Below, in pieces: positions 1 through 64,000 of a stretch of 64,000 nt of DNA. The DNA lies in the NCBI RefSeq assembly GCF_000469585.1, contig NZ_AWNK01000001.1, positions 731 to 64,730 on the forward strand, in the 5' to 3' direction. This stretch comes from Chrysiogenes arsenatis DSM 11915 (GTDB lineage Bacteria > Chrysiogenota > Chrysiogenetes > Chrysiogenales > Chrysiogenaceae). Numbering within the stretch: the stretch's first letter is position 1; each line of letters opens with the position of its first letter. The position numbers were made by a program, and so were the translations under genes. A model generated the notes under the pieces. That model saw nothing but the letters and a program-made list of their open reading frames with translations, ran no database searches and was not told where the DNA came from.

Positions 1-30
1 CCATATTTTTGCGAAAAATCACCACTCTTA

Positions 31-58
31 TTGACGAATACATTTCAATGCTTATGAT
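31..58 (+). promoter_or_regulatory. Probable sigma-70 promoter of mutS
   Basis: A TTGACG box (31-36) and a TATGAT box (53-58) are separated by 16 bases. Transcription would start near 65, which makes the GTG at 70 an unlikely start for mutS and favours the ATG at 106 with GGAG just upstream. Confidence 0.6.
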
Positions 59-105
59 GCACCGTTCATGTGACATCACAATATTTCCTCTTTGGAGACC
101 GCACA

Positions 106-2619
106 ATGACGGCCAAACCCTTAACCCCGATGATGCGCCAATACCTCGGCATCAAGCAAGATCACCCTGACACACTTCTCCTCTTTAGGATGGGTGATTT
201 TTACGAACTATTTGGAGACGACGCCATTGTTGCTTCCGAAGTACTTGGCATTGCGGTCACTTCGCGCGATAAAGGTGAAGATAAACTACCCATGGCAGGC
301 GTGCCACACCATGCTCTCGACAACTACCTCTACCGTTTAGTAAAAGCTGGTCATAAGGTTGCCATATGCGATCAACTCGAAGACCCCAAGCAAGCTAAAG
401 GTATTGTAATGCGCGGCGTAACACGCATAGTTACTCCCGCAACCATATTAAATAGCGATGCACTTGACCCATCTGAAAACAACTTCCTTGCTGCACTGAC
501 AACAAATGGCAACGCACTGACGGCACTTCTTTGGGATCTTTCAACTGCCGATGTACGCCTACTCACTACGACAGCAGCAACATTTCAAGCTGACCTTGGC
601 GTCTATCAAATAGCAGAATACATTACGCCCGACGAATCCCTAACCGCCTTCGCCCCACTGACAACCATCAGCCATGCCGTCATGGCACAAATCCCAGAGA
701 CTGACCTCTTACCTTCAGAACGGCGCGCCCTGAGCGCCGCCGCAAGCTACCTGAGCGCAACACAACTTCGTACGATTCTTCCTCATACCATCACGCGCGC
801 CAATGCTGACACCACCATGATCATCGATACATCCACCGCACGCAATCTTGAGCTTTTCCAGAACAGCAATGGCGGACGCGAACATTCGCTTCTTTCCGTG
901 CTCGACCGCACCCGCACTGCGATGGGAGGGCGGATGATTCGCGATTGGCTACGCGCACCACTCTGCAGCATACATCGCATTGAAGCACGCCATGATAGTG
1001 TTGAATACTTTCTTACAAACTACCCACTGACCAGCGCGATCCGCACTGCACTTCGTCAAATACATGACCTTGAACGGCTTATCAATCGAATGACTCTGCA
1101 ACAACATCGCCCGCGCGATCTAGTCGCATTGCGCCAATCCCTCGTCGTACTCTCTGAAATCCGGGAACTTGGCAGCAACAGCGACCTCACGGCTTTGCTT
1201 GACGAAACTTTTGCTTCCATTATTGATTTCACGGCATTGCACGAGTTGCTTCATAGAGGGATCCTTGACGAACCCGCTTCTGTCTTACGACAAGGAAATG
1301 TCATCCGATCAGGCTATGACCAGCGGCTCGACGAACTTCGCAATATACGCGAAAATTCACGAGACACTATCTTACGCATGGAAGCTGGCGAAAAGGAACG
1401 CACCGGCATTAGCAGCTTGAAAATTCGTTACAACCGAGTATTCGGCTATTACATCGAAATTCCTAATTCGCAGCGCGATCGCGTTCCCGCGGAATACATT
1501 CGCAAACAAACCCTAGTGAATGCTGAACGCTATATCACACAATCAATTAAAGAACTAGAAGAGGAGATCCTTGCCGCCGAAGATCGACTCGCCCCATACG
1601 AAGAAGAGTTGTATCTTGCCATTTGCGAGCAGGTCACTCAATGGAGCGATCAAATTTTGCAAGCTGCCCAGAGCGTTGCCACCATTGACGTTCTTACCAA
1701 CTTTGCTGAATTGGCCGCACAGCACCGCTACTGTCGTCCCATCATGTCGACTGATCCCATATTAAGCATTACTGGATTGCGCCATCCTGTCATCGAAACA
1801 TTGAGTCATGAACCTTTTATAGCCAACGATGTCACGCTGAACCGTGACGACCAACAACTGATGATCCTTACCGGCCCAAACATGGCAGGGAAGTCTACCT
1901 ACATGCGTCAATCTGCCCTCGCGGCCATCATGGCGCAAATGGGATCATTCGTAAGCGCACGCAGCGCCACCATCGGCCTGTGCGATCGAATCTTTACCCG
2001 TGTTGGCGCAAGCGATAATCTGGCAGAAGGGAAATCGACCTTCATGGTTGAAATGAGCGAGACTTCTACCATTCTGCGCCATTCAACTCCACGCAGCCTG
2101 ATTATTATCGATGAGGTGGGGCGCGGAACCAGCACCTTTGATGGTATCTCTATTGCTTGGAGCGTTGCCGAATATTTGAGCCGCAATGGCACCATTGCCG
2201 CGCGTACCATGTTTGCAACCCATTTTCACGAACTCACTGATCTGGCTCGTGAAATTCCCGGCGTCTTCAATGCTCACATTTTAATTTCAGAAAAAGAAGG
2301 TCGATTAGTTTTCCTGCGTAAAGTCGCCCCTGGTGCAGCGCCAAAATCGTATGGCATTGAAGTTGCTCGACTTGCTGCGCTTCCAGATACTGTTGTCGAA
2401 CGTGCCCAAGCAATATTAAAGAATCTTGAAGCAAGAGAATATAATATTGATGGGAAACCGGCTATTAGCCACATACCAACGAAACCACCACTTTTGTTTG
2501 GGCCGGCACTGTTTGATCCCGTTATTGATCGGATTGAAAACCTTGATATCGACGCCCTCACCCCGCGCGAAGCTCTCCAGCTACTGTACGAGCTTCAACG
2601 CGAAGTTCGGGGCGAGTAA
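106..2619 (+). CDS. mutS: DNA mismatch repair protein MutS
   Basis: MutS (837 aa, normal family length) finds mismatches and small loops in newly replicated DNA and starts mismatch repair with MutL. The N-terminal mismatch-binding motif GDFYELF, with its Phe-Tyr-Glu wedge, is present around residue 40. The C-terminal ATPase has a Walker A motif TGPNMAGKST near residue 600 and a Walker B/signature segment IIIDEVGRGTSTFDG. An in-frame GTG at 70 would add 12 residues, but the ATG at 106 has GGAG at the right spacing and the promoter lies too close to 70. No mutL is present in the window. The gene converges on fumC with only about 10 bases between them. Confidence 0.97.
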   Translation: MTAKPLTPMMRQYLGIKQDHPDTLLLFRMGDFYELFGDDAIVASEVLGIAVTSRDKGEDKLPMAGVPHHALDNYLYRLVKAGHKVAICDQLEDPKQAKGIVMRGVTRIVTPATILNSDALDPSENNFLAALTTNGNALTALLWDLSTADVRLLTTTAATFQADLGVYQIAEYITPDESLTAFAPLTTISHAVMAQIPETDLLPSERRALSAAASYLSATQLRTILPHTITRANADTTMIIDTSTARNLELFQNSNGGREHSLLSVLDRTRTAMGGRMIRDWLRAPLCSIHRIEARHDSVEYFLTNYPLTSAIRTALRQIHDLERLINRMTLQQHRPRDLVALRQSLVVLSEIRELGSNSDLTALLDETFASIIDFTALHELLHRGILDEPASVLRQGNVIRSGYDQRLDELRNIRENSRDTILRMEAGEKERTGISSLKIRYNRVFGYYIEIPNSQRDRVPAEYIRKQTLVNAERYITQSIKELEEEILAAEDRLAPYEEELYLAICEQVTQWSDQILQAAQSVATIDVLTNFAELAAQHRYCRPIMSTDPILSITGLRHPVIETLSHEPFIANDVTLNRDDQQLMILTGPNMAGKSTYMRQSALAAIMAQMGSFVSARSATIGLCDRIFTRVGASDNLAEGKSTFMVEMSETSTILRHSTPRSLIIIDEVGRGTSTFDGISIAWSVAEYLSRNGTIAARTMFATHFHELTDLAREIPGVFNAHILISEKEGRLVFLRKVAPGAAPKSYGIEVARLAALPDTVVERAQAILKNLEAREYNIDGKPAISHIPTKPPLLFGPALFDPVIDRIENLDIDALTPREALQLLYELQREVRGE

Positions 2620-2629
2620 AACTCGACCT

Positions 2630-4027
2630 TTACGAATCAGCTTCGGGACGTACCATTTTCCCTGGAATAACATAGGCATCAAACTCGTCGGACGTAAGCA
2701 ACCCCAACTGTAACGCAGCCTCTTTAAGCGTTAACTGCTCCTTGTGAGCTGTTTTTGCGATTAAAGCGGCCTTATCGTACCCGATATGCGGATTGAGTGC
2801 GGTTACTAACATTAATGAGTTGTGTAAATGATGCTCAATACGATCCCGATCTGGCTCCAACCCGACCACACAATGATCGGCAAAAGAGACCATCGCATCC
2901 GACAACAATCGGACGCTTTGCAGAAAGTTATATATAATGAGGGGCTTAAAAACATTCAGCTCAAAATTTCCCTGCGACGCACCGAAAGCAATCGCCGTAT
3001 CATTGGCGAATACTTGGCATGCCACCATCGTGACCATCTCTGACTGTGTTGGATTGACCTTGCCAGGCATAATGGAACTTCCTGGTTCGTTTTCTGGAAT
3101 GGTAATTTCCCCAAGTCCACAACGCGGCCCACTAGCCAACCAACGAACATCATTGGCTATTTTCATAAGATTTGCCGCTAACCCTTTGTTAGCGCCACTC
3201 GCAAACGTTAAAGCATCGTGAGACGTCAACGAATGGAATTTATTCGGTGCCGAAATAAATTGCACCCCTGTCAGTTCAGTGAGCTTTTGTGATACAAGTT
3301 CGCCAAGACGAGGATGTGCATTTAACCCTGTTCCAACAGCGGTGCCACCAATAGCGAGCTCACGCAAATAGCGCAAAGCATCAATAATATGCTCACGGCT
3401 ATGCTCCAACATGGAAACATACCCGCTCATTTCCTGTCCAAGCGTGATCGGCGTCGCGTCCTGCAAATGTGTACGCCCGATCTTCACAATTGAATCAAAC
3501 GCATCTGACTTCTGCTGAAATATTACTCGCAAATGATCCAATGCTGGGAGTAGGCGCTGCTCTACTTCTAAAACAGCCGCAATGTGCATTGCCGTTGGAA
3601 AGGTATCGTTTGAGCTTTGCGACATATTTACATGGTCGTTCGGATGAATAAGCTTCTGCGTACGGAAGTTACCACCCAGTAGTTCCGTCGCTAGATTGGC
3701 AATCACCTCATTGACATTCATATTACTCTGGGTGCCGCTACCAGTTTGCCAGACAACCAGTGGAAACTGATCATCGTGCTGACCATCAAGCAGCGCCTGA
3801 CATGCAGCTACAATAGCACGACACTTTTCGCTCTCTAACTTTTTAAGCTCATGATTAACAAGCGCAACGCTTTTCTTGAGCAGCACAAATGCGCGAATTA
3901 CTTCCTGAGGCATACGCTCTTTGCCTACTGCAAAATTTTGCATACTGCGCTGTGTTTGCGCACCCCAGTAGGCATTCTCTGGAACTGCAATTTCCCCCAT
4001 CGTATCCTTTTCAACTCTCGTAGCCAT
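2630..4027 (-). CDS. fumC: Class II fumarate hydratase
   Basis: FumC (465 aa) reversibly hydrates fumarate to malate in the cytoplasmic TCA cycle. It is the oxygen-stable, iron-free homotetramer. The fumarase/aspartase signature [13 protein letters not shown] is intact, and the motif [14 protein letters not shown] in the first half is the active-site region typical of FumC. The ATG at 4027 is preceded by AAAGGAG at 6 bases. A TTG two codons upstream is less likely. The gene has its own transcription unit, separated from the upstream comEA-like gene by an intrinsic terminator. Confidence 0.96.
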
Positions 4028-4059
4028 TGCCAACTCCTTTCAAGCTTGAGGTAAGCAAT

Positions 4060-4087
4060 AAAAAAGCCGACCACTTGCATGATCGGC
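4060..4087 (-). terminator. Intrinsic terminator after the comEA-like gene
   Basis: On the minus strand GCCGATCA and TGGTCGGC form an 8-bp stem (one G-U pair) with a 6-base loop, followed by six T residues. It sits between the stop of the comEA-like gene (4149) and the start of fumC (4027), and should end the comEA-like transcript. Confidence 0.8.
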
Positions 4088-4148
4088 GAGTAAACAGTCA
4101 TGTTCTTTCGAACCAAAAGGGAGCGTCACATACAAGCGACCAAGAAGC

Positions 4149-4448
4149 CTACTGCGACACCGTCGGCGCCACAGGGGCAAGCGGCTCACTTGGAGCGGTG
4201 GGAGACACTTCTAAAGCATCAGAAAACCGCTTAAGACTGGCCGGCCCGATGCCTTTCACACTTACCAAGTCATCAATACTGGCAAATGGACCGTTTGCTG
4301 CACGATACTCCACGATTGCTTCAGCTGTTTTCTGACCAATCCCCTTTACCGTCATCAAATCCTGTACCGTAGCCGTGTTAACATTCACTTTTGCCATTGC
4401 GACTGTAAACAAAGTCAAAAGCATGAAAATCACAAACAAAAATTTCAT
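4149..4448 (-). CDS. ComEA-like helix-hairpin-helix protein
   Basis: A 99-residue protein with an N-terminal hydrophobic signal segment (about residues 1-18, ending AMA) and a ComEA-type double helix-hairpin-helix domain. The segments TVKGIGQKTAEAIVEYR and SVKGIGPASLKRF are the two HhH units. Proteins of this kind bind double-stranded DNA outside the inner membrane, and in competent bacteria ComEA pulls DNA into the periplasm. The ATG at 4448 has GGAGG upstream; an earlier in-frame start would put seven residues before the signal peptide. The tail is Pro/Ala-rich. No other competence gene is in the window, so a role in DNA uptake is inferred from the family only. Confidence 0.85.
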   Translation of the reverse strand: MKFLFVIFMLLTLFTVAMAKVNVNTATVQDLMTVKGIGQKTAEAIVEYRAANGPFASIDDLVSVKGIGPASLKRFSDALEVSPTAPSEPLAPVAPTVSQ

Positions 4449-4547
4449 AAACACCCTCCATGAAGACATGAAAAAACAGTATCACGTGCTTCATAAAAAG
4501 TGAAATGGAAAATTTCGTTACATTAAAAAATATAATAGAGGCGGTAA

Positions 4548-5213
4548 TTAAATAAATTTATTCGCTTTCCATACAACTTCAAAACAGTAGCAACCTTCAC
4601 CCTCTTCACTCGTTACTGGCAGCGATACCGATTTGCCATCAAGGTTCGTTGAAATAAGCAGAGAAAGCCCACCAGCATTTGTCACCCGTCCTAAAAATGG
4701 TGCACCATTATGGTAGGTCAATGCGGGAACGCCATCAAGCAGCGGAAAGTTCACACGACGATTCAATAATACTAAGTCGCCACGGCGTAAAAGTGGCTGG
4801 AAATCTTCACTGTTGATACGAACCCAAAAGCACGACTCAGCTGGTTTTTCAATCCCTTGCGTCATCAATTGCGGTACTGGGAAGAAATCAATCGCGGCAT
4901 TCGGTGAAGTATATGCTTCAGGTTGTGGAGAAAAGCCTTCAAAAACCGGCACGATTGCAAGATCAAGTCGCTCTTCAACTGGCAATTCCTTTTTTTCAAT
5001 TGGCAATTGCGGATCAAATAATGCCGCCAAGTTGACATTCAACGCATCCGCTAATCTTTCAAGAATAAGGATATTAAGCTTCCGCTTTCCAGTCTCAATT
5101 TGACGAATGTACGATCCTTCGATCCCAACAGCCAAACCCAACTTTTCAGATGAAAGACGTTTACTTTTACGGATGATCCGGATTTTGCGGCCAATAATTT
5201 CTGAAATGTTCAT
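4548..5213 (-). CDS. XRE-family regulator with S24/LexA-like C-terminal domain
   Basis: A 221-residue transcription factor. Residues about 5-60 form a Cro/CI-type helix-turn-helix (IGRKIRIIRKSKRLSSEKLG, then GIEGSYIRQIETGKRK). The C-terminal half (about 110-215) resembles an S24 peptidase/LexA dimerisation domain, with RRGDLVLLNRR matching the strand that carries the catalytic Ser in true members. No clear Ser-Lys dyad is visible, so it may only dimerise or sense. The ATG at 5213 has CAGGAGG upstream. The gene is divergent from ettA, and the shared 350-base region carries TGCAA/TTGCA repeats that could be its operator. It could be a phage-repressor relative, but no phage genes are nearby. Confidence 0.8.
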   Translation of the reverse strand: MNISEIIGRKIRIIRKSKRLSSEKLGLAVGIEGSYIRQIETGKRKLNILILERLADALNVNLAALFDPQLPIEKKELPVEERLDLAIVPVFEGFSPQPEAYTSPNAAIDFFPVPQLMTQGIEKPAESCFWVRINSEDFQPLLRRGDLVLLNRRVNFPLLDGVPALTYHNGAPFLGRVTNAGGLSLLISTNLDGKSVSLPVTSEEGEGCYCFEVVWKANKFI

Positions 5214-5560
5214 AAAACCTCCTGTAGACAATAACTTCAATGCTCACATTGCAATAATACTTGCCACTAGCGAAAATACTTTTACCGCAAAAACACCACA
5301 TATGCAACACAATTGCACAAAATAAACATAGCAATTAACACTATCAGTTGCACAATATAAGGACAAATAGGGATCTATCGTCACAATAAACCCAGCAAAA
5401 CACTTAATGTACAGCTTTTACTAGAATCGAAGTTCACCATGAAAATCAAAAGATATTACTTCAACATATCGCGTGCTACTTGCTATCCGGATAGAGCGTG
5501 GATATACTTCTGCCTCTTGGCGCTTCGTGCGGCAAAGCATTTCTGGCAGGAGTATACAGC
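5214..5560. promoter_or_regulatory. Divergent regulatory region with TTGCA repeats
   Basis: This 347-base AT-rich gap separates the XRE regulator from ettA and contains no convincing gene. It holds a palindrome TGCAA-N5-TTGCA (5303-5317) and further TTGCA-type half-sites: TTGCAATAAT (5249-5258), TTGCACAAAAT (5313-5323) and TTGCACAATAT (5348-5358). These are candidate binding sites for the XRE protein. This is inference from repetition and position only. Confidence 0.4.
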
Positions 5561-7234
5561 ATGAGTCATGAACCGAATAAAATCATCTATTCAATGATGC
5601 GCGTCAGCAAAGCGTACAACAACAAACAAGTGATCAAAAACATCTCCCTGTCGTATTTCTACGGTGCCAAAATCGGTGTACTCGGGCTGAATGGTTCCGG
5701 GAAATCGTCGCTGTTGCGGATTATGGCTGGAGTTGACAAAGATTTTAACGGCGAAGCAGTTCTTTCGCCGGGTTATAGCGTCGGGTATCTGGAGCAGGAA
5801 CCGCTGGTTGACTGCACAAAAACCGTACGCGAAGTCGTTGAAGAAGGGGTGCAGGAAACCGTCGATCTGCTGCGCGAATTTGAAGAAATTAACGCGGCGT
5901 TTGCCGATCCCGATGCTGATATGGAAAAGCTTTGCGATCGTCAAGCTAAAGTACAGGATAAACTCGACGCCCTCGAAGCGTGGGATCTTGATTCGCGCCT
6001 TGAAATGGCAATGGATGCGCTACGCTGCCCGCCGGGCGATGCTTCCGTCAGCGTGCTCTCTGGTGGCGAACGTCGCCGAGTGGCACTCTGCCGTTTGCTG
6101 CTGCAAAAACCGGATATCCTCCTGCTCGACGAACCGACGAACCACCTTGACGCCGAATCAGTCGCGTGGCTGGAGCACCACCTGCAAAGCTATCCCGGCA
6201 CCATCATCGCAGTAACCCACGACCGGTATTTCCTCGATAACGTAGCCGGATGGATTCTGGAGCTAGATCGTGGCGAAGGAATTCCGTGGAAAGGGAACTA
6301 TTCTTCGTGGCTTGATCAGAAACAGGAACGTCTGCGCCGTGAAGAAAAATCAGAATCCAACCGTCAAAAAACTCTTGAGCGCGAACTGGAATGGATTCGC
6401 ATGAGCGCCAAAGGGCGTCACGCCAAAAGTCAGGCGCGTATCAGTGCGTATGAAAAACTGCTCGGCGAAGAGGGCGAAAAGCGCGCCAAAGATCTGGAAC
6501 TCTATATCCCACCAGGACCACGCCTTGGCGATGTGGTTATTGATGCTGATAACCTCTCCAAAGCATACGGCGACCGTTTGCTGGTCGAAGGGCTTTCGTT
6601 TCAACTACCGCCGGGGGGTATTGTCGGGATTATCGGCCCGAACGGGGCGGGGAAATCGACCCTGTTCCGCATGATTACCGGCGCCGAAAAACCCGACAGT
6701 GGCACGATTCGCATTGGCGAAACCGTAAAGCTGGCCTACGTTGACCAGAGTCGTGAGCTTGACCCGAAAAAAAGCATCTGGGAAGAGATCACCGATGGGC
6801 AGGATCAGCTCAAACTCGGCTCACAACTCGTCAATTCACGCGCCTACGTCGCCCGTTTTAACTTTTCGGGCAGTGATCAACAAAAGAAAGTTTCGGAAAT
6901 ATCCGGTGGAGAACGCAACCGCGTACACTTGGCAAAAATGTTAAAAGAAGGGGCGAACGTCATTCTGCTCGATGAACCGACGAACGACCTTGACGTCAAC
7001 ACCATGCGTGCGCTCGAAGAAGCGCTGGAAAACTTTGCCGGTTGTGCTGTAGTCATCAGCCACGACCGCTGGTTCCTTGACCGTCTGGCAACGCATATCC
7101 TTGCCTTTGAAGGCGATAGCCGCGCAGTATGGTTTGAAGGAAACTATTCCGAATACGAAGCCGATCGCAAAAAACGCCTAGGCGGCGAAGCAGCCGTACC
7201 GAAACGAATCAAATATCGGCAATTGACGCGGTAG
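5561..7234 (+). CDS. ettA: ABC-F protein EttA (energy-dependent translational throttle)
   Basis: A 557-residue soluble ABC-F ATPase with two nucleotide-binding domains and no membrane segments. The first Walker A is GLNGSGKSSLLR with signature LSGGERRRVAL and Walker B ILLLDEPTNHLD. The second set is GPNGAGKSTLFR, ISGGERNRVHL and ILLDEPTNDLD. EttA binds the ribosomal E site and gates entry into elongation according to the ATP/ADP ratio. Length and N-terminus match the EttA subgroup. The ATG at 5561 follows AGGAG; a GTG at 5498 would add 21 residues with no match to the family. Confidence 0.93.
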   Translation: MSHEPNKIIYSMMRVSKAYNNKQVIKNISLSYFYGAKIGVLGLNGSGKSSLLRIMAGVDKDFNGEAVLSPGYSVGYLEQEPLVDCTKTVREVVEEGVQETVDLLREFEEINAAFADPDADMEKLCDRQAKVQDKLDALEAWDLDSRLEMAMDALRCPPGDASVSVLSGGERRRVALCRLLLQKPDILLLDEPTNHLDAESVAWLEHHLQSYPGTIIAVTHDRYFLDNVAGWILELDRGEGIPWKGNYSSWLDQKQERLRREEKSESNRQKTLERELEWIRMSAKGRHAKSQARISAYEKLLGEEGEKRAKDLELYIPPGPRLGDVVIDADNLSKAYGDRLLVEGLSFQLPPGGIVGIIGPNGAGKSTLFRMITGAEKPDSGTIRIGETVKLAYVDQSRELDPKKSIWEEITDGQDQLKLGSQLVNSRAYVARFNFSGSDQQKKVSEISGGERNRVHLAKMLKEGANVILLDEPTNDLDVNTMRALEEALENFAGCAVVISHDRWFLDRLATHILAFEGDSRAVWFEGNYSEYEADRKKRLGGEAAVPKRIKYRQLTR

Positions 7235-7277
7235 AAAAATTCACTCAACACAGTATCATCTTGCAAGGCTTATCAAT

Positions 7278-7296
7278 GGGGCGAGACACTCGCCCC
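7278..7296 (+). other. GC-rich hairpin between ettA and ruvB
   Basis: GGGGCGA and TCGCCCC form a 7-bp perfect stem with a 5-base loop, about 45 bases after the ettA stop. No T-run follows, so it is not a standard intrinsic terminator. It may protect the 3' end of the ettA transcript. Confidence 0.4.
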
Positions 7297-7355
7297 CTGT
7301 TGCACTTTGAAGCAGTTGCGATATTCCATAACTATCCATTTCAAAGGAGCACTGA

Positions 7356-8399
7356 GTGTCGCACGAAGAACGCCTTATCACCCCACAAACGCTCAGCGAT
7401 GACCCGCAGGAGTATTCGCTGCGGCCAACGCGATTACATGAATACATTGGTCAAGCGCGGGTGAAAGAAAACATGGAAGTGTTCATCAATGCTGCCAAAG
7501 GGCGCGATGAGTCACTTGACCATATCCTTTTTTCCGGCCCTCCAGGACTGGGAAAAACCACGATTGCTAACATTATTGCGCAGGAAATGGGGGTTAACAT
7601 CCGTTCTACGTCGGGGCCGGTGATTGAAAAATCAGCCGATCTGGCAGCGATTTTAACCAACCTACAAGCCGGCGACGTGCTCTTTATCGACGAAATTCAC
7701 CGTATGAGCACAGCCATTGAAGAGGTGCTCTATCCTGCGATGGAGGATTTTCAGCTCGATATCGTGATTGGTCAGGGGCCGGCAGCGCGCAGTATTAAAA
7801 TTGACCTGCCCCGCTTTACACTTATTGGCGCTACCACACGCGCAGGTTTACTGAGCGCGCCTTTTCGTGATCGTTTTGGCGTGCATAGTCGCTTGGAATT
7901 TTATTCAGCCGAAGAGTTGTTTGCGATTATTATCCGCTCAGCTCGGCTGTTGGCGATTCCGGTTGACGATGCTGGAGCAAAAGAGCTCGCACGCCGTTCG
8001 CGCGGCACACCGCGCATTGCAAATCGGTTACTGCGACGTGTGCGCGATTTTGCACAAATTGTTGGCCAAGGCGTTATTACCGAAGAAATTGCCCGGTATG
8101 CACTGGCAAAACTAGAAGTCGATAACGCTGGGCTTGATTATCTCGACCGTAAGCTTCTGCTCGCGCTTATTGAAAAATTTGACGGTGGCCCAGTCGGACT
8201 AGAGACGCTAGCGGCCTATGCCGCAGAAGAGAAAGGGACAATTGAAGATGTCTGCGAGCCGTATCTGATTCAGCAAGGACTGTTGCAGCGCACACCGCGT
8301 GGTCGCGTGGCGACGTTAGCGGCGTATCGCCATCTGGGAATTCCCTGCGATAAAACGCCAACAGCGCCGGCAGATCCGACGCTGTTTGACGAAAAATAA
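7356..8399 (+). CDS. ruvB: Holliday junction branch migration helicase RuvB
   Basis: RuvB (347 aa) is the hexameric AAA+ motor that, with RuvA, drives branch migration of Holliday junctions before RuvC resolution. The Walker A motif GPPGLGKTT, the Walker B segment LFIDEIHRM, the sensor region [19 protein letters not shown] and the C-terminal winged-helix segment (RTPRGRVAT) are intact. Translation starts at a GTG (7356) with AAAGGAG upstream. ruvA and ruvC are not adjacent. The 3' end converges on elbB with about 47 bases between. Confidence 0.97.
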
Positions 8400-8446
8400 G
8401 GGTGTGATATCTCTCTGACAAAAACCCGCAAAGGGGACACCCATTG

Positions 8447-9106
8447 CTACGCCAATCGCAAAAACTCGGCAACCATTTTTTCAACTCCAACAGCCACTTC
8501 GCCAACCGATTGGCCAAGCATGTACGCAGGTGTGGTGACGACTTTATGGGCGGTGTCAATGCTGACGCCGTCCACGGGAAGGGCTTGGTGTTTGGCACCA
8601 GTTTTTTCAATCTCGGCAGCCGTGCCTTCATCTGTGCCAATAGTAACGGTAACGCCAGATGAACCAAGCACTTTAGCCAGCAAAGCGGGAGCGATACAGA
8701 GCCCGCCGATAACCTTTCCCGCTGCCGCAAAGTCGCGTAGCACCCGCTCAATGTCGGGGTTGACGCTGCACAACGCTCCATCGACGGCGAAAGTGCAAAG
8801 ATTTTTTGCCACCCCAAATCCACCGGGAAAAATAATCCCATCAAACTGACTGGCATCGATAGTGGAAAGCTCCTGAACCGCGCCACGTGCAATACGCGCT
8901 GATTCAACTAACACATTGCGCGTTTCGCTCGTGACTTCCCCAGTCAGGTGATTGATGACATGCATCTGGTTGATGTTTGGGGCAGCGCATGTGACGCTTG
9001 CTCCACCGCGCTCAAGGGCAAGGAGTGTGAGAACGGCTTCTTGAATTTCGGCACCATCATAGACGCCGCAACCGGCAAGGACGACACAAATTTTCTTGTT
9101 AGCCAT
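8447..9106 (-). CDS. elbB: ElbB-type DJ-1/PfpI glyoxalase-like protein
   Basis: A 219-residue protein of the class I glutamine amidotransferase-like/DJ-1 superfamily, matching ElbB in length and start (KKICVVLAGCGVYDGAEIQE). The nucleophile elbow is seen as GGLCIAPALLAK with the conserved Cys, and GFGVAKNLCTFA is a second family motif. E. coli ElbB has weak glyoxalase activity; older names link it to isoprenoid synthesis. The ATG at 9106 with CAGGAGG is chosen over an upstream start. No functional partner is adjacent. Confidence 0.88.
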   Translation of the reverse strand: MANKKICVVLAGCGVYDGAEIQEAVLTLLALERGGASVTCAAPNINQMHVINHLTGEVTSETRNVLVESARIARGAVQELSTIDASQFDGIIFPGGFGVAKNLCTFAVDGALCSVNPDIERVLRDFAAAGKVIGGLCIAPALLAKVLGSSGVTVTIGTDEGTAAEIEKTGAKHQALPVDGVSIDTAHKVVTTPAYMLGQSVGEVAVGVEKMVAEFLRLA

Positions 9107-9159
9107 GAGTATACCTCCTGTTTTCTTGTTGGTTAGCGAATTACACACTGCCACCGCAA

Positions 9160-9627
9160 CTACTGCGCGGGTGAGACGGACTCAGCATTTTCTTTGGCGG
9201 CTTCCGCTTTTTTGCGTGCCTGATAGAGCTGCATAAAGTTGACACTCGGTAGAGTAATTACGCCATATTCACTACGAAGCGTAAGGTTTGACACCATTTC
9301 ACGGCTATAAGGAAGTAGTAGAGAAGGGCAGTTCACATTGAGGACTACCGCCATATCATCGGCATCATATTCTCCCTGTAGTGCAAAAATTCCAGAAATC
9401 ACCACTTCAAGGACAAAAGGTGCCGTTTTTTCTTCAGTAAAAACCAGTGAGGTCACAAGGCTCACCTTGTAACGATTTTCGTCGTCGAGTTTGAGATGCG
9501 AGGTGTTAAAATTCATCTGCATTTCTTGCTGTCCGGTAACATCTTTGAGCTGATAACGTGGACGTGTGCGGTAGTTAACCCCTTCCAGTAATGTTCCGAG
9601 AAGATGAATGCCTCCGAGTGAACTCAT
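9160..9627 (-). CDS. SecB-like protein-export chaperone
   Basis: A 155-residue protein with the beta-rich SecB fold. The segment CPSLLLPYSREMVSNLTLRS corresponds to the conserved SecB helix region (PYAREC in E. coli), followed by LPSVNFMQLYQ, which matches the APVNF motif. SecB keeps preproteins unfolded and delivers them to SecA; SecB-like forms also partner toxin-antitoxin systems. No toxin-antitoxin gene is adjacent, so a general or export role is more likely. The acidic/Ala-rich C-terminal tail lacks an obvious SecA-binding zinc motif. The ATG has AAAGGAG upstream. Confidence 0.75.
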   Translation of the reverse strand: MSSLGGIHLLGTLLEGVNYRTRPRYQLKDVTGQQEMQMNFNTSHLKLDDENRYKVSLVTSLVFTEEKTAPFVLEVVISGIFALQGEYDADDMAVVLNVNCPSLLLPYSREMVSNLTLRSEYGVITLPSVNFMQLYQARKKAEAAKENAESVSPAQ

Positions 9628-9692
9628 GCGATAGACTCCTTTGTGTAGTATGCAAGTAGAATGTCATAAAACTGTGAATATGCGTATTTTGA

Positions 9693-9995
9693 CTACTCGC
9701 GCGTCAATAACTGCGCACTGACAAGCCCGATGATAGTACGAATCTCTGGATTTGGTGAAAAAACATTCAGCGAATAAAACGTGTTTTTTCCGTCGCGACG
9801 CTCAATCAAATACCCTTCTTCACGCAATACTTTCAGGTGCGTGCTAATCGTAGGTTGACTGAGAGTAAATTCCCGCACCAAATCGCTGACACACCGTTCC
9901 CGTTGTTGCGACAATTTGGCAATAATTTGCAATCGTGTGGGATCACCGAGCGCCTTGTACATCTGAGCCATCGTCCGAACTGCTTTATCGTTCAT
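9693..9995 (-). CDS. ArsR-family winged-helix repressor
   Basis: About 100 residues with a typical ArsR/SmtB helix-turn-helix: KALGDPTRLQIIAKL, then CVSDLVREFTLSQPTISTHLKVLREEGYL and the beta-wing RRDGKNTFYSL. Members repress genes for metal, arsenic or redox stress and release DNA when their ligand binds. The ELCVCDL-type metal site is replaced by ERCVSDLV, with only one Cys, so metal sensing through the alpha-3 site is doubtful. The ATG at 9995 follows AAGGGGA; a TTG at 10010 is an alternative start. It lies downstream of the GAF protein with a short gap and may be co-transcribed. Confidence 0.85.
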   Translation of the reverse strand: MNDKAVRTMAQMYKALGDPTRLQIIAKLSQQRERCVSDLVREFTLSQPTISTHLKVLREEGYLIERRDGKNTFYSLNVFSPNPEIRTIIGLVSAQLLTRE

Positions 9996-10029
9996 TACTT
10001 TCCCCTTCAATATCCTCTATTAACGAGCA

Positions 10030-10926
10030 TTACCCCTTATCGCGTTTCAGCATCTGGCGCAGTTCGACAATTTCTTCGAGCAGTGATTGAATATCATCAC
10101 CCAACTCTGGATCAATCCCCGCATTGATATGGGCAGAAGCGCGCTGCACTCGAGGGATGAGTGAATTCACCCGTTGCTCAACCGCATCGGCCATGCCGTT
10201 CGGAACGAGGTTTGCCGGGTGACTTTCAATCAGTTGATTGATGTAATATGTGTGATCAAGGAAGTAGGAAACAAATTCTCCAAGAACATGGAAAATTCGC
10301 ATATCCCCTTCTGAAAAATAGCTTGTATTGGGATGAGAAAAATTCATTGCACCCAAAAGTTCATCGCCGGAAATAAGAGGAACCGAAACCAATGAACCGA
10401 CCATCACGCGTGCGTCGCGCCGAGGCGCAAAGCGCTTATCTTTTTCTACATCGGTTACAAAGGCAATTTCGCGATATTGCGCTACCCAACCAGTCACCCC
10501 TTCGCCGAAAGCAAACGTCGGAACTTCATCGCCAGACCCTTCAACCGCTTTGGCAACACGATCTTCACGTCGATACGTGGCGACTAAGCGCAAGCGACCT
10601 TGGTCGGGCAGAAATATCGATCCATTTTGGAAATCCATTTCACGACCAATAACCTGAAGAGCGCATTGGCAGGCGTCAGCCAGAGGCATAGGGTGATCGT
10701 AGAGTTGCAATAAACGAATAGAGCACGACAGAGCATTGACCATTTTATCATAATTGATCCGCAGGTCATTGAGCGAGCTGTACGCAATCCGCTTTTCCAT
10801 CCCCATGAAATAAATTTTTTGCACCAACAGGCGGGTCTCTTTGTCGGCAATTAACGCCAATTCGCTTTTGGAAACTTTGTTGTCTAAGACTTGGCGGATC
10901 AGATGGATAAGTTCGCTATTTTCCAT
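10030..10926 (-). CDS. GAF-domain signalling protein
   Basis: A 298-residue cytoplasmic protein with a helical N-terminus and a central GAF domain (about residues 75-215, including FGEGVTGWVAQYREIAFV and LISGDELLGAMNFSHPNTSYFSEGD). The C-terminus is helical and charged. GAF domains bind small ligands or cofactors, and no output domain such as kinase or GGDEF is fused here. Its start overlaps the stop of the upstream HDOD gene in a TAATG arrangement, so the two are translationally coupled and probably work together as a signal-sensing unit. Confidence 0.8.
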   Translation of the reverse strand: MENSELIHLIRQVLDNKVSKSELALIADKETRLLVQKIYFMGMEKRIAYSSLNDLRINYDKMVNALSCSIRLLQLYDHPMPLADACQCALQVIGREMDFQNGSIFLPDQGRLRLVATYRREDRVAKAVEGSGDEVPTFAFGEGVTGWVAQYREIAFVTDVEKDKRFAPRRDARVMVGSLVSVPLISGDELLGAMNFSHPNTSYFSEGDMRIFHVLGEFVSYFLDHTYYINQLIESHPANLVPNGMADAVEQRVNSLIPRVQRASAHINAGIDPELGDDIQSLLEEIVELRQMLKRDKG

Positions 10927-11786
10927 TATATAAGCTCCGATACAAGTGAAGTTACCTTTTCTGCCAAATTGCGGTGTGCTTCAATGAGACCAGCAGAAAA
11001 AGGCTCGTCGATACCGAGGAGGTCTAGCGCAACGGGATCTGGCGACCAAACAATTGTCGTCTGATAGAGGCTGGAGGCGATTTGGTGTGCAATGTCATTT
11101 GACAGTGCCGTTACCGCAATCAGGCTGGCATATCGACTGAATTCTTTTGGAATCTGACTTACCGTATGATGATAAGTAATGGCGGCCTGAATCCCAGCGG
11201 GAAGTTTCCACTTCGTGGCAATATACGAACCGGCCTCAGCGTGGTCGACACCGAATTCAGCCAGCTCAAGCCGGCATAACTCCTCTTCGCTTCCCTTCGA
11301 TTCGGCAAGCATCTGCGAGTACTTTTCACGATCAACCAAAAACATCCCCATCTTGCCAATATCGTGCAGAATGCCGGCGACATAACCAAGGTCAGCAAAA
11401 GGTATCGCCAGCCTAGCGCCAATCGATTTCCCTAACACCGCGACACACAATGAATGCTCCCAAAAACTTTTCAGCCGTGTTTCGAGTTCTGGGTCGTTAC
11501 TAATTACCTGTCCGGCAAAGGTACCCAGTACAAGCCCACTCAGCGAGTCCATACCAATGCGCATAATCGCATTTTGAACCGTCGTACATTCGGAACCGCG
11601 AGCATAAAAAGCACTATTGGCCATGCCAACCACTTTGCCGCTTAGGTTGGGATCAGTAGAAATAGAATTTGCAATTTTCTGGAAATTGGCTTTCGGGTCG
11701 CCCAACACTTCAATAATTTCGGCAATTACCCCTGACGGACTGGGGAAGGAATCGGTAACCTGAATAATCTCTGATAATCTACTCAT
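10926..11786 (-). CDS. HDOD-domain protein
   Basis: A 286-residue protein made of an HDOD domain, a degenerate relative of HD phosphohydrolases. The start FPSPSGVIAEIIEVL and the core ISTDPNLSGKVVGMANSAFY are typical. The segment AGILHDIGKMGMFL keeps an HD-like motif (His-Asp), followed by FGVDHAEAGSYIATKWKLP. HDOD proteins act in signalling, often with GAF, GGDEF or chemotaxis proteins. It overlaps the TPR gene upstream by 8 bases and the GAF gene downstream by 1 base. The ATG at 11786 has GGGAG upstream. Confidence 0.85.
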   Translation of the reverse strand: MSRLSEIIQVTDSFPSPSGVIAEIIEVLGDPKANFQKIANSISTDPNLSGKVVGMANSAFYARGSECTTVQNAIMRIGMDSLSGLVLGTFAGQVISNDPELETRLKSFWEHSLCVAVLGKSIGARLAIPFADLGYVAGILHDIGKMGMFLVDREKYSQMLAESKGSEEELCRLELAEFGVDHAEAGSYIATKWKLPAGIQAAITYHHTVSQIPKEFSRYASLIAVTALSNDIAHQIASSLYQTTIVWSPDPVALDLLGIDEPFSAGLIEAHRNLAEKVTSLVSELI

Positions 11787-12528
11787 GGGCAGCTCCCTGA
11801 AGGACATTGAGAAGTTTGTGTTTTAACTCTTGTGCTTCGCGGTAATATGGTGAAGCAGGAATGACCTGATCAAACCAGTCAACAAGACTCCGTATTTGAT
11901 GCGGTTCAATATCGGTCACGGTCGCTTGCTCCAAGACATGCTCCAAATCAGCCGAAGCAATTTTATAGGCCAACTCAGAGCGAAGCAAACGGGTTGTTTC
12001 ATCAGGCTCTTCGATCTTCCCTAACACGGAAAAGGCCATGCGCCAGTCATCACGATGGTAATAGCGGCGAGCTTCTTGGCGGTACACATCGGGTGCTCGC
12101 TTTTTTGCCAGTTCAATTTTTTGGTTCGCAAGGAGCGCCAAATGCTCTACTCGTTCGAGATTACCAAGCCCTTTTTTTGAAACCTCTTGGAGAACCTTTA
12201 ACGAAATCTGCGCCAACTCTATCGCTTGATTGATTTCGCCTTGATCGATCACGGTGTCGACGCGCCGTAAAACCTCTTCTACTGAATCACTCGCGCGTTC
12301 TGTTGTCAGTGCAAAATAGGCATTACGTCGCATGACAATAGCATTGCGGTTATAATTATCCGCCTGTACTGCTTGATCAAGCAATTCATGCGCACGCGCA
12401 TAATTCCCCTGATCGTACTCCAGCATCCCTTCGCGAGCCAACACATACGAGGTGCTGGTCGCAAAGTAATGCCACGTTCCATAAATAAGGACTACCCCAA
12501 GCAGTATCATAACAATGATTCGCTTCAT
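11779..12528 (-). CDS. Membrane-anchored TPR-like protein
   Basis: A 249-residue protein with one N-terminal membrane helix (about residues 4-22, no clear cleavage site) and a soluble helical region containing at least one TPR-like unit (LEYDQGNYARAHELLDQAV). Further helical pairs follow to the end. No specific family is recognised. As first gene of the TPR-HDOD-GAF operon it may be the membrane scaffold of that signalling unit, which is inferred from position only. Confidence 0.65.
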   Translation of the reverse strand: MKRIIVMILLGVVLIYGTWHYFATSTSYVLAREGMLEYDQGNYARAHELLDQAVQADNYNRNAIVMRRNAYFALTTERASDSVEEVLRRVDTVIDQGEINQAIELAQISLKVLQEVSKKGLGNLERVEHLALLANQKIELAKKRAPDVYRQEARRYYHRDDWRMAFSVLGKIEEPDETTRLLRSELAYKIASADLEHVLEQATVTDIEPHQIRSLVDWFDQVIPASPYYREAQELKHKLLNVLQGAAHE

Positions 12529-12821
12529 AAGTTCAACTCCATGCTACGCGATAATACCAATATTATTGAAAATATCCTATATTTTTTTAGAATCACGCGC
12601 AGGATTATTGCAACACATTGACACTATCTCCATGAACTACCGAAACCGTCTCAAAGAATATTACGAATACGTTGTTAGAATTTTTCCTCTTTTCGCGCCG
12701 CACAAGACTTTACTGATATCCACACATGATAATCTCAGTCTTAGAGATGTGAATCATTACTTGTTCATTACAGCGCTCAAATGAACAGAGAATTCACCGA
12801 AAGAAGATACTGGAGGGGGTA
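12529..12821. promoter_or_regulatory. AT-rich divergent intergenic region
   Basis: This 293-base AT-rich stretch separates the minus-strand TPR operon from the plus-strand response regulator. It must hold both promoters. I see no clear gene and no promoter boxes good enough to call individually. Confidence 0.4.
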
Positions 12822-13502
12822 ATGTCCGCTTCGCTCAAAATTCTTAAATCCCTTGATGTCCTCTATGCTGACGATGACACCGTTCTTTTAGAAGCACTTT
12901 CGTCCGTGCTCACTGGACACTTCCGCAGCGTGATAACCGCCACAAACGGACAGGAAACGCTTGAAAAATACCAAAAAAGAAAACCTGACGTCGTTATGCT
13001 TGATATTCGTATGCCCAAGAAAGACGGCCTCAGCGTCGCACAAGAAATTCGCGAACACAGTTCAGACACACCCATCATCATACTTTCAAGTTTTTGCGAA
13101 CGCGAGGATCTACTGAAGTCGGTCAAGTTAAATCTCATTGATTTCCTGATAAAGCCCGTCGAATTAACCACGCTCCGTTCAACACTAGAGCTTTGCGCTA
13201 CGCGCATCAGCAATAACGCTCATACCGGCCTTCGGCTGACCGATACCGTGCTCTACTTTCCCCAAGGAGCCACACTTGACACTCCCGAAGGGCACATTTC
13301 GCTGACACGCAACGAAAAAGTGTTTCTCGACTTACTCCTCCAGAGTCGCGGCAAGCTGGTAAGCATCGACACGATAGAAGAAGTGGTCTTTGACGACAAT
13401 ATGAGCTTGCCAGCCCTGCGTAATCTTGTGCTTCGATTACGCAAGAAAATCGGCAAGCAAACCATCATCAGCTTCAAAGAAATGGGATATCTGATCCGCT
13501 AA
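12822..13502 (+). CDS. OmpR-type response regulator
   Basis: A 226-residue response regulator. The receiver domain (about residues 10-125) has the acidic pair DDD near residue 17, the phospho-acceptor Asp in VVMLDIRMP and the Lys in LIKPVELTT. The C-terminal part (about 140-226) is an OmpR/PhoB-type winged helix (ISLTRNEKVFLDLLLQSRGKLVS, ending FKEMGYLIR). The ATG has GGAGGGGG upstream. No histidine kinase is adjacent, so it is an orphan regulator whose partner lies elsewhere. It converges on trpG. Confidence 0.88.
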   Translation: MSASLKILKSLDVLYADDDTVLLEALSSVLTGHFRSVITATNGQETLEKYQKRKPDVVMLDIRMPKKDGLSVAQEIREHSSDTPIIILSSFCEREDLLKSVKLNLIDFLIKPVELTTLRSTLELCATRISNNAHTGLRLTDTVLYFPQGATLDTPEGHISLTRNEKVFLDLLLQSRGKLVSIDTIEEVVFDDNMSLPALRNLVLRLRKKIGKQTIISFKEMGYLIR

Positions 13503-13515
13503 CCTAGTCACTCCT

Positions 13516-14109
13516 TCAAACAGCGCAGTCGATATAGTGATCACTGCCTGCCCGTGGTTCGACATCCAGGAAGTTACAAAGCATTCTTTCTCCAAATTGA
13601 GTCAAAATACTCTCCGGATGAAACTGCATGCCATAGAGAGGTTTGGCGCAATGTTCAATTCCCATAATCGTTCCATCGGCGGTTGTTGACGTGACTTTCA
13701 GTTCAGCGGGAAGCGGTGGAATGCCAACGAGCGAATGGTAACGCCCAACACGAATCCCTTGCGGCACGGTGCGATAAATTGTACTGCCATCGTGGGTAAT
13801 CGCACTACTTTTTCCGTGAAACACCGTGCCAGTTGGAGCGACCGTACCACCTAGCGCAGCGACTATCGTTTGATGCCCCAAACAAACGCCCAAAATTGGC
13901 GCATCATACTCACGGATAATGCGGGCGCTTATGCCATCAGGATCGGGGCTTGAAGGGCCTGGCGAGATAATCACTTTATCCGGATGCAGACGGAGAACAT
14001 CGTCGTAGCTGATTTCATCAGGCCGCCACACAGTAATCTCGTCATAGTTCGCCAGAATCTGCACAATGTTGTACGTAAACGAATCGTAATTATCGATCAT
14101 AAGTAACAT
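13516..14109 (-). CDS. trpG: Anthranilate synthase glutaminase component (TrpG/PabA type)
   Basis: A 197-residue class I glutamine amidotransferase that supplies ammonia to TrpE for anthranilate synthesis. The nucleophile Cys is in GVCLGHQTIVAALGG and the His-Glu pair in MQFHPESI. The N-terminus MLLMIDNYDSFTYN is diagnostic for TrpG/PabA. The ATG at 14109 has GGAGG at 6 bases and overlaps the end of trpE by 20 bases, which indicates coupling. Because the operon is governed by a Trp attenuator, TrpG is the better name than PabA, although amphibolic use in folate synthesis is possible. Confidence 0.92.
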   Translation of the reverse strand: MLLMIDNYDSFTYNIVQILANYDEITVWRPDEISYDDVLRLHPDKVIISPGPSSPDPDGISARIIREYDAPILGVCLGHQTIVAALGGTVAPTGTVFHGKSSAITHDGSTIYRTVPQGIRVGRYHSLVGIPPLPAELKVTSTTADGTIMGIEHCAKPLYGMQFHPESILTQFGERMLCNFLDVEPRAGSDHYIDCAV

Positions 14110-15550
14110 GAATATCCTCCATCTCCACAGCGGCTTCAATCGCTTTTAATAAGGCTGCCGCCTTATTGTGACACTCCTCATATTCCTTATCAGGTTCACT
14201 TTCAGCAACAATACCCGCCCCCGCTTGCACAATCACACGCTGATCGTCAGTATGAATCATCGTACGGATTGCGATGGCGGTGTCCATATTACCGTTATAG
14301 TCAAAATATCCCACCACGCCACTGTACACATTACGGGCGATCGATTCATGTTCAGCAATAATTTCCATCGCACGGATTTTGGGCGCACCGGAGACCGTAC
14401 CTGCGGGGAAAGTATCGCCCAACATCGAAAGCAGCCCTTTTCCCTGCTTCGCGTCAACCGTGCCAACAACATTGGAAACCATATGCATGACATGTGAATA
14501 GTGCTCAACGATCATGAGTTCTGTCACTTTTACACTGCCGGTTTGACAAAAACGCCCAAGATCATTGCGTGCCAGATCAACCAGCATGACATGTTCGGAA
14601 ATTTCCTTTGGGTCACCTTTCAAATCCTTTTCCAGCAGTTGATTTTGCTCTGGTGTGGGCGCAATGCGTCGCGTTCCCGCAATGGGACGAAGATACGCCG
14701 TATCATCTTTGACTTTCAGGTGCATTTCTGGCGAAGCGCCAACTAAACGGTATGAGCCAAAGTCGAGGTAGAACGTGTACGGCGACGGATTAATACGACG
14801 AAGTGCTCGGTACAGCGTAAACGGATCGACATCACCATGCGCAATAATCCGTTGCGAAAGCACCGCCTGAATAATTTCTCCGGCAAAAATCTCTTTTTGT
14901 ATCGCTTCAACACTCGCCTCGTATTGATCGCGAGGAAACTGCTGTTCGATACGCAGTGGTGTGCGACGTGGAACACAGTATTCAACACGCGCCGTACGCA
15001 GCTTATGCCCAATTGCGGTAAGCTGCGCAAATGCCGCATCATATTCCGATTCGTCTTGAAGTGTAAAAAGGAAGCGGAGCATACCATCCCAATTATCGAT
15101 TACCAGCAGCTTGTGAAATTCGAACAGGTGAATCTCAGGTAAGCCTAATTGGTCATCGCGATGCCGCGGAAGTTTTTCGAAAAAACGGGCGGCATCGTAG
15201 CTAATGTGCCCCACATAGCCACCAGAAAAATCGGGGAGTTGTGGATCTTTCCCATATCCGCGATTTTGAAAAATCGAATCGAGATAATCGAGGGGCTTTT
15301 GCGTTCGCGCCACACCATCAACATACAACGTCCCTTGACGAACCTGAATCTCACTGTTCGCTTCTATTCCCATAAATGTGTAGCGGCTCCACTTGCCGCG
15401 CTTTTCAACGGATTCAAACAAAAACGGGCTTTCTAAAATTTTGGCAAGCAAAACCGGGGTAAACAGATCGCAATCCCACACGCCCTGAACAAGATAACGG
15501 TTATGGGTTTTGGCGTACTCTACAAAAGCTGATCGAGTCGTTATTTGCAT
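14090..15550 (-). CDS. trpE: Anthranilate synthase component I
   Basis: TrpE (486 aa) converts chorismate and ammonia or glutamine to anthranilate, the first step of tryptophan synthesis. The chorismate-binding C-terminal domain shows IAGTRRIAPT, VMLVDLARNDLGRFC and GTVSGAPKIRAMEII. The N-terminal domain holds the presumed Trp-feedback region. The ATG at 15550 has GGGGAG upstream. It is the first structural gene after a leader peptide and attenuator, and is followed by overlapping trpG. trpDCFBA are not in the window. Confidence 0.94.
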   Translation of the reverse strand: MQITTRSAFVEYAKTHNRYLVQGVWDCDLFTPVLLAKILESPFLFESVEKRGKWSRYTFMGIEANSEIQVRQGTLYVDGVARTQKPLDYLDSIFQNRGYGKDPQLPDFSGGYVGHISYDAARFFEKLPRHRDDQLGLPEIHLFEFHKLLVIDNWDGMLRFLFTLQDESEYDAAFAQLTAIGHKLRTARVEYCVPRRTPLRIEQQFPRDQYEASVEAIQKEIFAGEIIQAVLSQRIIAHGDVDPFTLYRALRRINPSPYTFYLDFGSYRLVGASPEMHLKVKDDTAYLRPIAGTRRIAPTPEQNQLLEKDLKGDPKEISEHVMLVDLARNDLGRFCQTGSVKVTELMIVEHYSHVMHMVSNVVGTVDAKQGKGLLSMLGDTFPAGTVSGAPKIRAMEIIAEHESIARNVYSGVVGYFDYNGNMDTAIAIRTMIHTDDQRVIVQAGAGIVAESEPDKEYEECHNKAAALLKAIEAAVEMEDIHVTYDR

Positions 15551-15569
15551 ACAGAAACTCCCCAGAAAA

Positions 15570-15600
15570 TAAAAAAGGCCGTGGAATACATTCCACGACC
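15570..15600 (-). terminator. trp attenuator terminator
   Basis: On the minus strand GGTCGTGGAAT (15600-15590) pairs with ATTCCACGGCC (15587-15577) to give a stem of about 10 bp with a 4-base loop, followed by six T residues. It lies 20 bases before the trpE start and after the Trp-rich leader peptide, so it is the terminator of a transcription attenuator rather than an operon end. Confidence 0.85.
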
Positions 15601-15671
15601 GGTAGTTCGGTTAACGATCGTGGCAGCCAACATGCTGCCACGCACAAAAATGGCGACAGCGTTTATCGCCA
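15593..15671 (-). promoter_or_regulatory. trp leader alternative hairpins (pause and antiterminator)
   Basis: Three further pairings are visible in the leader RNA. TGGCGA (15671-15666, overlapping the last Trp codon and the stop) pairs with TCGCCA (15656-15651). CGTGGCAGC (15642-15634) pairs with GCTGCCACG (15627-15619). CCACGATC (15623-15616) can instead pair with GGTCGTGG (15600-15593), the 5' arm of the terminator, and would act as antiterminator. The last pairing excludes both the second hairpin and the terminator. Confidence 0.7.
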
Positions 15672-15719
15672 CCAACGCCATGAACAAGAGAATAGAGTTA
15701 CTGCAACACGATATTTCAT
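15663..15719 (-). CDS. trpL: trp operon leader peptide
   Basis: An 18-residue peptide, MKYRVAVTLFSCSWRWWR, with AGGAG 8 bases upstream of its ATG. Three Trp codons in four positions (15680-15669) lie just before the stop. Ribosome stalling here when charged tRNA-Trp is low would free the downstream antiterminator and let RNA polymerase read into trpE. Recognised from its codons, position and the following terminator. Confidence 0.88.
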   Translation of the reverse strand: MKYRVAVTLFSCSWRWWR

Positions 15720-15751
15720 CGGTGTTTTCTCCTGAAAATTATCGAGTGTAA

Positions 15752-15778
15752 ATAATACGCCAAGCTTGCTTCTGTCAA
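15752..15778 (-). promoter_or_regulatory. Probable trp promoter
   Basis: On the minus strand a perfect TTGACA (15778-15773) is followed after 15 bases by TATTAT (15757-15752). A TTATTT at the standard 17-base spacing is an alternative -10. The start of transcription would be about 25 bases before the leader peptide. Confidence 0.6.
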
Positions 15779-15896
15779 GAGTAAAACCGTACATCGTTGC
15801 ATTCATCACAACGTCCCGGCAAGAAAAGTCATTGAAATCACACACACTTCCATGTCATATTCCCCCGTTTTTCATTTTCACGTATAAAGGATTCCC

Positions 15897-17732
15897 ATGC
15901 AACGCAACGACACTATTCGCAATATCGCCATTATTGCCCACGTTGACCACGGCAAAACTACCCTTGTTGACCAGATGTTCCGCCAAAGCGGCCTTTTCCG
16001 CGCGAATCAAGAAGTTGATGAGCGGATTATGGATAATATGGACATTGAAAAAGAGCGCGGCATTACCATCGCGGCAAAGAACTGTTCGGTCAACTGGAAG
16101 GGAACCAAGATCAATATTCTCGACACACCGGGTCACGCTGACTTTGGTGGCGAAGTTGAGCGGGCACTTATGATGGTGGATGGCGCTATCTTGCTGGTGG
16201 ATTCGTCTGAAGGGCCATTGCCACAAACGCGCTTTGTACTGCGCAAAGCACTCCAAGCGAAACTTTCGGTTATTGTTGTTATCAACAAAATAGATCGCCC
16301 TGATTCGCGTATTGCCGAAGTCTTAAACGAAATCTACGACCTGTTCATTGATCTCGAAGCAACAGATGAACAAATTGACTTTCCAGTGCTCTATGCGATT
16401 GCGCGCGACGGTATTGCTCGCCATCAACCAGATGACGCCAGCGAAACGCTCGAACCACTGCTAGATACTGTCATCGAAAAAATTCCCGGCCCGCGTCACA
16501 AAACAGAAGAGCCTTTCCAAATGCTGGTTGCCGATCTCGACTATTCCGAATATGTAGGCCGCCTTGCTATTGGTCGAATCGCCCACGGCACTATTCGTAA
16601 AAACGAAAGCCTCATCTGTATTGGCGAAGACGGCAAACATATCGCGTTGCGCGCAACGAAACTGCAAGTGTACGAAGGGGTTGGGATGGTTGATGTCGAA
16701 GAAGTCGCGCCCGGCGACATCCTCATCCTTGCCGGGATCGAAGATGTACATATTGGCGATACCATTTGTACTCGTGAAAATCCCCGTACGCTGAAGCGAA
16801 TTACGGTTGACGAACCAACCGTTGCTATGCGCTTTGCGCCTAACAGCTCGCCGTTTGCCGGCCAAGAAGGGAAATTCGTTCAGTCCACCAAGATTCGTGA
16901 GCGCCTGATGCGTGAAACCTTACAATCGGTAGCCATCCAAATCGAAGAAACCGAAGTGGGCGACGCATTTATCGTCAAGGGGCGCGGGGAATTACAAATG
17001 GCAATCCTGATCGAAACCATGCGCCGTGAAGGGTACGAACTTTCGGTTGGTCGCCCTGAAGTCATTATGAAAAAGGATGAGAGCGGGAAGGTGCTAGAGC
17101 CGATTGAAGATCTCTACGTCGATTGCGACGAAGCCTTTATGGGGATTGTTACCGAAAAGCTTTCGATGCGCAAAGGGCGTATGGTAAATATGGTGAACAA
17201 TGGTTCTGGGCGAATCAGAATCCAATACCATATCCCTTCACGCGGCTTGATTGGCTACCGCAGCGAGTTTATGACGGACACACGTGGTACGGGCATTATG
17301 AACTCACTTCTGCACGGATACGAGCCGCACCGCGGCGAATTCCCAACGCGCCTGACGGGATCACTCGTCAGCGATCGCAACGGCGTTACCAACTCATACG
17401 CGCTCTTCAACCTTGAGCCACGCGGCATACTCTTTACCTACCCAAGCACCAAAGTGTACGAAGGGATGATTATCGGTGAGCACAACCGCGACAGCGACTT
17501 GAACGTGAACTGTTGTAAAGAAAAGAAACTCACCAACGTCCGTTCGTCGAGTAAAGATGATGCACTCACACTCACGCCAATCCAACCGATGACCCTGGAA
17601 CGGGCTATTGAGTTCATCCGTGACGATGAAATGATTGAAGTCACGCCGAAGAGCATTCGACTTCGCAAAACGATTCTTTCCGCACAAGAGCGGCAATCAA
17701 TGCACAGCCGAATGAAACGCGCTGACGCCTAA
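15897..17732 (+). CDS. typA: Ribosome-associated GTPase TypA/BipA
   Basis: TypA (611 aa) is a translational GTPase related to EF-G that aids 50S assembly and growth under stress. G-domain motifs are [14 protein letters not shown] (G1), the RGITI switch (G2), [15 protein letters not shown] (G3) and NKIDRP (G4). The C-terminal domain unique to BipA follows ([19 protein letters not shown]). Length is typical. The ATG has AAAGGA upstream, and a strong terminator follows the stop. Confidence 0.96.
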
Positions 17733-17747
17733 CCATCACAACACCGC

Positions 17748-17790
17748 AAAACCCCTCAAACATCCCATGCGATTGAGGGGTTTTGTTTTT
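17748..17790 (+). terminator. Intrinsic terminator after typA
   Basis: AAAACCCCTCAA (17748-17759) and TTGAGGGGTTTT (17773-17784) form a 12-bp perfect stem, followed by GTTTTT. It lies 15 bases after the typA stop codon. Confidence 0.9.
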
Positions 17791-17877
17791 CCGGCGCGTC
17801 ATGCGCATGATCGCACTTGCCTTAAAACAGGGTTTTACCCTATAACCACTCATTATACTACCGACAAGGAGTTTGCC

Positions 17878-19083
17878 GTGACATCACCATTCGAGTTCGA
17901 TGCCAACGCCATATTTGACTCCCTTTGTCTGGATCACACCGTTATCATGTTACTCATTGACCCAGCGCAGTATGGTAAGATCATTGACGCCAACTCCGCC
18001 GCCTGTCAGTTTTATGGCTATAGCCGCGAGCAACTTTTACAATTCCATATTTCTGACATCAACACGGCAACACCGCAGGAAATACAGCAGGCGATGAACC
18101 GCATGAGAATAAAACAGGAAAATGTCTTTCTGTTTAAGCATCGCCTTGCCAGCGGAGAAATTCGTCGCGTAGAAGTACACTCGGCTCCCGTTATCTGCCG
18201 CAATCAACGGGTATTATTTTCGATTATCCATGATCGCGAAGCCGCATGTCGTGAACAAGAAGCACAACAAAGCCTGTTAGAACGCTTGCAACAAGAAGTC
18301 GCCGTATCGCGTCAGAAGCATTTGATTCACAGCCGACTGGTTTCAACGCAGGTACATCAGCTCGTATGGGAATCGCTCTTGCGCAATCTGAACAACCACT
18401 TGGAAACACCACTGCGCACGTTAGAGCTTCTACTTGATCATATGCAAGTCGCCCAAACGCCTTCCACGTGCGAAGAGATAGAGGGTGACGATCCCGAATA
18501 CCGTTCCGACCAGATGCTCCCGAAAAGTCTGCTCATGCTCCAGGGAATATCGCACACCATCGAGACGTTCCAATATTTCTTTTCTCTGTCGCGTCTGCGC
18601 GATGAGTCCTTCTATTTAGTGATTGCGGTTCAAGGAGCCGTGCAGGTTTCCTGCATCCCTTTCCAGAACCCACCAATACAGTTACAGATCACCGGCGATC
18701 ATACACTCGTTCATTCCGGCTCACGTTTTGCGCTCGGCTGCGCCGTGTTGTTCCTCATCAATAATGCCGCCGAAGTGTTCCAAGAGCGTGCCGAACATGT
18801 GAAAAAACCCATACTTTCCATTTCAATCGGCTTTCAGGATGACTATAAAGCCATCGCTATTACAGACAATGCCGGCGGAATTGATCGAGCCGTGCGCGAC
18901 ACGCTGTTTGACCCTTCCGTGACAACACATCAAGCACGCAATGCTCTGGGGATGGGGTTGTACACCGCACGTTTAATGATCGAACGTGAGTTCGGGGGCT
19001 GGCTCACTGTCACCACAGACTCCCAAGGCTCAACCTTCACTATTCTCCTGCCGAATACGGGCGATAGCGCGGTAACCGAATGA
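17878..19083 (+). CDS. PAS-domain histidine kinase with degenerate phospho-acceptor box
   Basis: A 401-residue soluble protein. A PAS domain occupies about residues 10-125 (IIDANSAACQFYGYSREQLL, then RLASGEIRRVEVHSAPV). The C-terminal HATPase domain has an N box (FLINNAAEVF), a G1 box (ITDNAGGID) and a G2 box (ALGMGLYTARLMIERE). Where HisKA has HELRTPL this protein reads NNHLETPLRTLEL, so the His is present but out of the usual context. Translation starts at a GTG (17878) with AAGGAG upstream. The stop overlaps the start of the FapA-like gene (ATGA), so the two are coupled. No receiver protein is adjacent. Confidence 0.8.
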   Translation: MTSPFEFDANAIFDSLCLDHTVIMLLIDPAQYGKIIDANSAACQFYGYSREQLLQFHISDINTATPQEIQQAMNRMRIKQENVFLFKHRLASGEIRRVEVHSAPVICRNQRVLFSIIHDREAACREQEAQQSLLERLQQEVAVSRQKHLIHSRLVSTQVHQLVWESLLRNLNNHLETPLRTLELLLDHMQVAQTPSTCEEIEGDDPEYRSDQMLPKSLLMLQGISHTIETFQYFFSLSRLRDESFYLVIAVQGAVQVSCIPFQNPPIQLQITGDHTLVHSGSRFALGCAVLFLINNAAEVFQERAEHVKKPILSISIGFQDDYKAIAITDNAGGIDRAVRDTLFDPSVTTHQARNALGMGLYTARLMIEREFGGWLTVTTDSQGSTFTILLPNTGDSAVTE

Positions 19084-20405
19084 GTTACATTCAACTCACC
19101 ATCAGTGATGATGAGCTGCAAGCCTTCCTAGAAGTAACGCCAGCGATCTATCACTCATTAAACCCAGAATCCTTTGTCGAAGAAGCAAGAAATATCCTGA
19201 TCGACAATGGGATTAAAGAGCGATTTATCTGGGTTGATGTCCTCCAGAATATTCAGGATATCCTGGTCAGTCATCGCATTACAGCACCCTACCGTGATCT
19301 GGTTGCCGCAGGCATTCCTCCGCAAAACGGCGAAGACTCGCAACTTACTTTTTATGTTGCCATGAACCCAGCGGTAGGCAAGGCAAATACTGAAAGCGAC
19401 AAAGTGGATTACAAAGAGCGCAACTATGTGCAAGTGGTTACGAAAGGGACACTACTTGCCGATCTTCGCAAACCGACCGAAGGGGTCGATGGAAAAACCT
19501 TACGCGACCAGCCTATTCCCGCTATTCCCGGTGAATTGCGCCATGTCGTGAAGTTTGCTGCAGACCAGATTCAACTCTCCGCGCAGGATGAATCGTTTCA
19601 GTATACCGCGTTAAAAAAAGGGTGGCTAAAGTTTGAAGGTGGCGTCCTGTCCATCGAACGGTCACTCGTCGTTCCAAGCCATATCGACATTACCACGGGG
19701 AACATTCGCAGCACGGGAGATGTCACGATTCAGGGCGATATTCGCGACGGATTTGAAATTGAAACTGATGGCGACGTCGTTATTCAGGGCAATGTTGAGC
19801 GTAACGCCCGTATTACGGGGCGCGATATTTCCGTTGGAGGCGTCTGTCACGGCATTGTACGCGCAGCTAATAATTTTTCATCAAAAGTGCTGGAATACAC
19901 GTATGTCACGGCGGGAAACCTTGTGGCGGTAGATACGGTATATCAATGCCGCATCTACGCCTCGTCAATTGTTGCCGATAACGTTAAAGCCTCACTATTA
20001 CAGGCTTCAAACCTGATTCAGGTGGAAAGCGTTCACCGTACCGAGCAAAATCCGACCACGCTGATTATCCTGCCACATATCTATCTGCACCGCACACTCA
20101 ATGCCTTTTATGCCGAAATGTCGTATCAATTCTTTCAGCGCGTCGTCCTTGAACGTGAAGCAGGCATAAAACCCAATGCGGAACAAACGGCAGCCATAGA
20201 GACGATAAATTCCGAATTGCATGCGATGGTGCAACGCGTGAGTTCTATCACGCAACAAAACAACGGCAAGGTCAAAGCCAAGTTTCTTGGCAAAGGGACA
20301 GTGGTAACGATGTACGGTCACCAGCGTAAAATGGTTTCTGACTATGCCAATATCGACTTGCAATTTAACCCCGAAACGCGACGCATTATCGGAGGGAATA
20401 TATGA
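19080..20405 (+). CDS. FapA (DUF342) family protein
   Basis: A 441-residue cytoplasmic protein of the FapA/DUF342 family. The N-terminal region contains VTKGTLLADLRKPTEGVDGKTL, diagnostic for the family. The middle (about 195-310) is a right-handed beta-helix of short repeats (DITTGNIRSTGDVTIQGDI, DGDVVIQGNVERNARITG) like bactofilins and MinC. The C-terminus is a coiled coil with a small beta domain. The family is linked to polar signalling and adhesion or flagellar control in some bacteria, but its biochemistry is poorly known. It is coupled to the kinase upstream and to a second related gene downstream. Confidence 0.82.
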   Translation: MSYIQLTISDDELQAFLEVTPAIYHSLNPESFVEEARNILIDNGIKERFIWVDVLQNIQDILVSHRITAPYRDLVAAGIPPQNGEDSQLTFYVAMNPAVGKANTESDKVDYKERNYVQVVTKGTLLADLRKPTEGVDGKTLRDQPIPAIPGELRHVVKFAADQIQLSAQDESFQYTALKKGWLKFEGGVLSIERSLVVPSHIDITTGNIRSTGDVTIQGDIRDGFEIETDGDVVIQGNVERNARITGRDISVGGVCHGIVRAANNFSSKVLEYTYVTAGNLVAVDTVYQCRIYASSIVADNVKASLLQASNLIQVESVHRTEQNPTTLIILPHIYLHRTLNAFYAEMSYQFFQRVVLEREAGIKPNAEQTAAIETINSELHAMVQRVSSITQQNNGKVKAKFLGKGTVVTMYGHQRKMVSDYANIDLQFNPETRRIIGGNI

Positions 20406-21316
20406 AGCTGATCAGCGTTGACGGCTTACGTCCCGGCATGAAACTCGCGCGGGATATTATGCTTGGGAAAAGCATACTCATTTCGCGCACCATGCCAATC
20501 ACCGATAGCGTCATTGAACTCTTGCACGGCTCCGGTTTTCAGGGGCGGATTGTAGTTGAAGAGAATGGCCCTCCGCCAGCGATACGCTTCCGCGATGGAG
20601 CACACCGCATACCAATTCTGGAAAAAGCACACGGCATCGTTGAGCTGACAGGTGATGTTATCGTAGAAACCTTTGTCGAAGAAGGGGCTCGCCTCTGGTG
20701 CGCTGGTGACCTGACGATTCGCGAAGACATCCTCCCTTTTGCCCACATTTTATGTACCGGAAAAATGATTGTTCAAGGGAGCGTTACGGGGGCAACGGCG
20801 GTTGCAGGCGTCAGCTTGGAAGTCGGCTCTGCAGGGAATCGTTACGGCATCCCCACACTCCTTGGAACGATAGATATCCAACAAAGCTTTGCCCAATTGC
20901 GCCAACACCAAGGACATCAGGAGCTTCAAACTATCAACGAAAAAATTACTGCCATCTCACCCGTCCTCGCCAGCTACTCGCAACGGACACGGCAAGGGGA
21001 TAAACTGACTGCCGATGAAGTAAAGCAGGTCAAGAAACTCATTACCGTCTATTCTCATTTACAACAACTGCGTCAGCGGCTAATAGATCAGGCCAATACC
21101 GCCTTCCCTATTGCCACGAATACGATTACCGTTCTGGAGAGTGTCTTCCCGGAAGTGTGCTTGCGCATAAACGAAACATTTTTTACAACCGAAAATAAAT
21201 ATCCAAGCCTGTCGCTGACTTTGCGCGATGGAAAAATCGTTTGCTCACGAAACCAACTCAAAGAAAAACAACAGGCATATACGGTTCCTAGCTCAGAAAA
21301 AACCGCCGCAGAGTAG
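20402..21316 (+). CDS. Second FapA-like protein (beta-helix plus coiled coil)
   Basis: A 304-residue protein that overlaps the FapA gene by 4 bases. The first 50 residues (VDGLRPGMKLARDIMLGKSILIS) resemble the small N-terminal domain found in front of many HD-GYP proteins. A short FapA-type beta-helix follows (VELTGDVIVETFVEEGARLWCAGDL). Residues about 170-240 are a probable coiled coil. It looks like a shortened paralogue or partner of the upstream FapA that lacks the DUF342 N-terminal domain. Function unknown. Confidence 0.7.
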   Translation: MKLISVDGLRPGMKLARDIMLGKSILISRTMPITDSVIELLHGSGFQGRIVVEENGPPPAIRFRDGAHRIPILEKAHGIVELTGDVIVETFVEEGARLWCAGDLTIREDILPFAHILCTGKMIVQGSVTGATAVAGVSLEVGSAGNRYGIPTLLGTIDIQQSFAQLRQHQGHQELQTINEKITAISPVLASYSQRTRQGDKLTADEVKQVKKLITVYSHLQQLRQRLIDQANTAFPIATNTITVLESVFPEVCLRINETFFTTENKYPSLSLTLRDGKIVCSRNQLKEKQQAYTVPSSEKTAAE

Positions 21317-21330
21317 GCGGCAGCCGTTCG

Positions 21331-21771
21331 TTATAGGTTTCCCCATACCAGCGAACGATGAATCCATCCACGATGCCCCTCGGCATGTTCAACCTGAACC
21401 CATTCGCCACGCTTTGTAAGCACCTTGTAAGCCACACCGCGCGTTGTTTTGAACAGCACTGGCGAACTGGTACTATTCGATTGCCGGACATTGATGTTGT
21501 CACGAATCACAATCACACTCGGCACCGACGCACTGACAACACTGTTGTGAATCCAGCCGCGATCTTTTTCAAAATCCTCGACCTGATACCACTGTCCCTG
21601 CTGGCGGACGATTTTCAGCGGATAATACTTGCCGAGCGTCCATAAAACGCTGCTCTGCGTTGATGCCTGAGATCGCAGATTGACCCGATCGCCTGTCACG
21701 CTGAGGTACGATCCCAAAACTGGGGAGAGGAAGAGAAGTGCGGCGAAAATCGCCATAAGAAGCTTTGGCAT
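21331..21771 (-). CDS. Secreted tandem SH3-domain protein
   Basis: A 146-residue protein with a signal peptide (about residues 1-20, ending VLG-S) and two bacterial SH3 repeats: VTGDRVNLRSQASTQSSVLW to GWIHNS, and VIRDNINVRQSNSTSSPVLF to GWIHRS. Such domains bind peptidoglycan or peptides in the periplasm. No catalytic domain is attached. It lies downstream of hypD in the same direction, with about 90 bases between, and converges on the FapA operon. Confidence 0.82.
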   Translation of the reverse strand: MPKLLMAIFAALLFLSPVLGSYLSVTGDRVNLRSQASTQSSVLWTLGKYYPLKIVRQQGQWYQVEDFEKDRGWIHNSVVSASVPSVIVIRDNINVRQSNSTSSPVLFKTTRGVAYKVLTKRGEWVQVEHAEGHRGWIHRSLVWGNL

Positions 21772-21864
21772 ATCTTTTCTCCTTCAAATTTTGATTGGGG
21801 GACTTGTACCCTATTTGGGCGGTTGAAACAACCTTTTTAGGCTCATCGCAGGCTGATTTCCATC

Positions 21865-22989
21865 TTACAGTGTCGCACCACGATACCGAAAATAGGCAGA
21901 ACACGCCCCTTCTGAACTCACCATACAGCTTCCCAACGGACTGTTTGGCGTACAGCCAACACCAAATGCCGGGCAGTCCGTTGGTTTTGCAAGTCCACGT
22001 AAAATAGCCCCACAACAGCATATTTTATGGTCATCAATCGGGGTATCCGGCAGGATATCGTGAAAAATCACCTCGGCATCGCGGTGCGAAAACTCCGCGC
22101 GCAGTTTGAGCGCACTCCGTGGAATATCGCCGATTCCCTTCCAGCGAAACGACTCCCGTGGCTCCATACAGCGATCAATCATCGCGCGCGCATGGGTATT
22201 TCCTTCCCACGTCAGGCTCCGCTGATAGACATTGTGCACCGTTGCCTGGCCAGCACTTGCTTGGGCAATAACGGCGCGTACCGCCTCCAGAATATCGGCT
22301 GGTTCAAATCCGCTGACCGCAACCGGTGTGCGATACGCCATTGCGATTTCCCCATACGCAGCCATACCGCTGATAGCCGTCGCATGCCCCGGAGCCAGAA
22401 AAGCATTCACGCGCGACGTTCCATCCTGCATCAGGGCGTGGATCGGTTCCGGAACCGTCACATGGTTGATGTGAAAGAAAAGATTGTTGATGTGTTGTGC
22501 TTCCGCCTGTTCGAGCAGGGCGGCACTCATCGGCGTAGTGGTTTCAAAACCAATGGCAAAGTAGACAACCGTTTTGTCCGGATGCTTCCGCGCAATGTCC
22601 AGAATATCGAGTGGGGAATAGACGAAACGGATATCGCCACCTGCCGCCCGTACGTGCTGCAAGCTTTGGGTGGAACCGGGGACGCGCAGCATATCGCCCA
22701 GCGTCACCAAAATAACATCGGGGCGCGCCCCAAGAATGCACGCGTGATCAACTCGCTCTTTGGGCATAATGCAGACGGGACAACCGGGGCCGTGGACAAA
22801 GTTGATGGCCGGCGGCATGAGCTGATCCAGACCATACTTCATGATCGAATGGGTATGCCCACCGCAGATTTCCATAATATGCAGGGGATGCGGTAAGCAC
22901 TGGGCTTCTTCGCGAATTGCTTGAGCCAGACGGGTGATGACGACGCCATCGCGAAGCGTAGCGGTGAGAGCGGTAATGTCAAGGGTCAT
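21865..22989 (-). CDS. hypD: Hydrogenase maturation protein HypD
   Basis: HypD (374 aa) is a [4Fe-4S] protein that, with HypC, carries the Fe(CN)2CO unit to the large subunit of [NiFe] hydrogenases. Conserved motifs include MEICGGHTHSIMKYGLDQL, GPGCPVCIMP, FAIGFETTTPMSAALL and the C-terminal Cys-rich segment around CCCGAILRG. GGAG precedes the ATG. The client hydrogenase (hoxYH) lies about 11 kb downstream on the other strand and hypBC at 53-54 kb, so the maturation genes are dispersed. hypA, hypE and hypF are not in the window. Confidence 0.96.
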   Translation of the reverse strand: MTLDITALTATLRDGVVITRLAQAIREEAQCLPHPLHIMEICGGHTHSIMKYGLDQLMPPAINFVHGPGCPVCIMPKERVDHACILGARPDVILVTLGDMLRVPGSTQSLQHVRAAGGDIRFVYSPLDILDIARKHPDKTVVYFAIGFETTTPMSAALLEQAEAQHINNLFFHINHVTVPEPIHALMQDGTSRVNAFLAPGHATAISGMAAYGEIAMAYRTPVAVSGFEPADILEAVRAVIAQASAGQATVHNVYQRSLTWEGNTHARAMIDRCMEPRESFRWKGIGDIPRSALKLRAEFSHRDAEVIFHDILPDTPIDDHKICCCGAILRGLAKPTDCPAFGVGCTPNSPLGSCMVSSEGACSAYFRYRGATL

Positions 22990-23007
22990 GGTGTTACTCC
23001 GAAATAT

Positions 23008-23868
23008 TTACCTCAGCAGCAATAAAGGTTTATTACTTTGTTCGATCATGAGAGCGGTAAAGCTGCCAAACAGCGTACTGCGTAGCCGCCCCTTACTGAA
23101 GGCACCCATCACCATCATGTCGATATTGTGAGTTTTCTCGTATTCCAGCAGGGTGTGCAAAGCATCGCCTTCCAGTAGTGCCGTGGTCACTTCGATACCA
23201 TTTTCTGTTAACAGTTTTTCCGCGTGAACAAGGAGCTTGCGCCCCTGTTGTGGATCGCTGGTGACCGTGACAACATGGCAAGGGACGGTTTTGAACAAAG
23301 GGCTGTGCGATACTTTTTGCAACGCTTTTTCACTGCATTTGGAACCATCATACGCCAGCATAATCCGTTTTGGCGGGGCGAATTCCCCCATCACCAGCAG
23401 CGTTGGCAGAAAGAGCGAACGGATGATCTCTTCGACTTGCGTGCCAACGCGTACTTCAGCGCGCTCACTATCTTCACCGCGCAGACCGATTACGAGCACG
23501 CGCATCTGATCCGCTAGATCTGTCAGGTTTTCATACAGATGGCCGTGGCGCTGAAGGGTACTGGCTGTAGCACCAAGAGCGGCGGCGCGCCCTTGGGCGC
23601 GCTGCAATGCGGCTTTGCCTTTGGCAATCCGTTGCTTGCTGGTGTTGTGATCTTCGTTACTCAGGTTTTCCAGCAGCTCATCACGTGCGCCAAAACCAAT
23701 ACTGCCGGAGGCATCAGTCGTGGCTTCTTTATGGCGATGCTCGACAGTGTTCAGAAAAGTCAGTGGGCGCTGAATGCGGGCGGCAATCCACGCGCTGTAA
23801 TCGGCAACGGTATCGCTCAGGGGCGAACCATCAATGCAGCCAACTATCATCCGGTTTTCGTCATTCAT
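23008..23868 (-). CDS. Universal stress protein with two UspA domains
   Basis: A 286-residue protein with a UspA fold in each half. The first begins MIVGCIDGSPLSDTVADYSAW; the second begins KRIMLAYDGSKCSEKALQKV and ends in DMMVMGAFSKGRLRSTLFGSFTALM, close to the ATP-binding G-2X-G-9X-G(S/T) motif. Its ATG overlaps the stop of the SulP transporter (TAATG), with GGGAGG in the transporter's last codons, so the two are translationally coupled and Usp may modulate the transporter. Confidence 0.88.
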   Translation of the reverse strand: MNDENRMIVGCIDGSPLSDTVADYSAWIAARIQRPLTFLNTVEHRHKEATTDASGSIGFGARDELLENLSNEDHNTSKQRIAKGKAALQRAQGRAAALGATASTLQRHGHLYENLTDLADQMRVLVIGLRGEDSERAEVRVGTQVEEIIRSLFLPTLLVMGEFAPPKRIMLAYDGSKCSEKALQKVSHSPLFKTVPCHVVTVTSDPQQGRKLLVHAEKLLTENGIEVTTALLEGDALHTLLEYEKTHNIDMMVMGAFSKGRLRSTLFGSFTALMIEQSNKPLLLLR

Positions 23869-25379
23869 TAGTGACCTCCCAGGACACGTTGCAGCTCTTC
23901 GGGTTTATCGTGCAGACCGAAGCGGTCAATAATTGTTTGCGTTGCAGTATTTTGCCCAATGAACTCAACTTCCGCCCCTTCGCGGCGCAACTTTACCACG
24001 ACTTTATCTAATGCAGCCACCGCGGAAATATCCCAAAAATGGGCGCGACTGAGATCGATAACCACTTTTTCAATGACCTCTTTAAAGTCAAAGAACTCAA
24101 TAAAGCGATCTGCTGAGTTAAAAAACACTTGGCCGATCACGCGGTAGGTGCGCACATTGGTCGCTTCGTCAAGTTGACGTTCACAATACAGGAAGTGGCT
24201 GATACGGTTGGCAAAAAAGAGCGAAGCGAGCAATACGCCAGTTAAAACACCGTAGGCCAGGTTATGTGTTCCGACCACCACCACAACCGTTGCGACCACG
24301 ACAATGTTTGTCGAAAGTGGATAGGTGCGCATCCGCCGCACATAACCCCAGTCAAAGGTTCCAATGGAAACCATGATCATAACCGCAACCAGTGCGGCCA
24401 TTGGGATCAAAGAGATATACTCGCTCAGAAAAACAACCATGATCAGCAGGTAAACGCCAGCCGAAAGGGTCGAAAGCCGCCCCCGTCCGCCAGATTTTAC
24501 ATTGATAATCGATTGCCCAATCATCGCGCAACCAGCCATGCCGCCCAGCAAACCGGACGCGATATTCGCAATCCCCTGCCCCTTGCATTCACGGTGTTTA
24601 TCGCTCTTTTCATTGGTTAGATCATCGACAATCGTAGCGGTCATCAGCGATTCTAACAAACCAACGATGGCCAGCGCGGCAGCATACGGGAAAATGATTT
24701 GCAGCGTTTCCAGCGTCAGCGGCACATCCGGCCATAAAAAAATCGGTAGCGTGTCCGGCAGCTGTCCCATATCGCCAACGGTGCGCACGTCGATATGGAA
24801 AAGCACGGCAATCGCGGTGAGCGACAGAATGGTAATCAGCGGCGATGGCAACATTTTGCCAATTTTAGGAATCAGTGGGAAAAGGTAAATTATCGCCAAC
24901 CCAGCGGCTGTCATGGCGTAGACGTGCCAGGTAACATTGGTAAGTTCGGGAATCTGTGCCAGAAAAATCAGGATCGCCAGCGCATTGACAAAACCAATGA
25001 CAACGGCACGGGCGACAAAGCTCATTAAGTGAGCGATCTTGAGGTAGCCAAGCACGATTTGGATCACGCCAGTTAGTAAGGTGGCGGCCAGCAGATATTC
25101 CAGCCCATGTTCTTTGACCAGCGTGACCATCAGTAACGCCATGGCTCCAGTAGCAGCACTAATCATCCCCGTTCTGCCCCCCACAAAGGCCATGACCACG
25201 GCAATACAAAACGAAGCGTACAAGCCGACCTTCGGGTCAACCCCAGCAATAATCGAAAACGCAATCGCCTCTGGGATGAGTGCCAACGCGACCACCACAC
25301 CGGCAATCAAATCGCCGCGCACATTGCCAAACCACTCTTTTTTTGTCGATAACAGTACCAAAACAATTCCTCGTTCCAT
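23868..25379 (-). CDS. SulP-family anion transporter with STAS domain
   Basis: A 503-residue inner-membrane transporter of the SLC26/SulP family with about 10-12 hydrophobic helices. The signature region is AGVVVALALIPEAIAFSIIAGVDPKVGLYASF, and MIGQSIINVKSGGRGRLS is a second. A STAS domain fills about residues 400-495. Substrates in the family include sulfate, bicarbonate, oxalate and C4-dicarboxylates; the sequence does not decide between them. The ATG at 25379 lacks a ribosome site. A TTG at 25361 follows CGAGGA and may be the true start. It is coupled to the UspA gene downstream. Confidence 0.9.
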   Translation of the reverse strand: MERGIVLVLLSTKKEWFGNVRGDLIAGVVVALALIPEAIAFSIIAGVDPKVGLYASFCIAVVMAFVGGRTGMISAATGAMALLMVTLVKEHGLEYLLAATLLTGVIQIVLGYLKIAHLMSFVARAVVIGFVNALAILIFLAQIPELTNVTWHVYAMTAAGLAIIYLFPLIPKIGKMLPSPLITILSLTAIAVLFHIDVRTVGDMGQLPDTLPIFLWPDVPLTLETLQIIFPYAAALAIVGLLESLMTATIVDDLTNEKSDKHRECKGQGIANIASGLLGGMAGCAMIGQSIINVKSGGRGRLSTLSAGVYLLIMVVFLSEYISLIPMAALVAVMIMVSIGTFDWGYVRRMRTYPLSTNIVVVATVVVVVGTHNLAYGVLTGVLLASLFFANRISHFLYCERQLDEATNVRTYRVIGQVFFNSADRFIEFFDFKEVIEKVVIDLSRAHFWDISAVAALDKVVVKLRREGAEVEFIGQNTATQTIIDRFGLHDKPEELQRVLGGH

Positions 25380-25471
25380 GGTAAATAGTATGCAAAACAG
25401 TACGAAAGCCTACTGACAACACGCCAAGCGTCATTCAGAAAACGGGGGACGCTAACAGAAATCAATATGGA

Positions 25472-25502
25472 GTGCACGGAAAAAAATGACATGACCGTGC
25501 AC
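25472..25502. repeat. Inverted repeat in the sulP-glycosyltransferase gap
   Basis: GTGCACGG (25472-25479) and CCGTGCAC (25495-25502) are perfect inverted arms 15 bases apart, in a 194-base intergenic region that otherwise shows nothing recognisable. It could be a regulator site or a hairpin. Confidence 0.45.
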
Positions 25503-25573
25503 TGGGAAAATCCGCATGACTCACGGTAAACAACGCTTCGTTACGGGCACATCAATAGCATGGAAGTCTGCTA

Positions 25574-26902
25574 TTACCGTTTTTTTGCGCGGAGATACAG
25601 GCGGCGCAACAGGTCGATAGACACCCCGCTATGATACCCCAAAAGCATACATTGATTAATGATAGTAGTACGGCACACACCGAGCTGCTGCCAGCGCCGA
25701 GCCGAGGTAATAACCGCGCTTGGTGCAAGCATAATGCGGCCGCACTGCCGCAGGCGACGCATGAAGGCATAATCTTCCATAATTGGCAGTGGCGGGAACC
25801 CGCCTATTTCCGCAAAAATCCGCTTTTCTAAAAAAATTGCCTGATCGCCGTATGGTAACTGAAGCCACTTGGCGCGGAGGTTGGTCATCCATGCGACAAG
25901 GCGCATCTGCCACCCACCGCCATCGGTTTGAAAGTGGAAGGCTCCCGCTACCGTCGCTGGATCTTGCAGCACCGCGCGGATCTGCTCGCCAAACTGCTCC
26001 GGCAAACGCGTATCGGCATGGAGGAAAAGCAAAATATGCCCAGATGCTTCTTCCGCGCCGCGGTTGAGCTGAGCAGCGCGGCCACCATGACAAATGAGCA
26101 CGCGCGCGCCGTGACGTGCAGCCAGCGCGATGGTATCATCCGCACTGCCCCCATCGACGACAATGACCTCGCACCGCTGATCGTGCGGGATGGAAGCAAG
26201 GGTTTTTTCGATGATTGCTGCCTCGTTAAACGTTGGAATGACGATGGAAATTTTTGGCGCGTGAGCAAAAATTTCGGCAAATCGTTCGTCGTCGCGGAGC
26301 ACCATAAGGTCTTCGGCGGTATCGACATCGCTGAGCATGGGCAATTCGGCAACCTGCAATCCATGCTGCTGGCAGATCTGCACCGTTTGCTGGCGCACAA
26401 CATCAGTGCCCCAGTCTATCGCCTGAAACAGCGCCGCACACGGTTTTTTCAACCCTATCAAGTAGTATCCACCATCAACCGTTGGGCCAATAACCACGTC
26501 TGTCTCTGGCTTTTCGAGCTGGTCAAAAGCCTCTGCCAGCAACTGTGGGGTGATGGCGGGAATGTCGGAACCAAGGACAAGAGTAGCCGCACTACCATGA
26601 GCGAACGACTCGCCAAAGGAGTGGTGCAGCCGCGCACCAAGGTCGCCCAGTGGCTGCGAAGTGAAGTCGATATCGCTTCCCAACCAAGCGCGAAAGTCAC
26701 GCGGATGGCCACCGGAATAACTGACGTGCAGGCGAATACCGTGAGCCGTGGTTTGGCGCAACTGCCGCGCTGTCGTGATGGCGTGCTCGGTCATGCGGCG
26801 TTGCAGGAGCGCCGCTTTTGCGGCACCCAGCGTCGGAATCAGGCGGGTTTTGGTTGTGCCCGCCTGCGGGTAGCGAGTGAAAAGAATGAGCTGTCTACTC
26901 AC
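25574..26902 (-). CDS. Fused DUF2064 transferase and family 2 glycosyltransferase
   Basis: A 442-residue fusion. The N-terminal half (about 1-200) is a DUF2064/TIGR04282-type nucleotidyl or glycosyl transferase (LILFTRYPQAGTTKTRLIP, VLGSDIPAITPQLL, VIGPTVDGGYYLIGLK). The C-terminal half is a TIGR04283-type glycosyltransferase (SIVIPTFNEAAIIEKTL, VVDGGSADDT, FLHADTRLPE, MEDYAFMRRLR). In other bacteria the two halves are usually adjacent genes of one pathway. The GTG at 26902 overlaps the stop of the upstream small gene. A longer reading frame from 27013 would add a Lys-rich stretch that is only the out-of-frame translation of that gene. The product is unknown. Confidence 0.85.
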   Translation of the reverse strand: MSRQLILFTRYPQAGTTKTRLIPTLGAAKAALLQRRMTEHAITTARQLRQTTAHGIRLHVSYSGGHPRDFRAWLGSDIDFTSQPLGDLGARLHHSFGESFAHGSAATLVLGSDIPAITPQLLAEAFDQLEKPETDVVIGPTVDGGYYLIGLKKPCAALFQAIDWGTDVVRQQTVQICQQHGLQVAELPMLSDVDTAEDLMVLRDDERFAEIFAHAPKISIVIPTFNEAAIIEKTLASIPHDQRCEVIVVDGGSADDTIALAARHGARVLICHGGRAAQLNRGAEEASGHILLFLHADTRLPEQFGEQIRAVLQDPATVAGAFHFQTDGGGWQMRLVAWMTNLRAKWLQLPYGDQAIFLEKRIFAEIGGFPPLPIMEDYAFMRRLRQCGRIMLAPSAVITSARRWQQLGVCRTTIINQCMLLGYHSGVSIDLLRRLYLRAKKR

Positions 26903-27089
26903 ACTCGTCACATTTCCCGTCGCACCCTTTTTCTTTCGACGCTTTGCCTGAGCCTTTTTCTTTTTTCTCTTTGATTTTCTTGGGGTCACAGAGTTGTTTT
27001 TTCTTTTCCGCAACCGCTTTACACTTCTTACAGAGAAATGCCCCCGGATGCGGATCGGTCTTTGATTTCCCTTTTAGACAGGAACCCAT
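26895..27089 (-). CDS. Small Lys/Cys-rich protein (MGSCLKGK type)
   Basis: A 64-residue protein with Cys pairs CKKC and CDGKCDEC and a central block of alternating Lys and Glu. The start MGSCLKGKSKTDPHPGAFLC resembles a small conserved protein that I recall from other anaerobes, but I cannot verify this here. The cysteines suggest a metal site. The ATG has GGGGG upstream, formed by the last codons of the TVP38 gene 2 bases away. The stop overlaps the glycosyltransferase start, so the three genes form one tight operon. Confidence 0.75.
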   Translation of the reverse strand: MGSCLKGKSKTDPHPGAFLCKKCKAVAEKKKQLCDPKKIKEKKEKGSGKASKEKGCDGKCDECE

Positions 27090-27091
27090 AC

Positions 27092-27703
27092 TTACCCCCT
27101 TGGTTGTGCTCTATTGGCGATGCGCTTGCGGCGCCACATATCCCACATGACTGTCGCGGCGATGAGCGTTAAGAGTACCTTGCCCTGCCATTCAAAGCGA
27201 CCAATTTCGTAAATGGAATACGCTTCAATCAGGAGTGCCGGAGCCTTCCCAAGAGAGCTGGCAAGAAAAAACAGAAGAAAGGAAACTTTACCAACAGCAG
27301 CTCCCAACGTAGCAATAAATGAGGGGATAAACGGGAGAACGCGCAGCAGCAGTATGATCGAGAAGGCTTGCGAGCCGGTTGCTTTCACTAGCTTTAGCGC
27401 GCGTGGATAACGGCGGAGTGTCGTTCGGGCGCGACGGCGAAACCCTGCGCGATACACCCAAAAGGCAACACCAGCGCCAATCGCCTCGCCCGCAAACGAA
27501 ATGAGTACCCCAGGCCAGAATCCAAAAACCAAAAGATTGGCTGCTGTAATCACAAACGTCGGTATGACAGCGCTAACGGCAATAGCAACATTGCAGGCGA
27601 TGCTGATGGCGATAGCCCAGTACCCCCAGGAACGGAGAAAAATGACAAACGTATCAAGATATTCGTGCATGTTGGGAAATTGTGCCTTTCCATTAGTTAA
27701 CAT
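27092..27703 (-). CDS. TVP38/TMEM64 (DedA-like) membrane protein
   Basis: A 203-residue inner-membrane protein of the VTT/SNARE-associated (TVP38/TMEM64) group. It has about five hydrophobic segments and the conserved motif FWPGVLISFAGEAIGAGVAFWVYR, followed by LLRVLPFIPSFIATLGAAVGKVSF. Relatives act in membrane lipid or undecaprenyl-phosphate handling. Start codons at 27703 and 27670 (MHEYLDTF) are both possible, and neither has a strong ribosome site. It is first in an operon with the small Cys protein and the fused glycosyltransferase, which may point to lipid-linked glycan work. Confidence 0.85.
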   Translation of the reverse strand: MLTNGKAQFPNMHEYLDTFVIFLRSWGYWAIAISIACNVAIAVSAVIPTFVITAANLLVFGFWPGVLISFAGEAIGAGVAFWVYRAGFRRRARTTLRRYPRALKLVKATGSQAFSIILLLRVLPFIPSFIATLGAAVGKVSFLLFFLASSLGKAPALLIEAYSIYEIGRFEWQGKVLLTLIAATVMWDMWRRKRIANRAQPRG

Positions 27704-27894
27704 CTACTCTGTATGGCAGTCTAGCGCAGGTGCATGGGTTTGCTCAATAGGATTACAGCTTGTGATTGCGGCGCAGATGTTTTGGCATGATGAGGTGGTG
27801 AACTTTTCCCGTTGATTTTCATGAGGAAAGTTTGTTACGTTCCCGCTTGATCACATATGGCGCAGTTAACAAAATTCATTAGGAGTGCAGGTGC

Positions 27895-28287
27895 ATGCCA
27901 AGACAGCTCTGCAATAGATTCATCATAAGCAGCATAGCGTTCATCGTCATAATTTTTTCTCCCAACGGAATTTTTTTTGGCAACCACCTCAATTTGTCGC
28001 AACAAATCTGGAGTGTTGACTCTCTCTGCGAGTCACAAAGCACCGACACCGTCGGTTTCCATCATGGGCATAGTCACTCGTTTCATACCAACTCGGAGTG
28101 TGGTAGCGATGATCACGCCTATCACAGTCATGACTTCAGAGCCGAGTTTTTAGAGACGGACTTTATGGAGATGTTTTCTGTGGAAGGTGTTTTTCCTGTC
28201 GTCGGTATTGTCGCTCCTGATGTTGTGCATGAACTGTTTGATCCCCCGAAAACACGACGACTTCTCCCTGTCGAAACATTCACGTGA
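27895..28287 (+). CDS. His-rich exported protein upstream of hupE-like gene
   Basis: A 130-residue protein of no recognised family. An N-terminal hydrophobic segment (about residues 8-28) is a signal peptide or anchor. The centre is rich in His and acidic residues (FHHGHSHSFH, then DDHAYHSHD), which suggests metal binding in the periplasm. The ATG has AGGAG upstream. Together with the next two genes it may form a metal-acquisition unit, inferred from the His clusters and the HupE neighbour. Confidence 0.6.
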   Translation: MPRQLCNRFIISSIAFIVIIFSPNGIFFGNHLNLSQQIWSVDSLCESQSTDTVGFHHGHSHSFHTNSECGSDDHAYHSHDFRAEFLETDFMEMFSVEGVFPVVGIVAPDVVHELFDPPKTRRLLPVETFT

Positions 28288-28364
28288 GGTTGCTTGAAGC
28301 TCTCTCGTTGGAGCATGAGTGACCGATCTGTTTTTCATTTTCTAACACTGTGAGGTCAGCAGGA

Positions 28365-29093
28365 ATGTCGTTTCACCGTTACACAAAGCTCGGTTCGCGC
28401 GTGCCGCGCCTCGTCGAGCCACGCGTGTTGTTTTGCCTTTTGCTTGCGATTTTTTTTACGGTTACCGCGTATGCGCATGGTGTAGCCGAAGGAGACAAGG
28501 GCTACATCCAAGAGATCAGTGGTGTTCACTTGCTCCCCTTCGTGTACCTTGGCGCCAAACACATGGTGACAGGCTACGATCACCTACTCTTTTTGGCTGG
28601 TGTCATATTTTTCCTGTATCGCTCGAAAGATATTGCGCTCTATGTCAGCCTTTTTGCGTTTGGTCATTCTGTTACCATGCTGTACGGGGTCTATGCGGCG
28701 GCCAATGTCAATGCGTACATTATCGACGCTATTATCGGATTTTCCGTCGTGTATAAAGCCCTCGATAATTTGGGAGCGTACCAACGCTGGTTCGGCTTTC
28801 AGCCGAATACGAAAATTGCCACTCTGGTATTCGGTCTCTTTCATGGCTTTGGCCTTGCGACGAAGATTCAAGAATATGAGCTGGCCAGCGATGGCCTTTT
28901 GCCCAATCTGCTGGCATTTAACGTCGGGGTCGAAATTGGCCAGTTGCTGGCGCTTGGCACCATTCTCATCGTCATGGGATTTTGGCGCAGAGCCGATGCT
29001 TTCCTCAAGCACGCCTACACTGCCAACGTGGCGCTGATGTGTGCGGGTTTTCTTTTGATTGGCTACCAACTCACTGGTTTTTTTGTATCCTAA
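28365..29093 (+). CDS. HupE/UreJ-family membrane protein
   Basis: A 242-residue membrane protein with about six helices. The signature HLLPFVYLGAKHMVTGYDHLLFL and the motif FGLFHGFGLATKIQ, with its conserved His residues, are typical of HupE/UreJ, a family implicated in nickel or cobalt uptake for hydrogenase and urease. A GTG at 28350 would extend it by five residues; the ATG at 28365 is preceded by GAGG. It precedes the anchor protein by 18 bases and lies just upstream of the hox operon, so delivery of nickel to HoxH is an attractive but unproven role. Confidence 0.85.
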   Translation: MSFHRYTKLGSRVPRLVEPRVLFCLLLAIFFTVTAYAHGVAEGDKGYIQEISGVHLLPFVYLGAKHMVTGYDHLLFLAGVIFFLYRSKDIALYVSLFAFGHSVTMLYGVYAAANVNAYIIDAIIGFSVVYKALDNLGAYQRWFGFQPNTKIATLVFGLFHGFGLATKIQEYELASDGLLPNLLAFNVGVEIGQLLALGTILIVMGFWRRADAFLKHAYTANVALMCAGFLLIGYQLTGFFVS

Positions 29094-29111
29094 AATTATG
29101 GAGTATTGAAT

Positions 29112-29777
29112 ATGTATAACGCGAAAGTTCCCACAAAAGCAGAGCTTCCCTCCACTGGAAAGCTATTGACATCTACAGCGGTTGCCGCTTTGATTGCCGG
29201 AATCATCCTCATTACCGCTGTACTGCCGGCAGAGTATGGTATTGACCCAACAGGGATTGGCCACACACTTGGCCTCGTCCAAATGGGCGAAATCAAGACG
29301 TCTCTCGCCGAAGAAGCGGCACAAGAGTTGATTGTCGCACCGGTCGCAATCTCCAATGAACAGCCAATTCAAGTTCAAGTGCAATTAGGAGAAGCGGAAC
29401 CGCCCACACCTGCAGAGCACGTATCAGTCGCCGTAGAAACCACACCTGTTCAACAAGAGCACGTGAAGACCATTACACTGAAACCCGGTCAAGGCGCTGA
29501 GATTAAGCTCACCATCCGCAAAGATGTGAAGGTGGCGTATGAGTGGTTCACCGACGGCAATCCCGTAAACTACGATGCTCACGGGGAACCTTTTGGCGCC
29601 GCGAAAGATTTCTATCATGGCTATGGCAAAGGGCGAAACGAAGTCCGCCAGTCAGGCGAACTGCACGCGGCTTTTGACGGTACCCATGGATGGTTTTGGC
29701 GTAATCGGTCGCAAGGTGTCGTAACCATCACGTTGAAAACACGTGGAGAATACGAAACAATTAAACGCGTCATCTAA
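29112..29777 (+). CDS. Transmembrane anchor protein paired with HupE
   Basis: A 221-residue protein with one membrane helix (about residues 22-42, TAVAALIAGIILITAVLPAEY) and a periplasmic domain. The last 100 residues form a soluble domain with many His, Trp and Gly (NYDAHGEPFG, HGYGKGRNEV, THGWFWRNRSQG). Similar proteins accompany HupE/UreJ homologues elsewhere and are named transmembrane anchor proteins. The ATG at 29112 has GGAG upstream. The gene is followed by a long stem-loop. Confidence 0.75.
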   Translation: MYNAKVPTKAELPSTGKLLTSTAVAALIAGIILITAVLPAEYGIDPTGIGHTLGLVQMGEIKTSLAEEAAQELIVAPVAISNEQPIQVQVQLGEAEPPTPAEHVSVAVETTPVQQEHVKTITLKPGQGAEIKLTIRKDVKVAYEWFTDGNPVNYDAHGEPFGAAKDFYHGYGKGRNEVRQSGELHAAFDGTHGWFWRNRSQGVVTITLKTRGEYETIKRVI

Positions 29778-29790
29778 ACTACTCTCATCC

Positions 29791-29834
29791 TCTGTGGCGG
29801 GCTGTAAGCAGAGCGGGTCTGCGCTCGCCACAGA
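29791..29834 (+). terminator. Long stem-loop after the hupE-anchor genes
   Basis: TCTGTGGCG (29791-29799) and CGCCACAGA (29826-29834) are perfect 9-bp arms, with a nested GCAGA/TCTGC pair inside the loop. It lies 14 bases after the anchor gene stop and is followed by ATATTTT. It probably ends the hupE transcript, though the T-run is weak. Confidence 0.55.
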
Positions 29835-30052
29835 ATATTTTCAGGAAGTATGGATGAGAGATAAACCCAGAGGGGCACATCAAGACTCAGGGGGTTCTTC
29901 GAAGAAATCGCTCACTCTCCGTAATTGTCAATTCTTTGTAGGGTTCCCGATTTCCCTTGCCCGTCCTGCAAAAAATCAGTAAACATTCTCGTGATTTCTT
30001 TCTCATCTTATCAACCAGCGAACCATGATGTATTTGCGTCACGAGGTGTCTT

Positions 30053-30583
30053 ATGGCGACTCCTGAACCATCGGCTTTAGCTTCGGATGATCCGCGCCTG
30101 AAAATCGTCGAGCGCACTATCAAAAAATTCTCTCACCAGCCTGATGCTCTGATCGAAGTACTCCATACCGCGCAGGAGGCGTACGGATTCCTGTCTGAAG
30201 CGTTGCTGGCGTACGTTGCCGAGCAGCTCAAGCTCCCCGAAAGCCACGTCCTTGGCGTGGCAACGTTTTACCATTTTTTTTCTCTCAAACCCAAAGGGGA
30301 GCGCAGTTGCATCGTTTGTACGGGCACGGCGTGTTACGTCAAAGGGGCGGGTGAAATCGTGAGCGCCATTGAGGAGCAGTACCAGGTCGCGCCGGGGCAA
30401 ACGTCGGCGGATGGCAAGCTGAGCCTCGGTACAGCGCGCTGTCTGGGCAATTGCAGTATGGCACCGATGCTTACGCTTGACGATGCCGTCATTGGCCGCG
30501 AAAGCGCCGCGCATGTACTGGAGCGGATAGACGCACGGCTCAGTGAAGCGAACTCATCAGCGGTAAACGAGGTGCACACATGA
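30053..30583 (+). CDS. hoxE: Bidirectional hydrogenase diaphorase subunit HoxE
   Basis: HoxE (176 aa) is a NuoE-like [2Fe-2S] subunit of the cytoplasmic NAD(P)-linked hydrogenase. It passes electrons between HoxFU and other carriers. The cluster ligands are visible as CTGTAC (C-x4-C) and CLGNC (C-x3-C), with the motif [16 protein letters not shown] before them. GAGG precedes the ATG. It opens hoxEFU-YHW, and its stop overlaps the start of hoxF by 4 bases. Confidence 0.93.
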
Positions 30584-32304
30584 ATCGCGCCGACTTACAG
30601 CAACTCGCCGAAACGGTTCAGGAACAACTGGCCGCGCTTGACTGGCATATTCTCGTCTGTTTTAGCACCCCGTGTTTAGCTTCTGGTGCCGCTGCCATCA
30701 AAGAGGCGCTGGACGCCGCCTTGCAAACAGCGGGACTTCCCGCAACCGTCGCCGTAACCGCCACGGGATGTGTCGGCCCGTGCAGCCGTGGGCCGCTCGT
30801 GACGGTGAAACAGCGTGGGCGTGCCGATGTGCTGTACGAAAAAGTAACGCCAGAATTTGTGACCCAGATTGTCGATGCACTCAGTCAGACTCAGCTACCA
30901 ACAGCACAGCAAGTCCCCGCCGATCTCCCCTTTTTTCAAAAACAGAAACGGATTGTGCTCGAAAATAGCGGCAAGATTGATCCAGAAAATATCGAACAAG
31001 CTATCGCTGCCGGTGCTTATAGCGCACTTGCCAAAGCGATTGCCGAAATGACGCCAGACGAAGTGTGTGAAGAAATTGTGAAAAGCGGCCTGCGCGGGCG
31101 TGGTGGCGGAGGCTATTCGACCGGCCTCAAATGGCAACTCGTCCGCAAAGCTCCGGGCAATAAAAAGTTTATCGTTGCGAATGGTGACGAGGGCGACCCC
31201 GGCGCCTACATGGATCGCACGCTGATGGAATCTGACCCGCATCGTATCCTGGAAGGGATGGCGCTGGCCGGATATGCCGTTGGTGCCGAACAGGGCTATG
31301 TCTACGTGCGCGGCGAATATCCGATTGCCGCCAAGCGGCTGCAAAAAGCTATCAAGGATGCCGAACGTGCCGGTCTGCTTGGTGGCCGCGTACTGGACGG
31401 AAGTTTTAGCTTTCGTGTCGATGTCCGTATCGGCGCCGGCGCCTTTGTGTGCGGCGAAGAAACGGCGCTCATGGCATCGATCATGGGATTACGTGGCCAA
31501 CCTATGCCACGCCCACCGTATCCGGCGCAAAAAGGATTGTGGGGCTTGCCAACGCTCCTGAATAACGTCGAAACCTTTGGCAATATCGCCCCGATTATTC
31601 GCGATGGTGCTGAGGCCTACGCGGCCATTGGTACACCGAAGTCGCGCGGCACCAAGATTTTTGCCCTGTGCGGCGAAGTCGAAAACAATGGCCTTATCGA
31701 AGTGCCAATGGGAATTTCGCTCCGCGAAATCGTGTACGATATCGGCGGCGGTGTGTCCAATAATCAGCAGTTCAAGGCCGCACAAACCGGCGGCCCCAGC
31801 GGTGGCTGCATCCCGCAAGAGCATCTTGATACACCAGTGGATTATGAAAGTCTCCAAGCACTTGGTTCGATTATGGGTTCCGGCGGCCTCATTGTCATGG
31901 GCGATAAAACGTGCATGGTCGATGTGGCAAAATTCTTTATGGAGTTTTGCCTTGATGAAAGTTGCGGCAAATGCACCCCATGCCGAGCCGGAACGGCACA
32001 ACTCTACCGTCTGCTGAATTTGATTTCGAATGGCAGCGCCACCGAAAAAGAGCTGCTTCAGCTCGAAGAGCTGTGCGTCATGGTGCGCGATACCTCGCTC
32101 TGCGGTCTGGGAATGAGCGCGCCCAATCCGGTGTTAAGTACACTCCATTACTTCCGAGATGAATACCTGGCACATATCCGTGATCGTCATTGTCTGGCGG
32201 GCGTTTGTCGCATCAGCGAAGTGCCGCGTCTGGATATGGCAGATGAATTACTGCGCCGTATCGCGGCTGGCAGACTCGATGGGGAGGCGCTCTCATGTCC
32301 GTAA
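30580..32304 (+). CDS. hoxF: Bidirectional hydrogenase diaphorase subunit HoxF
   Basis: HoxF (574 aa) oxidises or reduces NAD(H) through FMN. It begins with a thioredoxin-like [2Fe-2S] domain (Cys27, Cys32, Cys64, Cys68). The NuoF core has the FMN/NAD sites [16 protein letters not shown] and [17 protein letters not shown], and the [4Fe-4S] ligands in [10 protein letters not shown] plus the later Cys in SLCGLG. The length fits HoxF with the fused N-terminal domain. It overlaps hoxE by 4 and hoxU by 10 bases. Confidence 0.95.
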
Positions 32305-33014
32305 TTACGCTGACCATCAACGGCGAACTCTGTAGCGCCCGTGCTGGACAAACCCTGCTGGCGGTGATCCGCGAGCATGCCATTGTATTGCCGACCTTGT
32401 GTCAACTGGATGGGATCGAGGCGTGGGGCGGATGTCGCCTGTGCGTTATCGAACTCAGCACGAATCCTCGCCCGCAACCGGCCTGCACCACGTATGTGCA
32501 GGAGGGAATGGTGGTGACGACGGACAGCGAGAAGTTGCATACCTATCGGCGCATGATCGTCGAACTGCTCTTGGCAGAGCGCAATCACACCTGTGCCGTA
32601 TGTGTTTCGAGTGGCAACTGCGAACTCCAGAGTGTGGCGGCGCAATTGGGGATTGATCACGTCCGCTTTGATTATCTTTTCCCGAAACTCGCGATGGATA
32701 CCACGCACGACCGCTATGGTCTGGATCAAAACCGCTGCATCCTCTGCACCCGTTGTGTGCGCGTCTGCCGCTCGGTAGAAGGAGCCTGCACGTGGGATAT
32801 CGGCGGACGTGGCTTTACTAGCCGCCTGATTGCCGATCTTGATCGTCCGTGGGGCAAAAGTACCTCGTGTACCGATTGCGGCAAGTGTGTCCAGCTTTGC
32901 CCAACGGGGGCGCTTTTCCGACGTGGAGCGACGGTGGCGGAAATGGTCAAAGAAAAATCGTTTCTGAAGCGGATTCTGGCGAATCGTGCTCATAGTGGAG
33001 GACGAGATGAATAA
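32295..33014 (+). CDS. hoxU: Bidirectional hydrogenase diaphorase subunit HoxU
   Basis: HoxU (239 aa) is the NuoG-like iron-sulfur wire between HoxF and HoxY. A plant-type [2Fe-2S] domain comes first ([15 protein letters not shown], then ACTTYV). Next is the His-Cys cluster motif [15 protein letters not shown], followed by two [4Fe-4S] motifs, [11 protein letters not shown] and [12 protein letters not shown]. It starts inside the end of hoxF. A 276-base non-coding repeat separates it from hoxY, which is unusual for this operon. Confidence 0.95.
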
Positions 33015-33290
33015 GAATACTTTTCTATGTTTTTCCCTCGGTAAGCTTTTGCCCCATTGGCGCGAAGCCTGCTCGGCAAGACCCCGCACGGGGCGGCCAC
33101 AGGAGGTGCCAAAGTCCGGCAGTATGTCCATGGATGGGCATTATGCCGGATCTCCGAGGCAGGCGAGTAAGCCAAAGGGAGAGCAAAAGCGCGAGGGCAC
33201 TTTACTTTGCTTCTTTCTTTTGGTGTCAAAAGAAAGAAGAATAAAACGTATTTTTCTTAATGCGAACTATCGCGTCGCGCGGGTGATGCG
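33015..33290. repeat. Non-coding repeat-like element inside the hox operon
   Basis: This 276-base insertion between hoxU and hoxY has no credible gene; both strands give only low-complexity frames. It carries a 13-bp perfect inverted repeat (33210-33222 with 33227-33239, 4-base loop) and GC-rich inverted motifs such as CCCCG/CGGGG and CCGGCA/TGCCGG. The arrangement looks like a dispersed intergenic repeat that has landed in the operon. A second full copy is not present in the window. Confidence 0.6.
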
Positions 33291-33842
33291 ATGAGTACCA
33301 ATTCACCAAAACTCCGACTGGCAACCATTTGGTTTGGCGGATGTTCCGGCTGCCACATGAGTTTTCTCGATATCCATGAAAAACTGATAGACCTTGCCGA
33401 GCAGGTTGATGTCGTCTACAGCCCACTCGCGGATACCAAGGAGTTCCCGCACGATGTCGATATTACGCTGGCGGAAGGGGCGATTACCAATGTTGAAAAT
33501 CTGGAATTACTCAAGCAAGTGCGCGAACGGACAAAAACGTTGGTGAGCTTCGGCGACTGTGCGATTACAGGCAACGTCACAAGCCTGCGGAATTTTTTCC
33601 CTGTCACGGAACTGCTCAACGCCGTCTATCACGCCGGCCCCGGCAAAGCGCCCCATGGCGCCGAAGCGGTCAAAGAGCTTCCGGCACTGCTGCCTAAGGT
33701 GCTGCCGATTCATCATATTACCGATGTCGATGTTTTTTTGCCCGGCTGTCCGCCTGATCCCGAACGGATATGGAGTGCTGTCAGTGCGCTTCTTCAGGGG
33801 AATCCCGTCGAGCTCACACCATCACAACGGACATTCGGGTAA
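33291..33842 (+). CDS. hoxY: Bidirectional [NiFe] hydrogenase small subunit HoxY
   Basis: HoxY (183 aa) carries the proximal [4Fe-4S] cluster next to the NiFe site. Ligand motifs are [10 protein letters not shown] near the N-terminus, FGDCAITGN in the middle and [12 protein letters not shown] near the C-terminus. The protein is short, without a Tat signal or the distal-cluster domain of uptake hydrogenases, as expected for the cytoplasmic Hox type. hoxH follows after 10 bases. Confidence 0.95.
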
Positions 33843-33852
33843 GGGGGGCGGT

Positions 33853-35280
33853 ATGAGTCAGAAAATTACGATTGAGCCAGTAACTCGCATTGAAGGTCAT
33901 GCCAAAATAACTATTTTGCTGGATGATGCCGGTACAGTAAGCGACGCTCGCTTCCACGTTACCGAATTTCGCGGCTTTGAAAAATTTTGTATTGGGCGCA
34001 GTTTCCGCGAAATGCCAGGAATAACCGCCCGCATTTGCGGAATTTGTCCGGTCAGTCACGCGCTGGCTTCGTCAAAAGCGGGCGATGCTATCTTTGGCGT
34101 CCAGATTCCACCAGCCGCGGCACTGCTACGCCGTGTGATGAATTGGGCACAGATAGTGCAAAGTCATGCCCTGAGCTTCTTTCATCTCAGTGGTCCCGAT
34201 TTGATTTTGGGTATGGAAAGCGACCCCGCGAAGCGCAACATCTTTGGTTTGATGCAATCGCATCCAGAGATTGCCCGTAATGGCATTACGCTGCGAAAGT
34301 TTGGGCAAGAGGTGATCCGCATTCTCGGCGAACGGAGTGTCCACCCGACATGGTCGGTACCGGGTGGTGTGCGTGAACCGCTCAGTGCTGCGGGGCGCGA
34401 GCAGATCGCACAGATGCTTCCCGAAGCCTTCACCATTGCCCGCCAAGCACTCAACCTCGGTGAAGAGGCGCTGGAGCGTCATGCGAAAGAGCAACACGTG
34501 TACGGAAATTTCCCCAGCCTTTTCCTTGGCCTTGTCGGAAAAGAGAATGCACTGGAACATTATGATGGCGATTTGCGCCTGATTGACGCGCAAGGGCGGC
34601 AGCTTGAAAAAATTGACCCTGCCCGCTTTGGCGATATCATCAGCGAAGGGGAAGCGGAATGGACCTATCTCAAATTTCCTTTCTACCGTGAAGGGGGCTT
34701 TCAGGAGAAGGGGATGTACCGCGTGGGGCCGCTCGCGCGTCTGAACATTGCCGATTTCTCGTCTACGCCACTTGCCGACCGCGAGTTGCGCCGCTTCCGG
34801 CAGTGGGGCGAATGGGGGCAGCCCGTTGTGGCGGGGTTCCTGTATCATCAGGCACGTTTAATCGAAATTTTACACGCCCTAGAGTCTATCGAACAGGCGC
34901 TGGCCAGCCCACATATTTGCGATACCCATGTGCGCAGCCGCGCGCGGGTCAATCAGCTCACCGGGGTGGGCGTCACCGAAGCACCGCGCGGCACACTGTT
35001 TCACCACTACGAAGTCACCGATGACGGCATTTTGACCAAGGTAAACCTTGTTATTGCAACGGGGCAGAATAATCTGGCAATGAACCGGACGGTAAAGCAG
35101 ATTGCCAGTGCCTATCTTAACGGAACGACGATCACGGAAGGGCTTTTGAACCGCATCGAACATGGCATCCGCATTTACGATCCATGCTTGTCGTGCTCGA
35201 CTCACGCGGCGGGTCAAATGCCGCTGTTGGTCGAGCTGTATAGTCCAGATGGTGTGTTACTCGATCGGTGCGAGCGCTAA
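33853..35280 (+). CDS. hoxH: Bidirectional [NiFe] hydrogenase large subunit HoxH
   Basis: HoxH (475 aa) holds the NiFe active site. The N-terminal ligands are in [14 protein letters not shown] and the C-terminal pair in DPCLSCSTH; a short tail after His ([16 protein letters not shown] and more) is the piece removed by HoxW once nickel is inserted. The family start is [10 protein letters not shown]. The ATG at 33853 with AAGGGGGG is clear; a longer frame opening inside hoxY should be ignored. Function is reversible H2 oxidation with NAD(P). Confidence 0.96.
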
Positions 35281-35283
35281 GTC

Positions 35284-35730
35284 GTGATTTTATTTATTGG
35301 CTACGGAAATACGTTGCGGCGCGACGATGGTGCCGGGCGGGAGTTTGTAAGCCGCATTGCGGCACGCTTCCCGCAAAATATGGTGCGCGTGCTGGAATGT
35401 CACCAGTTGATGCCGGAGCTTGCGCTGGACATTGCATCGCCTGATATCACAGCAGTCTACTTTGTTGATGCTTCGGTCGCGACTATGCAGGGGAGAATCC
35501 GCACGATAGAACGAGCATCCTTGCCACCAAGCACCGGACATCACTTGACGCCATCATTATTACTTGATTTGTCATATGTGCTGTATCAGGTTGCGGTGCC
35601 CGCTTGGCTTATAGAGATTCCAGCATTCGACCTTGATTGTGGCGAAGGACTCAGCGCACCGTGCGAGCTGGAAATGTCAACTGTAGTGCAGAATGTGACA
35701 GAATATTTGGAATTTGCAAACGTTCCATAG
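35284..35730 (+). CDS. hoxW: Hydrogenase maturation endopeptidase HoxW
   Basis: A 148-residue HyaD/HybD/HoxW-type protease that trims the C-terminus of HoxH after nickel loading. The start ILFIGYGNTLRRDDGAG holds the conserved GN and DDG(A/V)G motif. VYFVDASV carries the second acidic residue, and STGHHLTPSLLL holds the His. Translation begins at a GTG 3 bases after the hoxH stop. Confidence 0.92.
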   Translation: MILFIGYGNTLRRDDGAGREFVSRIAARFPQNMVRVLECHQLMPELALDIASPDITAVYFVDASVATMQGRIRTIERASLPPSTGHHLTPSLLLDLSYVLYQVAVPAWLIEIPAFDLDCGEGLSAPCELEMSTVVQNVTEYLEFANVP

Positions 35731-35758
35731 TAACGATAATTGTCATTAAAAATGTCGG

Positions 35759-35787
35759 TTACGTTTCGCATAAAATTCCACTATACT
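35759..35787 (+). promoter_or_regulatory. Probable promoter of the V4R-GGDEF pair
   Basis: TTACGT (35759-35764) and TATACT (35782-35787) are 17 bases apart, about 30 bases before the V4R gene. The -10 box is good and the -35 box weak. It would allow expression independent of the hydrogenase operon. Confidence 0.5.
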
Positions 35788-35815
35788 GCTCTTCATACTC
35801 TGAGGAGGTGATTCT

Positions 35816-36337
35816 ATGGCAACGGATCTGAAGTATGAGTTTTCGTGGGAATTATTGGGTGACATTGAGCAAGGGCGCCCGAATTTAGGCAATTCCACCC
35901 GTTTAGAAGTGTATCGGTTGATGCAGTTTTGCTTCCGTGATGTTCTGGAAAAACGGTATGGTGCCGATGAAACAGACAAAATTTTTTATGACGCTGGGTA
36001 CACAGCTGGCAAAGCGTTCTACACGAATCTGATAGGGTACCAAGAAGACTTGAACGAGTTTGTCAAAACGCTGCAGTCGCTCCTGAAAGAATTAGGTATC
36101 GGCATTTTACGGGTCGAAGAAGCCGATCTCGAGCAGGGAAAGTTGACGTTGACGGTTTCGGAGGATCTCGATTGCTCCGGACTTCCAGAAAGCGGCGACG
36201 AACTCTGCACATATGATGAAGGGTTTATTGCCGCGCTGCTCGAAAGCTTTACGGGGAAGAAATTCAGTGTCAAAGAAGTTGATTGTTGGTGTACGGGGGA
36301 CAGAACCTGCCGTTTTTCGGCACAGGTAGTGTCGTAA
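35816..36337 (+). CDS. V4R-domain sensor protein
   Basis: A 173-residue soluble protein with a V4R (4-vinyl reductase) domain, a small-molecule-binding fold seen in regulators of aromatic breakdown and in bacteriochlorophyll enzymes. The C-terminal Cys motif VDCWCTGDRTCRF is characteristic and may bind a metal or haem-like ligand. GAGGAGG lies upstream of the ATG. The GGDEF protein begins 4 bases after its stop, so it probably supplies a ligand or redox signal to that diguanylate cyclase. Confidence 0.8.
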   Translation: MATDLKYEFSWELLGDIEQGRPNLGNSTRLEVYRLMQFCFRDVLEKRYGADETDKIFYDAGYTAGKAFYTNLIGYQEDLNEFVKTLQSLLKELGIGILRVEEADLEQGKLTLTVSEDLDCSGLPESGDELCTYDEGFIAALLESFTGKKFSVKEVDCWCTGDRTCRFSAQVVS

Positions 36338-36340
36338 CAC

Positions 36341-37648
36341 ATGGATGAACACTACATTGCCTCGTTACTGCGGGAGCTTGCTTCGGGCAAGATCCCGCGT
36401 CAGCCTCTCTCTGAGACTGCACCTTGTGCAGAAGAATTACGCGCCCTAATTGGCTATCTGGAGCAGTTGCAGCAGTTTTCTATTGCTTTGGCGAATGGTG
36501 ATCTTTCGGCATCGCTGAGCGGCGTCAAAGGGTCAGTAGCGGGCAGTATGAAAGCTCTTCATGCCGGTTTGCGCCATTTGACGTGGCAAGCGCAACAAAT
36601 TGCCGCGGGTGACTTTACGCAGCGTGTTGATTTTATGGGCGAGTTTTCTGTGGCGTTCAATGCCATGGTTGACCGCTTAGCGCTTTCACGTACCGCGATG
36701 GAAGCGATGAACCGTCTGCTACAAGAAGAAAACATGAAACTGCATGCCTTGACAGAAGCACTGCGCGAAAGCGAAGAACGCTTTCGTCTGATTGCGGAAA
36801 ATGTCAATGACGTTATCTGGACACTTGACCCATCAATGACATTTTTTACGTATATCAGCCCATCTATCGCGCATTTGCTCGGTGTCAAAGCCGACGACGC
36901 GCTCCATAAGCCAATGGACGAACTGATGACAGAGGAGTCGGCTCGGCAACTGCGCACAACGTTGAGCGCGATGACCGAACGCTGCCTGCACAATCCTGCT
37001 GGCGCAGGGTTAATTTCCAATGCCGTTGAAATTGAGCAACGGTGCCAGAGCGGCATCATCATCCATGTTGAAGTGGTTCTTTCCGCCATTATCGATAGCG
37101 GCGGTGTTCTCAAAGAATTTGTTGGGATTTCACGGGATATCTCCGAGCGGAAAAAAGCGGAGGAGGTATTACGTTACCAAAGCTCACACGACGCCCTTAC
37201 GGGACTCTACAACCGCGCCTATTTTGATCTGTCGTTAGAGAAATTCACCACGGACGGCGAGTTTCCATTGGGAATCATTGCTGCTGATCTTGATGGACTC
37301 AAACGCGTCAATGATACTTACGGTCACGATGCGGGCGATCAGCTTATTCGCGGAGCCGCCGAGGTACTTCGCAGGACATTTCGCGGTAACGATATCGTTG
37401 CGCGGATGGGTGGCGATGAGTTTGCTGTACTGCTGCCACACAGTGATTTGAACGCGGCACGTCGTTCGCTACAAAGAATACAACAGGAAATTGTCGAATA
37501 TAATCGTGAAGAGCAAAATCGTATCCCTGTGAGCATGTCACTTGGATGCGCTACCGCACAGAATGCAGAAGAAGTTGCTACCGCATTGAAAGAAGCGGAT
37601 ACGCTCATGTACGCCGATAAACTGTCACGACGCCAACAGCGCGCATAA
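36341..37648 (+). CDS. Cytoplasmic PAS-GGDEF diguanylate cyclase
   Basis: A 435-residue protein with no membrane segments. A HAMP-like helical region (LHAGLRHLTWQAQQIAAGDFTQRVDFMGEF, in shorter pieces) comes first. Next is a PAS domain (about 140-270), then a GGDEF domain with an intact MGGDEFAVLL active site, so it should make c-di-GMP. No EAL domain is attached. It is coupled to the V4R sensor upstream. The stop lies inside the terminator of the convergent cytochrome gene. Confidence 0.9.
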   Translation: MDEHYIASLLRELASGKIPRQPLSETAPCAEELRALIGYLEQLQQFSIALANGDLSASLSGVKGSVAGSMKALHAGLRHLTWQAQQIAAGDFTQRVDFMGEFSVAFNAMVDRLALSRTAMEAMNRLLQEENMKLHALTEALRESEERFRLIAENVNDVIWTLDPSMTFFTYISPSIAHLLGVKADDALHKPMDELMTEESARQLRTTLSAMTERCLHNPAGAGLISNAVEIEQRCQSGIIIHVEVVLSAIIDSGGVLKEFVGISRDISERKKAEEVLRYQSSHDALTGLYNRAYFDLSLEKFTTDGEFPLGIIAADLDGLKRVNDTYGHDAGDQLIRGAAEVLRRTFRGNDIVARMGGDEFAVLLPHSDLNAARRSLQRIQQEIVEYNREEQNRIPVSMSLGCATAQNAEEVATALKEADTLMYADKLSRRQQRA

Positions 37649-37678
37649 AAAAATGCGGGTCGCGTAAAGCGACCCGCA
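37647..37678 (-). terminator. Intrinsic terminator after the cytochrome c gene
   Basis: On the minus strand TGCGGGTCGC and GCGACCCGCA form a 10-bp perfect stem with a 5-base loop, followed by seven T residues. It ends the cytochrome transcript about 57 bases after its stop and overlaps the stop codon of the convergent GGDEF gene. Confidence 0.88.
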
Positions 37679-37734
37679 CAAACGAAAAGTAGAGAGGTAT
37701 TCGTATCGAACGGAGGCAAGGAGGACTGAGGGTC

Positions 37735-39195
37735 TTATTTGAGTGGATCAGCGCCGACGAATACTTTCCGTCCAGCTTTTTCCATCTGCTCTTTTTCCCA
37801 CGGCCAGATTGACTGCCAATCTTCCGCTTTCTTCGCATCGCCATCTTTTTTCAGCGCCCAATGGTACTGCTCAGGAGTCAGACCGAACGAACGGCCTTCA
37901 CTGTCCACATTGAAGATGTGCTGCTTATTCTTGCTGCGTCCACCCTCGTTATTCCAGTTACCATAGCCATATTTCGGCCAGCCATCAGCACCACTTAAAA
38001 CTTTTACCAATGACTCGGCTTTATCACCGTGGCACTTGGCGCAAGTTTCAACTGCAGTTTTGTCAAAGAGCCATGGGCTTTTCGGATTATTACCAACATT
38101 GTGTGAGGTGTGACAGTCGAAGCAGGCCATTTTGGCATGAACGCTGTTTTCTCCTTTGATGGTGTAGCCAAGTTTAATGTCCATATCCTGCTGGTGGTCA
38201 CGACGCCCTTTGCCATCGATAGAAACCTGACGGTTCCCTTTGCCCCAGTTTGGACGGGTGTACTGCATCACATCTTCATACTTGCTTTGCCCAACGATAA
38301 AGCCGCGGTTGTCGTTTGACCCTTTGCCGTATTTAGTGTTCATAGCAGTACGGGTGTGACAACGCGAGCAGACAACTTGACGCTCAGTTGGGTCGGTCAG
38401 CTTCGCAGGGTTAATAATATTGGTCTTGGAAGGCATTTTGGCATGAGCGGCTCCACCACCGTGACATGCTTCACACGAAACTTCGATAGAAGACACGAAA
38501 GTATCGCGTAAGTGGTCACGTTTTCCAGCAACAAACTCATCTTTTGCTTTGTACCACGCGTCGGCATCAAATCCTGTGCTGTGGCAGGCAATACAACGTT
38601 CCTGCCAAGAGTAGAATTCACCGTAATTATTCTTGTTCATCTTCCCATCGGTCGGGTTCACTTCAATAAAGAGGAACTTGTACCCAGCCCGCTCTTTATT
38701 GCCGGGATAGTCAACAACAGTTGACTTGTCAAGTTTCCAGCTTATACCACCAGTTTCAGTGGTTGCTAACCACGCTTTGCGCGGGCTGCCATCATAGTAA
38801 ACCGCGTAACGCTGCTTACGCTGTGAACCGACAACCAATTCTACTTCTTCAAACTTAATTTTATCGATAGCAACATAATTTGTGGTGGCATCTTTGCGAT
38901 CAAGAATCATGTACGTGTCCAACGTATCCCAATCGCGTTTCACCCACGGATAGATTTTTTCACTTCCCCATGGGTAGTCGCGCCCTTTGAGGTACTGCTC
39001 AGGGTACGCCGGACCCCACTCAGTTTTCTTGGTGTGCCAGCTTGATGACCACTGCTTGTGAATATCCGTGTGGCACAATTTACAGGTGTCTGGGCCAACG
39101 AACCCTTCAGTAGGATGCGTCATAAAATCTTTTGCCATTGAGACTGACGTGAGCCAGAACAAGGCGAGTACAATGCTCAGTAATCCTTTTTTCAT
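37735..39195 (-). CDS. Periplasmic hexahaem cytochrome c
   Basis: A 486-residue exported multihaem cytochrome. A Sec signal peptide covers about residues 1-21 (ending SMAK). Six CXXCH haem-c motifs are seen: CKLCH, CIACH, CEACH, CSRCH, CFDCH and CAKCH. The N-terminal portion (GFVGPDTCKLCHTDIHKQW) resembles the cytochrome c554 type. No lipobox or molybdopterin partner is present. The ATG at 39195 has GGAGG upstream. A 39-residue membrane peptide precedes it under a sigma-54 promoter, and an NtrC-type regulator lies just upstream. It probably transfers electrons to, or reduces, an oxyanion or metal; the substrate is unknown. Confidence 0.88.
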   Translation of the reverse strand: MKKGLLSIVLALFWLTSVSMAKDFMTHPTEGFVGPDTCKLCHTDIHKQWSSSWHTKKTEWGPAYPEQYLKGRDYPWGSEKIYPWVKRDWDTLDTYMILDRKDATTNYVAIDKIKFEEVELVVGSQRKQRYAVYYDGSPRKAWLATTETGGISWKLDKSTVVDYPGNKERAGYKFLFIEVNPTDGKMNKNNYGEFYSWQERCIACHSTGFDADAWYKAKDEFVAGKRDHLRDTFVSSIEVSCEACHGGGAAHAKMPSKTNIINPAKLTDPTERQVVCSRCHTRTAMNTKYGKGSNDNRGFIVGQSKYEDVMQYTRPNWGKGNRQVSIDGKGRRDHQQDMDIKLGYTIKGENSVHAKMACFDCHTSHNVGNNPKSPWLFDKTAVETCAKCHGDKAESLVKVLSGADGWPKYGYGNWNNEGGRSKNKQHIFNVDSEGRSFGLTPEQYHWALKKDGDAKKAEDWQSIWPWEKEQMEKAGRKVFVGADPLK

Positions 39196-39227
39196 CTTTT
39201 CCTCCAAAAATCTTTTCTTGAAAACCG

Positions 39228-39347
39228 TCAAGACGGGGATAGAAAGCAGGCCATAATTCCCATGGCAAGTGCATACCAAATAATGACTCCAGTGGTGATG
39301 CCAAATATTAACTGACCCCGAACAGTAGCCTTTTTTTGCTGCAGCAT
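39228..39347 (-). CDS. 39-residue single-pass membrane peptide upstream of the cytochrome
   Basis: A small gene with a strong GGAAGGAGG ribosome site. The peptide starts MLQQKKATVRGQ, followed by a hydrophobic helix of about 22 residues (LIFGITTGVIIWYALAMGIM) and the tail ACFLSPS. It lies directly after the sigma-54 promoter and 32 bases before the cytochrome, so it is the first gene of that transcript. Tiny proteins of this kind often assemble with or anchor respiratory complexes. I know of no named family for it. Confidence 0.7.
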   Translation of the reverse strand: MLQQKKATVRGQLIFGITTGVIIWYALAMGIMACFLSPS

Positions 39348-39380
39348 GCCGATACTACCTCCTTCCTAGCGAACCAGAAG

Positions 39381-39396
39381 AGCAAGGAGGATGCCA
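39381..39396 (-). promoter_or_regulatory. Sigma-54 (-24/-12) promoter for the cytochrome operon
   Basis: On the minus strand the site reads TGGCAT-CCTCC-TTGCT, matching the sigma-54 consensus TGGCAY-N5-TTGCW with exactly 10 bases between the -24 GG and the -12 GC. Transcription would start near 39371, some 24 bases before the small membrane peptide. Confidence 0.82.
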
Positions 39397-39458
39397 ACAG
39401 CTTTTTTCACTATAATGGTTTGTGGGACAACTACTTATGCGAATCGCTGACGAGAATG

Positions 39459-39476
39459 TGCGTCATTCATGACGCA
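39459..39476 (-). promoter_or_regulatory. Palindromic enhancer site 1 for the NtrC-type activator
   Basis: TGCGTCAT-TC-ATGACGCA is a perfect 8-bp-arm palindrome centred about 80 bases upstream of the sigma-54 promoter. It is a likely binding site for the activator encoded at 39571-40947. Confidence 0.7.
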
Positions 39477-39532
39477 GAGAGCGACTACCACACTGAACAG
39501 CACAAACGACTATCTTGTTATGGCAAAGGAAA

Positions 39533-39566
39533 TTACGGCATGTGTCAATGATGACGCATGCCGTAA
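39533..39566 (-). promoter_or_regulatory. Enhancer site 2 inside a long inverted repeat
   Basis: The sequence TGTGTCAA-TG-ATGACGCA (39541-39558) repeats enhancer site 1 with two changes, 82 bases further upstream. It lies inside a 10-bp perfect inverted repeat (TTACGGCATG with CATGCCGTAA), 5 bases after the stop of the regulator gene. The hairpin could also end the regulator transcript, though no clear T-run follows. Confidence 0.6.
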
Positions 39567-39570
39567 GCAG

Positions 39571-40947
39571 CTATTCGCGAAAACGCGCTGTGTCGAAATC
39601 GTAGCGCCGCACAAGGCGTTGCAGATTCGCACGGTCAAGCCCCGCGCGCACTGCAGCGCGCGTGACATTCCCGCCCGAGTCGCGAAAAAGAGCATTGAGG
39701 TAGTGAGAGTGGAACGAGTTGAGCGCATACTCTTTCGCTTCCTGATAGGTCGAGGTGGCCTGAAAAGCGCCACAATCATGATTGGACGATGATGAGGCTG
39801 GACGACAAGTAATCTCTTGCGGCAGTGTTTCGTAGGTGATGAGAGGAGACCCAACAAAGACACAAAGACGCTCAACCAGATTTTCTAATTCACGAATATT
39901 GCCCGGCCAGTCATAGCCCATCAGTGCATCCAACGCTGGACTTTCGATGGTTTTCCGTCCTCGCAGAAAGTGCTCCAAAAGCAGCGGAATGTCATCACGA
40001 CGTTCGCGCAATGGCGGGATTGAGAGGGGGAAAACATTAATACGGTAGAAAAGATCTTCGCGAAAGAGGTTGTCCTGTACCAGCGTTGAAAGAACTCTAC
40101 TGGTAGCGGTAATAACGCGGACATTGACCTCTATTTCCGCTGTATCTCCAAGGCGGCGGATTTTTTTCTCCTGCAACACACGGAGAAGCTTCGCCTGCAC
40201 GGCAGCCGAAGTATCGGCAATTTCATCCAGAAAAAGCGTTCCCCCTTCCGCATGTTGAATGAGCCCTTGGCGCGACTCAGTGGCGCCAGTAAATGAACCT
40301 TTGGCATGTCCAAAAAGTTCGCTTTCCAGCAGTGTATCAGGGAGTGCACTACAATTAACGGCCACAAAATTCTTCCGCGCCCGATGGCTGCTATAATGGA
40401 TCGCTCGCGCCACCAGCTCTTTCCCCGTGCCGCTTTCCCCTTGGATAGAAACAGTAGCGTGACTATCGGCGATTTTTTCAATAAGCCCAAAAAGCCCTTG
40501 CATGGCCGGTGATTGCCCAACAATGCTTTGAAAGGAATAGCGACGGATCAACTCCTGCCGCAGTTGCTGATTCTCGGCACGTAATACCCGTTTTTCGATA
40601 ACGCGGCGGATGGCATGGATAACGGTATCGTTTTCAAATGGCTTAACAATATAGTCGTACGCGCCGTTGCGCATAGCATCTACCGCGTGTTCAATGGTGG
40701 CAAATGCCGTCATGATAATCACGTCCGCTTGCGGTTGTACGCTACGAACCTGCTGTAAGATATCGCTGCCCGTCGCTTCGGGCATGTAAAAATCAGACAG
40801 CACGACATCAAATATATCGGTTTCTAAAATCGCCAACGCCTCTATCGATCGACTACAGGTGCGCACATCATGGTTTTCTCGCACAAGTAACCGCTCCAAC
40901 AAACGGCACATTGCGGCATCATCATCAATTACGAAAATACGTGCCAT
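39571..40947 (-). CDS. NtrC-type sigma-54-dependent response regulator
   Basis: A 458-residue activator. The receiver domain has DDDAAMCRLL, the phospho-acceptor in VVLSDFYMPE and the Lys in YIVKPFENDT. The AAA+ domain (about 140-370) has Walker A GESGTGKELVARAIH, the sigma-54 contact loop around GAFTGA (here GSFTGATESRQG) and a Walker B near GGTLFLDEIADTS. A Fis-type helix-turn-helix ends the protein (NVTRAAVRAGLDRANLQRLVRR). It overlaps the kinase gene upstream. Its probable target is the sigma-54 promoter immediately downstream. Confidence 0.93.
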   Translation of the reverse strand: MARIFVIDDDAAMCRLLERLLVRENHDVRTCSRSIEALAILETDIFDVVLSDFYMPEATGSDILQQVRSVQPQADVIIMTAFATIEHAVDAMRNGAYDYIVKPFENDTVIHAIRRVIEKRVLRAENQQLRQELIRRYSFQSIVGQSPAMQGLFGLIEKIADSHATVSIQGESGTGKELVARAIHYSSHRARKNFVAVNCSALPDTLLESELFGHAKGSFTGATESRQGLIQHAEGGTLFLDEIADTSAAVQAKLLRVLQEKKIRRLGDTAEIEVNVRVITATSRVLSTLVQDNLFREDLFYRINVFPLSIPPLRERRDDIPLLLEHFLRGRKTIESPALDALMGYDWPGNIRELENLVERLCVFVGSPLITYETLPQEITCRPASSSSNHDCGAFQATSTYQEAKEYALNSFHSHYLNALFRDSGGNVTRAAVRAGLDRANLQRLVRRYDFDTARFRE

Positions 40948-42530
40948 TCTGATTCCTTTCTGCAAGAGGGGTAACACGGAAGGGTGATACACACCGTGGT
41001 GCCTTTGCCATGTTCGCTCTCTATCTGAATATCGCCACCATGTTCACGAATGATACCGTACGAGATCGCTAGCCCTAATCCAGTTCCCTCTTTTTTCGTG
41101 GTAAAAAATGGTTGAAAAACTTTTTCTAGGACTTCTGGCGCAATGCCCAACCCATTATCGGCAATACAAATGACAACGGTATCATCTTCGCATCTGGTTG
41201 ATAATGCCAATTCGCCTTGGCCATGAATGGCGTCAATCGCGTTCAAGATGATATTGAGCAACACTTGTTTGATTTGCATCGCATCGGCCGATACCTCTGG
41301 CACGTCTGTTGCATACTCTGTCTGGATGCGAATGTGTTTCGTTGCCGTCTGATACCCTACCAACACCAGTGTTTCCTGCAGCAGGGCGTTGACGCTCACA
41401 ACAGCAACCGCATTCGACGGCGTGCGTGAAAATTGCAAAAGGCCTTGCACGATGCGACGACATCGCTGGGATTCTTGCTCAATAATAGCCATATCATTAT
41501 AGAATGGATGATCGGGCGTCATTTCATCAAGTATAACGCGACAAAATCCGCCAATAGTGTTGAGCGGGGTGCTGATTTCATGGGAAACCCCCGCGGCGAG
41601 AGTGCCAACGGCGGCCAGTGTTTCTGCGCGTACCATAAGCGTTTGCGCTTCTTTCAGGGCGCGTGTGGCGTCTTCAATCCGTCGTTCAAGGCTCTCGTTC
41701 AGCTCTTGCAACGAACCAAGCAGTTGATCTTTTTCAGCATGAATGGTTTCCAGACGCGACGCCATAAGATTAAACGATTCGGCCAAGAATGCTATTTCAT
41801 CACTGGCTTGTACGTGAACCCGCTGGGTAAAGTCGCCACGGCTTATAGTTTGCGTGGCACGGGTGAATGCTTCTATTGGGCGACTGATGCTGCGAATGAC
41901 GAGGACAAATATGGCAACAGAAAGGAAAAATGTCACCACAACAACACTCCAGATCGTGATGCGCGAACGGGTTACTTCGCTGCGGCTGGTACGGTTTATC
42001 TCCACGCGCATGGCGTCAGCGGCATGATGAGCGGTCTGCAAGTGCTCTATGAGGGTTTGCGAGCGTTCGCTGGCAAGCTGTTCGTGGAGGTGTCGTTGCT
42101 CTTCGTCAATGGCAGTTATGATCGTGCTGATATCCTGTTTGTACAGCTCAATCGTGCGTACCATGTCGCCTAAAATCCCCTCCACGGAGACGATCCGCTG
42201 GTTGACTTCAGCATGACATTGCATGCAGGTAATGTCGCCTGAATGGCTTTTGTATTGCTTCTCGATAAATTCGTGATGTTTTTCGAATGCTTCGACGTAG
42301 GCCACAAGATCATTGATACTGTGCGAATACCCGGCCTGATGGCGGTACATTTCTGCCTGGGCACTACGCAGAAGATACAGCATCTCCGTATATCGGCTAA
42401 TGATAGCGTTCTGCTCATTGGTAATCTGCTGATTGACAAACAGGGTATCAAGACTGCGAAGCACGATAAATGCAGCAAATAAAAAGAGCATCATGGTTAT
42501 GCCAAGCGCAGTAAAAAGTTTTTTTCTCAT
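40929..42530 (-). CDS. Membrane histidine kinase with haem-c motif in the sensor domain
   Basis: A 533-residue kinase. The first membrane helix is about residues 8-28 and the second about 190-215, and between them lies a periplasmic helical domain. That domain contains ITCMQCHAEVNQ, an exact CXXCH motif (Cys102, Cys105, His106), so a covalent haem c is likely. After the second helix come a HAMP domain (IEAFTRATQTISRGDFTQRV), a coiled coil, the H box (GVSHEISTPLNTI) and an HATPase domain (ADNGLGI, GTGLGLAISYGI). The start overlaps the end of the PhnD-like gene. It is the probable partner of the sigma-54 regulator and of the binding protein. Confidence 0.9.
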   Translation of the reverse strand: MRKKLFTALGITMMLFLFAAFIVLRSLDTLFVNQQITNEQNAIISRYTEMLYLLRSAQAEMYRHQAGYSHSINDLVAYVEAFEKHHEFIEKQYKSHSGDITCMQCHAEVNQRIVSVEGILGDMVRTIELYKQDISTIITAIDEEQRHLHEQLASERSQTLIEHLQTAHHAADAMRVEINRTSRSEVTRSRITIWSVVVVTFFLSVAIFVLVIRSISRPIEAFTRATQTISRGDFTQRVHVQASDEIAFLAESFNLMASRLETIHAEKDQLLGSLQELNESLERRIEDATRALKEAQTLMVRAETLAAVGTLAAGVSHEISTPLNTIGGFCRVILDEMTPDHPFYNDMAIIEQESQRCRRIVQGLLQFSRTPSNAVAVVSVNALLQETLVLVGYQTATKHIRIQTEYATDVPEVSADAMQIKQVLLNIILNAIDAIHGQGELALSTRCEDDTVVICIADNGLGIAPEVLEKVFQPFFTTKKEGTGLGLAISYGIIREHGGDIQIESEHGKGTTVCITLPCYPSCRKESEWHVFS

Positions 42531-43474
42531 GGTTTCGCTATGGAATCAATGCGTGTGAGCGGTTCATTAAAAAGTTCCATCTCGCGCATAATATAGCGCA
42601 GAGCGTCATATTCGTGATCTTCGGTGCGGATAAAGCGCTCTGCTCCAAGTGCTTTTAAGGCTTGTTGTCCAGCATCTGAGAGGTGCATGTCCAAAAGTGC
42701 CGTCTCGATTTGTTGCTTCAGTGCGGTGTCAAGATCGTTGCGAACGGCGAGGGTGTTGGTTGGCACCGATATTTCCCCAGAGGCTATGATCGTAAGAGAA
42801 GCGGCAATATCGGCATTCTGCTGCATCATGCGATTGACAATTGACTCTTTGGCGGCACCGATATCAGCATGTTTGGAATGGACGGCTAGCACCGTCGCGT
42901 CATGGCTGCCAAGGAAAAGAATCCGTTCAAAATAGGCGTGGTAATCGCCACTATAGCTCTGATGCAGGTACCAACGCGGAAAGAGATAGCCAGCAGTGTT
43001 CGCATGATGCACTAACGCAATACGCTTTCCAACCCACGTGGTGACATCGCTCGTCACACCTGTTTCAGGGCGCGTAAAGATCACACCACGGTATTCTGCG
43101 CCATATTCGGTATCTACTGGGCGCGCTATTGGCTCTATAAGCCCTTGCTGATAGGTCAGCGCATAGATGTAGCTGCCGAAAAATGCCGCGTCAATAATGT
43201 CTTCTTCCAACTCTTTGGCAATCCCGACGTGACTGTAACTGTCGAGAAGTTTTATTTTTACCGGTCGGCGCAAAGCTTGTGTCAGGTATTCGCCAAGCTG
43301 ATGATAACGCTTGCGCTGCTCGAAAACGTTTTGTTCTGGCAGAATACCGATTGTGAATGGCTTCCCAGCATAAAGCGTCTGAATTGGTGGTGGTTCTGGC
43401 AGCGCAGGCTGTTGTTCGCAGCCTGCGAGAAGGAATACTGCGAATAGTACCAGTAAGCTTTTTTTCAAAGACAT
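42527..43474 (-). CDS. PhnD-like periplasmic substrate-binding lipoprotein
   Basis: A 315-residue lipoprotein with a lipobox LLAGC at Cys19. The mature part is a PhnD/phosphonate-type solute-binding protein (FTIGILPEQNVFEQRKRYHQL, then IIDAAFFGSYIYALTYQQGL, and SKHADIGAAKESIVNRMM). No ABC permease or ATPase is adjacent. It is instead fused by overlap to a histidine kinase and a sigma-54 regulator, the gene order of the arsenite sensor AioX-AioS-AioR. It most likely captures an oxyanion and signals to the kinase. The ligand is not shown by the sequence. Confidence 0.86.
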   Translation of the reverse strand: MSLKKSLLVLFAVFLLAGCEQQPALPEPPPIQTLYAGKPFTIGILPEQNVFEQRKRYHQLGEYLTQALRRPVKIKLLDSYSHVGIAKELEEDIIDAAFFGSYIYALTYQQGLIEPIARPVDTEYGAEYRGVIFTRPETGVTSDVTTWVGKRIALVHHANTAGYLFPRWYLHQSYSGDYHAYFERILFLGSHDATVLAVHSKHADIGAAKESIVNRMMQQNADIAASLTIIASGEISVPTNTLAVRNDLDTALKQQIETALLDMHLSDAGQQALKALGAERFIRTEDHEYDALRYIMREMELFNEPLTRIDSIAKP

Positions 43475-43619
43475 GGTCACTTCCATTGCTTGAGCGCGAT
43501 GCGTTAATGAACGTGCATGCGTTATAATCGTTATCCTAGAGAGTTGTCGAGAATTCTCTGCAGTTGATAATACTCAACACTTTCGCTATCATACAAAAAA
43601 TTGTATCGGGAGGTGCATT

Positions 43620-43712
43620 ATGCGTAAAAGTATACTTGTCGGAGCATTAGCGGTGCTGGCGATTATCCTTTCCGTTCCTGCTTTATTAGGAAAATTTCTT
43701 GGCATTTTATAA
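43620..43712 (+). CDS. 30-residue hydrophobic peptide upstream of the ferredoxin
   Basis: A very small frame with a strong GGGAGG site. The peptide begins MRKSILVGALAVLAIILSV and ends GKFLGIL, with one probable membrane helix. It lies 65 bases before the ferredoxin gene, divergent from the PhnD-like gene. It parallels the 39-residue peptide ahead of the cytochrome, which supports it being real. No family is known to me. Confidence 0.5.
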   Translation: MRKSILVGALAVLAIILSVPALLGKFLGIL

Positions 43713-43776
43713 CGCTTCGCGTGGTGCCTGCCGGATACTCCGTTCTGGCACATTTGGATAAAGGAGCCTTTTTCCT

Positions 43777-44784
43777 GTGTTTAACCCTAAAGAAATGGTT
43801 ATTGTACAGACGGTGGCGCGGATAAGTGAAACATTGCGCTGCCACACGTCTCGGTGCTTGCGCTCGCGTTTTTTCAAAAATAACTGTCAACTTTGTAAAG
43901 ATGTTTGTCCGGTAGATGCGGTTACACTGCAATCCTCAGTATCGATTGATTACGACCGCTGCACGCAGTGCATGCTCTGTGTTGGCGCGTGTCCTAATGG
44001 AGCGATTGAATCAAAATTTGCGCCATTCCATCTGCTGGTAAAAAAACTCAACGATGTTCCTACGCCAGTATTGGGGTGTTCGGCAATTGCCGATGAAAAG
44101 CGGTGGCATGCCGATGTGCCATGCCTTGGAATTTTTTCGGCGGAACACTTTATTGCCTTTAGTGTGTTGGTACGCGGTGTCATTCAGATCAACCTCACTC
44201 GCTGCCACAATTGTCGTAACGGTTCGATGGTATCGGCTCTTCAACAACGGTTCGCCGAAGCGATCCACATCTATCCGCCAGTGGCTAAAAAAGTAGTGCT
44301 CGTAACCGAGACGCATGCTTTGCAATTTGCACCAAAAATGATGGGGCGTCGCGCTATGTTTGGGTTTCTCCGTGAAAAGGCGACCGAAGAAGCAGCACGA
44401 GTGTTTCATCTTGTCTCAGCCGAAGAGTCAAAGTCCACTTCGTACGGAGTGAAGGCATTGCCAAGTCGTCGTCAGTTACTCAACCATGTAACACGCGATT
44501 TCCCTGTCCCAGAGCTTACACGGTTTGGCTATCCCTTCGTTGCCGTCAGCAATACCTGTGTTCTTTGCCCAGCGTGCAGTGCTATTTGTCCGACAGGTGC
44601 GCTGGTGCTGCATGATACTCAGGAAGAAGGGAAGGTGCTGAAATTTGACCGCTCGCTCTGCACCGGCTGTGGACTGTGCGCCGAATTCTGCCCCAAGAAA
44701 GCGATTGGCGTGTGCAGTCATCTCGCGGGTGACGCCCCTGCCACTGTTTTTGAAATATCAATCTTGAAACGCGAAGAGGAGTAA
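43777..44784 (+). CDS. Multi-cluster 4Fe-4S ferredoxin
   Basis: A 335-residue soluble protein with ferredoxin-type modules at both ends: CQLCKDVCP and CTQCMLCVGACPNGA near the start, CVLCPACSAICPTGA and CTGCGLCAEFCPKKA near the end, so about four [4Fe-4S] clusters. The middle domain has CSAIADEKRW and RCHNCRNG, with further Cys that may bind a cofactor. No signal peptide is visible, so it should act in the cytoplasm. Translation seems to begin at a GTG (43777) with AAAGGAG about 10 bases upstream. It is divergent from the sensor operon and may feed electrons to the same respiratory process. Confidence 0.8.
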   Translation: MFNPKEMVIVQTVARISETLRCHTSRCLRSRFFKNNCQLCKDVCPVDAVTLQSSVSIDYDRCTQCMLCVGACPNGAIESKFAPFHLLVKKLNDVPTPVLGCSAIADEKRWHADVPCLGIFSAEHFIAFSVLVRGVIQINLTRCHNCRNGSMVSALQQRFAEAIHIYPPVAKKVVLVTETHALQFAPKMMGRRAMFGFLREKATEEAARVFHLVSAEESKSTSYGVKALPSRRQLLNHVTRDFPVPELTRFGYPFVAVSNTCVLCPACSAICPTGALVLHDTQEEGKVLKFDRSLCTGCGLCAEFCPKKAIGVCSHLAGDAPATVFEISILKREEE

Positions 44785-45016
44785 AACCCAAACGAACCCA
44801 GAAGGCGCGCAGAGCACGAAAAAAATTTCAAAAATTTTCGCTTTTCTAACTCGTTGAATTACCAGCCTTCATAGCTTGCATCAGTTTTCCCAATCCCTAT
44901 CAATACAGGCTTTGCACGGTATTTAATCACTCTCTGGCTGGCTTGTCACCCCGTCCGAAAAGTGTTACCTTCCGCAGTCCCCACTACGGGAATTTGATTT
45001 GGGAGGACACAGAAAA
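44785..45016. promoter_or_regulatory. Leader region of nrdJ
   Basis: This 232-base gap begins with an AT-rich inverted repeat (CGAAAA/TTTTCG) that may end the ferredoxin transcript. I looked for a cobalamin riboswitch and for NrdR boxes before nrdJ and saw neither. Confidence 0.4.
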
Positions 45017-47200
45017 ATGACGGTAAAAACTCAAAAAGTCGTACTCACAGAAACGGCTGAGACGGTACTCAAACGTCGGTACTATATCAAAGATGCGAAT
45101 GGCGAACTGGTAGAAAACTGGGAAAAACTCGCCCGCCGCGTCGCCAATGCGATCGCGGAACCAGATCGTGAACTTCCGGATTTTGAGACGCTCAAGGATG
45201 AGTTTTTCCAGATGATCTACCATCTCGATTTCCTCCCGAACTCTCCATGTCTTATGAACGCAGGAACCGACATCGGCCAACTCTCCGCGTGTTTTGTATT
45301 GCCAATCGAGGATACAATGGAAGGGATTTTTGCCGCCATCCGCAACGGTGCGCTGGTACATAAAACCGGTGGCGGGACTGGATATTCATTTTCCCGCTTA
45401 CGCGCCAGAAATGCGTCGGTACGCTCGACTCAAGGGGTCGCCAGCGGCCCACTGAGCTTTGCCGCGGTGTTTGATGCCGCCACCGAAACCATTAAACAAG
45501 GTGGCAAGCGACGCGGCGCCAACATGGGCGTATTGCGAGTCGACCATCCAGATATCATGGATTTCATCACCGCCAAGCAAGATCAAACGAAATTCAATAA
45601 TTTCAACTTCTCCGTCGCGATCACCGATGCCTTTATGGAAGCCTTGCAGGCAGAAAAAGATTACGAACTGATTGACCCCTCGAATAAAAAAGCGGTTGGT
45701 TCTATGAACGCCCGTTACGTTTTCGACACCATCGTCGATCTGGCATGGCACAATGGCGAACCTGGCGTACTCTTCATAGACGCTGCCAATAAAGCGAACC
45801 CTACGCCACAGCTTGGCGAATTTGAAGCGACCAACCCCTGCGGCGAACAATGGTTACTTCCCTTTGAGAGCTGCAACCTTGGCTCCATTAATTTGGCGCG
45901 TTTCGTGAAAAACGGCCAGATTGACTATAGCCGGATTGAAGCGATCACCCGCATTGCAGTGCGTTTCCTCGATAACGTGATCGACTGCAACCGCTACCCA
46001 ATTCCTGAAATTGAAGCGATGACAATGCAGACCCGCAAAATCGGCCTTGGGATTATGGGGATGCACGACATGTTGATTCAACTCGGCATTCCCTATGGGT
46101 CAGAAGCAGGCCGGATGTGCGCTGCCGAAGTGATGGCGTTCATCCGCAAAATCGCGGAAGAAAAGTCGATCGAGCTGGCCGTTACCAAAGGAGCATTCCC
46201 CGCGTACAATCCCGAGCACAATCACTATCCGGCACGTCGCAACGCTGCACTGACGTCCATTCAGCCGACCGGAACCGTTTCGATGATTGCCGATTGCGCC
46301 AGTGGGTGTGAGCCGTATTTCTCTGTTGTAATGGTAAAACACGTCATGGACGGCGACCGTCTTTTAATGGTGAACCGGTGGTTCGAAAAAGTCGCCCGTG
46401 AAGAAAACTTTTACTCCGACGACCTGATGGCGCGGGTGGCCGATAAGGGAACCGTAGTCGGATTGCCAGAAATCCCCGCTCAGTGGCAGGAAGTGTTCAA
46501 AACAGCGCAGGACATCACCCCTGCCGACCATATCCAAATGCAGGCGATCCTGCAAAATAATGGGGTTGACAGCTCTATCAGTAAAACCATCAACCTGCCG
46601 AATTCCGCTACGAAAGATGAAGTGCGCCTGTCGTACCTTATGGGATATAAGCTTGGCTGCAAAGGGCTTACCGTCTACCGTGATGGCTCGCGCGATGGGC
46701 AGGTGTTGAACACGAAATCAGCTTCCGATGCCCAGAGCGGCGCACAGACGGCGACCGTTGGTGTCAGCGGGCAAGTCGTCAAACAAAACCTCCCCGACGT
46801 CATGAGCGCCAAACGGTACCGTTTGAAGGATAAAGACCAGAACAACATCTACATCATCGTCTGCTTTGATGATAACGAAAAGCCGATGGAAGTCTTTGCC
46901 AAGTTCCCGTACGACAACCGTATCGACCTGAAAGACAAATCCACCATGTGGACGACGCTCTGCCGTTTGGTATCGCTGGCGTTGCGCTATGATATCCCGA
47001 TGGAAGAGATCATCAAACAACTTGATCGCTCGGCTGGGCACATGCTTGATTTGCCCTCGCAGATGGGGAAACTGCTGAAATCGTTTATGGCAGGGACGCA
47101 GAACGGATTTTCCGGCACTTGCCCCGACTGTAATGGCCAGCTGGTGTACGAAGAAGGATGCGAAACCTGCCGCAGTTGCGGCTACAGTAAATGTTCGTAG
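45017..47200 (+). CDS. nrdJ: Adenosylcobalamin-dependent (class II) ribonucleotide reductase
   Basis: NrdJ (727 aa) reduces ribonucleotides to deoxyribonucleotides with a B12-derived radical, with or without oxygen. The catalytic barrel is seen in SACFVLPIEDTMEG, HKTGGGTGYSFSRLR, NPCGEQWLLPFESCNLGSINL and SIQPTGTVSMIADCASG. The C-terminus has a TSCPD-like region and a Cys-rich zinc tail (CPDCNGQLVYEEGCETCRSC). The ATG at 45017 has GGGAGG upstream. The gene stands alone, and no second RNR is in the window. Confidence 0.95.
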   Translation: MTVKTQKVVLTETAETVLKRRYYIKDANGELVENWEKLARRVANAIAEPDRELPDFETLKDEFFQMIYHLDFLPNSPCLMNAGTDIGQLSACFVLPIEDTMEGIFAAIRNGALVHKTGGGTGYSFSRLRARNASVRSTQGVASGPLSFAAVFDAATETIKQGGKRRGANMGVLRVDHPDIMDFITAKQDQTKFNNFNFSVAITDAFMEALQAEKDYELIDPSNKKAVGSMNARYVFDTIVDLAWHNGEPGVLFIDAANKANPTPQLGEFEATNPCGEQWLLPFESCNLGSINLARFVKNGQIDYSRIEAITRIAVRFLDNVIDCNRYPIPEIEAMTMQTRKIGLGIMGMHDMLIQLGIPYGSEAGRMCAAEVMAFIRKIAEEKSIELAVTKGAFPAYNPEHNHYPARRNAALTSIQPTGTVSMIADCASGCEPYFSVVMVKHVMDGDRLLMVNRWFEKVAREENFYSDDLMARVADKGTVVGLPEIPAQWQEVFKTAQDITPADHIQMQAILQNNGVDSSISKTINLPNSATKDEVRLSYLMGYKLGCKGLTVYRDGSRDGQVLNTKSASDAQSGAQTATVGVSGQVVKQNLPDVMSAKRYRLKDKDQNNIYIIVCFDDNEKPMEVFAKFPYDNRIDLKDKSTMWTTLCRLVSLALRYDIPMEEIIKQLDRSAGHMLDLPSQMGKLLKSFMAGTQNGFSGTCPDCNGQLVYEEGCETCRSCGYSKCS

Positions 47201-47244
47201 TATGGTGAAAATAGGCAAGCTAAAATTAAAAAAGGATATTAACT

Positions 47245-47511
47245 GTGAACTTTGAAGATTATGTAAAGCAGATAGTTGACGATATTGATGACCAAAAAAC
47301 TAAAGGTATCGCAAAAAAAGCTATTGATATTGGCTTTAAAAACTTAACAGCTCCACAAAAATATGCTCTCGAGCAAGGTATATCAGATTTTATTATGAAG
47401 GAATGCCCAGTTTGTGGAGAAGAAATCAACTATGAAGATATGCAATCAGCTATTTTTAACGGTGAATGTTCTTATTGCCAACATAGGTGGGATGAGATGC
47501 TGGCTGAGTAG
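47245..47511 (+). CDS. Small zinc-ribbon protein, probable integron-cassette gene
   Basis: An 88-residue protein of no recognised family. The first 50 residues are helical and charged (MNFEDYVKQIVDDIDDQ). The C-terminal half has two Cys pairs, CPVCGEE and CSYCQHRW, which suggests a zinc ribbon. It starts with a GTG after AAAAGGA. Its codons are much richer in A+T than those of nrdJ or ubiD, and an attC-like site follows directly, so it was probably brought in as a gene cassette. Confidence 0.65.
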   Translation: MNFEDYVKQIVDDIDDQKTKGIAKKAIDIGFKNLTAPQKYALEQGISDFIMKECPVCGEEINYEDMQSAIFNGECSYCQHRWDEMLAE

Positions 47512-47513
47512 TG

Positions 47514-47573
47514 CATAACAAAGCACTCAATCGGACTGCGCTAACGCGCAGCTCGCTTAGCTTGGACGTTCAA
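47514..47573 (+). other. attC-like (59-base element) recombination site
   Basis: Directly after the zinc-ribbon gene is a site with the layout of an integron attC: a left core ending ATAACAA, then CTCAATCGGAC, a central stem TGCGC-TAA-CGCGCA, then CGCTTAGCTTGGACGTT as the right core. The outer arms are imperfectly complementary, as is normal in attC. No integrase or second attC is visible. The assignment rests on pattern recognition and needs a structural search. Confidence 0.5.
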
Positions 47574-47592
47574 CAGCAGAAAGGAGAACTAT

Positions 47593-47847
47593 ATGGGAAG
47601 AGCACAGCTAGCACCAGATGGCACATATGTCGGAGGCGAACCGCACCTTGCGCCTAACGGGAAGTTCGTTGGCGGCAAGCCCCAGCTTGCACCTAATGGG
47701 CAGTTCGTCGGAGGAAATCCCCGACTCGCTCCCGATGGAACCTATGTTGGGGGCAAGCCACACCTTGCTCCTGATGGCACCTATGTTGGAGGGAAACCGA
47801 TTCTTGCCCCAAACGGGAAGTATGTCGGCGATGGATCGACCGACTAA
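47593..47847 (+). CDS. Protein of six 13-residue repeats
   Basis: An 84-residue protein made almost wholly of six repeats with the pattern P-x-LAP-(D/N)-G-x-(Y/F)-VGG-x, such as PHLAPDGTYVGGK. The repeats are encoded by 39-base units that also match at DNA level. AAAGGAG precedes the ATG. There is no signal peptide or membrane segment. The function is unknown. It follows the attC-like site and may be part of the same mobile insertion. Confidence 0.7.
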   Translation: MGRAQLAPDGTYVGGEPHLAPNGKFVGGKPQLAPNGQFVGGNPRLAPDGTYVGGKPHLAPDGTYVGGKPILAPNGKYVGDGSTD

Positions 47848-48049
47848 GCGATTCAGAGCCGAGCATCACCTCCGACTGGGTGTGTTGTTTGGTGACAATC
47901 CCAAAGAAAAGCATCATGCCCGCTTTTTTGTCAATGTTACTCTTAAGCCTGATGAACCCTTTTTCCCCCTGATTGCGAGAAGTTACTCCGATCGGGGGGA
48001 GAGTTTTTATGGATACATGACGGGCGAAAACACGGAAGGGTCACAATAG
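47831..48049 (+). CDS. Possible small protein overlapping the repeat gene
   Basis: A 72-residue frame that begins in the last codons of the repeat protein (17-base overlap) and covers a stretch that is otherwise non-coding. It is basic, with several His and Arg, and resembles no family I know. There is no clear ribosome site. It is reported only as a possibility. Confidence 0.3.
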   Translation: MDRPTKRFRAEHHLRLGVLFGDNPKEKHHARFFVNVTLKPDEPFFPLIARSYSDRGESFYGYMTGENTEGSQ

Positions 48050-48090
48050 ATTTTTGATAAATAGTGGTTGCTATTCCGGAAATATGGAGC

Positions 48091-48116
48091 ATAATCAGGA
48101 ATACACTCCTGATTAT
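48091..48116. repeat. 10-bp perfect palindrome before the AAA ATPase gene
   Basis: ATAATCAGGA (48091-48100) and TCCTGATTAT (48107-48116) are perfect inverted arms with a 6-base spacer, ending 10 bases before the ATG at 48127. It may be an operator or a hairpin that limits translation. Confidence 0.5.
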
Positions 48117-48126
48117 TGGTGAAAAT

Positions 48127-49407
48127 ATGGAATCTGTACTCCTTGAAGATAATCCACATTGGGAAAACAGCGCTGCGTACGACCGCTATATTCGTCGCGA
48201 AAAGCTCGATTTAGCTCTGCAATGCCTAGAGCCACGGGAAGTGCTTGCTATCCTCGGGGCGCGTCGTGTCGGCAAAAGCTCATTGGCACGCCTGCTGATC
48301 CGTGAGTTGTTGCCAGCGGTTCCGCCACGTAATATTTTTTTCATCAATCTGGAAAAACCGCTCTTCATACCGCACAAGACAAATCCCGCCTATCTCGATA
48401 CGATCTACGAAGCTTACCTGAAGATAGCGGAACCTGACCTGAGCCAACGCATTTACGTTTTTCTTGACGAGATTCAGGTGTTTGCTGGCTGGGAAATTTT
48501 TGTAAAGTCCAGGTATGAAAGTTCTTTTATTAAGTTCGTCATTACTGGATCAAACTCGTCACTGTTGCAATCAAGCTATGCCACGGCATTGACGGGGAGA
48601 GTTTTGAAGCTGTATTTATCGCCATTTAACTTTCGCGAGTATTTGACGTGGAAACAAGTCGCTCATCGCACGAAACTCGAACAGGTCAGAAACAAAATAG
48701 CAATAAAGCGAGCTGTAGATGAATATCTGCGCTGGGGCGGGTATCACTCTGTTTTTACCGCATCTGAAGTGGTAATCAAGCGTGAACTGATTAAAAACAT
48801 TGCGGAAGATATTATTTTCAAAGATATTGTGCCGCGGTTGAGCATTAAACATGGGGGCGCTCTTCGCGATCTTTTTGCGTACATTGTTTCAAATACTGCG
48901 ACAACGCTGAATTACACGTCATTGGGTAATAAGCTTTCGATGGATCCGAAGACAATCAAAGAATATGTCGACCATCTTGAGGATAATTTCCTGCTGCAAC
49001 GTGTGCCAAGGTATCACACCAAACTCACGGCACAAATCAACTCAGCACGTAAAGTTTACCTGTCAGACAATGGTTTTTTAAACCTTGGAGTTTCGGCGGA
49101 GCGCAACTTGGGGGCAATGCTGGAAAATGCCGTGAATGTTGCCCTGCAGGAATATCAGCATGTCTATCTGCTGGAAAATAAGGAATGCGACTTTTATGCC
49201 AATGGCAGCTTATATCAAGTTGCGTATCACGTCGATGACGAGGCGACGTTGCGCCGAGAACTGCAGGGGCTTCACCACTTTATGTGCGAATTCGGGCTGG
49301 AGTCAGGAACGATTGTGACTTATGATCGTAACGAAACTAGGCATATTGAAGATAAAACAGTTGAGTTTGTGAGTATAGAGAACTTTCTTCTTTCTGGTGT
49401 CACATGA
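48127..49407 (+). CDS. AAA_14/DUF4143 ATPase
   Basis: A 426-residue protein with an N-terminal P-loop ATPase (AILGARRVGKSSLARLLIREL, Walker B YVFLDEIQVF, sensor FVITGSNSSLL) and a C-terminal DUF4143 nuclease-like domain (LLENKECDFYANG). Such proteins are common, often mobile and of unknown role; some look like defence or transposon-linked ATPases. The ATG at 48127 lacks a strong ribosome site, and a perfect palindrome lies just upstream. It sits between the cassette-like genes and the ubiD-family gene, and is probably part of an acquired region. Confidence 0.82.
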   Translation: MESVLLEDNPHWENSAAYDRYIRREKLDLALQCLEPREVLAILGARRVGKSSLARLLIRELLPAVPPRNIFFINLEKPLFIPHKTNPAYLDTIYEAYLKIAEPDLSQRIYVFLDEIQVFAGWEIFVKSRYESSFIKFVITGSNSSLLQSSYATALTGRVLKLYLSPFNFREYLTWKQVAHRTKLEQVRNKIAIKRAVDEYLRWGGYHSVFTASEVVIKRELIKNIAEDIIFKDIVPRLSIKHGGALRDLFAYIVSNTATTLNYTSLGNKLSMDPKTIKEYVDHLEDNFLLQRVPRYHTKLTAQINSARKVYLSDNGFLNLGVSAERNLGAMLENAVNVALQEYQHVYLLENKECDFYANGSLYQVAYHVDDEATLRRELQGLHHFMCEFGLESGTIVTYDRNETRHIEDKTVEFVSIENFLLSGVT

Positions 49408-49428
49408 ATTTCAGTGAAAGGAAAACGC

Positions 49429-51261
49429 ATGGGCTATCGTAATCTCCAGCACTGTGTTGCTGATTTAGAGCGGCACGGGCATCTGCGCCGCATCGACGTG
49501 GAAGTTGACCCGCATTTGGAAATGGGGATGATGCAACGCCGTGTCTACGCGGCTGGTGGCCCAGCCCTTTTCTTTACCAAAGTCACCGGGAGCCGGTTCC
49601 CCATGCTGGGCAATCTGTTTGGTACGCTGCCACGCACGCGCTTTCTTTTCCGCGATACCTTAGCCTCAATCGAGCGGCTCGTTGATTTGAAACTGAACCC
49701 CATGGCGTGGCTGAAAAATCCGTTGGCGTACGCCAGAACGCTTCCGGCAGCGACGCATCTGCTGCCGCGCAACGTCAAAAACGGGCCAATCCTTGGCGGG
49801 CAATGCCACATTCACGACCTACCACGGCTGGTTTCTTGGCCAAAAGATGGCGGTGCGTTCGTCACGTTGCCGCAAGTCTATTCCGAAAGTCCACTCACGC
49901 CCGGCTGGAAAAAGTCGAATCTCGGCATGTACCGCGTGCAGCTTGATGGCAACGACTATGAGCGCAACCGTGAGGTCGGCATTCACTATCAAATCCACCG
50001 CGGCATTGGCGTGCACCACCAGCAGGCCGCAGCGCGGGGGAAAGCGTTACCTGTCAGCGTGTTTGTTGGGGGAGCGCCATCCATGAGCATTGCCGCCGTG
50101 ATGCCACTGCCCGAAGGGATGCCAGAACTGGCGTTTGCCGGAGTGCTGGGCGGCCATCGCATTCAGATGGTCAAGGGCGCTTCGGAGTCGCTGATTATGC
50201 CAGCCGAAGCCGACTTTGTGATTACCGGAAAGATTTACCCGCAGGATGTCAAACCGGAAGGGCCGTTTGGCGACCATCTGGGATATTACAGTCTGGTGCA
50301 CGATTTCCCGGTGATGAAAGTGGAAAAAGTCTACCATCGGCGCGATGCCATCTGGCCATTTACCTCTGTCGGTCGTCCACCGCAAGAAGATACGTCATTC
50401 GGTGCGTTTATCCATGAACTGACCGGCGCGCTGATTCCCACCGTGCTTCCGGGCGTATGTGCCGTGCATGCCGTAGATGCGGCCGGCGTGCATCCACTGC
50501 TGCTTGCCGTCGGCTCTGAGCGGTACACCCCATACAATCCGCTGCACGAACCGCAGGAGATTCTCACTCAAGCCAACGCCATTCTCGGCCAGGGGCAACT
50601 GTCGCTGGCCAAATACCTGATGATTGCCGCCCGTGAAGACGAACATGTTCCAGATATCCACGATATCGGTGCCTTTCTGGAACATATGCTGTGCCGCGTT
50701 GACTGGAAGCGCGACCTCCATTTCCAAACCCGTACGACGATTGACACCCTTGATTACAGCGGGAGCGGCCTGAATAAAGGCTCTAAAGTCGTAATCGCCG
50801 CAGCCGGAGCGCCGGTTCGCACCTTGGCGCGCGCTGTTCCCGCAGAAATTACCCTCCCCGATGGCTTCAGCGAACCGCATCTGTGCTTGCCGGGAGTCGT
50901 CGCCGTACAAGGACCAGCATGGACAAATGAACGCAGTGGCCGTCGTCAGCTCCGCCAACTGGCACGTGAGCTTAACGCCGCGCAGTGGCAAGAGGTGCCG
51001 CTGATTGTACTGGTCGACGATGCCCGCTTTGTCGCCCGTTCGCTGGATAACTTCCTCTGGGCGGTCTTTACCCGTTCTGATCCTGCGTGGGATATCGACG
51101 GCGTTGATGCCGCCACCGCTGGCAAACATTGGGGCTGCGCTGGACCACTTATCATTGACGCGCGCATTAAAACGCACCACGCACCACCGCTAGAAGAAGA
51201 CCCCGATTTGGTGAAAAAAGTAGAGGCGAAGATGAAGGCATTGCGGCTGGTTGGCAGTTGA
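49429..51261 (+). CDS. UbiD-family decarboxylase
   Basis: A 610-residue member of the UbiD family of prenylated-FMN decarboxylases. Motifs include the start YRNLQHCVADLERHGHLRRI, YKIP-type core MGVHHQQAAA-like text (GIGVHHQQAAARGKALPV), EADFVITGKIYPQDVKPEGPFGDHLGYY with conserved Glu and Asp, and PHL-CLPGVVAVQ near the end. Its length matches the roughly 600-residue group annotated as menaquinone-biosynthesis decarboxylases in anaerobes. The substrate cannot be told from the sequence. The ATG at 49429 has AAAGGA upstream. Confidence 0.88.
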   Translation: MGYRNLQHCVADLERHGHLRRIDVEVDPHLEMGMMQRRVYAAGGPALFFTKVTGSRFPMLGNLFGTLPRTRFLFRDTLASIERLVDLKLNPMAWLKNPLAYARTLPAATHLLPRNVKNGPILGGQCHIHDLPRLVSWPKDGGAFVTLPQVYSESPLTPGWKKSNLGMYRVQLDGNDYERNREVGIHYQIHRGIGVHHQQAAARGKALPVSVFVGGAPSMSIAAVMPLPEGMPELAFAGVLGGHRIQMVKGASESLIMPAEADFVITGKIYPQDVKPEGPFGDHLGYYSLVHDFPVMKVEKVYHRRDAIWPFTSVGRPPQEDTSFGAFIHELTGALIPTVLPGVCAVHAVDAAGVHPLLLAVGSERYTPYNPLHEPQEILTQANAILGQGQLSLAKYLMIAAREDEHVPDIHDIGAFLEHMLCRVDWKRDLHFQTRTTIDTLDYSGSGLNKGSKVVIAAAGAPVRTLARAVPAEITLPDGFSEPHLCLPGVVAVQGPAWTNERSGRRQLRQLARELNAAQWQEVPLIVLVDDARFVARSLDNFLWAVFTRSDPAWDIDGVDAATAGKHWGCAGPLIIDARIKTHHAPPLEEDPDLVKKVEAKMKALRLVGS

Positions 51262-51320
51262 AGTACTCTGAATGAAGAGCCATGTCGCCAGTGGCCAGCA
51301 AAAACCATGTACTGACTCTT

Positions 51321-51429
51321 GTCATTTCGACGAGCACAGCGAGGAGAAATCTGACTTTCGTGAGCATCGAATATGTGTCATTTCGAGCGAAGCGAGAAAT
51401 CTAGATCTCTCACTCCGTTCGAGATGACC
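51321..51429. repeat. Intergenic palindromic repeat (full copy plus partial copy)
   Basis: Between the ubiD-family gene and purB lies a palindromic unit at 51377-51429, with arms GTCATTTCGAGCGAAGCGAG and a near-complementary TCACTCCGTTCGAGATGAC. A shorter, altered copy, GTCATTTCGACGAGCACAGC, lies at 51321-51340. The unit resembles a widespread intergenic repeat. It does not encode protein. The remaining bases up to 51521 must hold the purB promoter, which I cannot place with confidence. Confidence 0.7.
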
Positions 51430-51521
51430 GGTGGTTACTACAACGACTTCTAGCCGCATCAAGTTACCAGCAAGGCAAAAACGCATACCGATCCCTAAAA
51501 ATTAACGCAATAGAGGTTTCC

Positions 51522-52958
51522 ATGTCACAGTCCAACACGTTCGTTTCTCCATTTTCACAACGCTATGCTTCGCCGGAAATGTCATACATTTTCAGCAACG
51601 ACTTTAAGTTTTCCACCTGGCGCAAACTCTGGGTAGCGCTGGCCGAAGGGGAGCGCGCACTTGGTTTGCCAATCACGCAATCGCAGATTGACGCCATGAA
51701 GGCCAACATCAACAACATTGACTACACCAAAGCCGCAGAGTACGAAAAAAAGCTGCGTCATGACGTCATGGCGCACGTACACACCTTTGGTGACCTTGTT
51801 CCCGAAGCGATGCCGATCATCCACCTCGGCGCTACCAGTGCGTACGTGGGCGATAACACCGACCTGATTCAGATGAAAGAAGCGCTGGTACTGCTGCGTA
51901 AAAAAATGGTCAATCTGCTGCAAAATCTGGCCGACTTTGCCATGAAGTATAAAGATTTACCAACACTTGGCTACACGCACTTTCAACCGGCTCAGCTCAC
52001 AACGGTTGGTAAACGCGCGGCGCTGTGGATGCAGGATTTTGTGCTCGATTTTGCGGAACTGGAACATCGCATTACCACGATTCCATTCCGTGGCGTAAAG
52101 GGGACGACTGGCACACAGGCCTCATTTATGGAGCTTTTTGAGGGGGATCACGAAAAAATCAAGGCGCTCGACGCTTTTGTCACCAAACAGATGGGCTTTG
52201 AGCGTCACCTGACCATTACGGGACAAACCTATACTCGCAAAATAGATGCCATGATTCTGAGCGATCTCGCCAATCTGGCAAGCTCTGCCCACAAGATGGC
52301 AACCGATCTGCGTCTGCTGGCGAACCTCAAAGAGGTAGAAGAGCCATTTGAGAAGCACCAGATCGGCTCTTCGGCGATGGCCTACAAGCGTAATCCGATG
52401 CGCAGCGAACGGGTCTGCGCGCTGTCGCGCTTTGTCATCAGTAACGTCATGAATCCCCTGCAAACACAATCGGTACAGTGGTTTGAGCGGACGCTTGACG
52501 ACTCGGCCAACAAGCGCCTTGCCGTGCCGGAAGCATTTCTGGCGATGGACAGTGCGCTGGATATCCTGATTAATGTCACCAGCGGCATGGTGGTCTACCC
52601 CAAAATGATCGAGCGCCACCTGATGGCCGAACTGCCGTTTATCGCTTCGGAAAACATTATGATGGCCGCGGTGAAAAAAGGGGGCGACCGTCAGGAGTTG
52701 CACGAAAAAATCCGTCAACATTCGATTGCGGCAGGGCATAACGTAAAGCACGAAGGGGGCGACAACGACCTTTTGGAGCGTCTGGCAGCCGATCCTGATT
52801 TTGACCTGAACCTTGAAGAGCTAAAAGCAGCACTCAAACCTTCGCTCTATGTTGGCCGCGCACCAGAGCAGACAGCAGAATTTGTTGCGGATGAAATTGT
52901 CCCCATTCTGGAGCGGTACAAAGATCAGCTTGGGGTGGCGGTAGAGTTAAAGGTCTAG
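51522..52958 (+). CDS. purB: Adenylosuccinate lyase
   Basis: PurB (478 aa) splits adenylosuccinate and SAICAR to fumarate and AMP or AICAR in purine synthesis. The signature SSAMAYKRNPMRSERV is intact, and HLGATSAYVGDNTD and GYTHFQPAQLTTVGKR are active-site regions. AATAGAGGT lies upstream of the ATG. It stands alone, after a repeat-bearing intergenic region and before hypB. Confidence 0.96.
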   Translation: MSQSNTFVSPFSQRYASPEMSYIFSNDFKFSTWRKLWVALAEGERALGLPITQSQIDAMKANINNIDYTKAAEYEKKLRHDVMAHVHTFGDLVPEAMPIIHLGATSAYVGDNTDLIQMKEALVLLRKKMVNLLQNLADFAMKYKDLPTLGYTHFQPAQLTTVGKRAALWMQDFVLDFAELEHRITTIPFRGVKGTTGTQASFMELFEGDHEKIKALDAFVTKQMGFERHLTITGQTYTRKIDAMILSDLANLASSAHKMATDLRLLANLKEVEEPFEKHQIGSSAMAYKRNPMRSERVCALSRFVISNVMNPLQTQSVQWFERTLDDSANKRLAVPEAFLAMDSALDILINVTSGMVVYPKMIERHLMAELPFIASENIMMAAVKKGGDRQELHEKIRQHSIAAGHNVKHEGGDNDLLERLAADPDFDLNLEELKAALKPSLYVGRAPEQTAEFVADEIVPILERYKDQLGVAVELKV

Positions 52959-53012
52959 TTGCGCCCAAGTAGCAAAAGCTTACCGAGGGAAATAAAGAAC
53001 AGGAGCTTTCCT

Positions 53013-53843
53013 ATGTGTACTGATTGCGGCTGTGCCGCTCCCGGCGGGAATTTCCGTCATTCTCACTCGCATCAGCATGGTGACACTCATCATGCGCACG
53101 AGCATCATCATGACCACACGCACGATCATGGTCACGATCCACACCATCATCACCACGATGACACGGCTGCTGCCAATCCGCATTTACAGAAGCGGCAGAC
53201 CGTCGAAGTGGTCAGCCGTTTACTGGAAAAAAATGTGCAACAAGCGGTGGCCAATCGCGCCCACTTTGCCGAACACAACATTCTTGCCATCAATCTGATG
53301 AGCAGTCCAGGGAGTGGCAAAACGTCGCTCCTTGAAAAACTGTCAGCGATAGCCAACTTCCGTTTTGGTGTCATCGAAGGCGACTTGGAGACGAATCGCG
53401 ACGCAGCGCGCTTGCAAGCCAAAGGGGTTCCAGCGGTGCAAATTACCACGGGCACGGCGTGCCATTTGGATGCCGACATGGTGCACCGCGCCTTGCACGA
53501 TTTACCGCTTAACGAGCTGGAGGTCGTGTTTATTGAAAATGTTGGCAACCTTGTGTGTCCAGCAGCGTTTGACCTTGGCGCGCATTTGAATATCGTTTTA
53601 CTGAGCGTCCCCGAAGGGGATGATAAAGTAGCGAAGTATCCCGTCATGTTCCGTATTGCCGATCTGGTGATTCTCACGAAAAATGATCTGCTGCCGTATA
53701 TCCCTTTCCGCGAAGAGCGGGTCAAAGAGGATCTGCGACAACTCAACCCAAAAGCGGACTATCTGAGCCTGAACCTACAGGACGACGCGGCCTTGAAAAA
53801 AGTGTGCGACTATCTCCTTCTCAAAAAACAGTTGCGAGGATAG
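53013..53843 (+). CDS. hypB: Hydrogenase nickel-insertion GTPase HypB
   Basis: HypB (276 aa) is a GTPase that helps insert nickel into [NiFe] hydrogenase. It begins MCTDCGC, the N-terminal Cys motif of a high-affinity nickel site, followed by a His-rich stretch with about 20 His between residues 13 and 50. The GTPase core has SSPGSGKTSLLEKL, the switch region EGDLETNRDA, IENVGNLVCPAAFDLG and LTKNDLLPY. AGGAG precedes the ATG at 53013. hypC follows after 3 bases; the client hoxYH is 18 kb away. Confidence 0.95.
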   Translation: MCTDCGCAAPGGNFRHSHSHQHGDTHHAHEHHHDHTHDHGHDPHHHHHDDTAAANPHLQKRQTVEVVSRLLEKNVQQAVANRAHFAEHNILAINLMSSPGSGKTSLLEKLSAIANFRFGVIEGDLETNRDAARLQAKGVPAVQITTGTACHLDADMVHRALHDLPLNELEVVFIENVGNLVCPAAFDLGAHLNIVLLSVPEGDDKVAKYPVMFRIADLVILTKNDLLPYIPFREERVKEDLRQLNPKADYLSLNLQDDAALKKVCDYLLLKKQLRG

Positions 53844-53846
53844 GGC

Positions 53847-54089
53847 ATGTGTCTTTCCATTCCGTCACGCGTTGAGTCAATCGACGAACATAATATTGCT
53901 ACGGTCGACACGATGGGCGTGCAGCGTAAAGTCAGTCTGGATCTGATGGGCGAACCGGTAGCAGTTGGCGACTATATTCTGCTGCATGTGGGGTTTGCTA
54001 TTGGAAAAATCGATACCGACGCGGCGGAACAATCGCTGGCCACGTATCAGGAAATGATTCGTTTGGCCGAAGCGGCCGAAGAGCGCTGA
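53847..54089 (+). CDS. hypC: Hydrogenase assembly chaperone HypC
   Basis: HypC (80 aa) binds HypD and delivers the Fe(CN)2CO unit to the precursor of the large subunit. It starts MCLSIPSRV, with the conserved N-terminal Cys2. The segment [17 protein letters not shown] is the hallmark. It begins 3 bases after hypB. The rest of the pathway (hypA, hypE, hypF) is not in the window. Confidence 0.95.
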
Positions 54090-54184
54090 CGAAGTACGCG
54101 GCAGAGAAGCGCTTTGCAGAGCAGCGCAACTCATCCCGAATTCTTGCTGTGCAGAGCGCCCGTTATTTGATACATTTGTCAGTG

Positions 54185-54218
54185 GCTCCCATGGTTCAAT
54201 CGCAAACCCATTGGGAGC
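54185..54218 (+). other. Stem-loop in the pyrG leader
   Basis: GCTCCCATGG (54185-54194) pairs with CCATTGGGAGC (54208-54218) with one bulged base. It ends 22 bases before the pyrG start. No T-run follows, so it is not a simple terminator. It may affect pyrG expression or mark the end of hypBC. Confidence 0.4.
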
Positions 54219-54240
54219 TATACTTGTGAAAGGTGAACGA

Positions 54241-55875
54241 ATGCCTGACTTTAGTGGAAAAAAATACATCTTTGTCACGGGTGGCGTCCTGAGCTCGCTC
54301 GGCAAAGGGCTCGCCGCCGCCAGTATTGGCGCACTGCTCGAAGCGCGAGGCTACCGAGTAAAGCTTCAGAAATTTGATCCGTATATCAACATCGACCCAG
54401 GTACGATGAGCCCCTATCAACACGGCGAAGTGTTCGTCACCGATGACGGCGCTGAAACTGACCTTGACCTCGGCCACTATGAGCGATTTGTTGATATGCG
54501 CGCCAATAAATACTCCAACATTACGACGGGGAAAGTCTACCACTCGGTCATCGAAAAAGAGCGGCGCGGCGATTATCTCGGCGGCACCGTTCAAGTGATC
54601 CCGCACATCACCGATGAAATTAAACGTAATATTTATATCGGCAACGAAGATGCCGATATCATCATTACCGAAATCGGCGGAACGGTCGGCGACATCGAAA
54701 GTCTCCCTTTTCTTGAATCTATTCGGCAATTTGCGTACGACGTTGGACGGCGCAACGTTTGCTACATGCACTTAACTCTTGTGCCGTACATCAGTACCGC
54801 CGGTGAAGTAAAAACCAAGCCGACGCAACACAGCGTCCAGGAACTGCGCAAAATCGGTATTCAGCCGGATGTTCTTTTCTGCCGCACGGAACGTCCACTT
54901 TCCTACGATATCCGCGAAAAAATCGCTCTTTTCTGCAATGTTGCCACACAGAACGTGATCGAAGCTATTGATGTTGATGTGATCTATCGCGTACCACTCC
55001 AGTTTTATGCCGAAAAAGCGGACGAGGCGATCCTTGACGTGCTCGGGCTGGAGAAACGGGAAATAGACCTGACGCAGTGGAAACGGATTGTGGATCGTTG
55101 CGTCAACCCCAGCGAAAAAGTGTCGATCGCGATTGTTGGCAAATATGCCAAGCTCAAGGAAGCGTACAAATCACTGGCCGAAAGTATCGTCCATGGTGGT
55201 ATCGAAAACGACGTCCGCGTAAAGATAAAATGGGTAGATGCCGAAGAAGTGATGCAAAAAGGGGCGGCAGAAATGCTGCACGATGTTGATGGCATCTTGG
55301 TTCCTGGCGGTTTTGGCGACCGTGGCGTGGAAGGGAAAATCCAAGCTATTCGCTATGCGCGTGAAAAGAAAGTTCCTTTCTTTGGAATTTGCCTTGGGAT
55401 GCAGTGTGCGGTTATCGAGTATGCCCGCAATGTGCTTGGTATCGCCGATGCGACATCGATTGAATTTGATGCCGCAGCACGCAATCCGGTCATTCACTTT
55501 ATGGCCGAGCAAAAAAATATTGAAAACCTTGGCGGCACTATGCGACTTGGGAAATACGATTGTCTGGTCGCTCCCGATACGTTCTCCATGCAAGCGTACG
55601 GGAAAGAAATGATCAGCGAACGACACCGCCACCGTTTGGAGTTTAACAATAAATACCGGCAAGAATTAGAGCAGGCGGGGTTAGTGATCGCCGGAACATC
55701 ACCAAGCGGCACATTGGTTGAGATTGTCGAAATCGCCAATCATCCGTGGTTTGTGGGATGCCAGTTCCACCCTGAGTTCAAATCTCGACCTACCAAAGCG
55801 CATCCATTATTCCGCGACTTTATTCGCGCCAGCATGGCGAGCGGCACGTTGTTCCGCGAAGTAGGTGAATCATGA
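54241..55875 (+). CDS. pyrG: CTP synthase
   Basis: PyrG (544 aa) makes CTP from UTP, ATP and glutamine. The N-terminal synthase domain has [21 protein letters not shown] and [20 protein letters not shown]. The C-terminal glutaminase has [17 protein letters not shown] with the nucleophile Cys, and the His-Glu pair in [11 protein letters not shown]. It overlaps kdsA by 4 bases, the common pyrG-kdsA arrangement of Gram-negatives. Confidence 0.97.
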
Positions 55876-56696
55876 GCCAGCTTGTCAACGTTGGATCGGT
55901 GACGCTTGGCAATACACAGCCGCTGGCGTTTTTGCTCGGCCCATGCGCTATTGAATCGCGCGATGTCGTGCTGCGCTGTGCCGAAAAGATCGCGGCATTG
56001 CGGGAGAAATATGCCATTCCGGTCGTTTTCAAGTCCTCGTACGATAAAGCCAATCGCAGTTCGTCCGCCAGCTTCCGTGGCATTGGCATGGAAGAGGGAT
56101 TGCGCGTCTTGCAAGAAGTCAAGCAGACGTACAACTTCCCGCTTGTCACCGATATTCACGAATCGAATCAAGCAGCACCCGCCGCAGAAGTGGTTGATTT
56201 GCTGCAAATTCCCGCCTTCTTGTGCCGTCAGACCGATCTCTTAGTCGCCGCTGGCCAAACAGGCAAGCCGATCAATATCAAAAAAGGGCAGTTTATGGCT
56301 CCTTGGGATATGGGGAACAGCATTGGAAAAATTACCGCGACGGGCAATTCGCACGTAACACTGACCGAACGTGGCGTCAGTTTTGGGTATAACAACCTTG
56401 TAGTAGATTTCCGTTCGTTGGCGATCATGGCCAATACCGGATGCCCGGTCGTCTTTGACGCCACACACGCCGTGCAGCTCCCCGGTGGCATGGGCGACCG
56501 CAGCGGCGGGCAGTCGGAATTTGTCCCTTTGCTCTCCAGATGCGCCGTCGCCGCTGGTGTGGCAGCGCTGTTTATGGAAGTACACACTGATCCATCGCAA
56601 GCGCTGTGTGATGGCCCAAATATGCTTTCCATCGAGCAGCTTGATAGACTGTTGCCGCAATTGCTGGCACTTGACGCAACGATCAAGGGGACGTAA
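55872..56696 (+). CDS. kdsA: 2-dehydro-3-deoxyphosphooctonate aldolase (Kdo-8-P synthase)
   Basis: KdsA (274 aa) joins phosphoenolpyruvate and arabinose 5-phosphate to Kdo-8-phosphate for the inner core of lipopolysaccharide. Motifs are [30 protein letters not shown] and [23 protein letters not shown] Cys in LLGPCAIES suggests the metal-dependent type, which should be confirmed by alignment. It overlaps pyrG, and kdsD starts directly after its stop. Confidence 0.95.
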
Positions 56697-57665
56697 ATGC
56701 CATCCTCACTTGCATCGGCGCAGCGCACGATAGATATCGAAATTGCCCAGTTGCAGAACCTCCGTCAAGGACTCGATACAGCATTTGAGCGCGCCGTTGA
56801 TATTCTGGCAGCGACGCGCGGCAAAGTCGTCGTTACCGGTATGGGAAAAAGCGGCATTATTGCGAAAAAAATTGCTGCTACGATGGCCTCCACCGGCACC
56901 AGCGCTTTTTTCATGCACCCTTCTGAAGGGCTGCACGGAGATCTGGGCATGATCATGAAAGAAGATTCACTGATTGCCATCTCCAATAGCGGTACGACCA
57001 ACGAAGTGCTTCAGGTGATCAATGCAGTAAAGCGTCAAGGAATACCCGTAATTGGGATGAGTGCCGTGGGAACGTCACGACTGGCAGAGGTTTCAGACGT
57101 CTGCCTGAATCTTTGTGTGAAACGCGAAGCCTGTCCGCATGACCTCGCTCCTACTTCATCTACTACCAACACACTTGTTCTGGGTGATGCGTTAGCGATT
57201 GCCCTGCTCGAGCGCAAGCAATTCACGCCTGACGACTTCGCTTTTTTTCATCCTTCCGGCGCACTGGGAAAACGTTTGCTGACACGTGTTTCCGATGTCA
57301 TGCACAGTGCAGAAAAACTTCCCTTGCGCCCTTTGCAAGCAACGTTTTCCGAAGTTGTGTACGAAATGTCCGCCAAAGGATTTGGCGTTGTCGGGATTCT
57401 TTCGCCACACGGCGAATTGGCTGGTTTGATTACTGATGGCGATCTCCGCCGTTTGATGCAACAACACGGAGCGGCACTTTTTGACAAAAAAGCGGAAGAA
57501 ATTATGAACCGCACCCCCAAAAGGATCGCCAAGGAAAAACTCGCAACAGAAGCGTTAGCTATCATGGAAAAACATTCCATTACCAGCCTCTTTTGTGTTG
57601 ATAGCCAAGGGTGCCCTGAAGGGTTTATTCATCTGCATCAGTTACTTCGCGAAGGGATCGCATAA
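56697..57665 (+). CDS. kdsD: Arabinose-5-phosphate isomerase
   Basis: A KdsD/KpsF-type enzyme (322 aa) that converts ribulose 5-phosphate to arabinose 5-phosphate, the substrate of KdsA. A SIS domain comes first (VVVTGMGKSGIIAKKIAATMASTGTSA, LIAISNSGTTNEVLQVI). Two CBS domains follow (about 195-322). The stop of kdsA and the ATG abut, so the two enzymes are made together. Confidence 0.94.
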   Translation: MPSSLASAQRTIDIEIAQLQNLRQGLDTAFERAVDILAATRGKVVVTGMGKSGIIAKKIAATMASTGTSAFFMHPSEGLHGDLGMIMKEDSLIAISNSGTTNEVLQVINAVKRQGIPVIGMSAVGTSRLAEVSDVCLNLCVKREACPHDLAPTSSTTNTLVLGDALAIALLERKQFTPDDFAFFHPSGALGKRLLTRVSDVMHSAEKLPLRPLQATFSEVVYEMSAKGFGVVGILSPHGELAGLITDGDLRRLMQQHGAALFDKKAEEIMNRTPKRIAKEKLATEALAIMEKHSITSLFCVDSQGCPEGFIHLHQLLREGIA

Positions 57666-57711
57666 ATTTGGCGTCTAAAATGCATTAGTACAATCATGCC
57701 GCTGCAATTGT

Positions 57712-57739
57712 TAACCCTTTACGTATTTTTTGCCGATAG
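57712..57739 (+). promoter_or_regulatory. Possible sigma-28 (FliA) promoter
   Basis: GCCGATAG (57732-57739) is one base from the FliA -10 consensus GCCGATAA. TAACCCTT (57712-57719), 12 bases upstream, resembles a weak -35 (consensus TAAAGTTT). It would drive the two unassigned genes that follow and links them to flagella. Confidence 0.5.
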
Positions 57740-57765
57740 AGTGTAAATGGAAGGGAGGGAATGCC

Positions 57766-58395
57766 ATGGATATTTTGGTCAATGGAGTTTCAGCAAAGCT
57801 GGATAAGCGCGGCTGCCGTCACCTCGGGGCACTTTTTGTGAAGCTTCAGACGAATCACATCACCGACCAGCACGTGCTGGTTTCTTTCTTGGTGAATGGC
57901 GTGGAGCATGTCGAGAGTACTCCAGAAGAGCTGTGCCTGATCCCTTCCAAAGAGGTAACGCGGCTTGAAGTGGAAACGGCGACTCCTCGTGAATTGGCTC
58001 TCAAAAGCCTTGCCGATGTTCAGGAATATACCGCTCGTGTTTTGGTTGCGCTCGACACCGCCGCCGACACCATTTTTTCGAAAGAACATTCCCAAGAGTC
58101 AATGGGGACGTTTCACGATGTCGTGAAGCTTTTCGATGGATGGGTTTTTCCAGTACTGATGAAGGTTGCAGAACTCTACCAAATAGATCTTTCGACCATC
58201 GTTGTCGAAGGTAAGAGCCTGCTAGATGAAATCGACCATTTTATTTTACATGTGGAGCACGGCGTGGACGCGTTAGAGCGTTCGGCCTATGAAGATTTTT
58301 CGGTACTCTTGCGGGAGCGCCTTTCTGGTTCCGTAACGATTATTCGTGAAGCCTTCATCGATCTCTACCAAATTGTCTACAACAGTGGGAGGTAG
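57766..58395 (+). CDS. Uncharacterised helical protein, possible flagellar accessory
   Basis: A 209-residue protein not matched to a named family. The first 70 residues look like a small beta domain (MDILVNGVSAKLDKRG). The rest is predicted helical (LKSLADVQEYTARVLVALDTAA, DIDHFILHVEHGVDALER-like text). The ATG at 57766 has GGGAGGG upstream. It lies behind a sigma-28-like promoter and 2 bases before a FlgN/FliT-like gene, which hints at a flagellar role. Confidence 0.6.
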   Translation: MDILVNGVSAKLDKRGCRHLGALFVKLQTNHITDQHVLVSFLVNGVEHVESTPEELCLIPSKEVTRLEVETATPRELALKSLADVQEYTARVLVALDTAADTIFSKEHSQESMGTFHDVVKLFDGWVFPVLMKVAELYQIDLSTIVVEGKSLLDEIDHFILHVEHGVDALERSAYEDFSVLLRERLSGSVTIIREAFIDLYQIVYNSGR

Positions 58396-58397
58396 TC

Positions 58398-58748
58398 ATG
58401 GATGAGCGTCAGATTCTCGTACAACAATTACTTGAGCTTTCTCGACGCATTCAGCTTTTTTTTGCTGACGACGAAGTGAGTGATGATACCGAAATTGATC
58501 ACTTGCTGGAACAGCGGCGCGAACTGATTCATCAGATGAAGCAAGCAACGATGGATAAAGGGACTCCGGTGCCAGAAGCAGAAAGTTTACTGGCCGCCAA
58601 CCGCACGTTACTGGCTGTCGTGAACCAGAAGAAAAGCCACCTTGAGCAGATGATGGCGATGCACAACCGCGTCGCAAGTCTTAAAAAGACGTATCAGCAA
58701 CTCCAGATGCTTCGCGGAGAATCGTTGCTAGTCGACCGTACCCTGTAA
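58398..58748 (+). CDS. Small coiled-coil protein, FlgN/FliT-like
   Basis: A 116-residue, almost wholly helical protein (ILVQQLLELSRRIQLFF, LLEQRRELIHQMKQA, LEQMMAMHNRVASLKKTYQQL). Size, helicity and the early ER(R/E)LI segment recall FlgN/FliT-type flagellar export chaperones, but there is no clear diagnostic motif. It begins 2 bases after the previous gene and ends 9 bases from the convergent GGDEF-EAL gene. Confidence 0.5.
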   Translation: MDERQILVQQLLELSRRIQLFFADDEVSDDTEIDHLLEQRRELIHQMKQATMDKGTPVPEAESLLAANRTLLAVVNQKKSHLEQMMAMHNRVASLKKTYQQLQMLRGESLLVDRTL

Positions 58749-58756
58749 GGTTACAC

Positions 58757-61630
58757 TTACCATGGCGAGTGGCGCAAAAGTACTTCAAACTCGCCAAGCG
58801 GTAGCGGTCGGCTGAAAAGATAGCCTTGGAAAAGAGTACACCCGAAACCACTCAAAAGTTCCCGTTGCTCCTCCGTCTCTACCCCTTCCGCAATGACTTC
58901 CAATTCAAGACTTTTTGCCATAGCAATAATCGTTTGCACAATAACCGCATCGCTCGGTTTGACCAACATATCGCAGATGAACGAACGGTCAATTTTCAGC
59001 TGATCCAGCGGCAGTTGTCGCAAATACGACAACGAGGAATACCCCGTACCAAAGTCATCCATCGAAAATCCAATCCCAATTTGCTTCAGTTGGTGCATTT
59101 TAGCGATAGCATTGGAGACGTCATTTATCACCAGCGTTTCGGTTAGCTCCAGTTTGAGGCAACACGGATTTGCGCCGGTGCGTACCAGCACACTTTTGAG
59201 TTGATCGACAAAATCGCTCTGGCGAAATTGCCGCGCACTGACGTTAATTGCGAGCGGTAGATGTTGCCCCCATGCCGTTGCCTCCCATAGCTTTATCTGC
59301 TGGCATGCTTCTTCGAGCACCCATTGTCCAATCGGAACAATCAATCCTGTCTCTTCAGCAAGCGAAATAAAGCTGCCCGGCAGAATCATGCCATGTTCCG
59401 GGTGTACCCAACGCAAAAGCGCTTCGGCACCAACTGGCCGATGCGCCGAATCCATCTGCACTTGATAAAAAAGGCGTAACTCGTTGTTACGAATCGCCAT
59501 CCGTAGCTGATTTTCCATGGTAATACGCTCATCTTGAGCCGCTTGCATAGCGGGATCGTAAAAACGTATGGCTGAACGTCCAAAACCTTTCGCACGGTAC
59601 ATAGCGCTATCAGCGCGACGCAAAAGCTCTTCAACCCCGTCATCAAAGCCACGAAAAAGTGTAACGCCAACGCTTGCGCTACCAGCATATTCATTGTCGC
59701 CAAGCAGGAAGGGTTGCTTGATAATATCGAGCACATTTTCCGCAATCAACTCAGCTCCCGTCACGGCATTTGAACTTTCGTGATGTAAATCTTCCAGCAG
59801 GATTACAAACTCATCGCCACCCATTCGCGCAACGGTATCACTTTTGCGAACCGTAACCAGCAAACGCTGTGCGATGGATTGCAGGTAGAGGTCGCCCGTT
59901 TGATGACCATACGTATCGTTAATTTTCTTAAAATGGTCGAGATCAATAAAGATAAGTCCACCAAATACGTTATGCCGCTCCGAACTGGCAAGGGCATGTT
60001 GCAAACGGTCAACCAGCAGTCGGCGGTTTGGGAGTTTGGTCAGAGGATCAAAAAAGGCAAGGTTGTGTATTTTCCCTTCAGAATATTTCCGTTCAAAGTA
60101 CGCTCCAATAAGTTCGGCGCCCGTGTGGAGCAGGCGCAGACTGATGGCATCCCATTGGCGTTGCGTGAGGACATCATCAAAGCCGATGAAACCCATCCAT
60201 TCTGAACCACGCATGAGCGGAATAACCAGAAGAGAGCGTATTCCTTGCGCTTCAAGAATTTCCCGTTCCTCATCAGGAAACGTCTCAGTCAGACCAAGGA
60301 TGGGACGTCCCTGTTCAAGTTCGGTGCGCCAGCGAGCTATCATAGGATCGCTGTACGGAATATGCCGCAAGAGAGGATTATTTATTTCCGGCGTAACCTC
60401 CGGTGCACACGCCTCATGCGTTTGCCCGGTACACAGGCCGTCATGTGGATCTTCAAAATTCAGAAAAATATAGACGCGCCCGGCATGCGCTGCATCAAGA
60501 AGGATGTGCAGAATTTCCGACAAAGGATCGTCAAGACGTTGCACCAACAGCGCATGCGAAATAAGCGAAAGCGCTTTTTCGTACCGCAGCCGTTGCTCAA
60601 GTTCTTCCGTCAGGTAATGTTGTTGCGTCGTATCATACAGCGTAAGTGCAACGGTTTTATGCGAAAGCGCAAACGCATGCAGGCTATAGTCATGCGTGCC
60701 ATGCACCGTTTCGCGCCGGAAGTGATCGGTGTGCCACGCTTCGCCGGAAAGCGCAATGGCGCGCAAGCGCTGGAGGATATCGTCATCCAGTAGGTGCGGT
60801 TCATTGCCGTCAACCGTGCGACCGATCATGGCAGTATCAAGGTGGAGAATGCGTTGTGCCGCTGGATTGATGTTTTCCAGCACCAAATCCTCATCCACGC
60901 TGGCGAAAACCAGAATACCGAATGGCGAACAGGCAAAAATATTTTGAAACTGCGTTTCGAGCCGCTTATGGAGCGTTATATCGCGCCACGTAACGTGAAG
61001 GACAGGATGGCCATGCAACTGTATGGGCGAAAAGAGCACTTCGACGTGTAGATCTGTGCCATCAAACTTTCGGTGACACCATTCAAAAAGGAGCGATTTC
61101 CCTGCCAGAGCTGCCGCCAAAAGACTTTCAATTTTGGCACTGGAGAGTTTGCCATCAGGCTGCACATGCGGCGATATCCGTTGCGGACTCAAACCGATGA
61201 GTTGACTTTTGTCATGGCACTCTAAAATATTCAGCGCCGCACTGTTGGCATCCACAAACATACCGCGAGCAATAATCAGAGCGGGAGTTGCCGAGTCTTC
61301 AAAGAGAGTGCGAAAAACCCCTTCGCTTTCAATGAGAGAGGAGGCTGAGTACTGAAGCTTTTTCGCCATAGTAAACATGCGATTCAACATAAATGAAGCA
61401 TAGACAGTAATAATGACAAAACAAACGGCAATTAAAGGGAAAATTTTCCACAATATACTCTGCTCGTTCTCCGCAACCTGCCAGATAACAATACCAAGTA
61501 ACAACAAGGTAGCAACCAGTAACGTGGCGAGAGCGAGAAGACTACGCACTCGCAAGTGGCTGAAGTTGTATTGTTCTAAAGGAGCCTTATACTGAGCGGA
61601 AGAAATGGTACGTTTGTCGAATGGTGTCAC
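58757..61630 (-). CDS. Membrane PAS-GAF-GGDEF-EAL c-di-GMP protein
   Basis: A 957-residue protein with two N-terminal membrane helices (about residues 30-50 and 60-82). PAS domains follow (around 100-330), then a GAF domain (about 350-500). A GGDEF domain with intact MGGDEFVILLED and an EAL domain with GAEALLRWVHPEHG, MDDFGTGYSSLSYLR and VIAEGVETEEQ complete it. It could both make and degrade c-di-GMP. Translation starts at a GTG (61630) with GAGG close upstream. It is divergent from the outer-membrane protein gene. Confidence 0.92.
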   Translation of the reverse strand: MTPFDKRTISSAQYKAPLEQYNFSHLRVRSLLALATLLVATLLLLGIVIWQVAENEQSILWKIFPLIAVCFVIITVYASFMLNRMFTMAKKLQYSASSLIESEGVFRTLFEDSATPALIIARGMFVDANSAALNILECHDKSQLIGLSPQRISPHVQPDGKLSSAKIESLLAAALAGKSLLFEWCHRKFDGTDLHVEVLFSPIQLHGHPVLHVTWRDITLHKRLETQFQNIFACSPFGILVFASVDEDLVLENINPAAQRILHLDTAMIGRTVDGNEPHLLDDDILQRLRAIALSGEAWHTDHFRRETVHGTHDYSLHAFALSHKTVALTLYDTTQQHYLTEELEQRLRYEKALSLISHALLVQRLDDPLSEILHILLDAAHAGRVYIFLNFEDPHDGLCTGQTHEACAPEVTPEINNPLLRHIPYSDPMIARWRTELEQGRPILGLTETFPDEEREILEAQGIRSLLVIPLMRGSEWMGFIGFDDVLTQRQWDAISLRLLHTGAELIGAYFERKYSEGKIHNLAFFDPLTKLPNRRLLVDRLQHALASSERHNVFGGLIFIDLDHFKKINDTYGHQTGDLYLQSIAQRLLVTVRKSDTVARMGGDEFVILLEDLHHESSNAVTGAELIAENVLDIIKQPFLLGDNEYAGSASVGVTLFRGFDDGVEELLRRADSAMYRAKGFGRSAIRFYDPAMQAAQDERITMENQLRMAIRNNELRLFYQVQMDSAHRPVGAEALLRWVHPEHGMILPGSFISLAEETGLIVPIGQWVLEEACQQIKLWEATAWGQHLPLAINVSARQFRQSDFVDQLKSVLVRTGANPCCLKLELTETLVINDVSNAIAKMHQLKQIGIGFSMDDFGTGYSSLSYLRQLPLDQLKIDRSFICDMLVKPSDAVIVQTIIAMAKSLELEVIAEGVETEEQRELLSGFGCTLFQGYLFSRPLPLGEFEVLLRHSPW

Positions 61631-61857
61631 ATTTTCCTCGTATGAATTTCACTATGCCAGCGAACCAAAGATCGCATTCAGGACGATCTTCTCACGCCTG
61701 AGAAGTTTAGGAGATAAGCATCTTGATTGTCACGCAAAAACTGATTATTGAACGATTCGAGCAATGAATTCTCCTTGGCGTGCGGGCAAAATTTGTGGTA
61801 TGTTCCGCGCGTTGATAGATTTTTTCTGAATGAATAAATTACTAAAGGTATGTATGT

Positions 61858-62751
61858 ATGAAAACGCTGTATCGACAGTGGCTTGTTCTTTGTAGTCTCT
61901 TTTTTGTGAGCATTACACCCGCGTGGGGCTATAGCCTGAATGCCGGAGTGGAATACGTCCGTGGTGATCATTATTTCAAAATATCCGACTTTCCAACAAC
62001 CTTAAACGGTACTTCGTACCCATGGGCGGCCTCTAAGCTGGAGTTTGAGAAAGAAGCACTTTATTTTGTTCCGGAGCTGCACATTCCGCATGAAATTTGG
62101 GGTCGCCCCATGTCACTTGCTATCCGCGGCGGCTATGCCCTTTCTTCACGCGATGGAATCATGCGTGACTCCGATTGGCTGGGAACAACTGGAAATCTTG
62201 CCATTTACTCAGAATCACGTTCAGAACTGGATCAGTCTCTCTTTATTCATCTTGAAGAACGCGAAACGCGCGGTCGTGTTTTCGGTGCGTTGGGCTACAA
62301 GTTAAACTACGATCGCTACCATGTGTACGACACACAACAAGTGTCGAATATCCCCGCACTAAACATCAATCTAAGCGGCAAAACACTGGAGTATGAACTT
62401 TATCGCCACAGCCTGTATTACACCTTGGGGTACCGTTTAATCGATCGCGAAATGGTCTCATTTGACCTCAGCGGATCGCTTGGCGGCATAGCGAGTTTCG
62501 ACAAAGACAACCATTTACAACGCAGCTTTACCGCTGAAGGCACTGCATTTGGATACCTCTACGGGGTGCAAGGGAATGTCAATGTCGATTTCGATAACCG
62601 CTTTACTCTTAGCGGCATGGCACGCTATGAACAGTATTTCGCCAAAGGGGAAATGGATCAATTCCACTCTACGGGAACAGCGCGCATTGATAACTATGAA
62701 GTGAAAGGTCGCGACTCGACATTTTCCATTAGCTTTGGCTACCGTTTCTAA
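61858..62751 (+). CDS. Outer-membrane beta-barrel protein
   Basis: A 297-residue exported protein with a signal peptide (about residues 1-24, ending AWG). The mature part alternates hydrophobic and polar residues in strands with aromatic girdles (RVFGALGYKLNYDRYHVY, FTLSGMARYEQYFAKG). It ends in Phe (ISFGYRF), the usual C-terminal signal for BAM insertion. The overall look is of a 10- or 12-strand omptin-like barrel, but omptin catalytic motifs were not identified. The role is unknown. Confidence 0.75.
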   Translation: MKTLYRQWLVLCSLFFVSITPAWGYSLNAGVEYVRGDHYFKISDFPTTLNGTSYPWAASKLEFEKEALYFVPELHIPHEIWGRPMSLAIRGGYALSSRDGIMRDSDWLGTTGNLAIYSESRSELDQSLFIHLEERETRGRVFGALGYKLNYDRYHVYDTQQVSNIPALNINLSGKTLEYELYRHSLYYTLGYRLIDREMVSFDLSGSLGGIASFDKDNHLQRSFTAEGTAFGYLYGVQGNVNVDFDNRFTLSGMARYEQYFAKGEMDQFHSTGTARIDNYEVKGRDSTFSISFGYRF

Positions 62752-62757
62752 ATTCGG

Positions 62758-64000
62758 ATGACTCACATTATGGAGTCACGCAGCCAGCCCCTTCACACAG
62801 CTACCCTTCCGTTAACCGGCACTCACCTGATCGAAGCGAGTGCCGGCACCGGGAAAACCTTTACCATTGCTTTACTCTACCTCCGTTTGATCCTCGAAAC
62901 ACAACACAACACAGAAGAAATACTGGTCGTGACGTTTACTCGCGCCGCTACCCAAGAGTTGCGTGAGCGGATACGTGCGCGTATTGCCGAGGCAGCACAA
63001 CTCCTGACGGAAGCAACACTCGCAAAGGCAGATCCAGCGCTAGCAGAAGTCTTAGCCCCTTACATTCAAAGCGATAGCCATACACGACAAACCGCCATTA
63101 CGCGTCTGTGGCACGCCGCACGCACCATTGATCGTGCGGCAATCTATACGATTCACGGTTTCTGCCAACGAATTTTGCAAGAGTATCCACTGGAATGTAA
63201 CGTCCCTTTTCGCATGGAGCTAGAGTCCGACCCCACTCCGTTACAACTTCGCTTGCATCAGAACTATTGGCGCAACGCCGTTGCATTCCTTCCCATTGAG
63301 CAGCTTCCACAATCGGCGCATACGCTTCACCCTGAAACGCTTGCCAGTTGGGGCAAGCAGTGGCCAGAAAGCGCTCGCGTGGTGCCCGATCCCGAAACCC
63401 TCGCTGCCGAACATGTACAGCATTGCACCATTTGGCAAGCCGCTCGCGATGCGGCACAAAATGGTGAATCGCCCCTAGTAGAATTTTTTGCATCATTGCT
63501 GCGCGATGGCGCCCTCGCTTTGCGCGCGAAACGGCTCAAGGCATGGAGCGCACACGGCGATCCCGCTCTTGTCGTCCAAGAACTACGCGACATTCTGGAA
63601 ACCAGCGATGAGTGGCAGCAACTCGAAGACTTTCTTCCCGACAAACTGGCGTCTCGACTCAAAAAAGGGCATGTTCTGCCGCAGCCACCCAAAGAATTTG
63701 ATCCGATAGTCACGCTCTATCAGACACTACAACAAGCTTCTCCAGCTTCTTCCGACCCATTCCTCCCGATCAAACTGCAAGCGCGTCAGTATGTGCAATC
63801 ACGCACTCGCGATGCTCAACAAAAAGAGCGTGTCGTATTCTTTGATGATCTGATAGCGCTCCTCTGGCAAAACCTTCACAACGACAATCGTGACATCTTA
63901 CTCGCGCACCTCCAACACCGCTTTCGAGCAGCGCTGATCGACGAATTTCAAGACACCGATCCACGGCAATATGAACTCTTCCATGCCATATTTGCCACGC
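62758..64000 (+). CDS. recB: Exodeoxyribonuclease V beta subunit RecB (5' part)
   Basis: The frame is open to the end of the window (about 414 residues seen; full RecB is about 1,100-1,200). The start of a UvrD-like helicase is clear: Walker A EASAGTGKTFTIALLYLRL, motif Ia VTFTRAATQELRERIR, and Walker B ALIDEFQDTDPRQYELF. RecB is the 3'-5' helicase/nuclease of RecBCD, which processes double-strand breaks. The start is uncertain: ATG at 62758 or 62770, neither with a strong ribosome site. Confidence 0.9.
   Translation, partial: MTHIMESRSQPLHTATLPLTGTHLIEASAGTGKTFTIALLYLRLILETQHNTEEILVVTFTRAATQELRERIRARIAEAAQLLTEATLAKADPALAEVLAPYIQSDSHTRQTAITRLWHAARTIDRAAIYTIHGFCQRILQEYPLECNVPFRMELESDPTPLQLRLHQNYWRNAVAFLPIEQLPQSAHTLHPETLASWGKQWPESARVVPDPETLAAEHVQHCTIWQAARDAAQNGESPLVEFFASLLRDGALALRAKRLKAWSAHGDPALVVQELRDILETSDEWQQLEDFLPDKLASRLKKGHVLPQPPKEFDPIVTLYQTLQQASPASSDPFLPIKLQARQYVQSRTRDAQQKERVVFFDDLIALLWQNLHNDNRDILLAHLQHRFRAALIDEFQDTDPRQYELFHAIFAT

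Follow-up and report, generated by a model that had tools for sequence, protein, structure and literature searches.

The AioXSR/aioBA system is composed of a PhnD-like periplasmic binding protein, a histidine kinase and a response regulator, and its target operon lies behind an RpoN promoter, which in NT-26 reads TGGCACAACGATTGCA (PMC6011840, PMC5335332). The same X-S-R gene set is found in the ArrXSR/arrAB system of the arsenate-respiring Chrysiogenes arsenatis (PMC5908839; locus L124), the organism from which arrX has been cloned (PMC5908839); on its contig C4 a locus matches PDB 6x6b, ArrX, identically over 254 encoded residues. The enhancer sites of the NtrC family are dimeric palindromes that precede a -24/-12 promoter by roughly 100-200 bases, and in Geobacter multiheme cytochrome genes are already known to fall within the RpoN regulon (PMC2725144).

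In the 64,000 nucleotide stretch of C. arsenatis DNA analysed here (the window), the genes for a PhnD-like lipoprotein, a sensor kinase and an NtrC-type regulator are followed on the minus strand by an intergenic region, a 39 amino acid ORF and the gene of a hexaheme cytochrome. P0003 (X; 42527-43486, minus strand) is a PhnD-like periplasmic lipoprotein of 319 amino acids (Pfam Phosphonate-bd, 2.5e-47), is related by sequence to the PtxB, ArrX and AioX structures and is presumed to be the ligand-binding input of the circuit; its sole cysteine is Cys23 of the lipobox. P0002 (S; 40929-42530, minus strand) is a 533 amino acid sensor histidine kinase with HAMP, HisKA and HATPase_c domains. Between its two membrane spans it carries a single CxxCH haem-c motif (CMQCH), from which haem binding may be predicted, and C102, C105 and H106 of this motif are invariant in the four related kinases compared. 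P0001 (R; 39571-40992, minus strand), of up to 473 amino acids, is an NtrC-type response regulator and sigma-54 activator with the Pfam domains Response_reg (3e-25), Sigma54_activat (1.4e-68) and AAA_lid_14. Its C-terminal helix-turn-helix gives no separate Pfam match and is near-identical in an alignment with the regulator of Desulfurispirillum indicum, while the loop motif is GSFTGA in P0001 and GAFTGA in the D. indicum protein. The first gene of the target operon is the small ORF (39228-39347, minus strand), with one likely membrane helix and no Pfam match; it is followed by P0004 (37735-39195, minus strand), a c-type cytochrome of 486 amino acids with six CxxCH motifs, studied in a 15-sequence alignment and presumed to be the product regulated by the switch.

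The target of AioXSR is a molybdoenzyme, whereas here it is the hexaheme cytochrome, and the kinase of the present locus, in distinction to that of AioXSR, carries a haem-c motif. AioX has Cys106 in its ligand pocket, while P0003 is without a pocket cysteine; the AioR site GTTN10AAC is found in neither of the two intergenic regions (C. arsenatis and D. indicum), and no molybdoenzyme operon (aioBA, arxA, arrAB) is adjacent, the neighbours being the small ORF and the cytochrome. On these three grounds the locus is not AioXSR. Nor is it the ArrXSR of C. arsenatis, since ArrR ends, by its sequence, in a LuxR-like helix-turn-helix, whereas P0001 is of the NtrC type; ArrX and P0003 are 27% identical. 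Compared with the known NtrC-family sites and with Geobacter, the palindrome described below is new in sequence and appears local and dedicated, and in distinction to NtrC-family sites one of its two copies overlaps the 3' hairpin of the activator gene.

A sigma-54 promoter of the -24/-12 type, TGGCATCCTCCTTGCT, is predicted on the minus strand at 39382-39397, with G at 39383 and C at 39382 in the -12 element and transcription starting at about 39370. The ATG of the small ORF, preceded by GGAAGGAGG, lies at 39347, 35 bases past the -12 C. An earlier note on this DNA had placed a sigma-54 site before the first downstream gene, which it took to be the cytochrome; the site is read at 39397-39382, at a sensible spacing and at most one base from where it had been put, but the gene which comes first is the 39 amino acid membrane-protein ORF. 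The strict sigma-54 pattern has 21 matches genome-wide, against 2 for the reversed control, so that most such sites should be real, and rpoN is present both in C. arsenatis (PF04552, E 5.4e-55) and in D. indicum. That the GG-N10-GC match is due to chance and the operon transcribed from another promoter is most improbable: a weak sigma-70-like match does exist, though on the opposite strand, but the excess of strict matches over the control, the suitable distance from a strong ribosome-binding site and the retention of the site in register in D. indicum all argue for the sigma-54 promoter. An IHF site is not evident between enhancer and promoter, where the best matches have 2-3 mismatches.

Upstream of this promoter are two candidate upstream activating sites of 18 bases, exactly 82 bases apart and centred on positions -97.5 and -179.5 relative to the predicted start. 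The proximal site (39459-39476) is the perfect palindrome TGCGTCATTCATGACGCA (TGCGTCAT-N2-ATGACGCA); the distal site (39541-39558), which reads TGTGTCAATGATGACGCA on the plus strand, is imperfect, with two changes, and is located just past the stop of the NtrC-type activator gene. One perfect and one twice-changed copy, 82 bases apart beside the end of a sigma-54 activator gene, is what had been described earlier, and the coordinates agree to within one base. Perfect inverted repeats of this size are alone not rare (9 in the window versus 5.3 +/- 2.7 in shuffles), but an inverted repeat accompanied by a second near-copy within the same 221 bases was seen in none of 2000 shuffles. Within the 2,825,161-base genome, TGCGTCATNNATGACGCA occurs with up to two mismatches in these two places only, so that the circuit looks local and dedicated. 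The genome-wide search returned 12 matches in total, the remaining ten with three mismatches, and as the reversed control pattern also gave 12 there is no wider enrichment. Among 30 strict sigma-54 sites examined in the two genomes a single one, the TGGCATCCTCCTTGCT site, has the palindrome upstream, and a wider regulon was found neither by the palindrome search nor at the strict sigma-54 sites.

The orthologous locus was compared in one genome, that of D. indicum S5 (G002), which belongs to the sister genus. The X-S-R genes stand there in the same tandem order, and the gene order of the locus, the promoter, the small ORF and two cores of the form GTCA-N4-TGAC are all kept: CGCTCCTGAGTCATTTTTGACCCAGGAGCG at the regulator stop is followed by CAGGTCAGATCTGACGCA, by TGGCAATTCGTTTGCT, by a 29 amino acid ORF with one helix and by the cytochrome. 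Absence of the palindromes from orthologous loci had been named in the earlier note as the observation that would speak against it; at this locus (n=1) both cores are present. The promoter TGGCAATTCGTTTGCT aligns with TGGCATCCTCCTTGCT and has one mismatch to the strict sigma-54 pattern, and a global alignment of the two intergenic regions brings the proximal site and the promoter into register unaided. The proximal centre is at -96.5 in D. indicum versus -97.5 in C. arsenatis, the distal centre at -217.5 versus -179.5. Two cores in the D. indicum intergenic region were obtained in 2 of 20,000 shuffles, an equally good best match (up to three mismatches) in 1 of 5,000, and from the genome frequency of the core (76 cores) the chance that one lies no more than a base away from where it is expected is about 8e-5; all of these are post hoc tests on a region already seen, but the core itself was derived from C. 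arsenatis. The regulators of the two species are 62% identical, and LDRANLQRL-RRY is kept in the recognition region of the helix-turn-helix. Judged from the matching sites at near-equal distance in the sister genus, the switch is very likely real, and its kind is well known.

The cytochrome family provides a control. Fifteen homologues, 53-75% identical to P0004, were compared over 450 bases upstream (301 bases only in L026, where the contig begins). The GTCA-N4-TGAC core is present in only two of the fifteen upstream regions, those of the two loci with a P0001-type regulator, and a sigma-54 site in three, the third being L081, a MAG contig labelled Ramlibacter, in which the cytochrome is directly preceded by the C-terminal portion of another NtrC-type gene, and an inverted repeat, AGGTGTCAT-N9-ATGACACCT, lies just past the stop of that gene. 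The remaining twelve loci have no adjoining NtrC-type gene and carry neither core nor sigma-54 site upstream, so that motif and promoter track the regulator rather than the cytochrome. Palindromes of this size fit many dimeric regulators, and the two sites might accordingly bind an unrelated one, for example of the CRP/FNR or GntR type, instead of the adjacent NtrC-type protein. We consider this very unlikely, as the motif accompanies the P0001-type gene and is missing where relatives of the cytochrome neighbour two-component genes of other kinds, as a global regulator is hardly to be expected for a motif without any further copy at up to two mismatches, and as the distance between palindrome and promoter fits sigma-54 enhancers. 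Since each genome has, besides this regulator gene, about 13 more genes for strong sigma-54 activators, we infer binding of P0001 itself to the palindromes from adjacency and co-occurrence. At a further locus (L100) one core overlaps the promoter region at -31, which was judged to be chance.

Two-component genes lie beside or near the cytochrome in 14 of the 15 aligned loci, L026 being cut off. The regulators beside it are of the winged-helix type in L027 (by Pfam) and in L034, L074 and L075 (by similarity), OmpR-like in L076-L080 and LuxR-like in L028 and L030 (both by eye). Across L027, L028, L030, L033, L034 and L074-L081 the kind varies by lineage, including NtrC-type XSR, LuxR-like XSR, a winged-helix pair and an OmpR-like pair. 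Such differing partners suggest that it pays to make the cytochrome only if a particular substrate is available in the periplasm. Downstream of the cytochrome, L030 (Anaerobacillus, 4286-11483) encodes an iron-sulphur protein together with NrfD, and L027 (Desulfuromonadales MAG, 6409-11710) a decaheme cytochrome together with an MtrB/PioB porin; these neighbours suggest an electron-transfer or reductase role and hint at electron export. A phmmer search of P0004 against the PDB gave short or weak matches only, and the AlphaFold2 model of the cytochrome, made from 15 sequences, is poor (mean pLDDT 49.6). No second copy of the cytochrome was found in 298 genomes around the Ramlibacter MAG.

Two further genomes were considered. 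A relative of the kinase in G197 lacks an adjacent regulator, and no orthologous promoter was gained from it. In the unrelated genome G230 (L056, 666-6867) the genes of a haem-motif kinase and an NtrC-type regulator stand ahead of a sigma-54-like site, CGGCACTCCGTTTGCA, which in turn precedes a cytochrome with nine CxxCH motifs; since this is a different multiheme cytochrome, the locus was rejected as a further orthologous promoter and is regarded as an analogous circuit.

The distal palindrome makes up the apex of a hairpin of 34 bases (39533-39566) where the regulator gene ends; the earlier note, correct as to the position of the proposed enhancer site, had overlooked this hairpin. Its predicted RNA fold has -21.8 kcal/mol on the minus and -24.4 kcal/mol on the plus strand (z -5.6 and -6.0), and its D. 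indicum counterpart reaches similar values (z -5.8 and -6.7). The proximal palindrome alone might be the activator site, the distal copy being merely a 3'-end hairpin, a terminator or mRNA stabiliser, which resembles it by descent or chance. The location within a strong hairpin in both species speaks for this, as does the distance from distal site to promoter, which is not conserved between them. NtrC-type activators, on the other hand, usually have paired sites. Moreover, the outer stems of the two species share no clear sequence and yet both pair, while the GTCA-N4-TGAC core stays (n=2 sequences), as would be expected if DNA binding maintained the core. Neither hairpin has a T-tract and the terminator scan made no call on the window hairpin, so that "terminator" is a guess. 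On balance a role as hairpin alone is rather unlikely, and the distal copy is best taken as a second activator site. More speculatively, it could be both a DNA site for the activator and the RNA tip of the activator's own 3' hairpin, so that binding could feed back on the regulator message by changing its read-through or its stability, while the haem-motif kinase may join redox state with oxyanion binding; we regard this combination as distinctly unlikely.

The sequence comparisons make it highly probable that the locus is a dedicated three-component, sigma-54-dependent switch for the small protein and the hexaheme cytochrome, AioXSR-like in its parts and in its presumed manner of working. Of the complete, self-contained circuit which had been proposed, the regulator, the sites and the promoter stand, but its extent was drawn too narrowly, as the PhnD-like lipoprotein and the haem-motif kinase also belong to it. 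A periplasmic ligand, probably an oxyanion, would be bound by P0003, and the ligand-bound lipoprotein, either alone or jointly with a redox input at the haem of P0002, would activate the kinase, which in turn would phosphorylate P0001. Phosphorylated P0001 would bind both palindromes as dimers and form an active AAA+ ring, which may loop to the promoter and open the complex of RNA polymerase and sigma-54, so that the small protein and the cytochrome would be made only with their substrate present. The locus offers a concrete set of regulator, sites and promoter for a deep-branching lineage with little mapped regulation, and an inducible handle on this hexaheme cytochrome family; the ligand of P0003, once found, could reveal the substrate of the cytochrome. 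New in detail is the distal site inside a hairpin in both species; the haem motif of the kinase is the second noteworthy feature.

Other features of the window lie around this locus. Divergent from the PhnD-like gene, a ferredoxin-like protein is encoded at 43777-44784, 48% identical to one adjoining arrAB in D. indicum (L125, 15539-16534). Also divergent and upstream of the PhnD-like gene, at about 43500-43660, is a possible 30 amino acid ORF with one helix (MRKSILVGALAVLAIILSVPALLGKFLGIL), preceded by a good ribosome-binding site. At 47593-47847 an 84 amino acid ORF is built from repeats of the LAPDGTYVGGKP type, and the run of genes at 30053-35730 resembles, by reading only, an NAD-linked hydrogenase cluster, with genes for diaphorase subunits, for the small and the large subunit and for a maturation protease.

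Follow-up and report, generated by a model that had tools for sequence, protein, structure and literature searches.

A predicted ligand- and haem-dependent lipoprotein, kinase and regulator triad beside a multi-haem cytochrome gene in Chrysiogenes arsenatis

We examined a 64,000-nucleotide stretch of the Chrysiogenes arsenatis genome (the window) and found three consecutive genes on its minus strand that encode a PhnD-like lipoprotein, a membrane histidine kinase and an NtrC-type response regulator (Table 1). The first-pass annotation had described these genes as overlapping end to end, in an X-S-R order with an NtrC-type activator, and the ORFs and their domains bore this out: the lipoprotein and kinase coding regions overlap by 4 bases, and those of the kinase and regulator by 19 bases. 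The lipoprotein matched the full Phosphonate-bd domain of Pfam at 2.5e-47, and its inner ATG coincides with the end position given in that annotation. The phospho-acceptor of the kinase is His 317 in HisKA, and the H, N, G1 and G2 boxes were all present. The regulator carries the receiver Asp, a Walker A motif, a GAFTGA-type loop (reading GSFTGA) and a helix-turn-helix; a GTG at 40992 was considered as its start and set aside, the ATG at 40947 with its RBS being likelier.

Table 1. Features of the triad locus and of the region downstream of it, with positions in the window.
Feature	Position	Strand	Basis or remarks
PhnD-like periplasmic-binding lipoprotein	42527..43486	minus	Lipobox LLAGC, Pfam Phosphonate-bd; probable start ATG 43474
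Membrane histidine kinase	40929..42530	minus	TM1, all-helical periplasmic domain with CXXCH, TM2, HAMP, HisKA, HATPase_c
CMQCH haem-c attachment motif (predicted), kinase residues 102-106	42213..42227	minus	Invariant in 38 homologues
Met174 of the kinase, candidate distal haem ligand	42009..42011	minus	Invariant in 20/20 of clade A; model topology
NtrC-type response regulator	39571..40947	minus	Receiver, sigma-54 AAA+ (GSFTGA), helix-turn-helix
Upstream palindromic site 2, TGCGTCATCATTGACACA	39541..39558	minus	1 mismatch to TGCGTCAN4TGACGCA
Upstream palindromic site 1, TGCGTCATGAATGACGCA	39459..39476	minus	Perfect TGCGTCAN4TGACGCA
Sigma-54 (-24/-12) promoter-like element of the cytochrome transcript, TGGCATCCTCCTTGCT	39381..39396	minus	
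Small one-helix membrane protein ORF, 39 aa	39228..39347	minus	Strong RBS; head of the cytochrome transcript
Exported cytochrome c, six CXXCH, MtrC/cytochrome c554-like, probable regulated gene	37735..39195	minus	Position

We focused on the periplasmic part of the kinase, where an exact CXXCH (Cys102/Cys105/His106) had been noted in the first pass; the motif is indeed there as CMQCH, between the two membrane helices. A CXXCH arose by chance in 0.094% of shuffles of this 163-residue stretch, and the conservation of the motif is far stronger evidence than that figure. In the alignment, C102, C105 and H106 were invariant in all 16 close sensors and in all 38 wider relatives, counts with a mild bias in that the search profiles include the CXXCH motif, and the conservation in close homologues on which the first-pass annotation had made its reading depend was thus complete. 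Together with Q58 these three residues form the only invariant columns among the 38 aligned sensors, which fall in two clades and belong to several phyla; the motif lies at about residue 102 in clade A and mostly reads CXXCHH at about residue 89 in clade B. The relatives were recovered by profile and degenerate-pattern searches, a four-sequence alignment giving 15 loci, and the sole close relative without CXXCH (L083) is a broken, truncated kinase gene. None of the 38 sensor domains had a convincing family match in Pfam.

From the motif, we infer that the kinase binds a covalent haem c at CMQCH. The cysteines might instead act without haem, as a redox disulfide switch or as a metal site together with the histidine, and a two-cysteine redox switch is chemically possible in a periplasmic sensor. 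We consider this improbable, since the His after the second Cys is equally invariant, which is expected for haem c and not for a disulfide, since a conserved Met is suitably placed in helix 4, and since the host makes c-type cytochromes and encodes a cytochrome-c assembly protein, so that it can attach haem.

The predicted structure of the kinase sensor, modelled with confidence (pLDDT 86.5), is a helical bundle with helices at residues 2-65, 73-96, 107-139 and 143-214, in which CXXCH links helices 2 and 3. The fold search with this model gave no significant match (best E about 0.01), and the weak matches included NarQ, PcaY and the LytS sensor complexed with the binding protein XylFII. Judging from the helix lengths, the haem site would lie opposite the segment of helix 4 that bears Met174. 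In clade B, a conserved Met is found one heptad earlier (17 out of 18 sequences), and CXXCH is likewise nearer the distal end. The presence of a conserved helix-4 Met in both clades, matched by the position of CXXCH, therefore suggests His/Met ligation of the haem, with His106 as proximal and the helix-4 Met as distal ligand. His64 was also considered as distal ligand and rejected: in the model it lies on helix 1, at the end away from the membrane, far from CXXCH, which follows helix 2. It is absent in clade B and kept in the close family, although the presence of YRHQA in the search patterns, one of them including His64 itself, partly biases its conservation in the 16 close sensors. The lipoprotein would probably dock on the conserved distal loop, residues 58-75.

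We searched 20 sensor-holding genomes with a lipoprotein profile, and the CXXCH sensor kinase directly adjoined the lipoprotein in 27 out of 30 loci retrieved; the other three comprised two solitary lipoprotein copies and one followed by another gene. Three CXXCH kinases (L049, L050 and L062) had no lipoprotein detected alongside. The sensor relatives belonged to Nitrospirota in 14 of the 15 contigs of one scan (the other being from Rokubacteria) and, within Nitrospirota, occurred in 60 out of 396 sampled genomes; another Rokubacteria-like genome and two more small phyla also held them. In Desulfurispirillum indicum the whole lipoprotein-kinase-regulator-cytochrome block is syntenic, with CMQCH in place, and Nitrospirota has triads with multi-haem cytochromes after them. 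The literature that we searched does not describe any PhnD-like protein as the partner of a helical haem-c kinase, and these sensors seem to form an undescribed family that recurs in several distant phyla.

In the lipoprotein tree, where some branches are long, the kinase-paired lipoproteins formed one clade (99/98) and the two kinase clades were mirrored inside it. ArrX and AioX grouped together (98/95) outside this clade, and the sampled phosphite and phosphonate binders formed a third group (96/93). The first-pass annotation had raised the possibility that the lipoprotein was a true ABC phosphonate binder with a linked permease. The alternative that it serves the import of phosphonate or phosphite, with the kinase an unrelated neighbour, has in its favour that the lipoprotein matches PtxB and PhnD and that its family-level scores were highest against PtxB and one phosphonate binder (142-144 bits). 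This explanation is nevertheless hardly credible: the tree rejects the lipoprotein as an ABC phosphonate binder, no permease or ATPase gene was found beside it in the window, in D. indicum (L010) or in the Nitrospirota loci (L020-L033), its coding region overlaps that of the kinase, and the two are paired across phyla.

The binding pocket was compared with that of AioX, which comprises seven residues, namely Tyr88, Cys106, Tyr131, Ser161, Ser163, His192 and Asp210 (PMC5908839). Tyr88, Tyr131, His192 and Asp210 were mostly kept in the paired-lipoprotein family. The position of Cys106 was occupied by Gly in the window lipoprotein and in 26 out of 27 family members, and by Ser in one. At the position of Ser161 nearly all family members had Thr and the window lipoprotein Asn, while at that of Ser163 most had Ala, and nearly all either Ala or Thr.

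The shared gene order and fold, the arsenate respiration of the host and the similarity of most AioX pocket positions except Cys106 and Ser163 could speak for an ordinary AioX/ArrX-type sensor of arsenic oxyanions, in which CXXCH would be incidental. We regard this as very improbable. Both the tree, with its separate clades, and the missing pocket Cys reject the lipoprotein as an AioX/ArrX member, no feature of the sensor is more conserved than CXXCH, and a genuine ArrX is encoded elsewhere in the genome, beside an apparent arrA; its mature part is identical to the crystallised ArrX, which itself comes from C. arsenatis (PMC5908839). No genes for arsenic molybdoenzymes adjoin the triad; those of the arr system are on a different contig. 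The kinship to the arsenite-sensing system that had been proposed in the first pass is therefore not upheld. The same proposal had treated CXXCH as an unusual addition to AioXSR: the motif is real, but rather than an oddity added to that system it is the constant feature of a separate kinase family paired with its own lipoprotein clade.

The likeness to AioXSR, ArxXSR and ArrXSR is nonetheless considerable, as the triad has in common with these systems the order of binding protein, kinase and regulator and a PhnD-like fold. The triad further shares with them the NtrC-type regulator and the putative control of an adjacent respiratory gene; AioR and ArxR are of the AtoC/NtrC type, act with RpoN and control a neighbouring respiratory gene (PMC5908839). 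It differs from AioXSR in the separate clade of its lipoprotein, in that nearly all members have Gly in place of AioX Cys106 and Ala or Thr in place of Ser163, in the invariant CXXCH of the kinase sensor, and in its putative output, a multi-haem cytochrome and not a molybdoenzyme. Judged from sequence, the triad would work like AioXSR but is not AioXSR, because the lipoprotein has its own clade and the pocket Cys is replaced by Gly; three features of AioX-family membership were absent.

We also considered that the haem is the true input, through which the kinase would sense a gas (NO, O2) or how heavily the cytochromes of the periplasm are loaded with electrons, and that the lipoprotein serves for docking or structure and has no regulatory ligand. 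The recurrent multi-haem cytochrome outputs, the NO binding or redox roles of other c-haem sensors (DUF3365/sCache_heme; PMC12889525) and the three kinases without a detected lipoprotein are in line with this. It seems unlikely, as the lipoprotein adjoins the kinase in most loci and the pocket Tyr, Tyr and His are strongly kept in the clade A lipoproteins.

Downstream of the regulator gene lies the gene for an exported six-haem cytochrome c, for which solved structures provided no informative relative. The gap between the two genes contains the two palindromes, 82 bases apart and located 71 and 153 bases upstream of the sigma-54 promoter-like element. No other site in the whole C. arsenatis genome comes within one mismatch of TGCGTCAN4TGACGCA. 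Sites with up to two mismatches were no commoner in this genome than those of the reversed control pattern (12 and 11, respectively), and we therefore claim only a local target. D. indicum has a similar sigma-54 element and a two-mismatch palindrome before the cytochrome, and in the Nitrospirota loci TGGCATnAAAATAGC-type elements and repeats resembling GCGTCA precede cytochromes that carry six or eight CXXCH. The strict sigma-54 pattern matched 13 times across 214,781 bases of triad loci; 10 of these matches lie immediately ahead of a gene for a multi-haem cytochrome, where one match was scored as inside an over-long ORF call. The 39-aa ORF has a relative in D. indicum, likewise between promoter and cytochrome, that beats 500 out of 500 shuffles. 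Position thus makes the cytochrome the probable target gene and the palindromes the candidate sites of the regulator.

Taken together, we favour a reading in which the kinase of the triad depends on a ligand and on haem and turns on a multi-haem cytochrome of respiration, and we assign this reading a probability of about 0.72. The membrane-anchored PhnD-fold lipoprotein would capture a small ligand, for which an oxyanion is the likeliest candidate, and dock on the helical bundle that the kinase exposes in the periplasm. This bundle would hold a single covalent haem c at CMQCH, its proximal ligand being His106 and its distal ligand probably the helix-4 Met. Because the bundle would carry haem c, its state would be set by redox potential or a gas besides the lipoprotein, in agreement with the first-pass suggestion that the kinase may read both substrate and redox state. 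The kinase would then phosphorylate the NtrC-type regulator, which would bind the two TGCGTCAN4TGACGCA sites upstream of the sigma-54 promoter and activate the neighbouring cytochrome c gene, whose six-haem product would be an electron carrier or a terminal reductase. Not every genome has the regulator step, since the two Rokubacteria-like genomes have no NtrC regulator beside the kinase. More tentatively, and with somewhat less than even confidence, we suggest a multi-phylum family of helical haem-c kinases gated by a dedicated lipoprotein, in which both the right redox state and a specific small oxyanion would be required before multi-haem respiratory cytochromes are made.

Multi-haem cytochromes are costly, and how metal-, metalloid- or mineral-respiring bacteria time their production is mostly unknown. 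The triad offers a self-contained module from sensor to promoter that recurs in Chrysiogenota, Nitrospirota and further phyla, and it has a putative operator pair and one target gene next to it. It also defines a predicted haem-c sensor domain without a Pfam entry, supplies a sequence signature for finding relatives and makes the combination of ligand and redox inputs in one kinase testable.

Periplasmic binding proteins dock on helical-bundle kinases in TorT-TorS and XylFII-LytS; to our knowledge, these kinases have no haem and their binding proteins come from other families. The triad is like them in joining a binding protein to a helical kinase, and the LytS complex and NarQ were among the weak fold matches mentioned above. 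With regard to haem, the c-haem sensors DUF3365/Tll0287 sCache_heme, DcrA and Geobacter GSU0582/GSU0935 have one CXXCH haem c with redox or NO input (PMC12889525, PMC8396549). The triad kinase likewise has one CXXCH in the periplasmic sensor domain of a signalling protein; in contrast to the Cache/PAS-like folds of those sensors, its sensor domain is all-helical in the model and is paired with a binding lipoprotein. Membership in the DUF3365 haem Cache family was rejected on the all-helical model and on the absence of PF11845 among the Pfam matches listed for the 38 sensor members. Finally, haem-c motifs are shared with Geobacter two-component proteins in which CX2-4CH motifs were noted by annotation (GSU0283, GSU0303 and others; PMC8396549), and these are set apart from the triad kinase by description only, which mentions neither a paired PhnD-like lipoprotein nor a helical domain.

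We also found a small, previously unlisted ORF for a membrane protein as the leading gene of the cytochrome transcript; its RBS is strong, and a 29-aa relative (LLFGIITG...) was present at the equivalent position in Desulfurispirillum indicum.

Among the relatives of the triad, the kinase of locus L083 had CMQYY in the motif position and its frame stopped after 169 aa, whereas the adjoining lipoprotein gene was unbroken. Several large multi-haem cytochrome genes were found around the triad of the Nitrospirota locus L032 (2088-16642); the last of these contained at least 16 CXXCH motifs and had a sigma-54-like site upstream.

The V4R-domain and HAMP-PAS-GGDEF proteins of the window likely form a small-ligand / c-di-GMP pair. 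Elsewhere in the C. arsenatis genome, the gene row at L012 looks like a diversity-generating retroelement.

Coordinates of the additional features
Feature	Location	Strand
V4R-domain protein, then directly HAMP-PAS-GGDEF protein	window 35816-37648	+
One-helix membrane protein ORF, 39 aa	window 39228-39347	-
84-aa ORF, near-identical short repeats (LAPDGTYVGGKPH) throughout	window 47593-47847	+
Broken kinase gene, Nitrospirota-type genome	L083 (G710) 1393-1902	-
Reverse transcriptase, small helical Avd-like protein and FGE/lectin-type protein, consecutive	L012 (contig 22) 9984-12838
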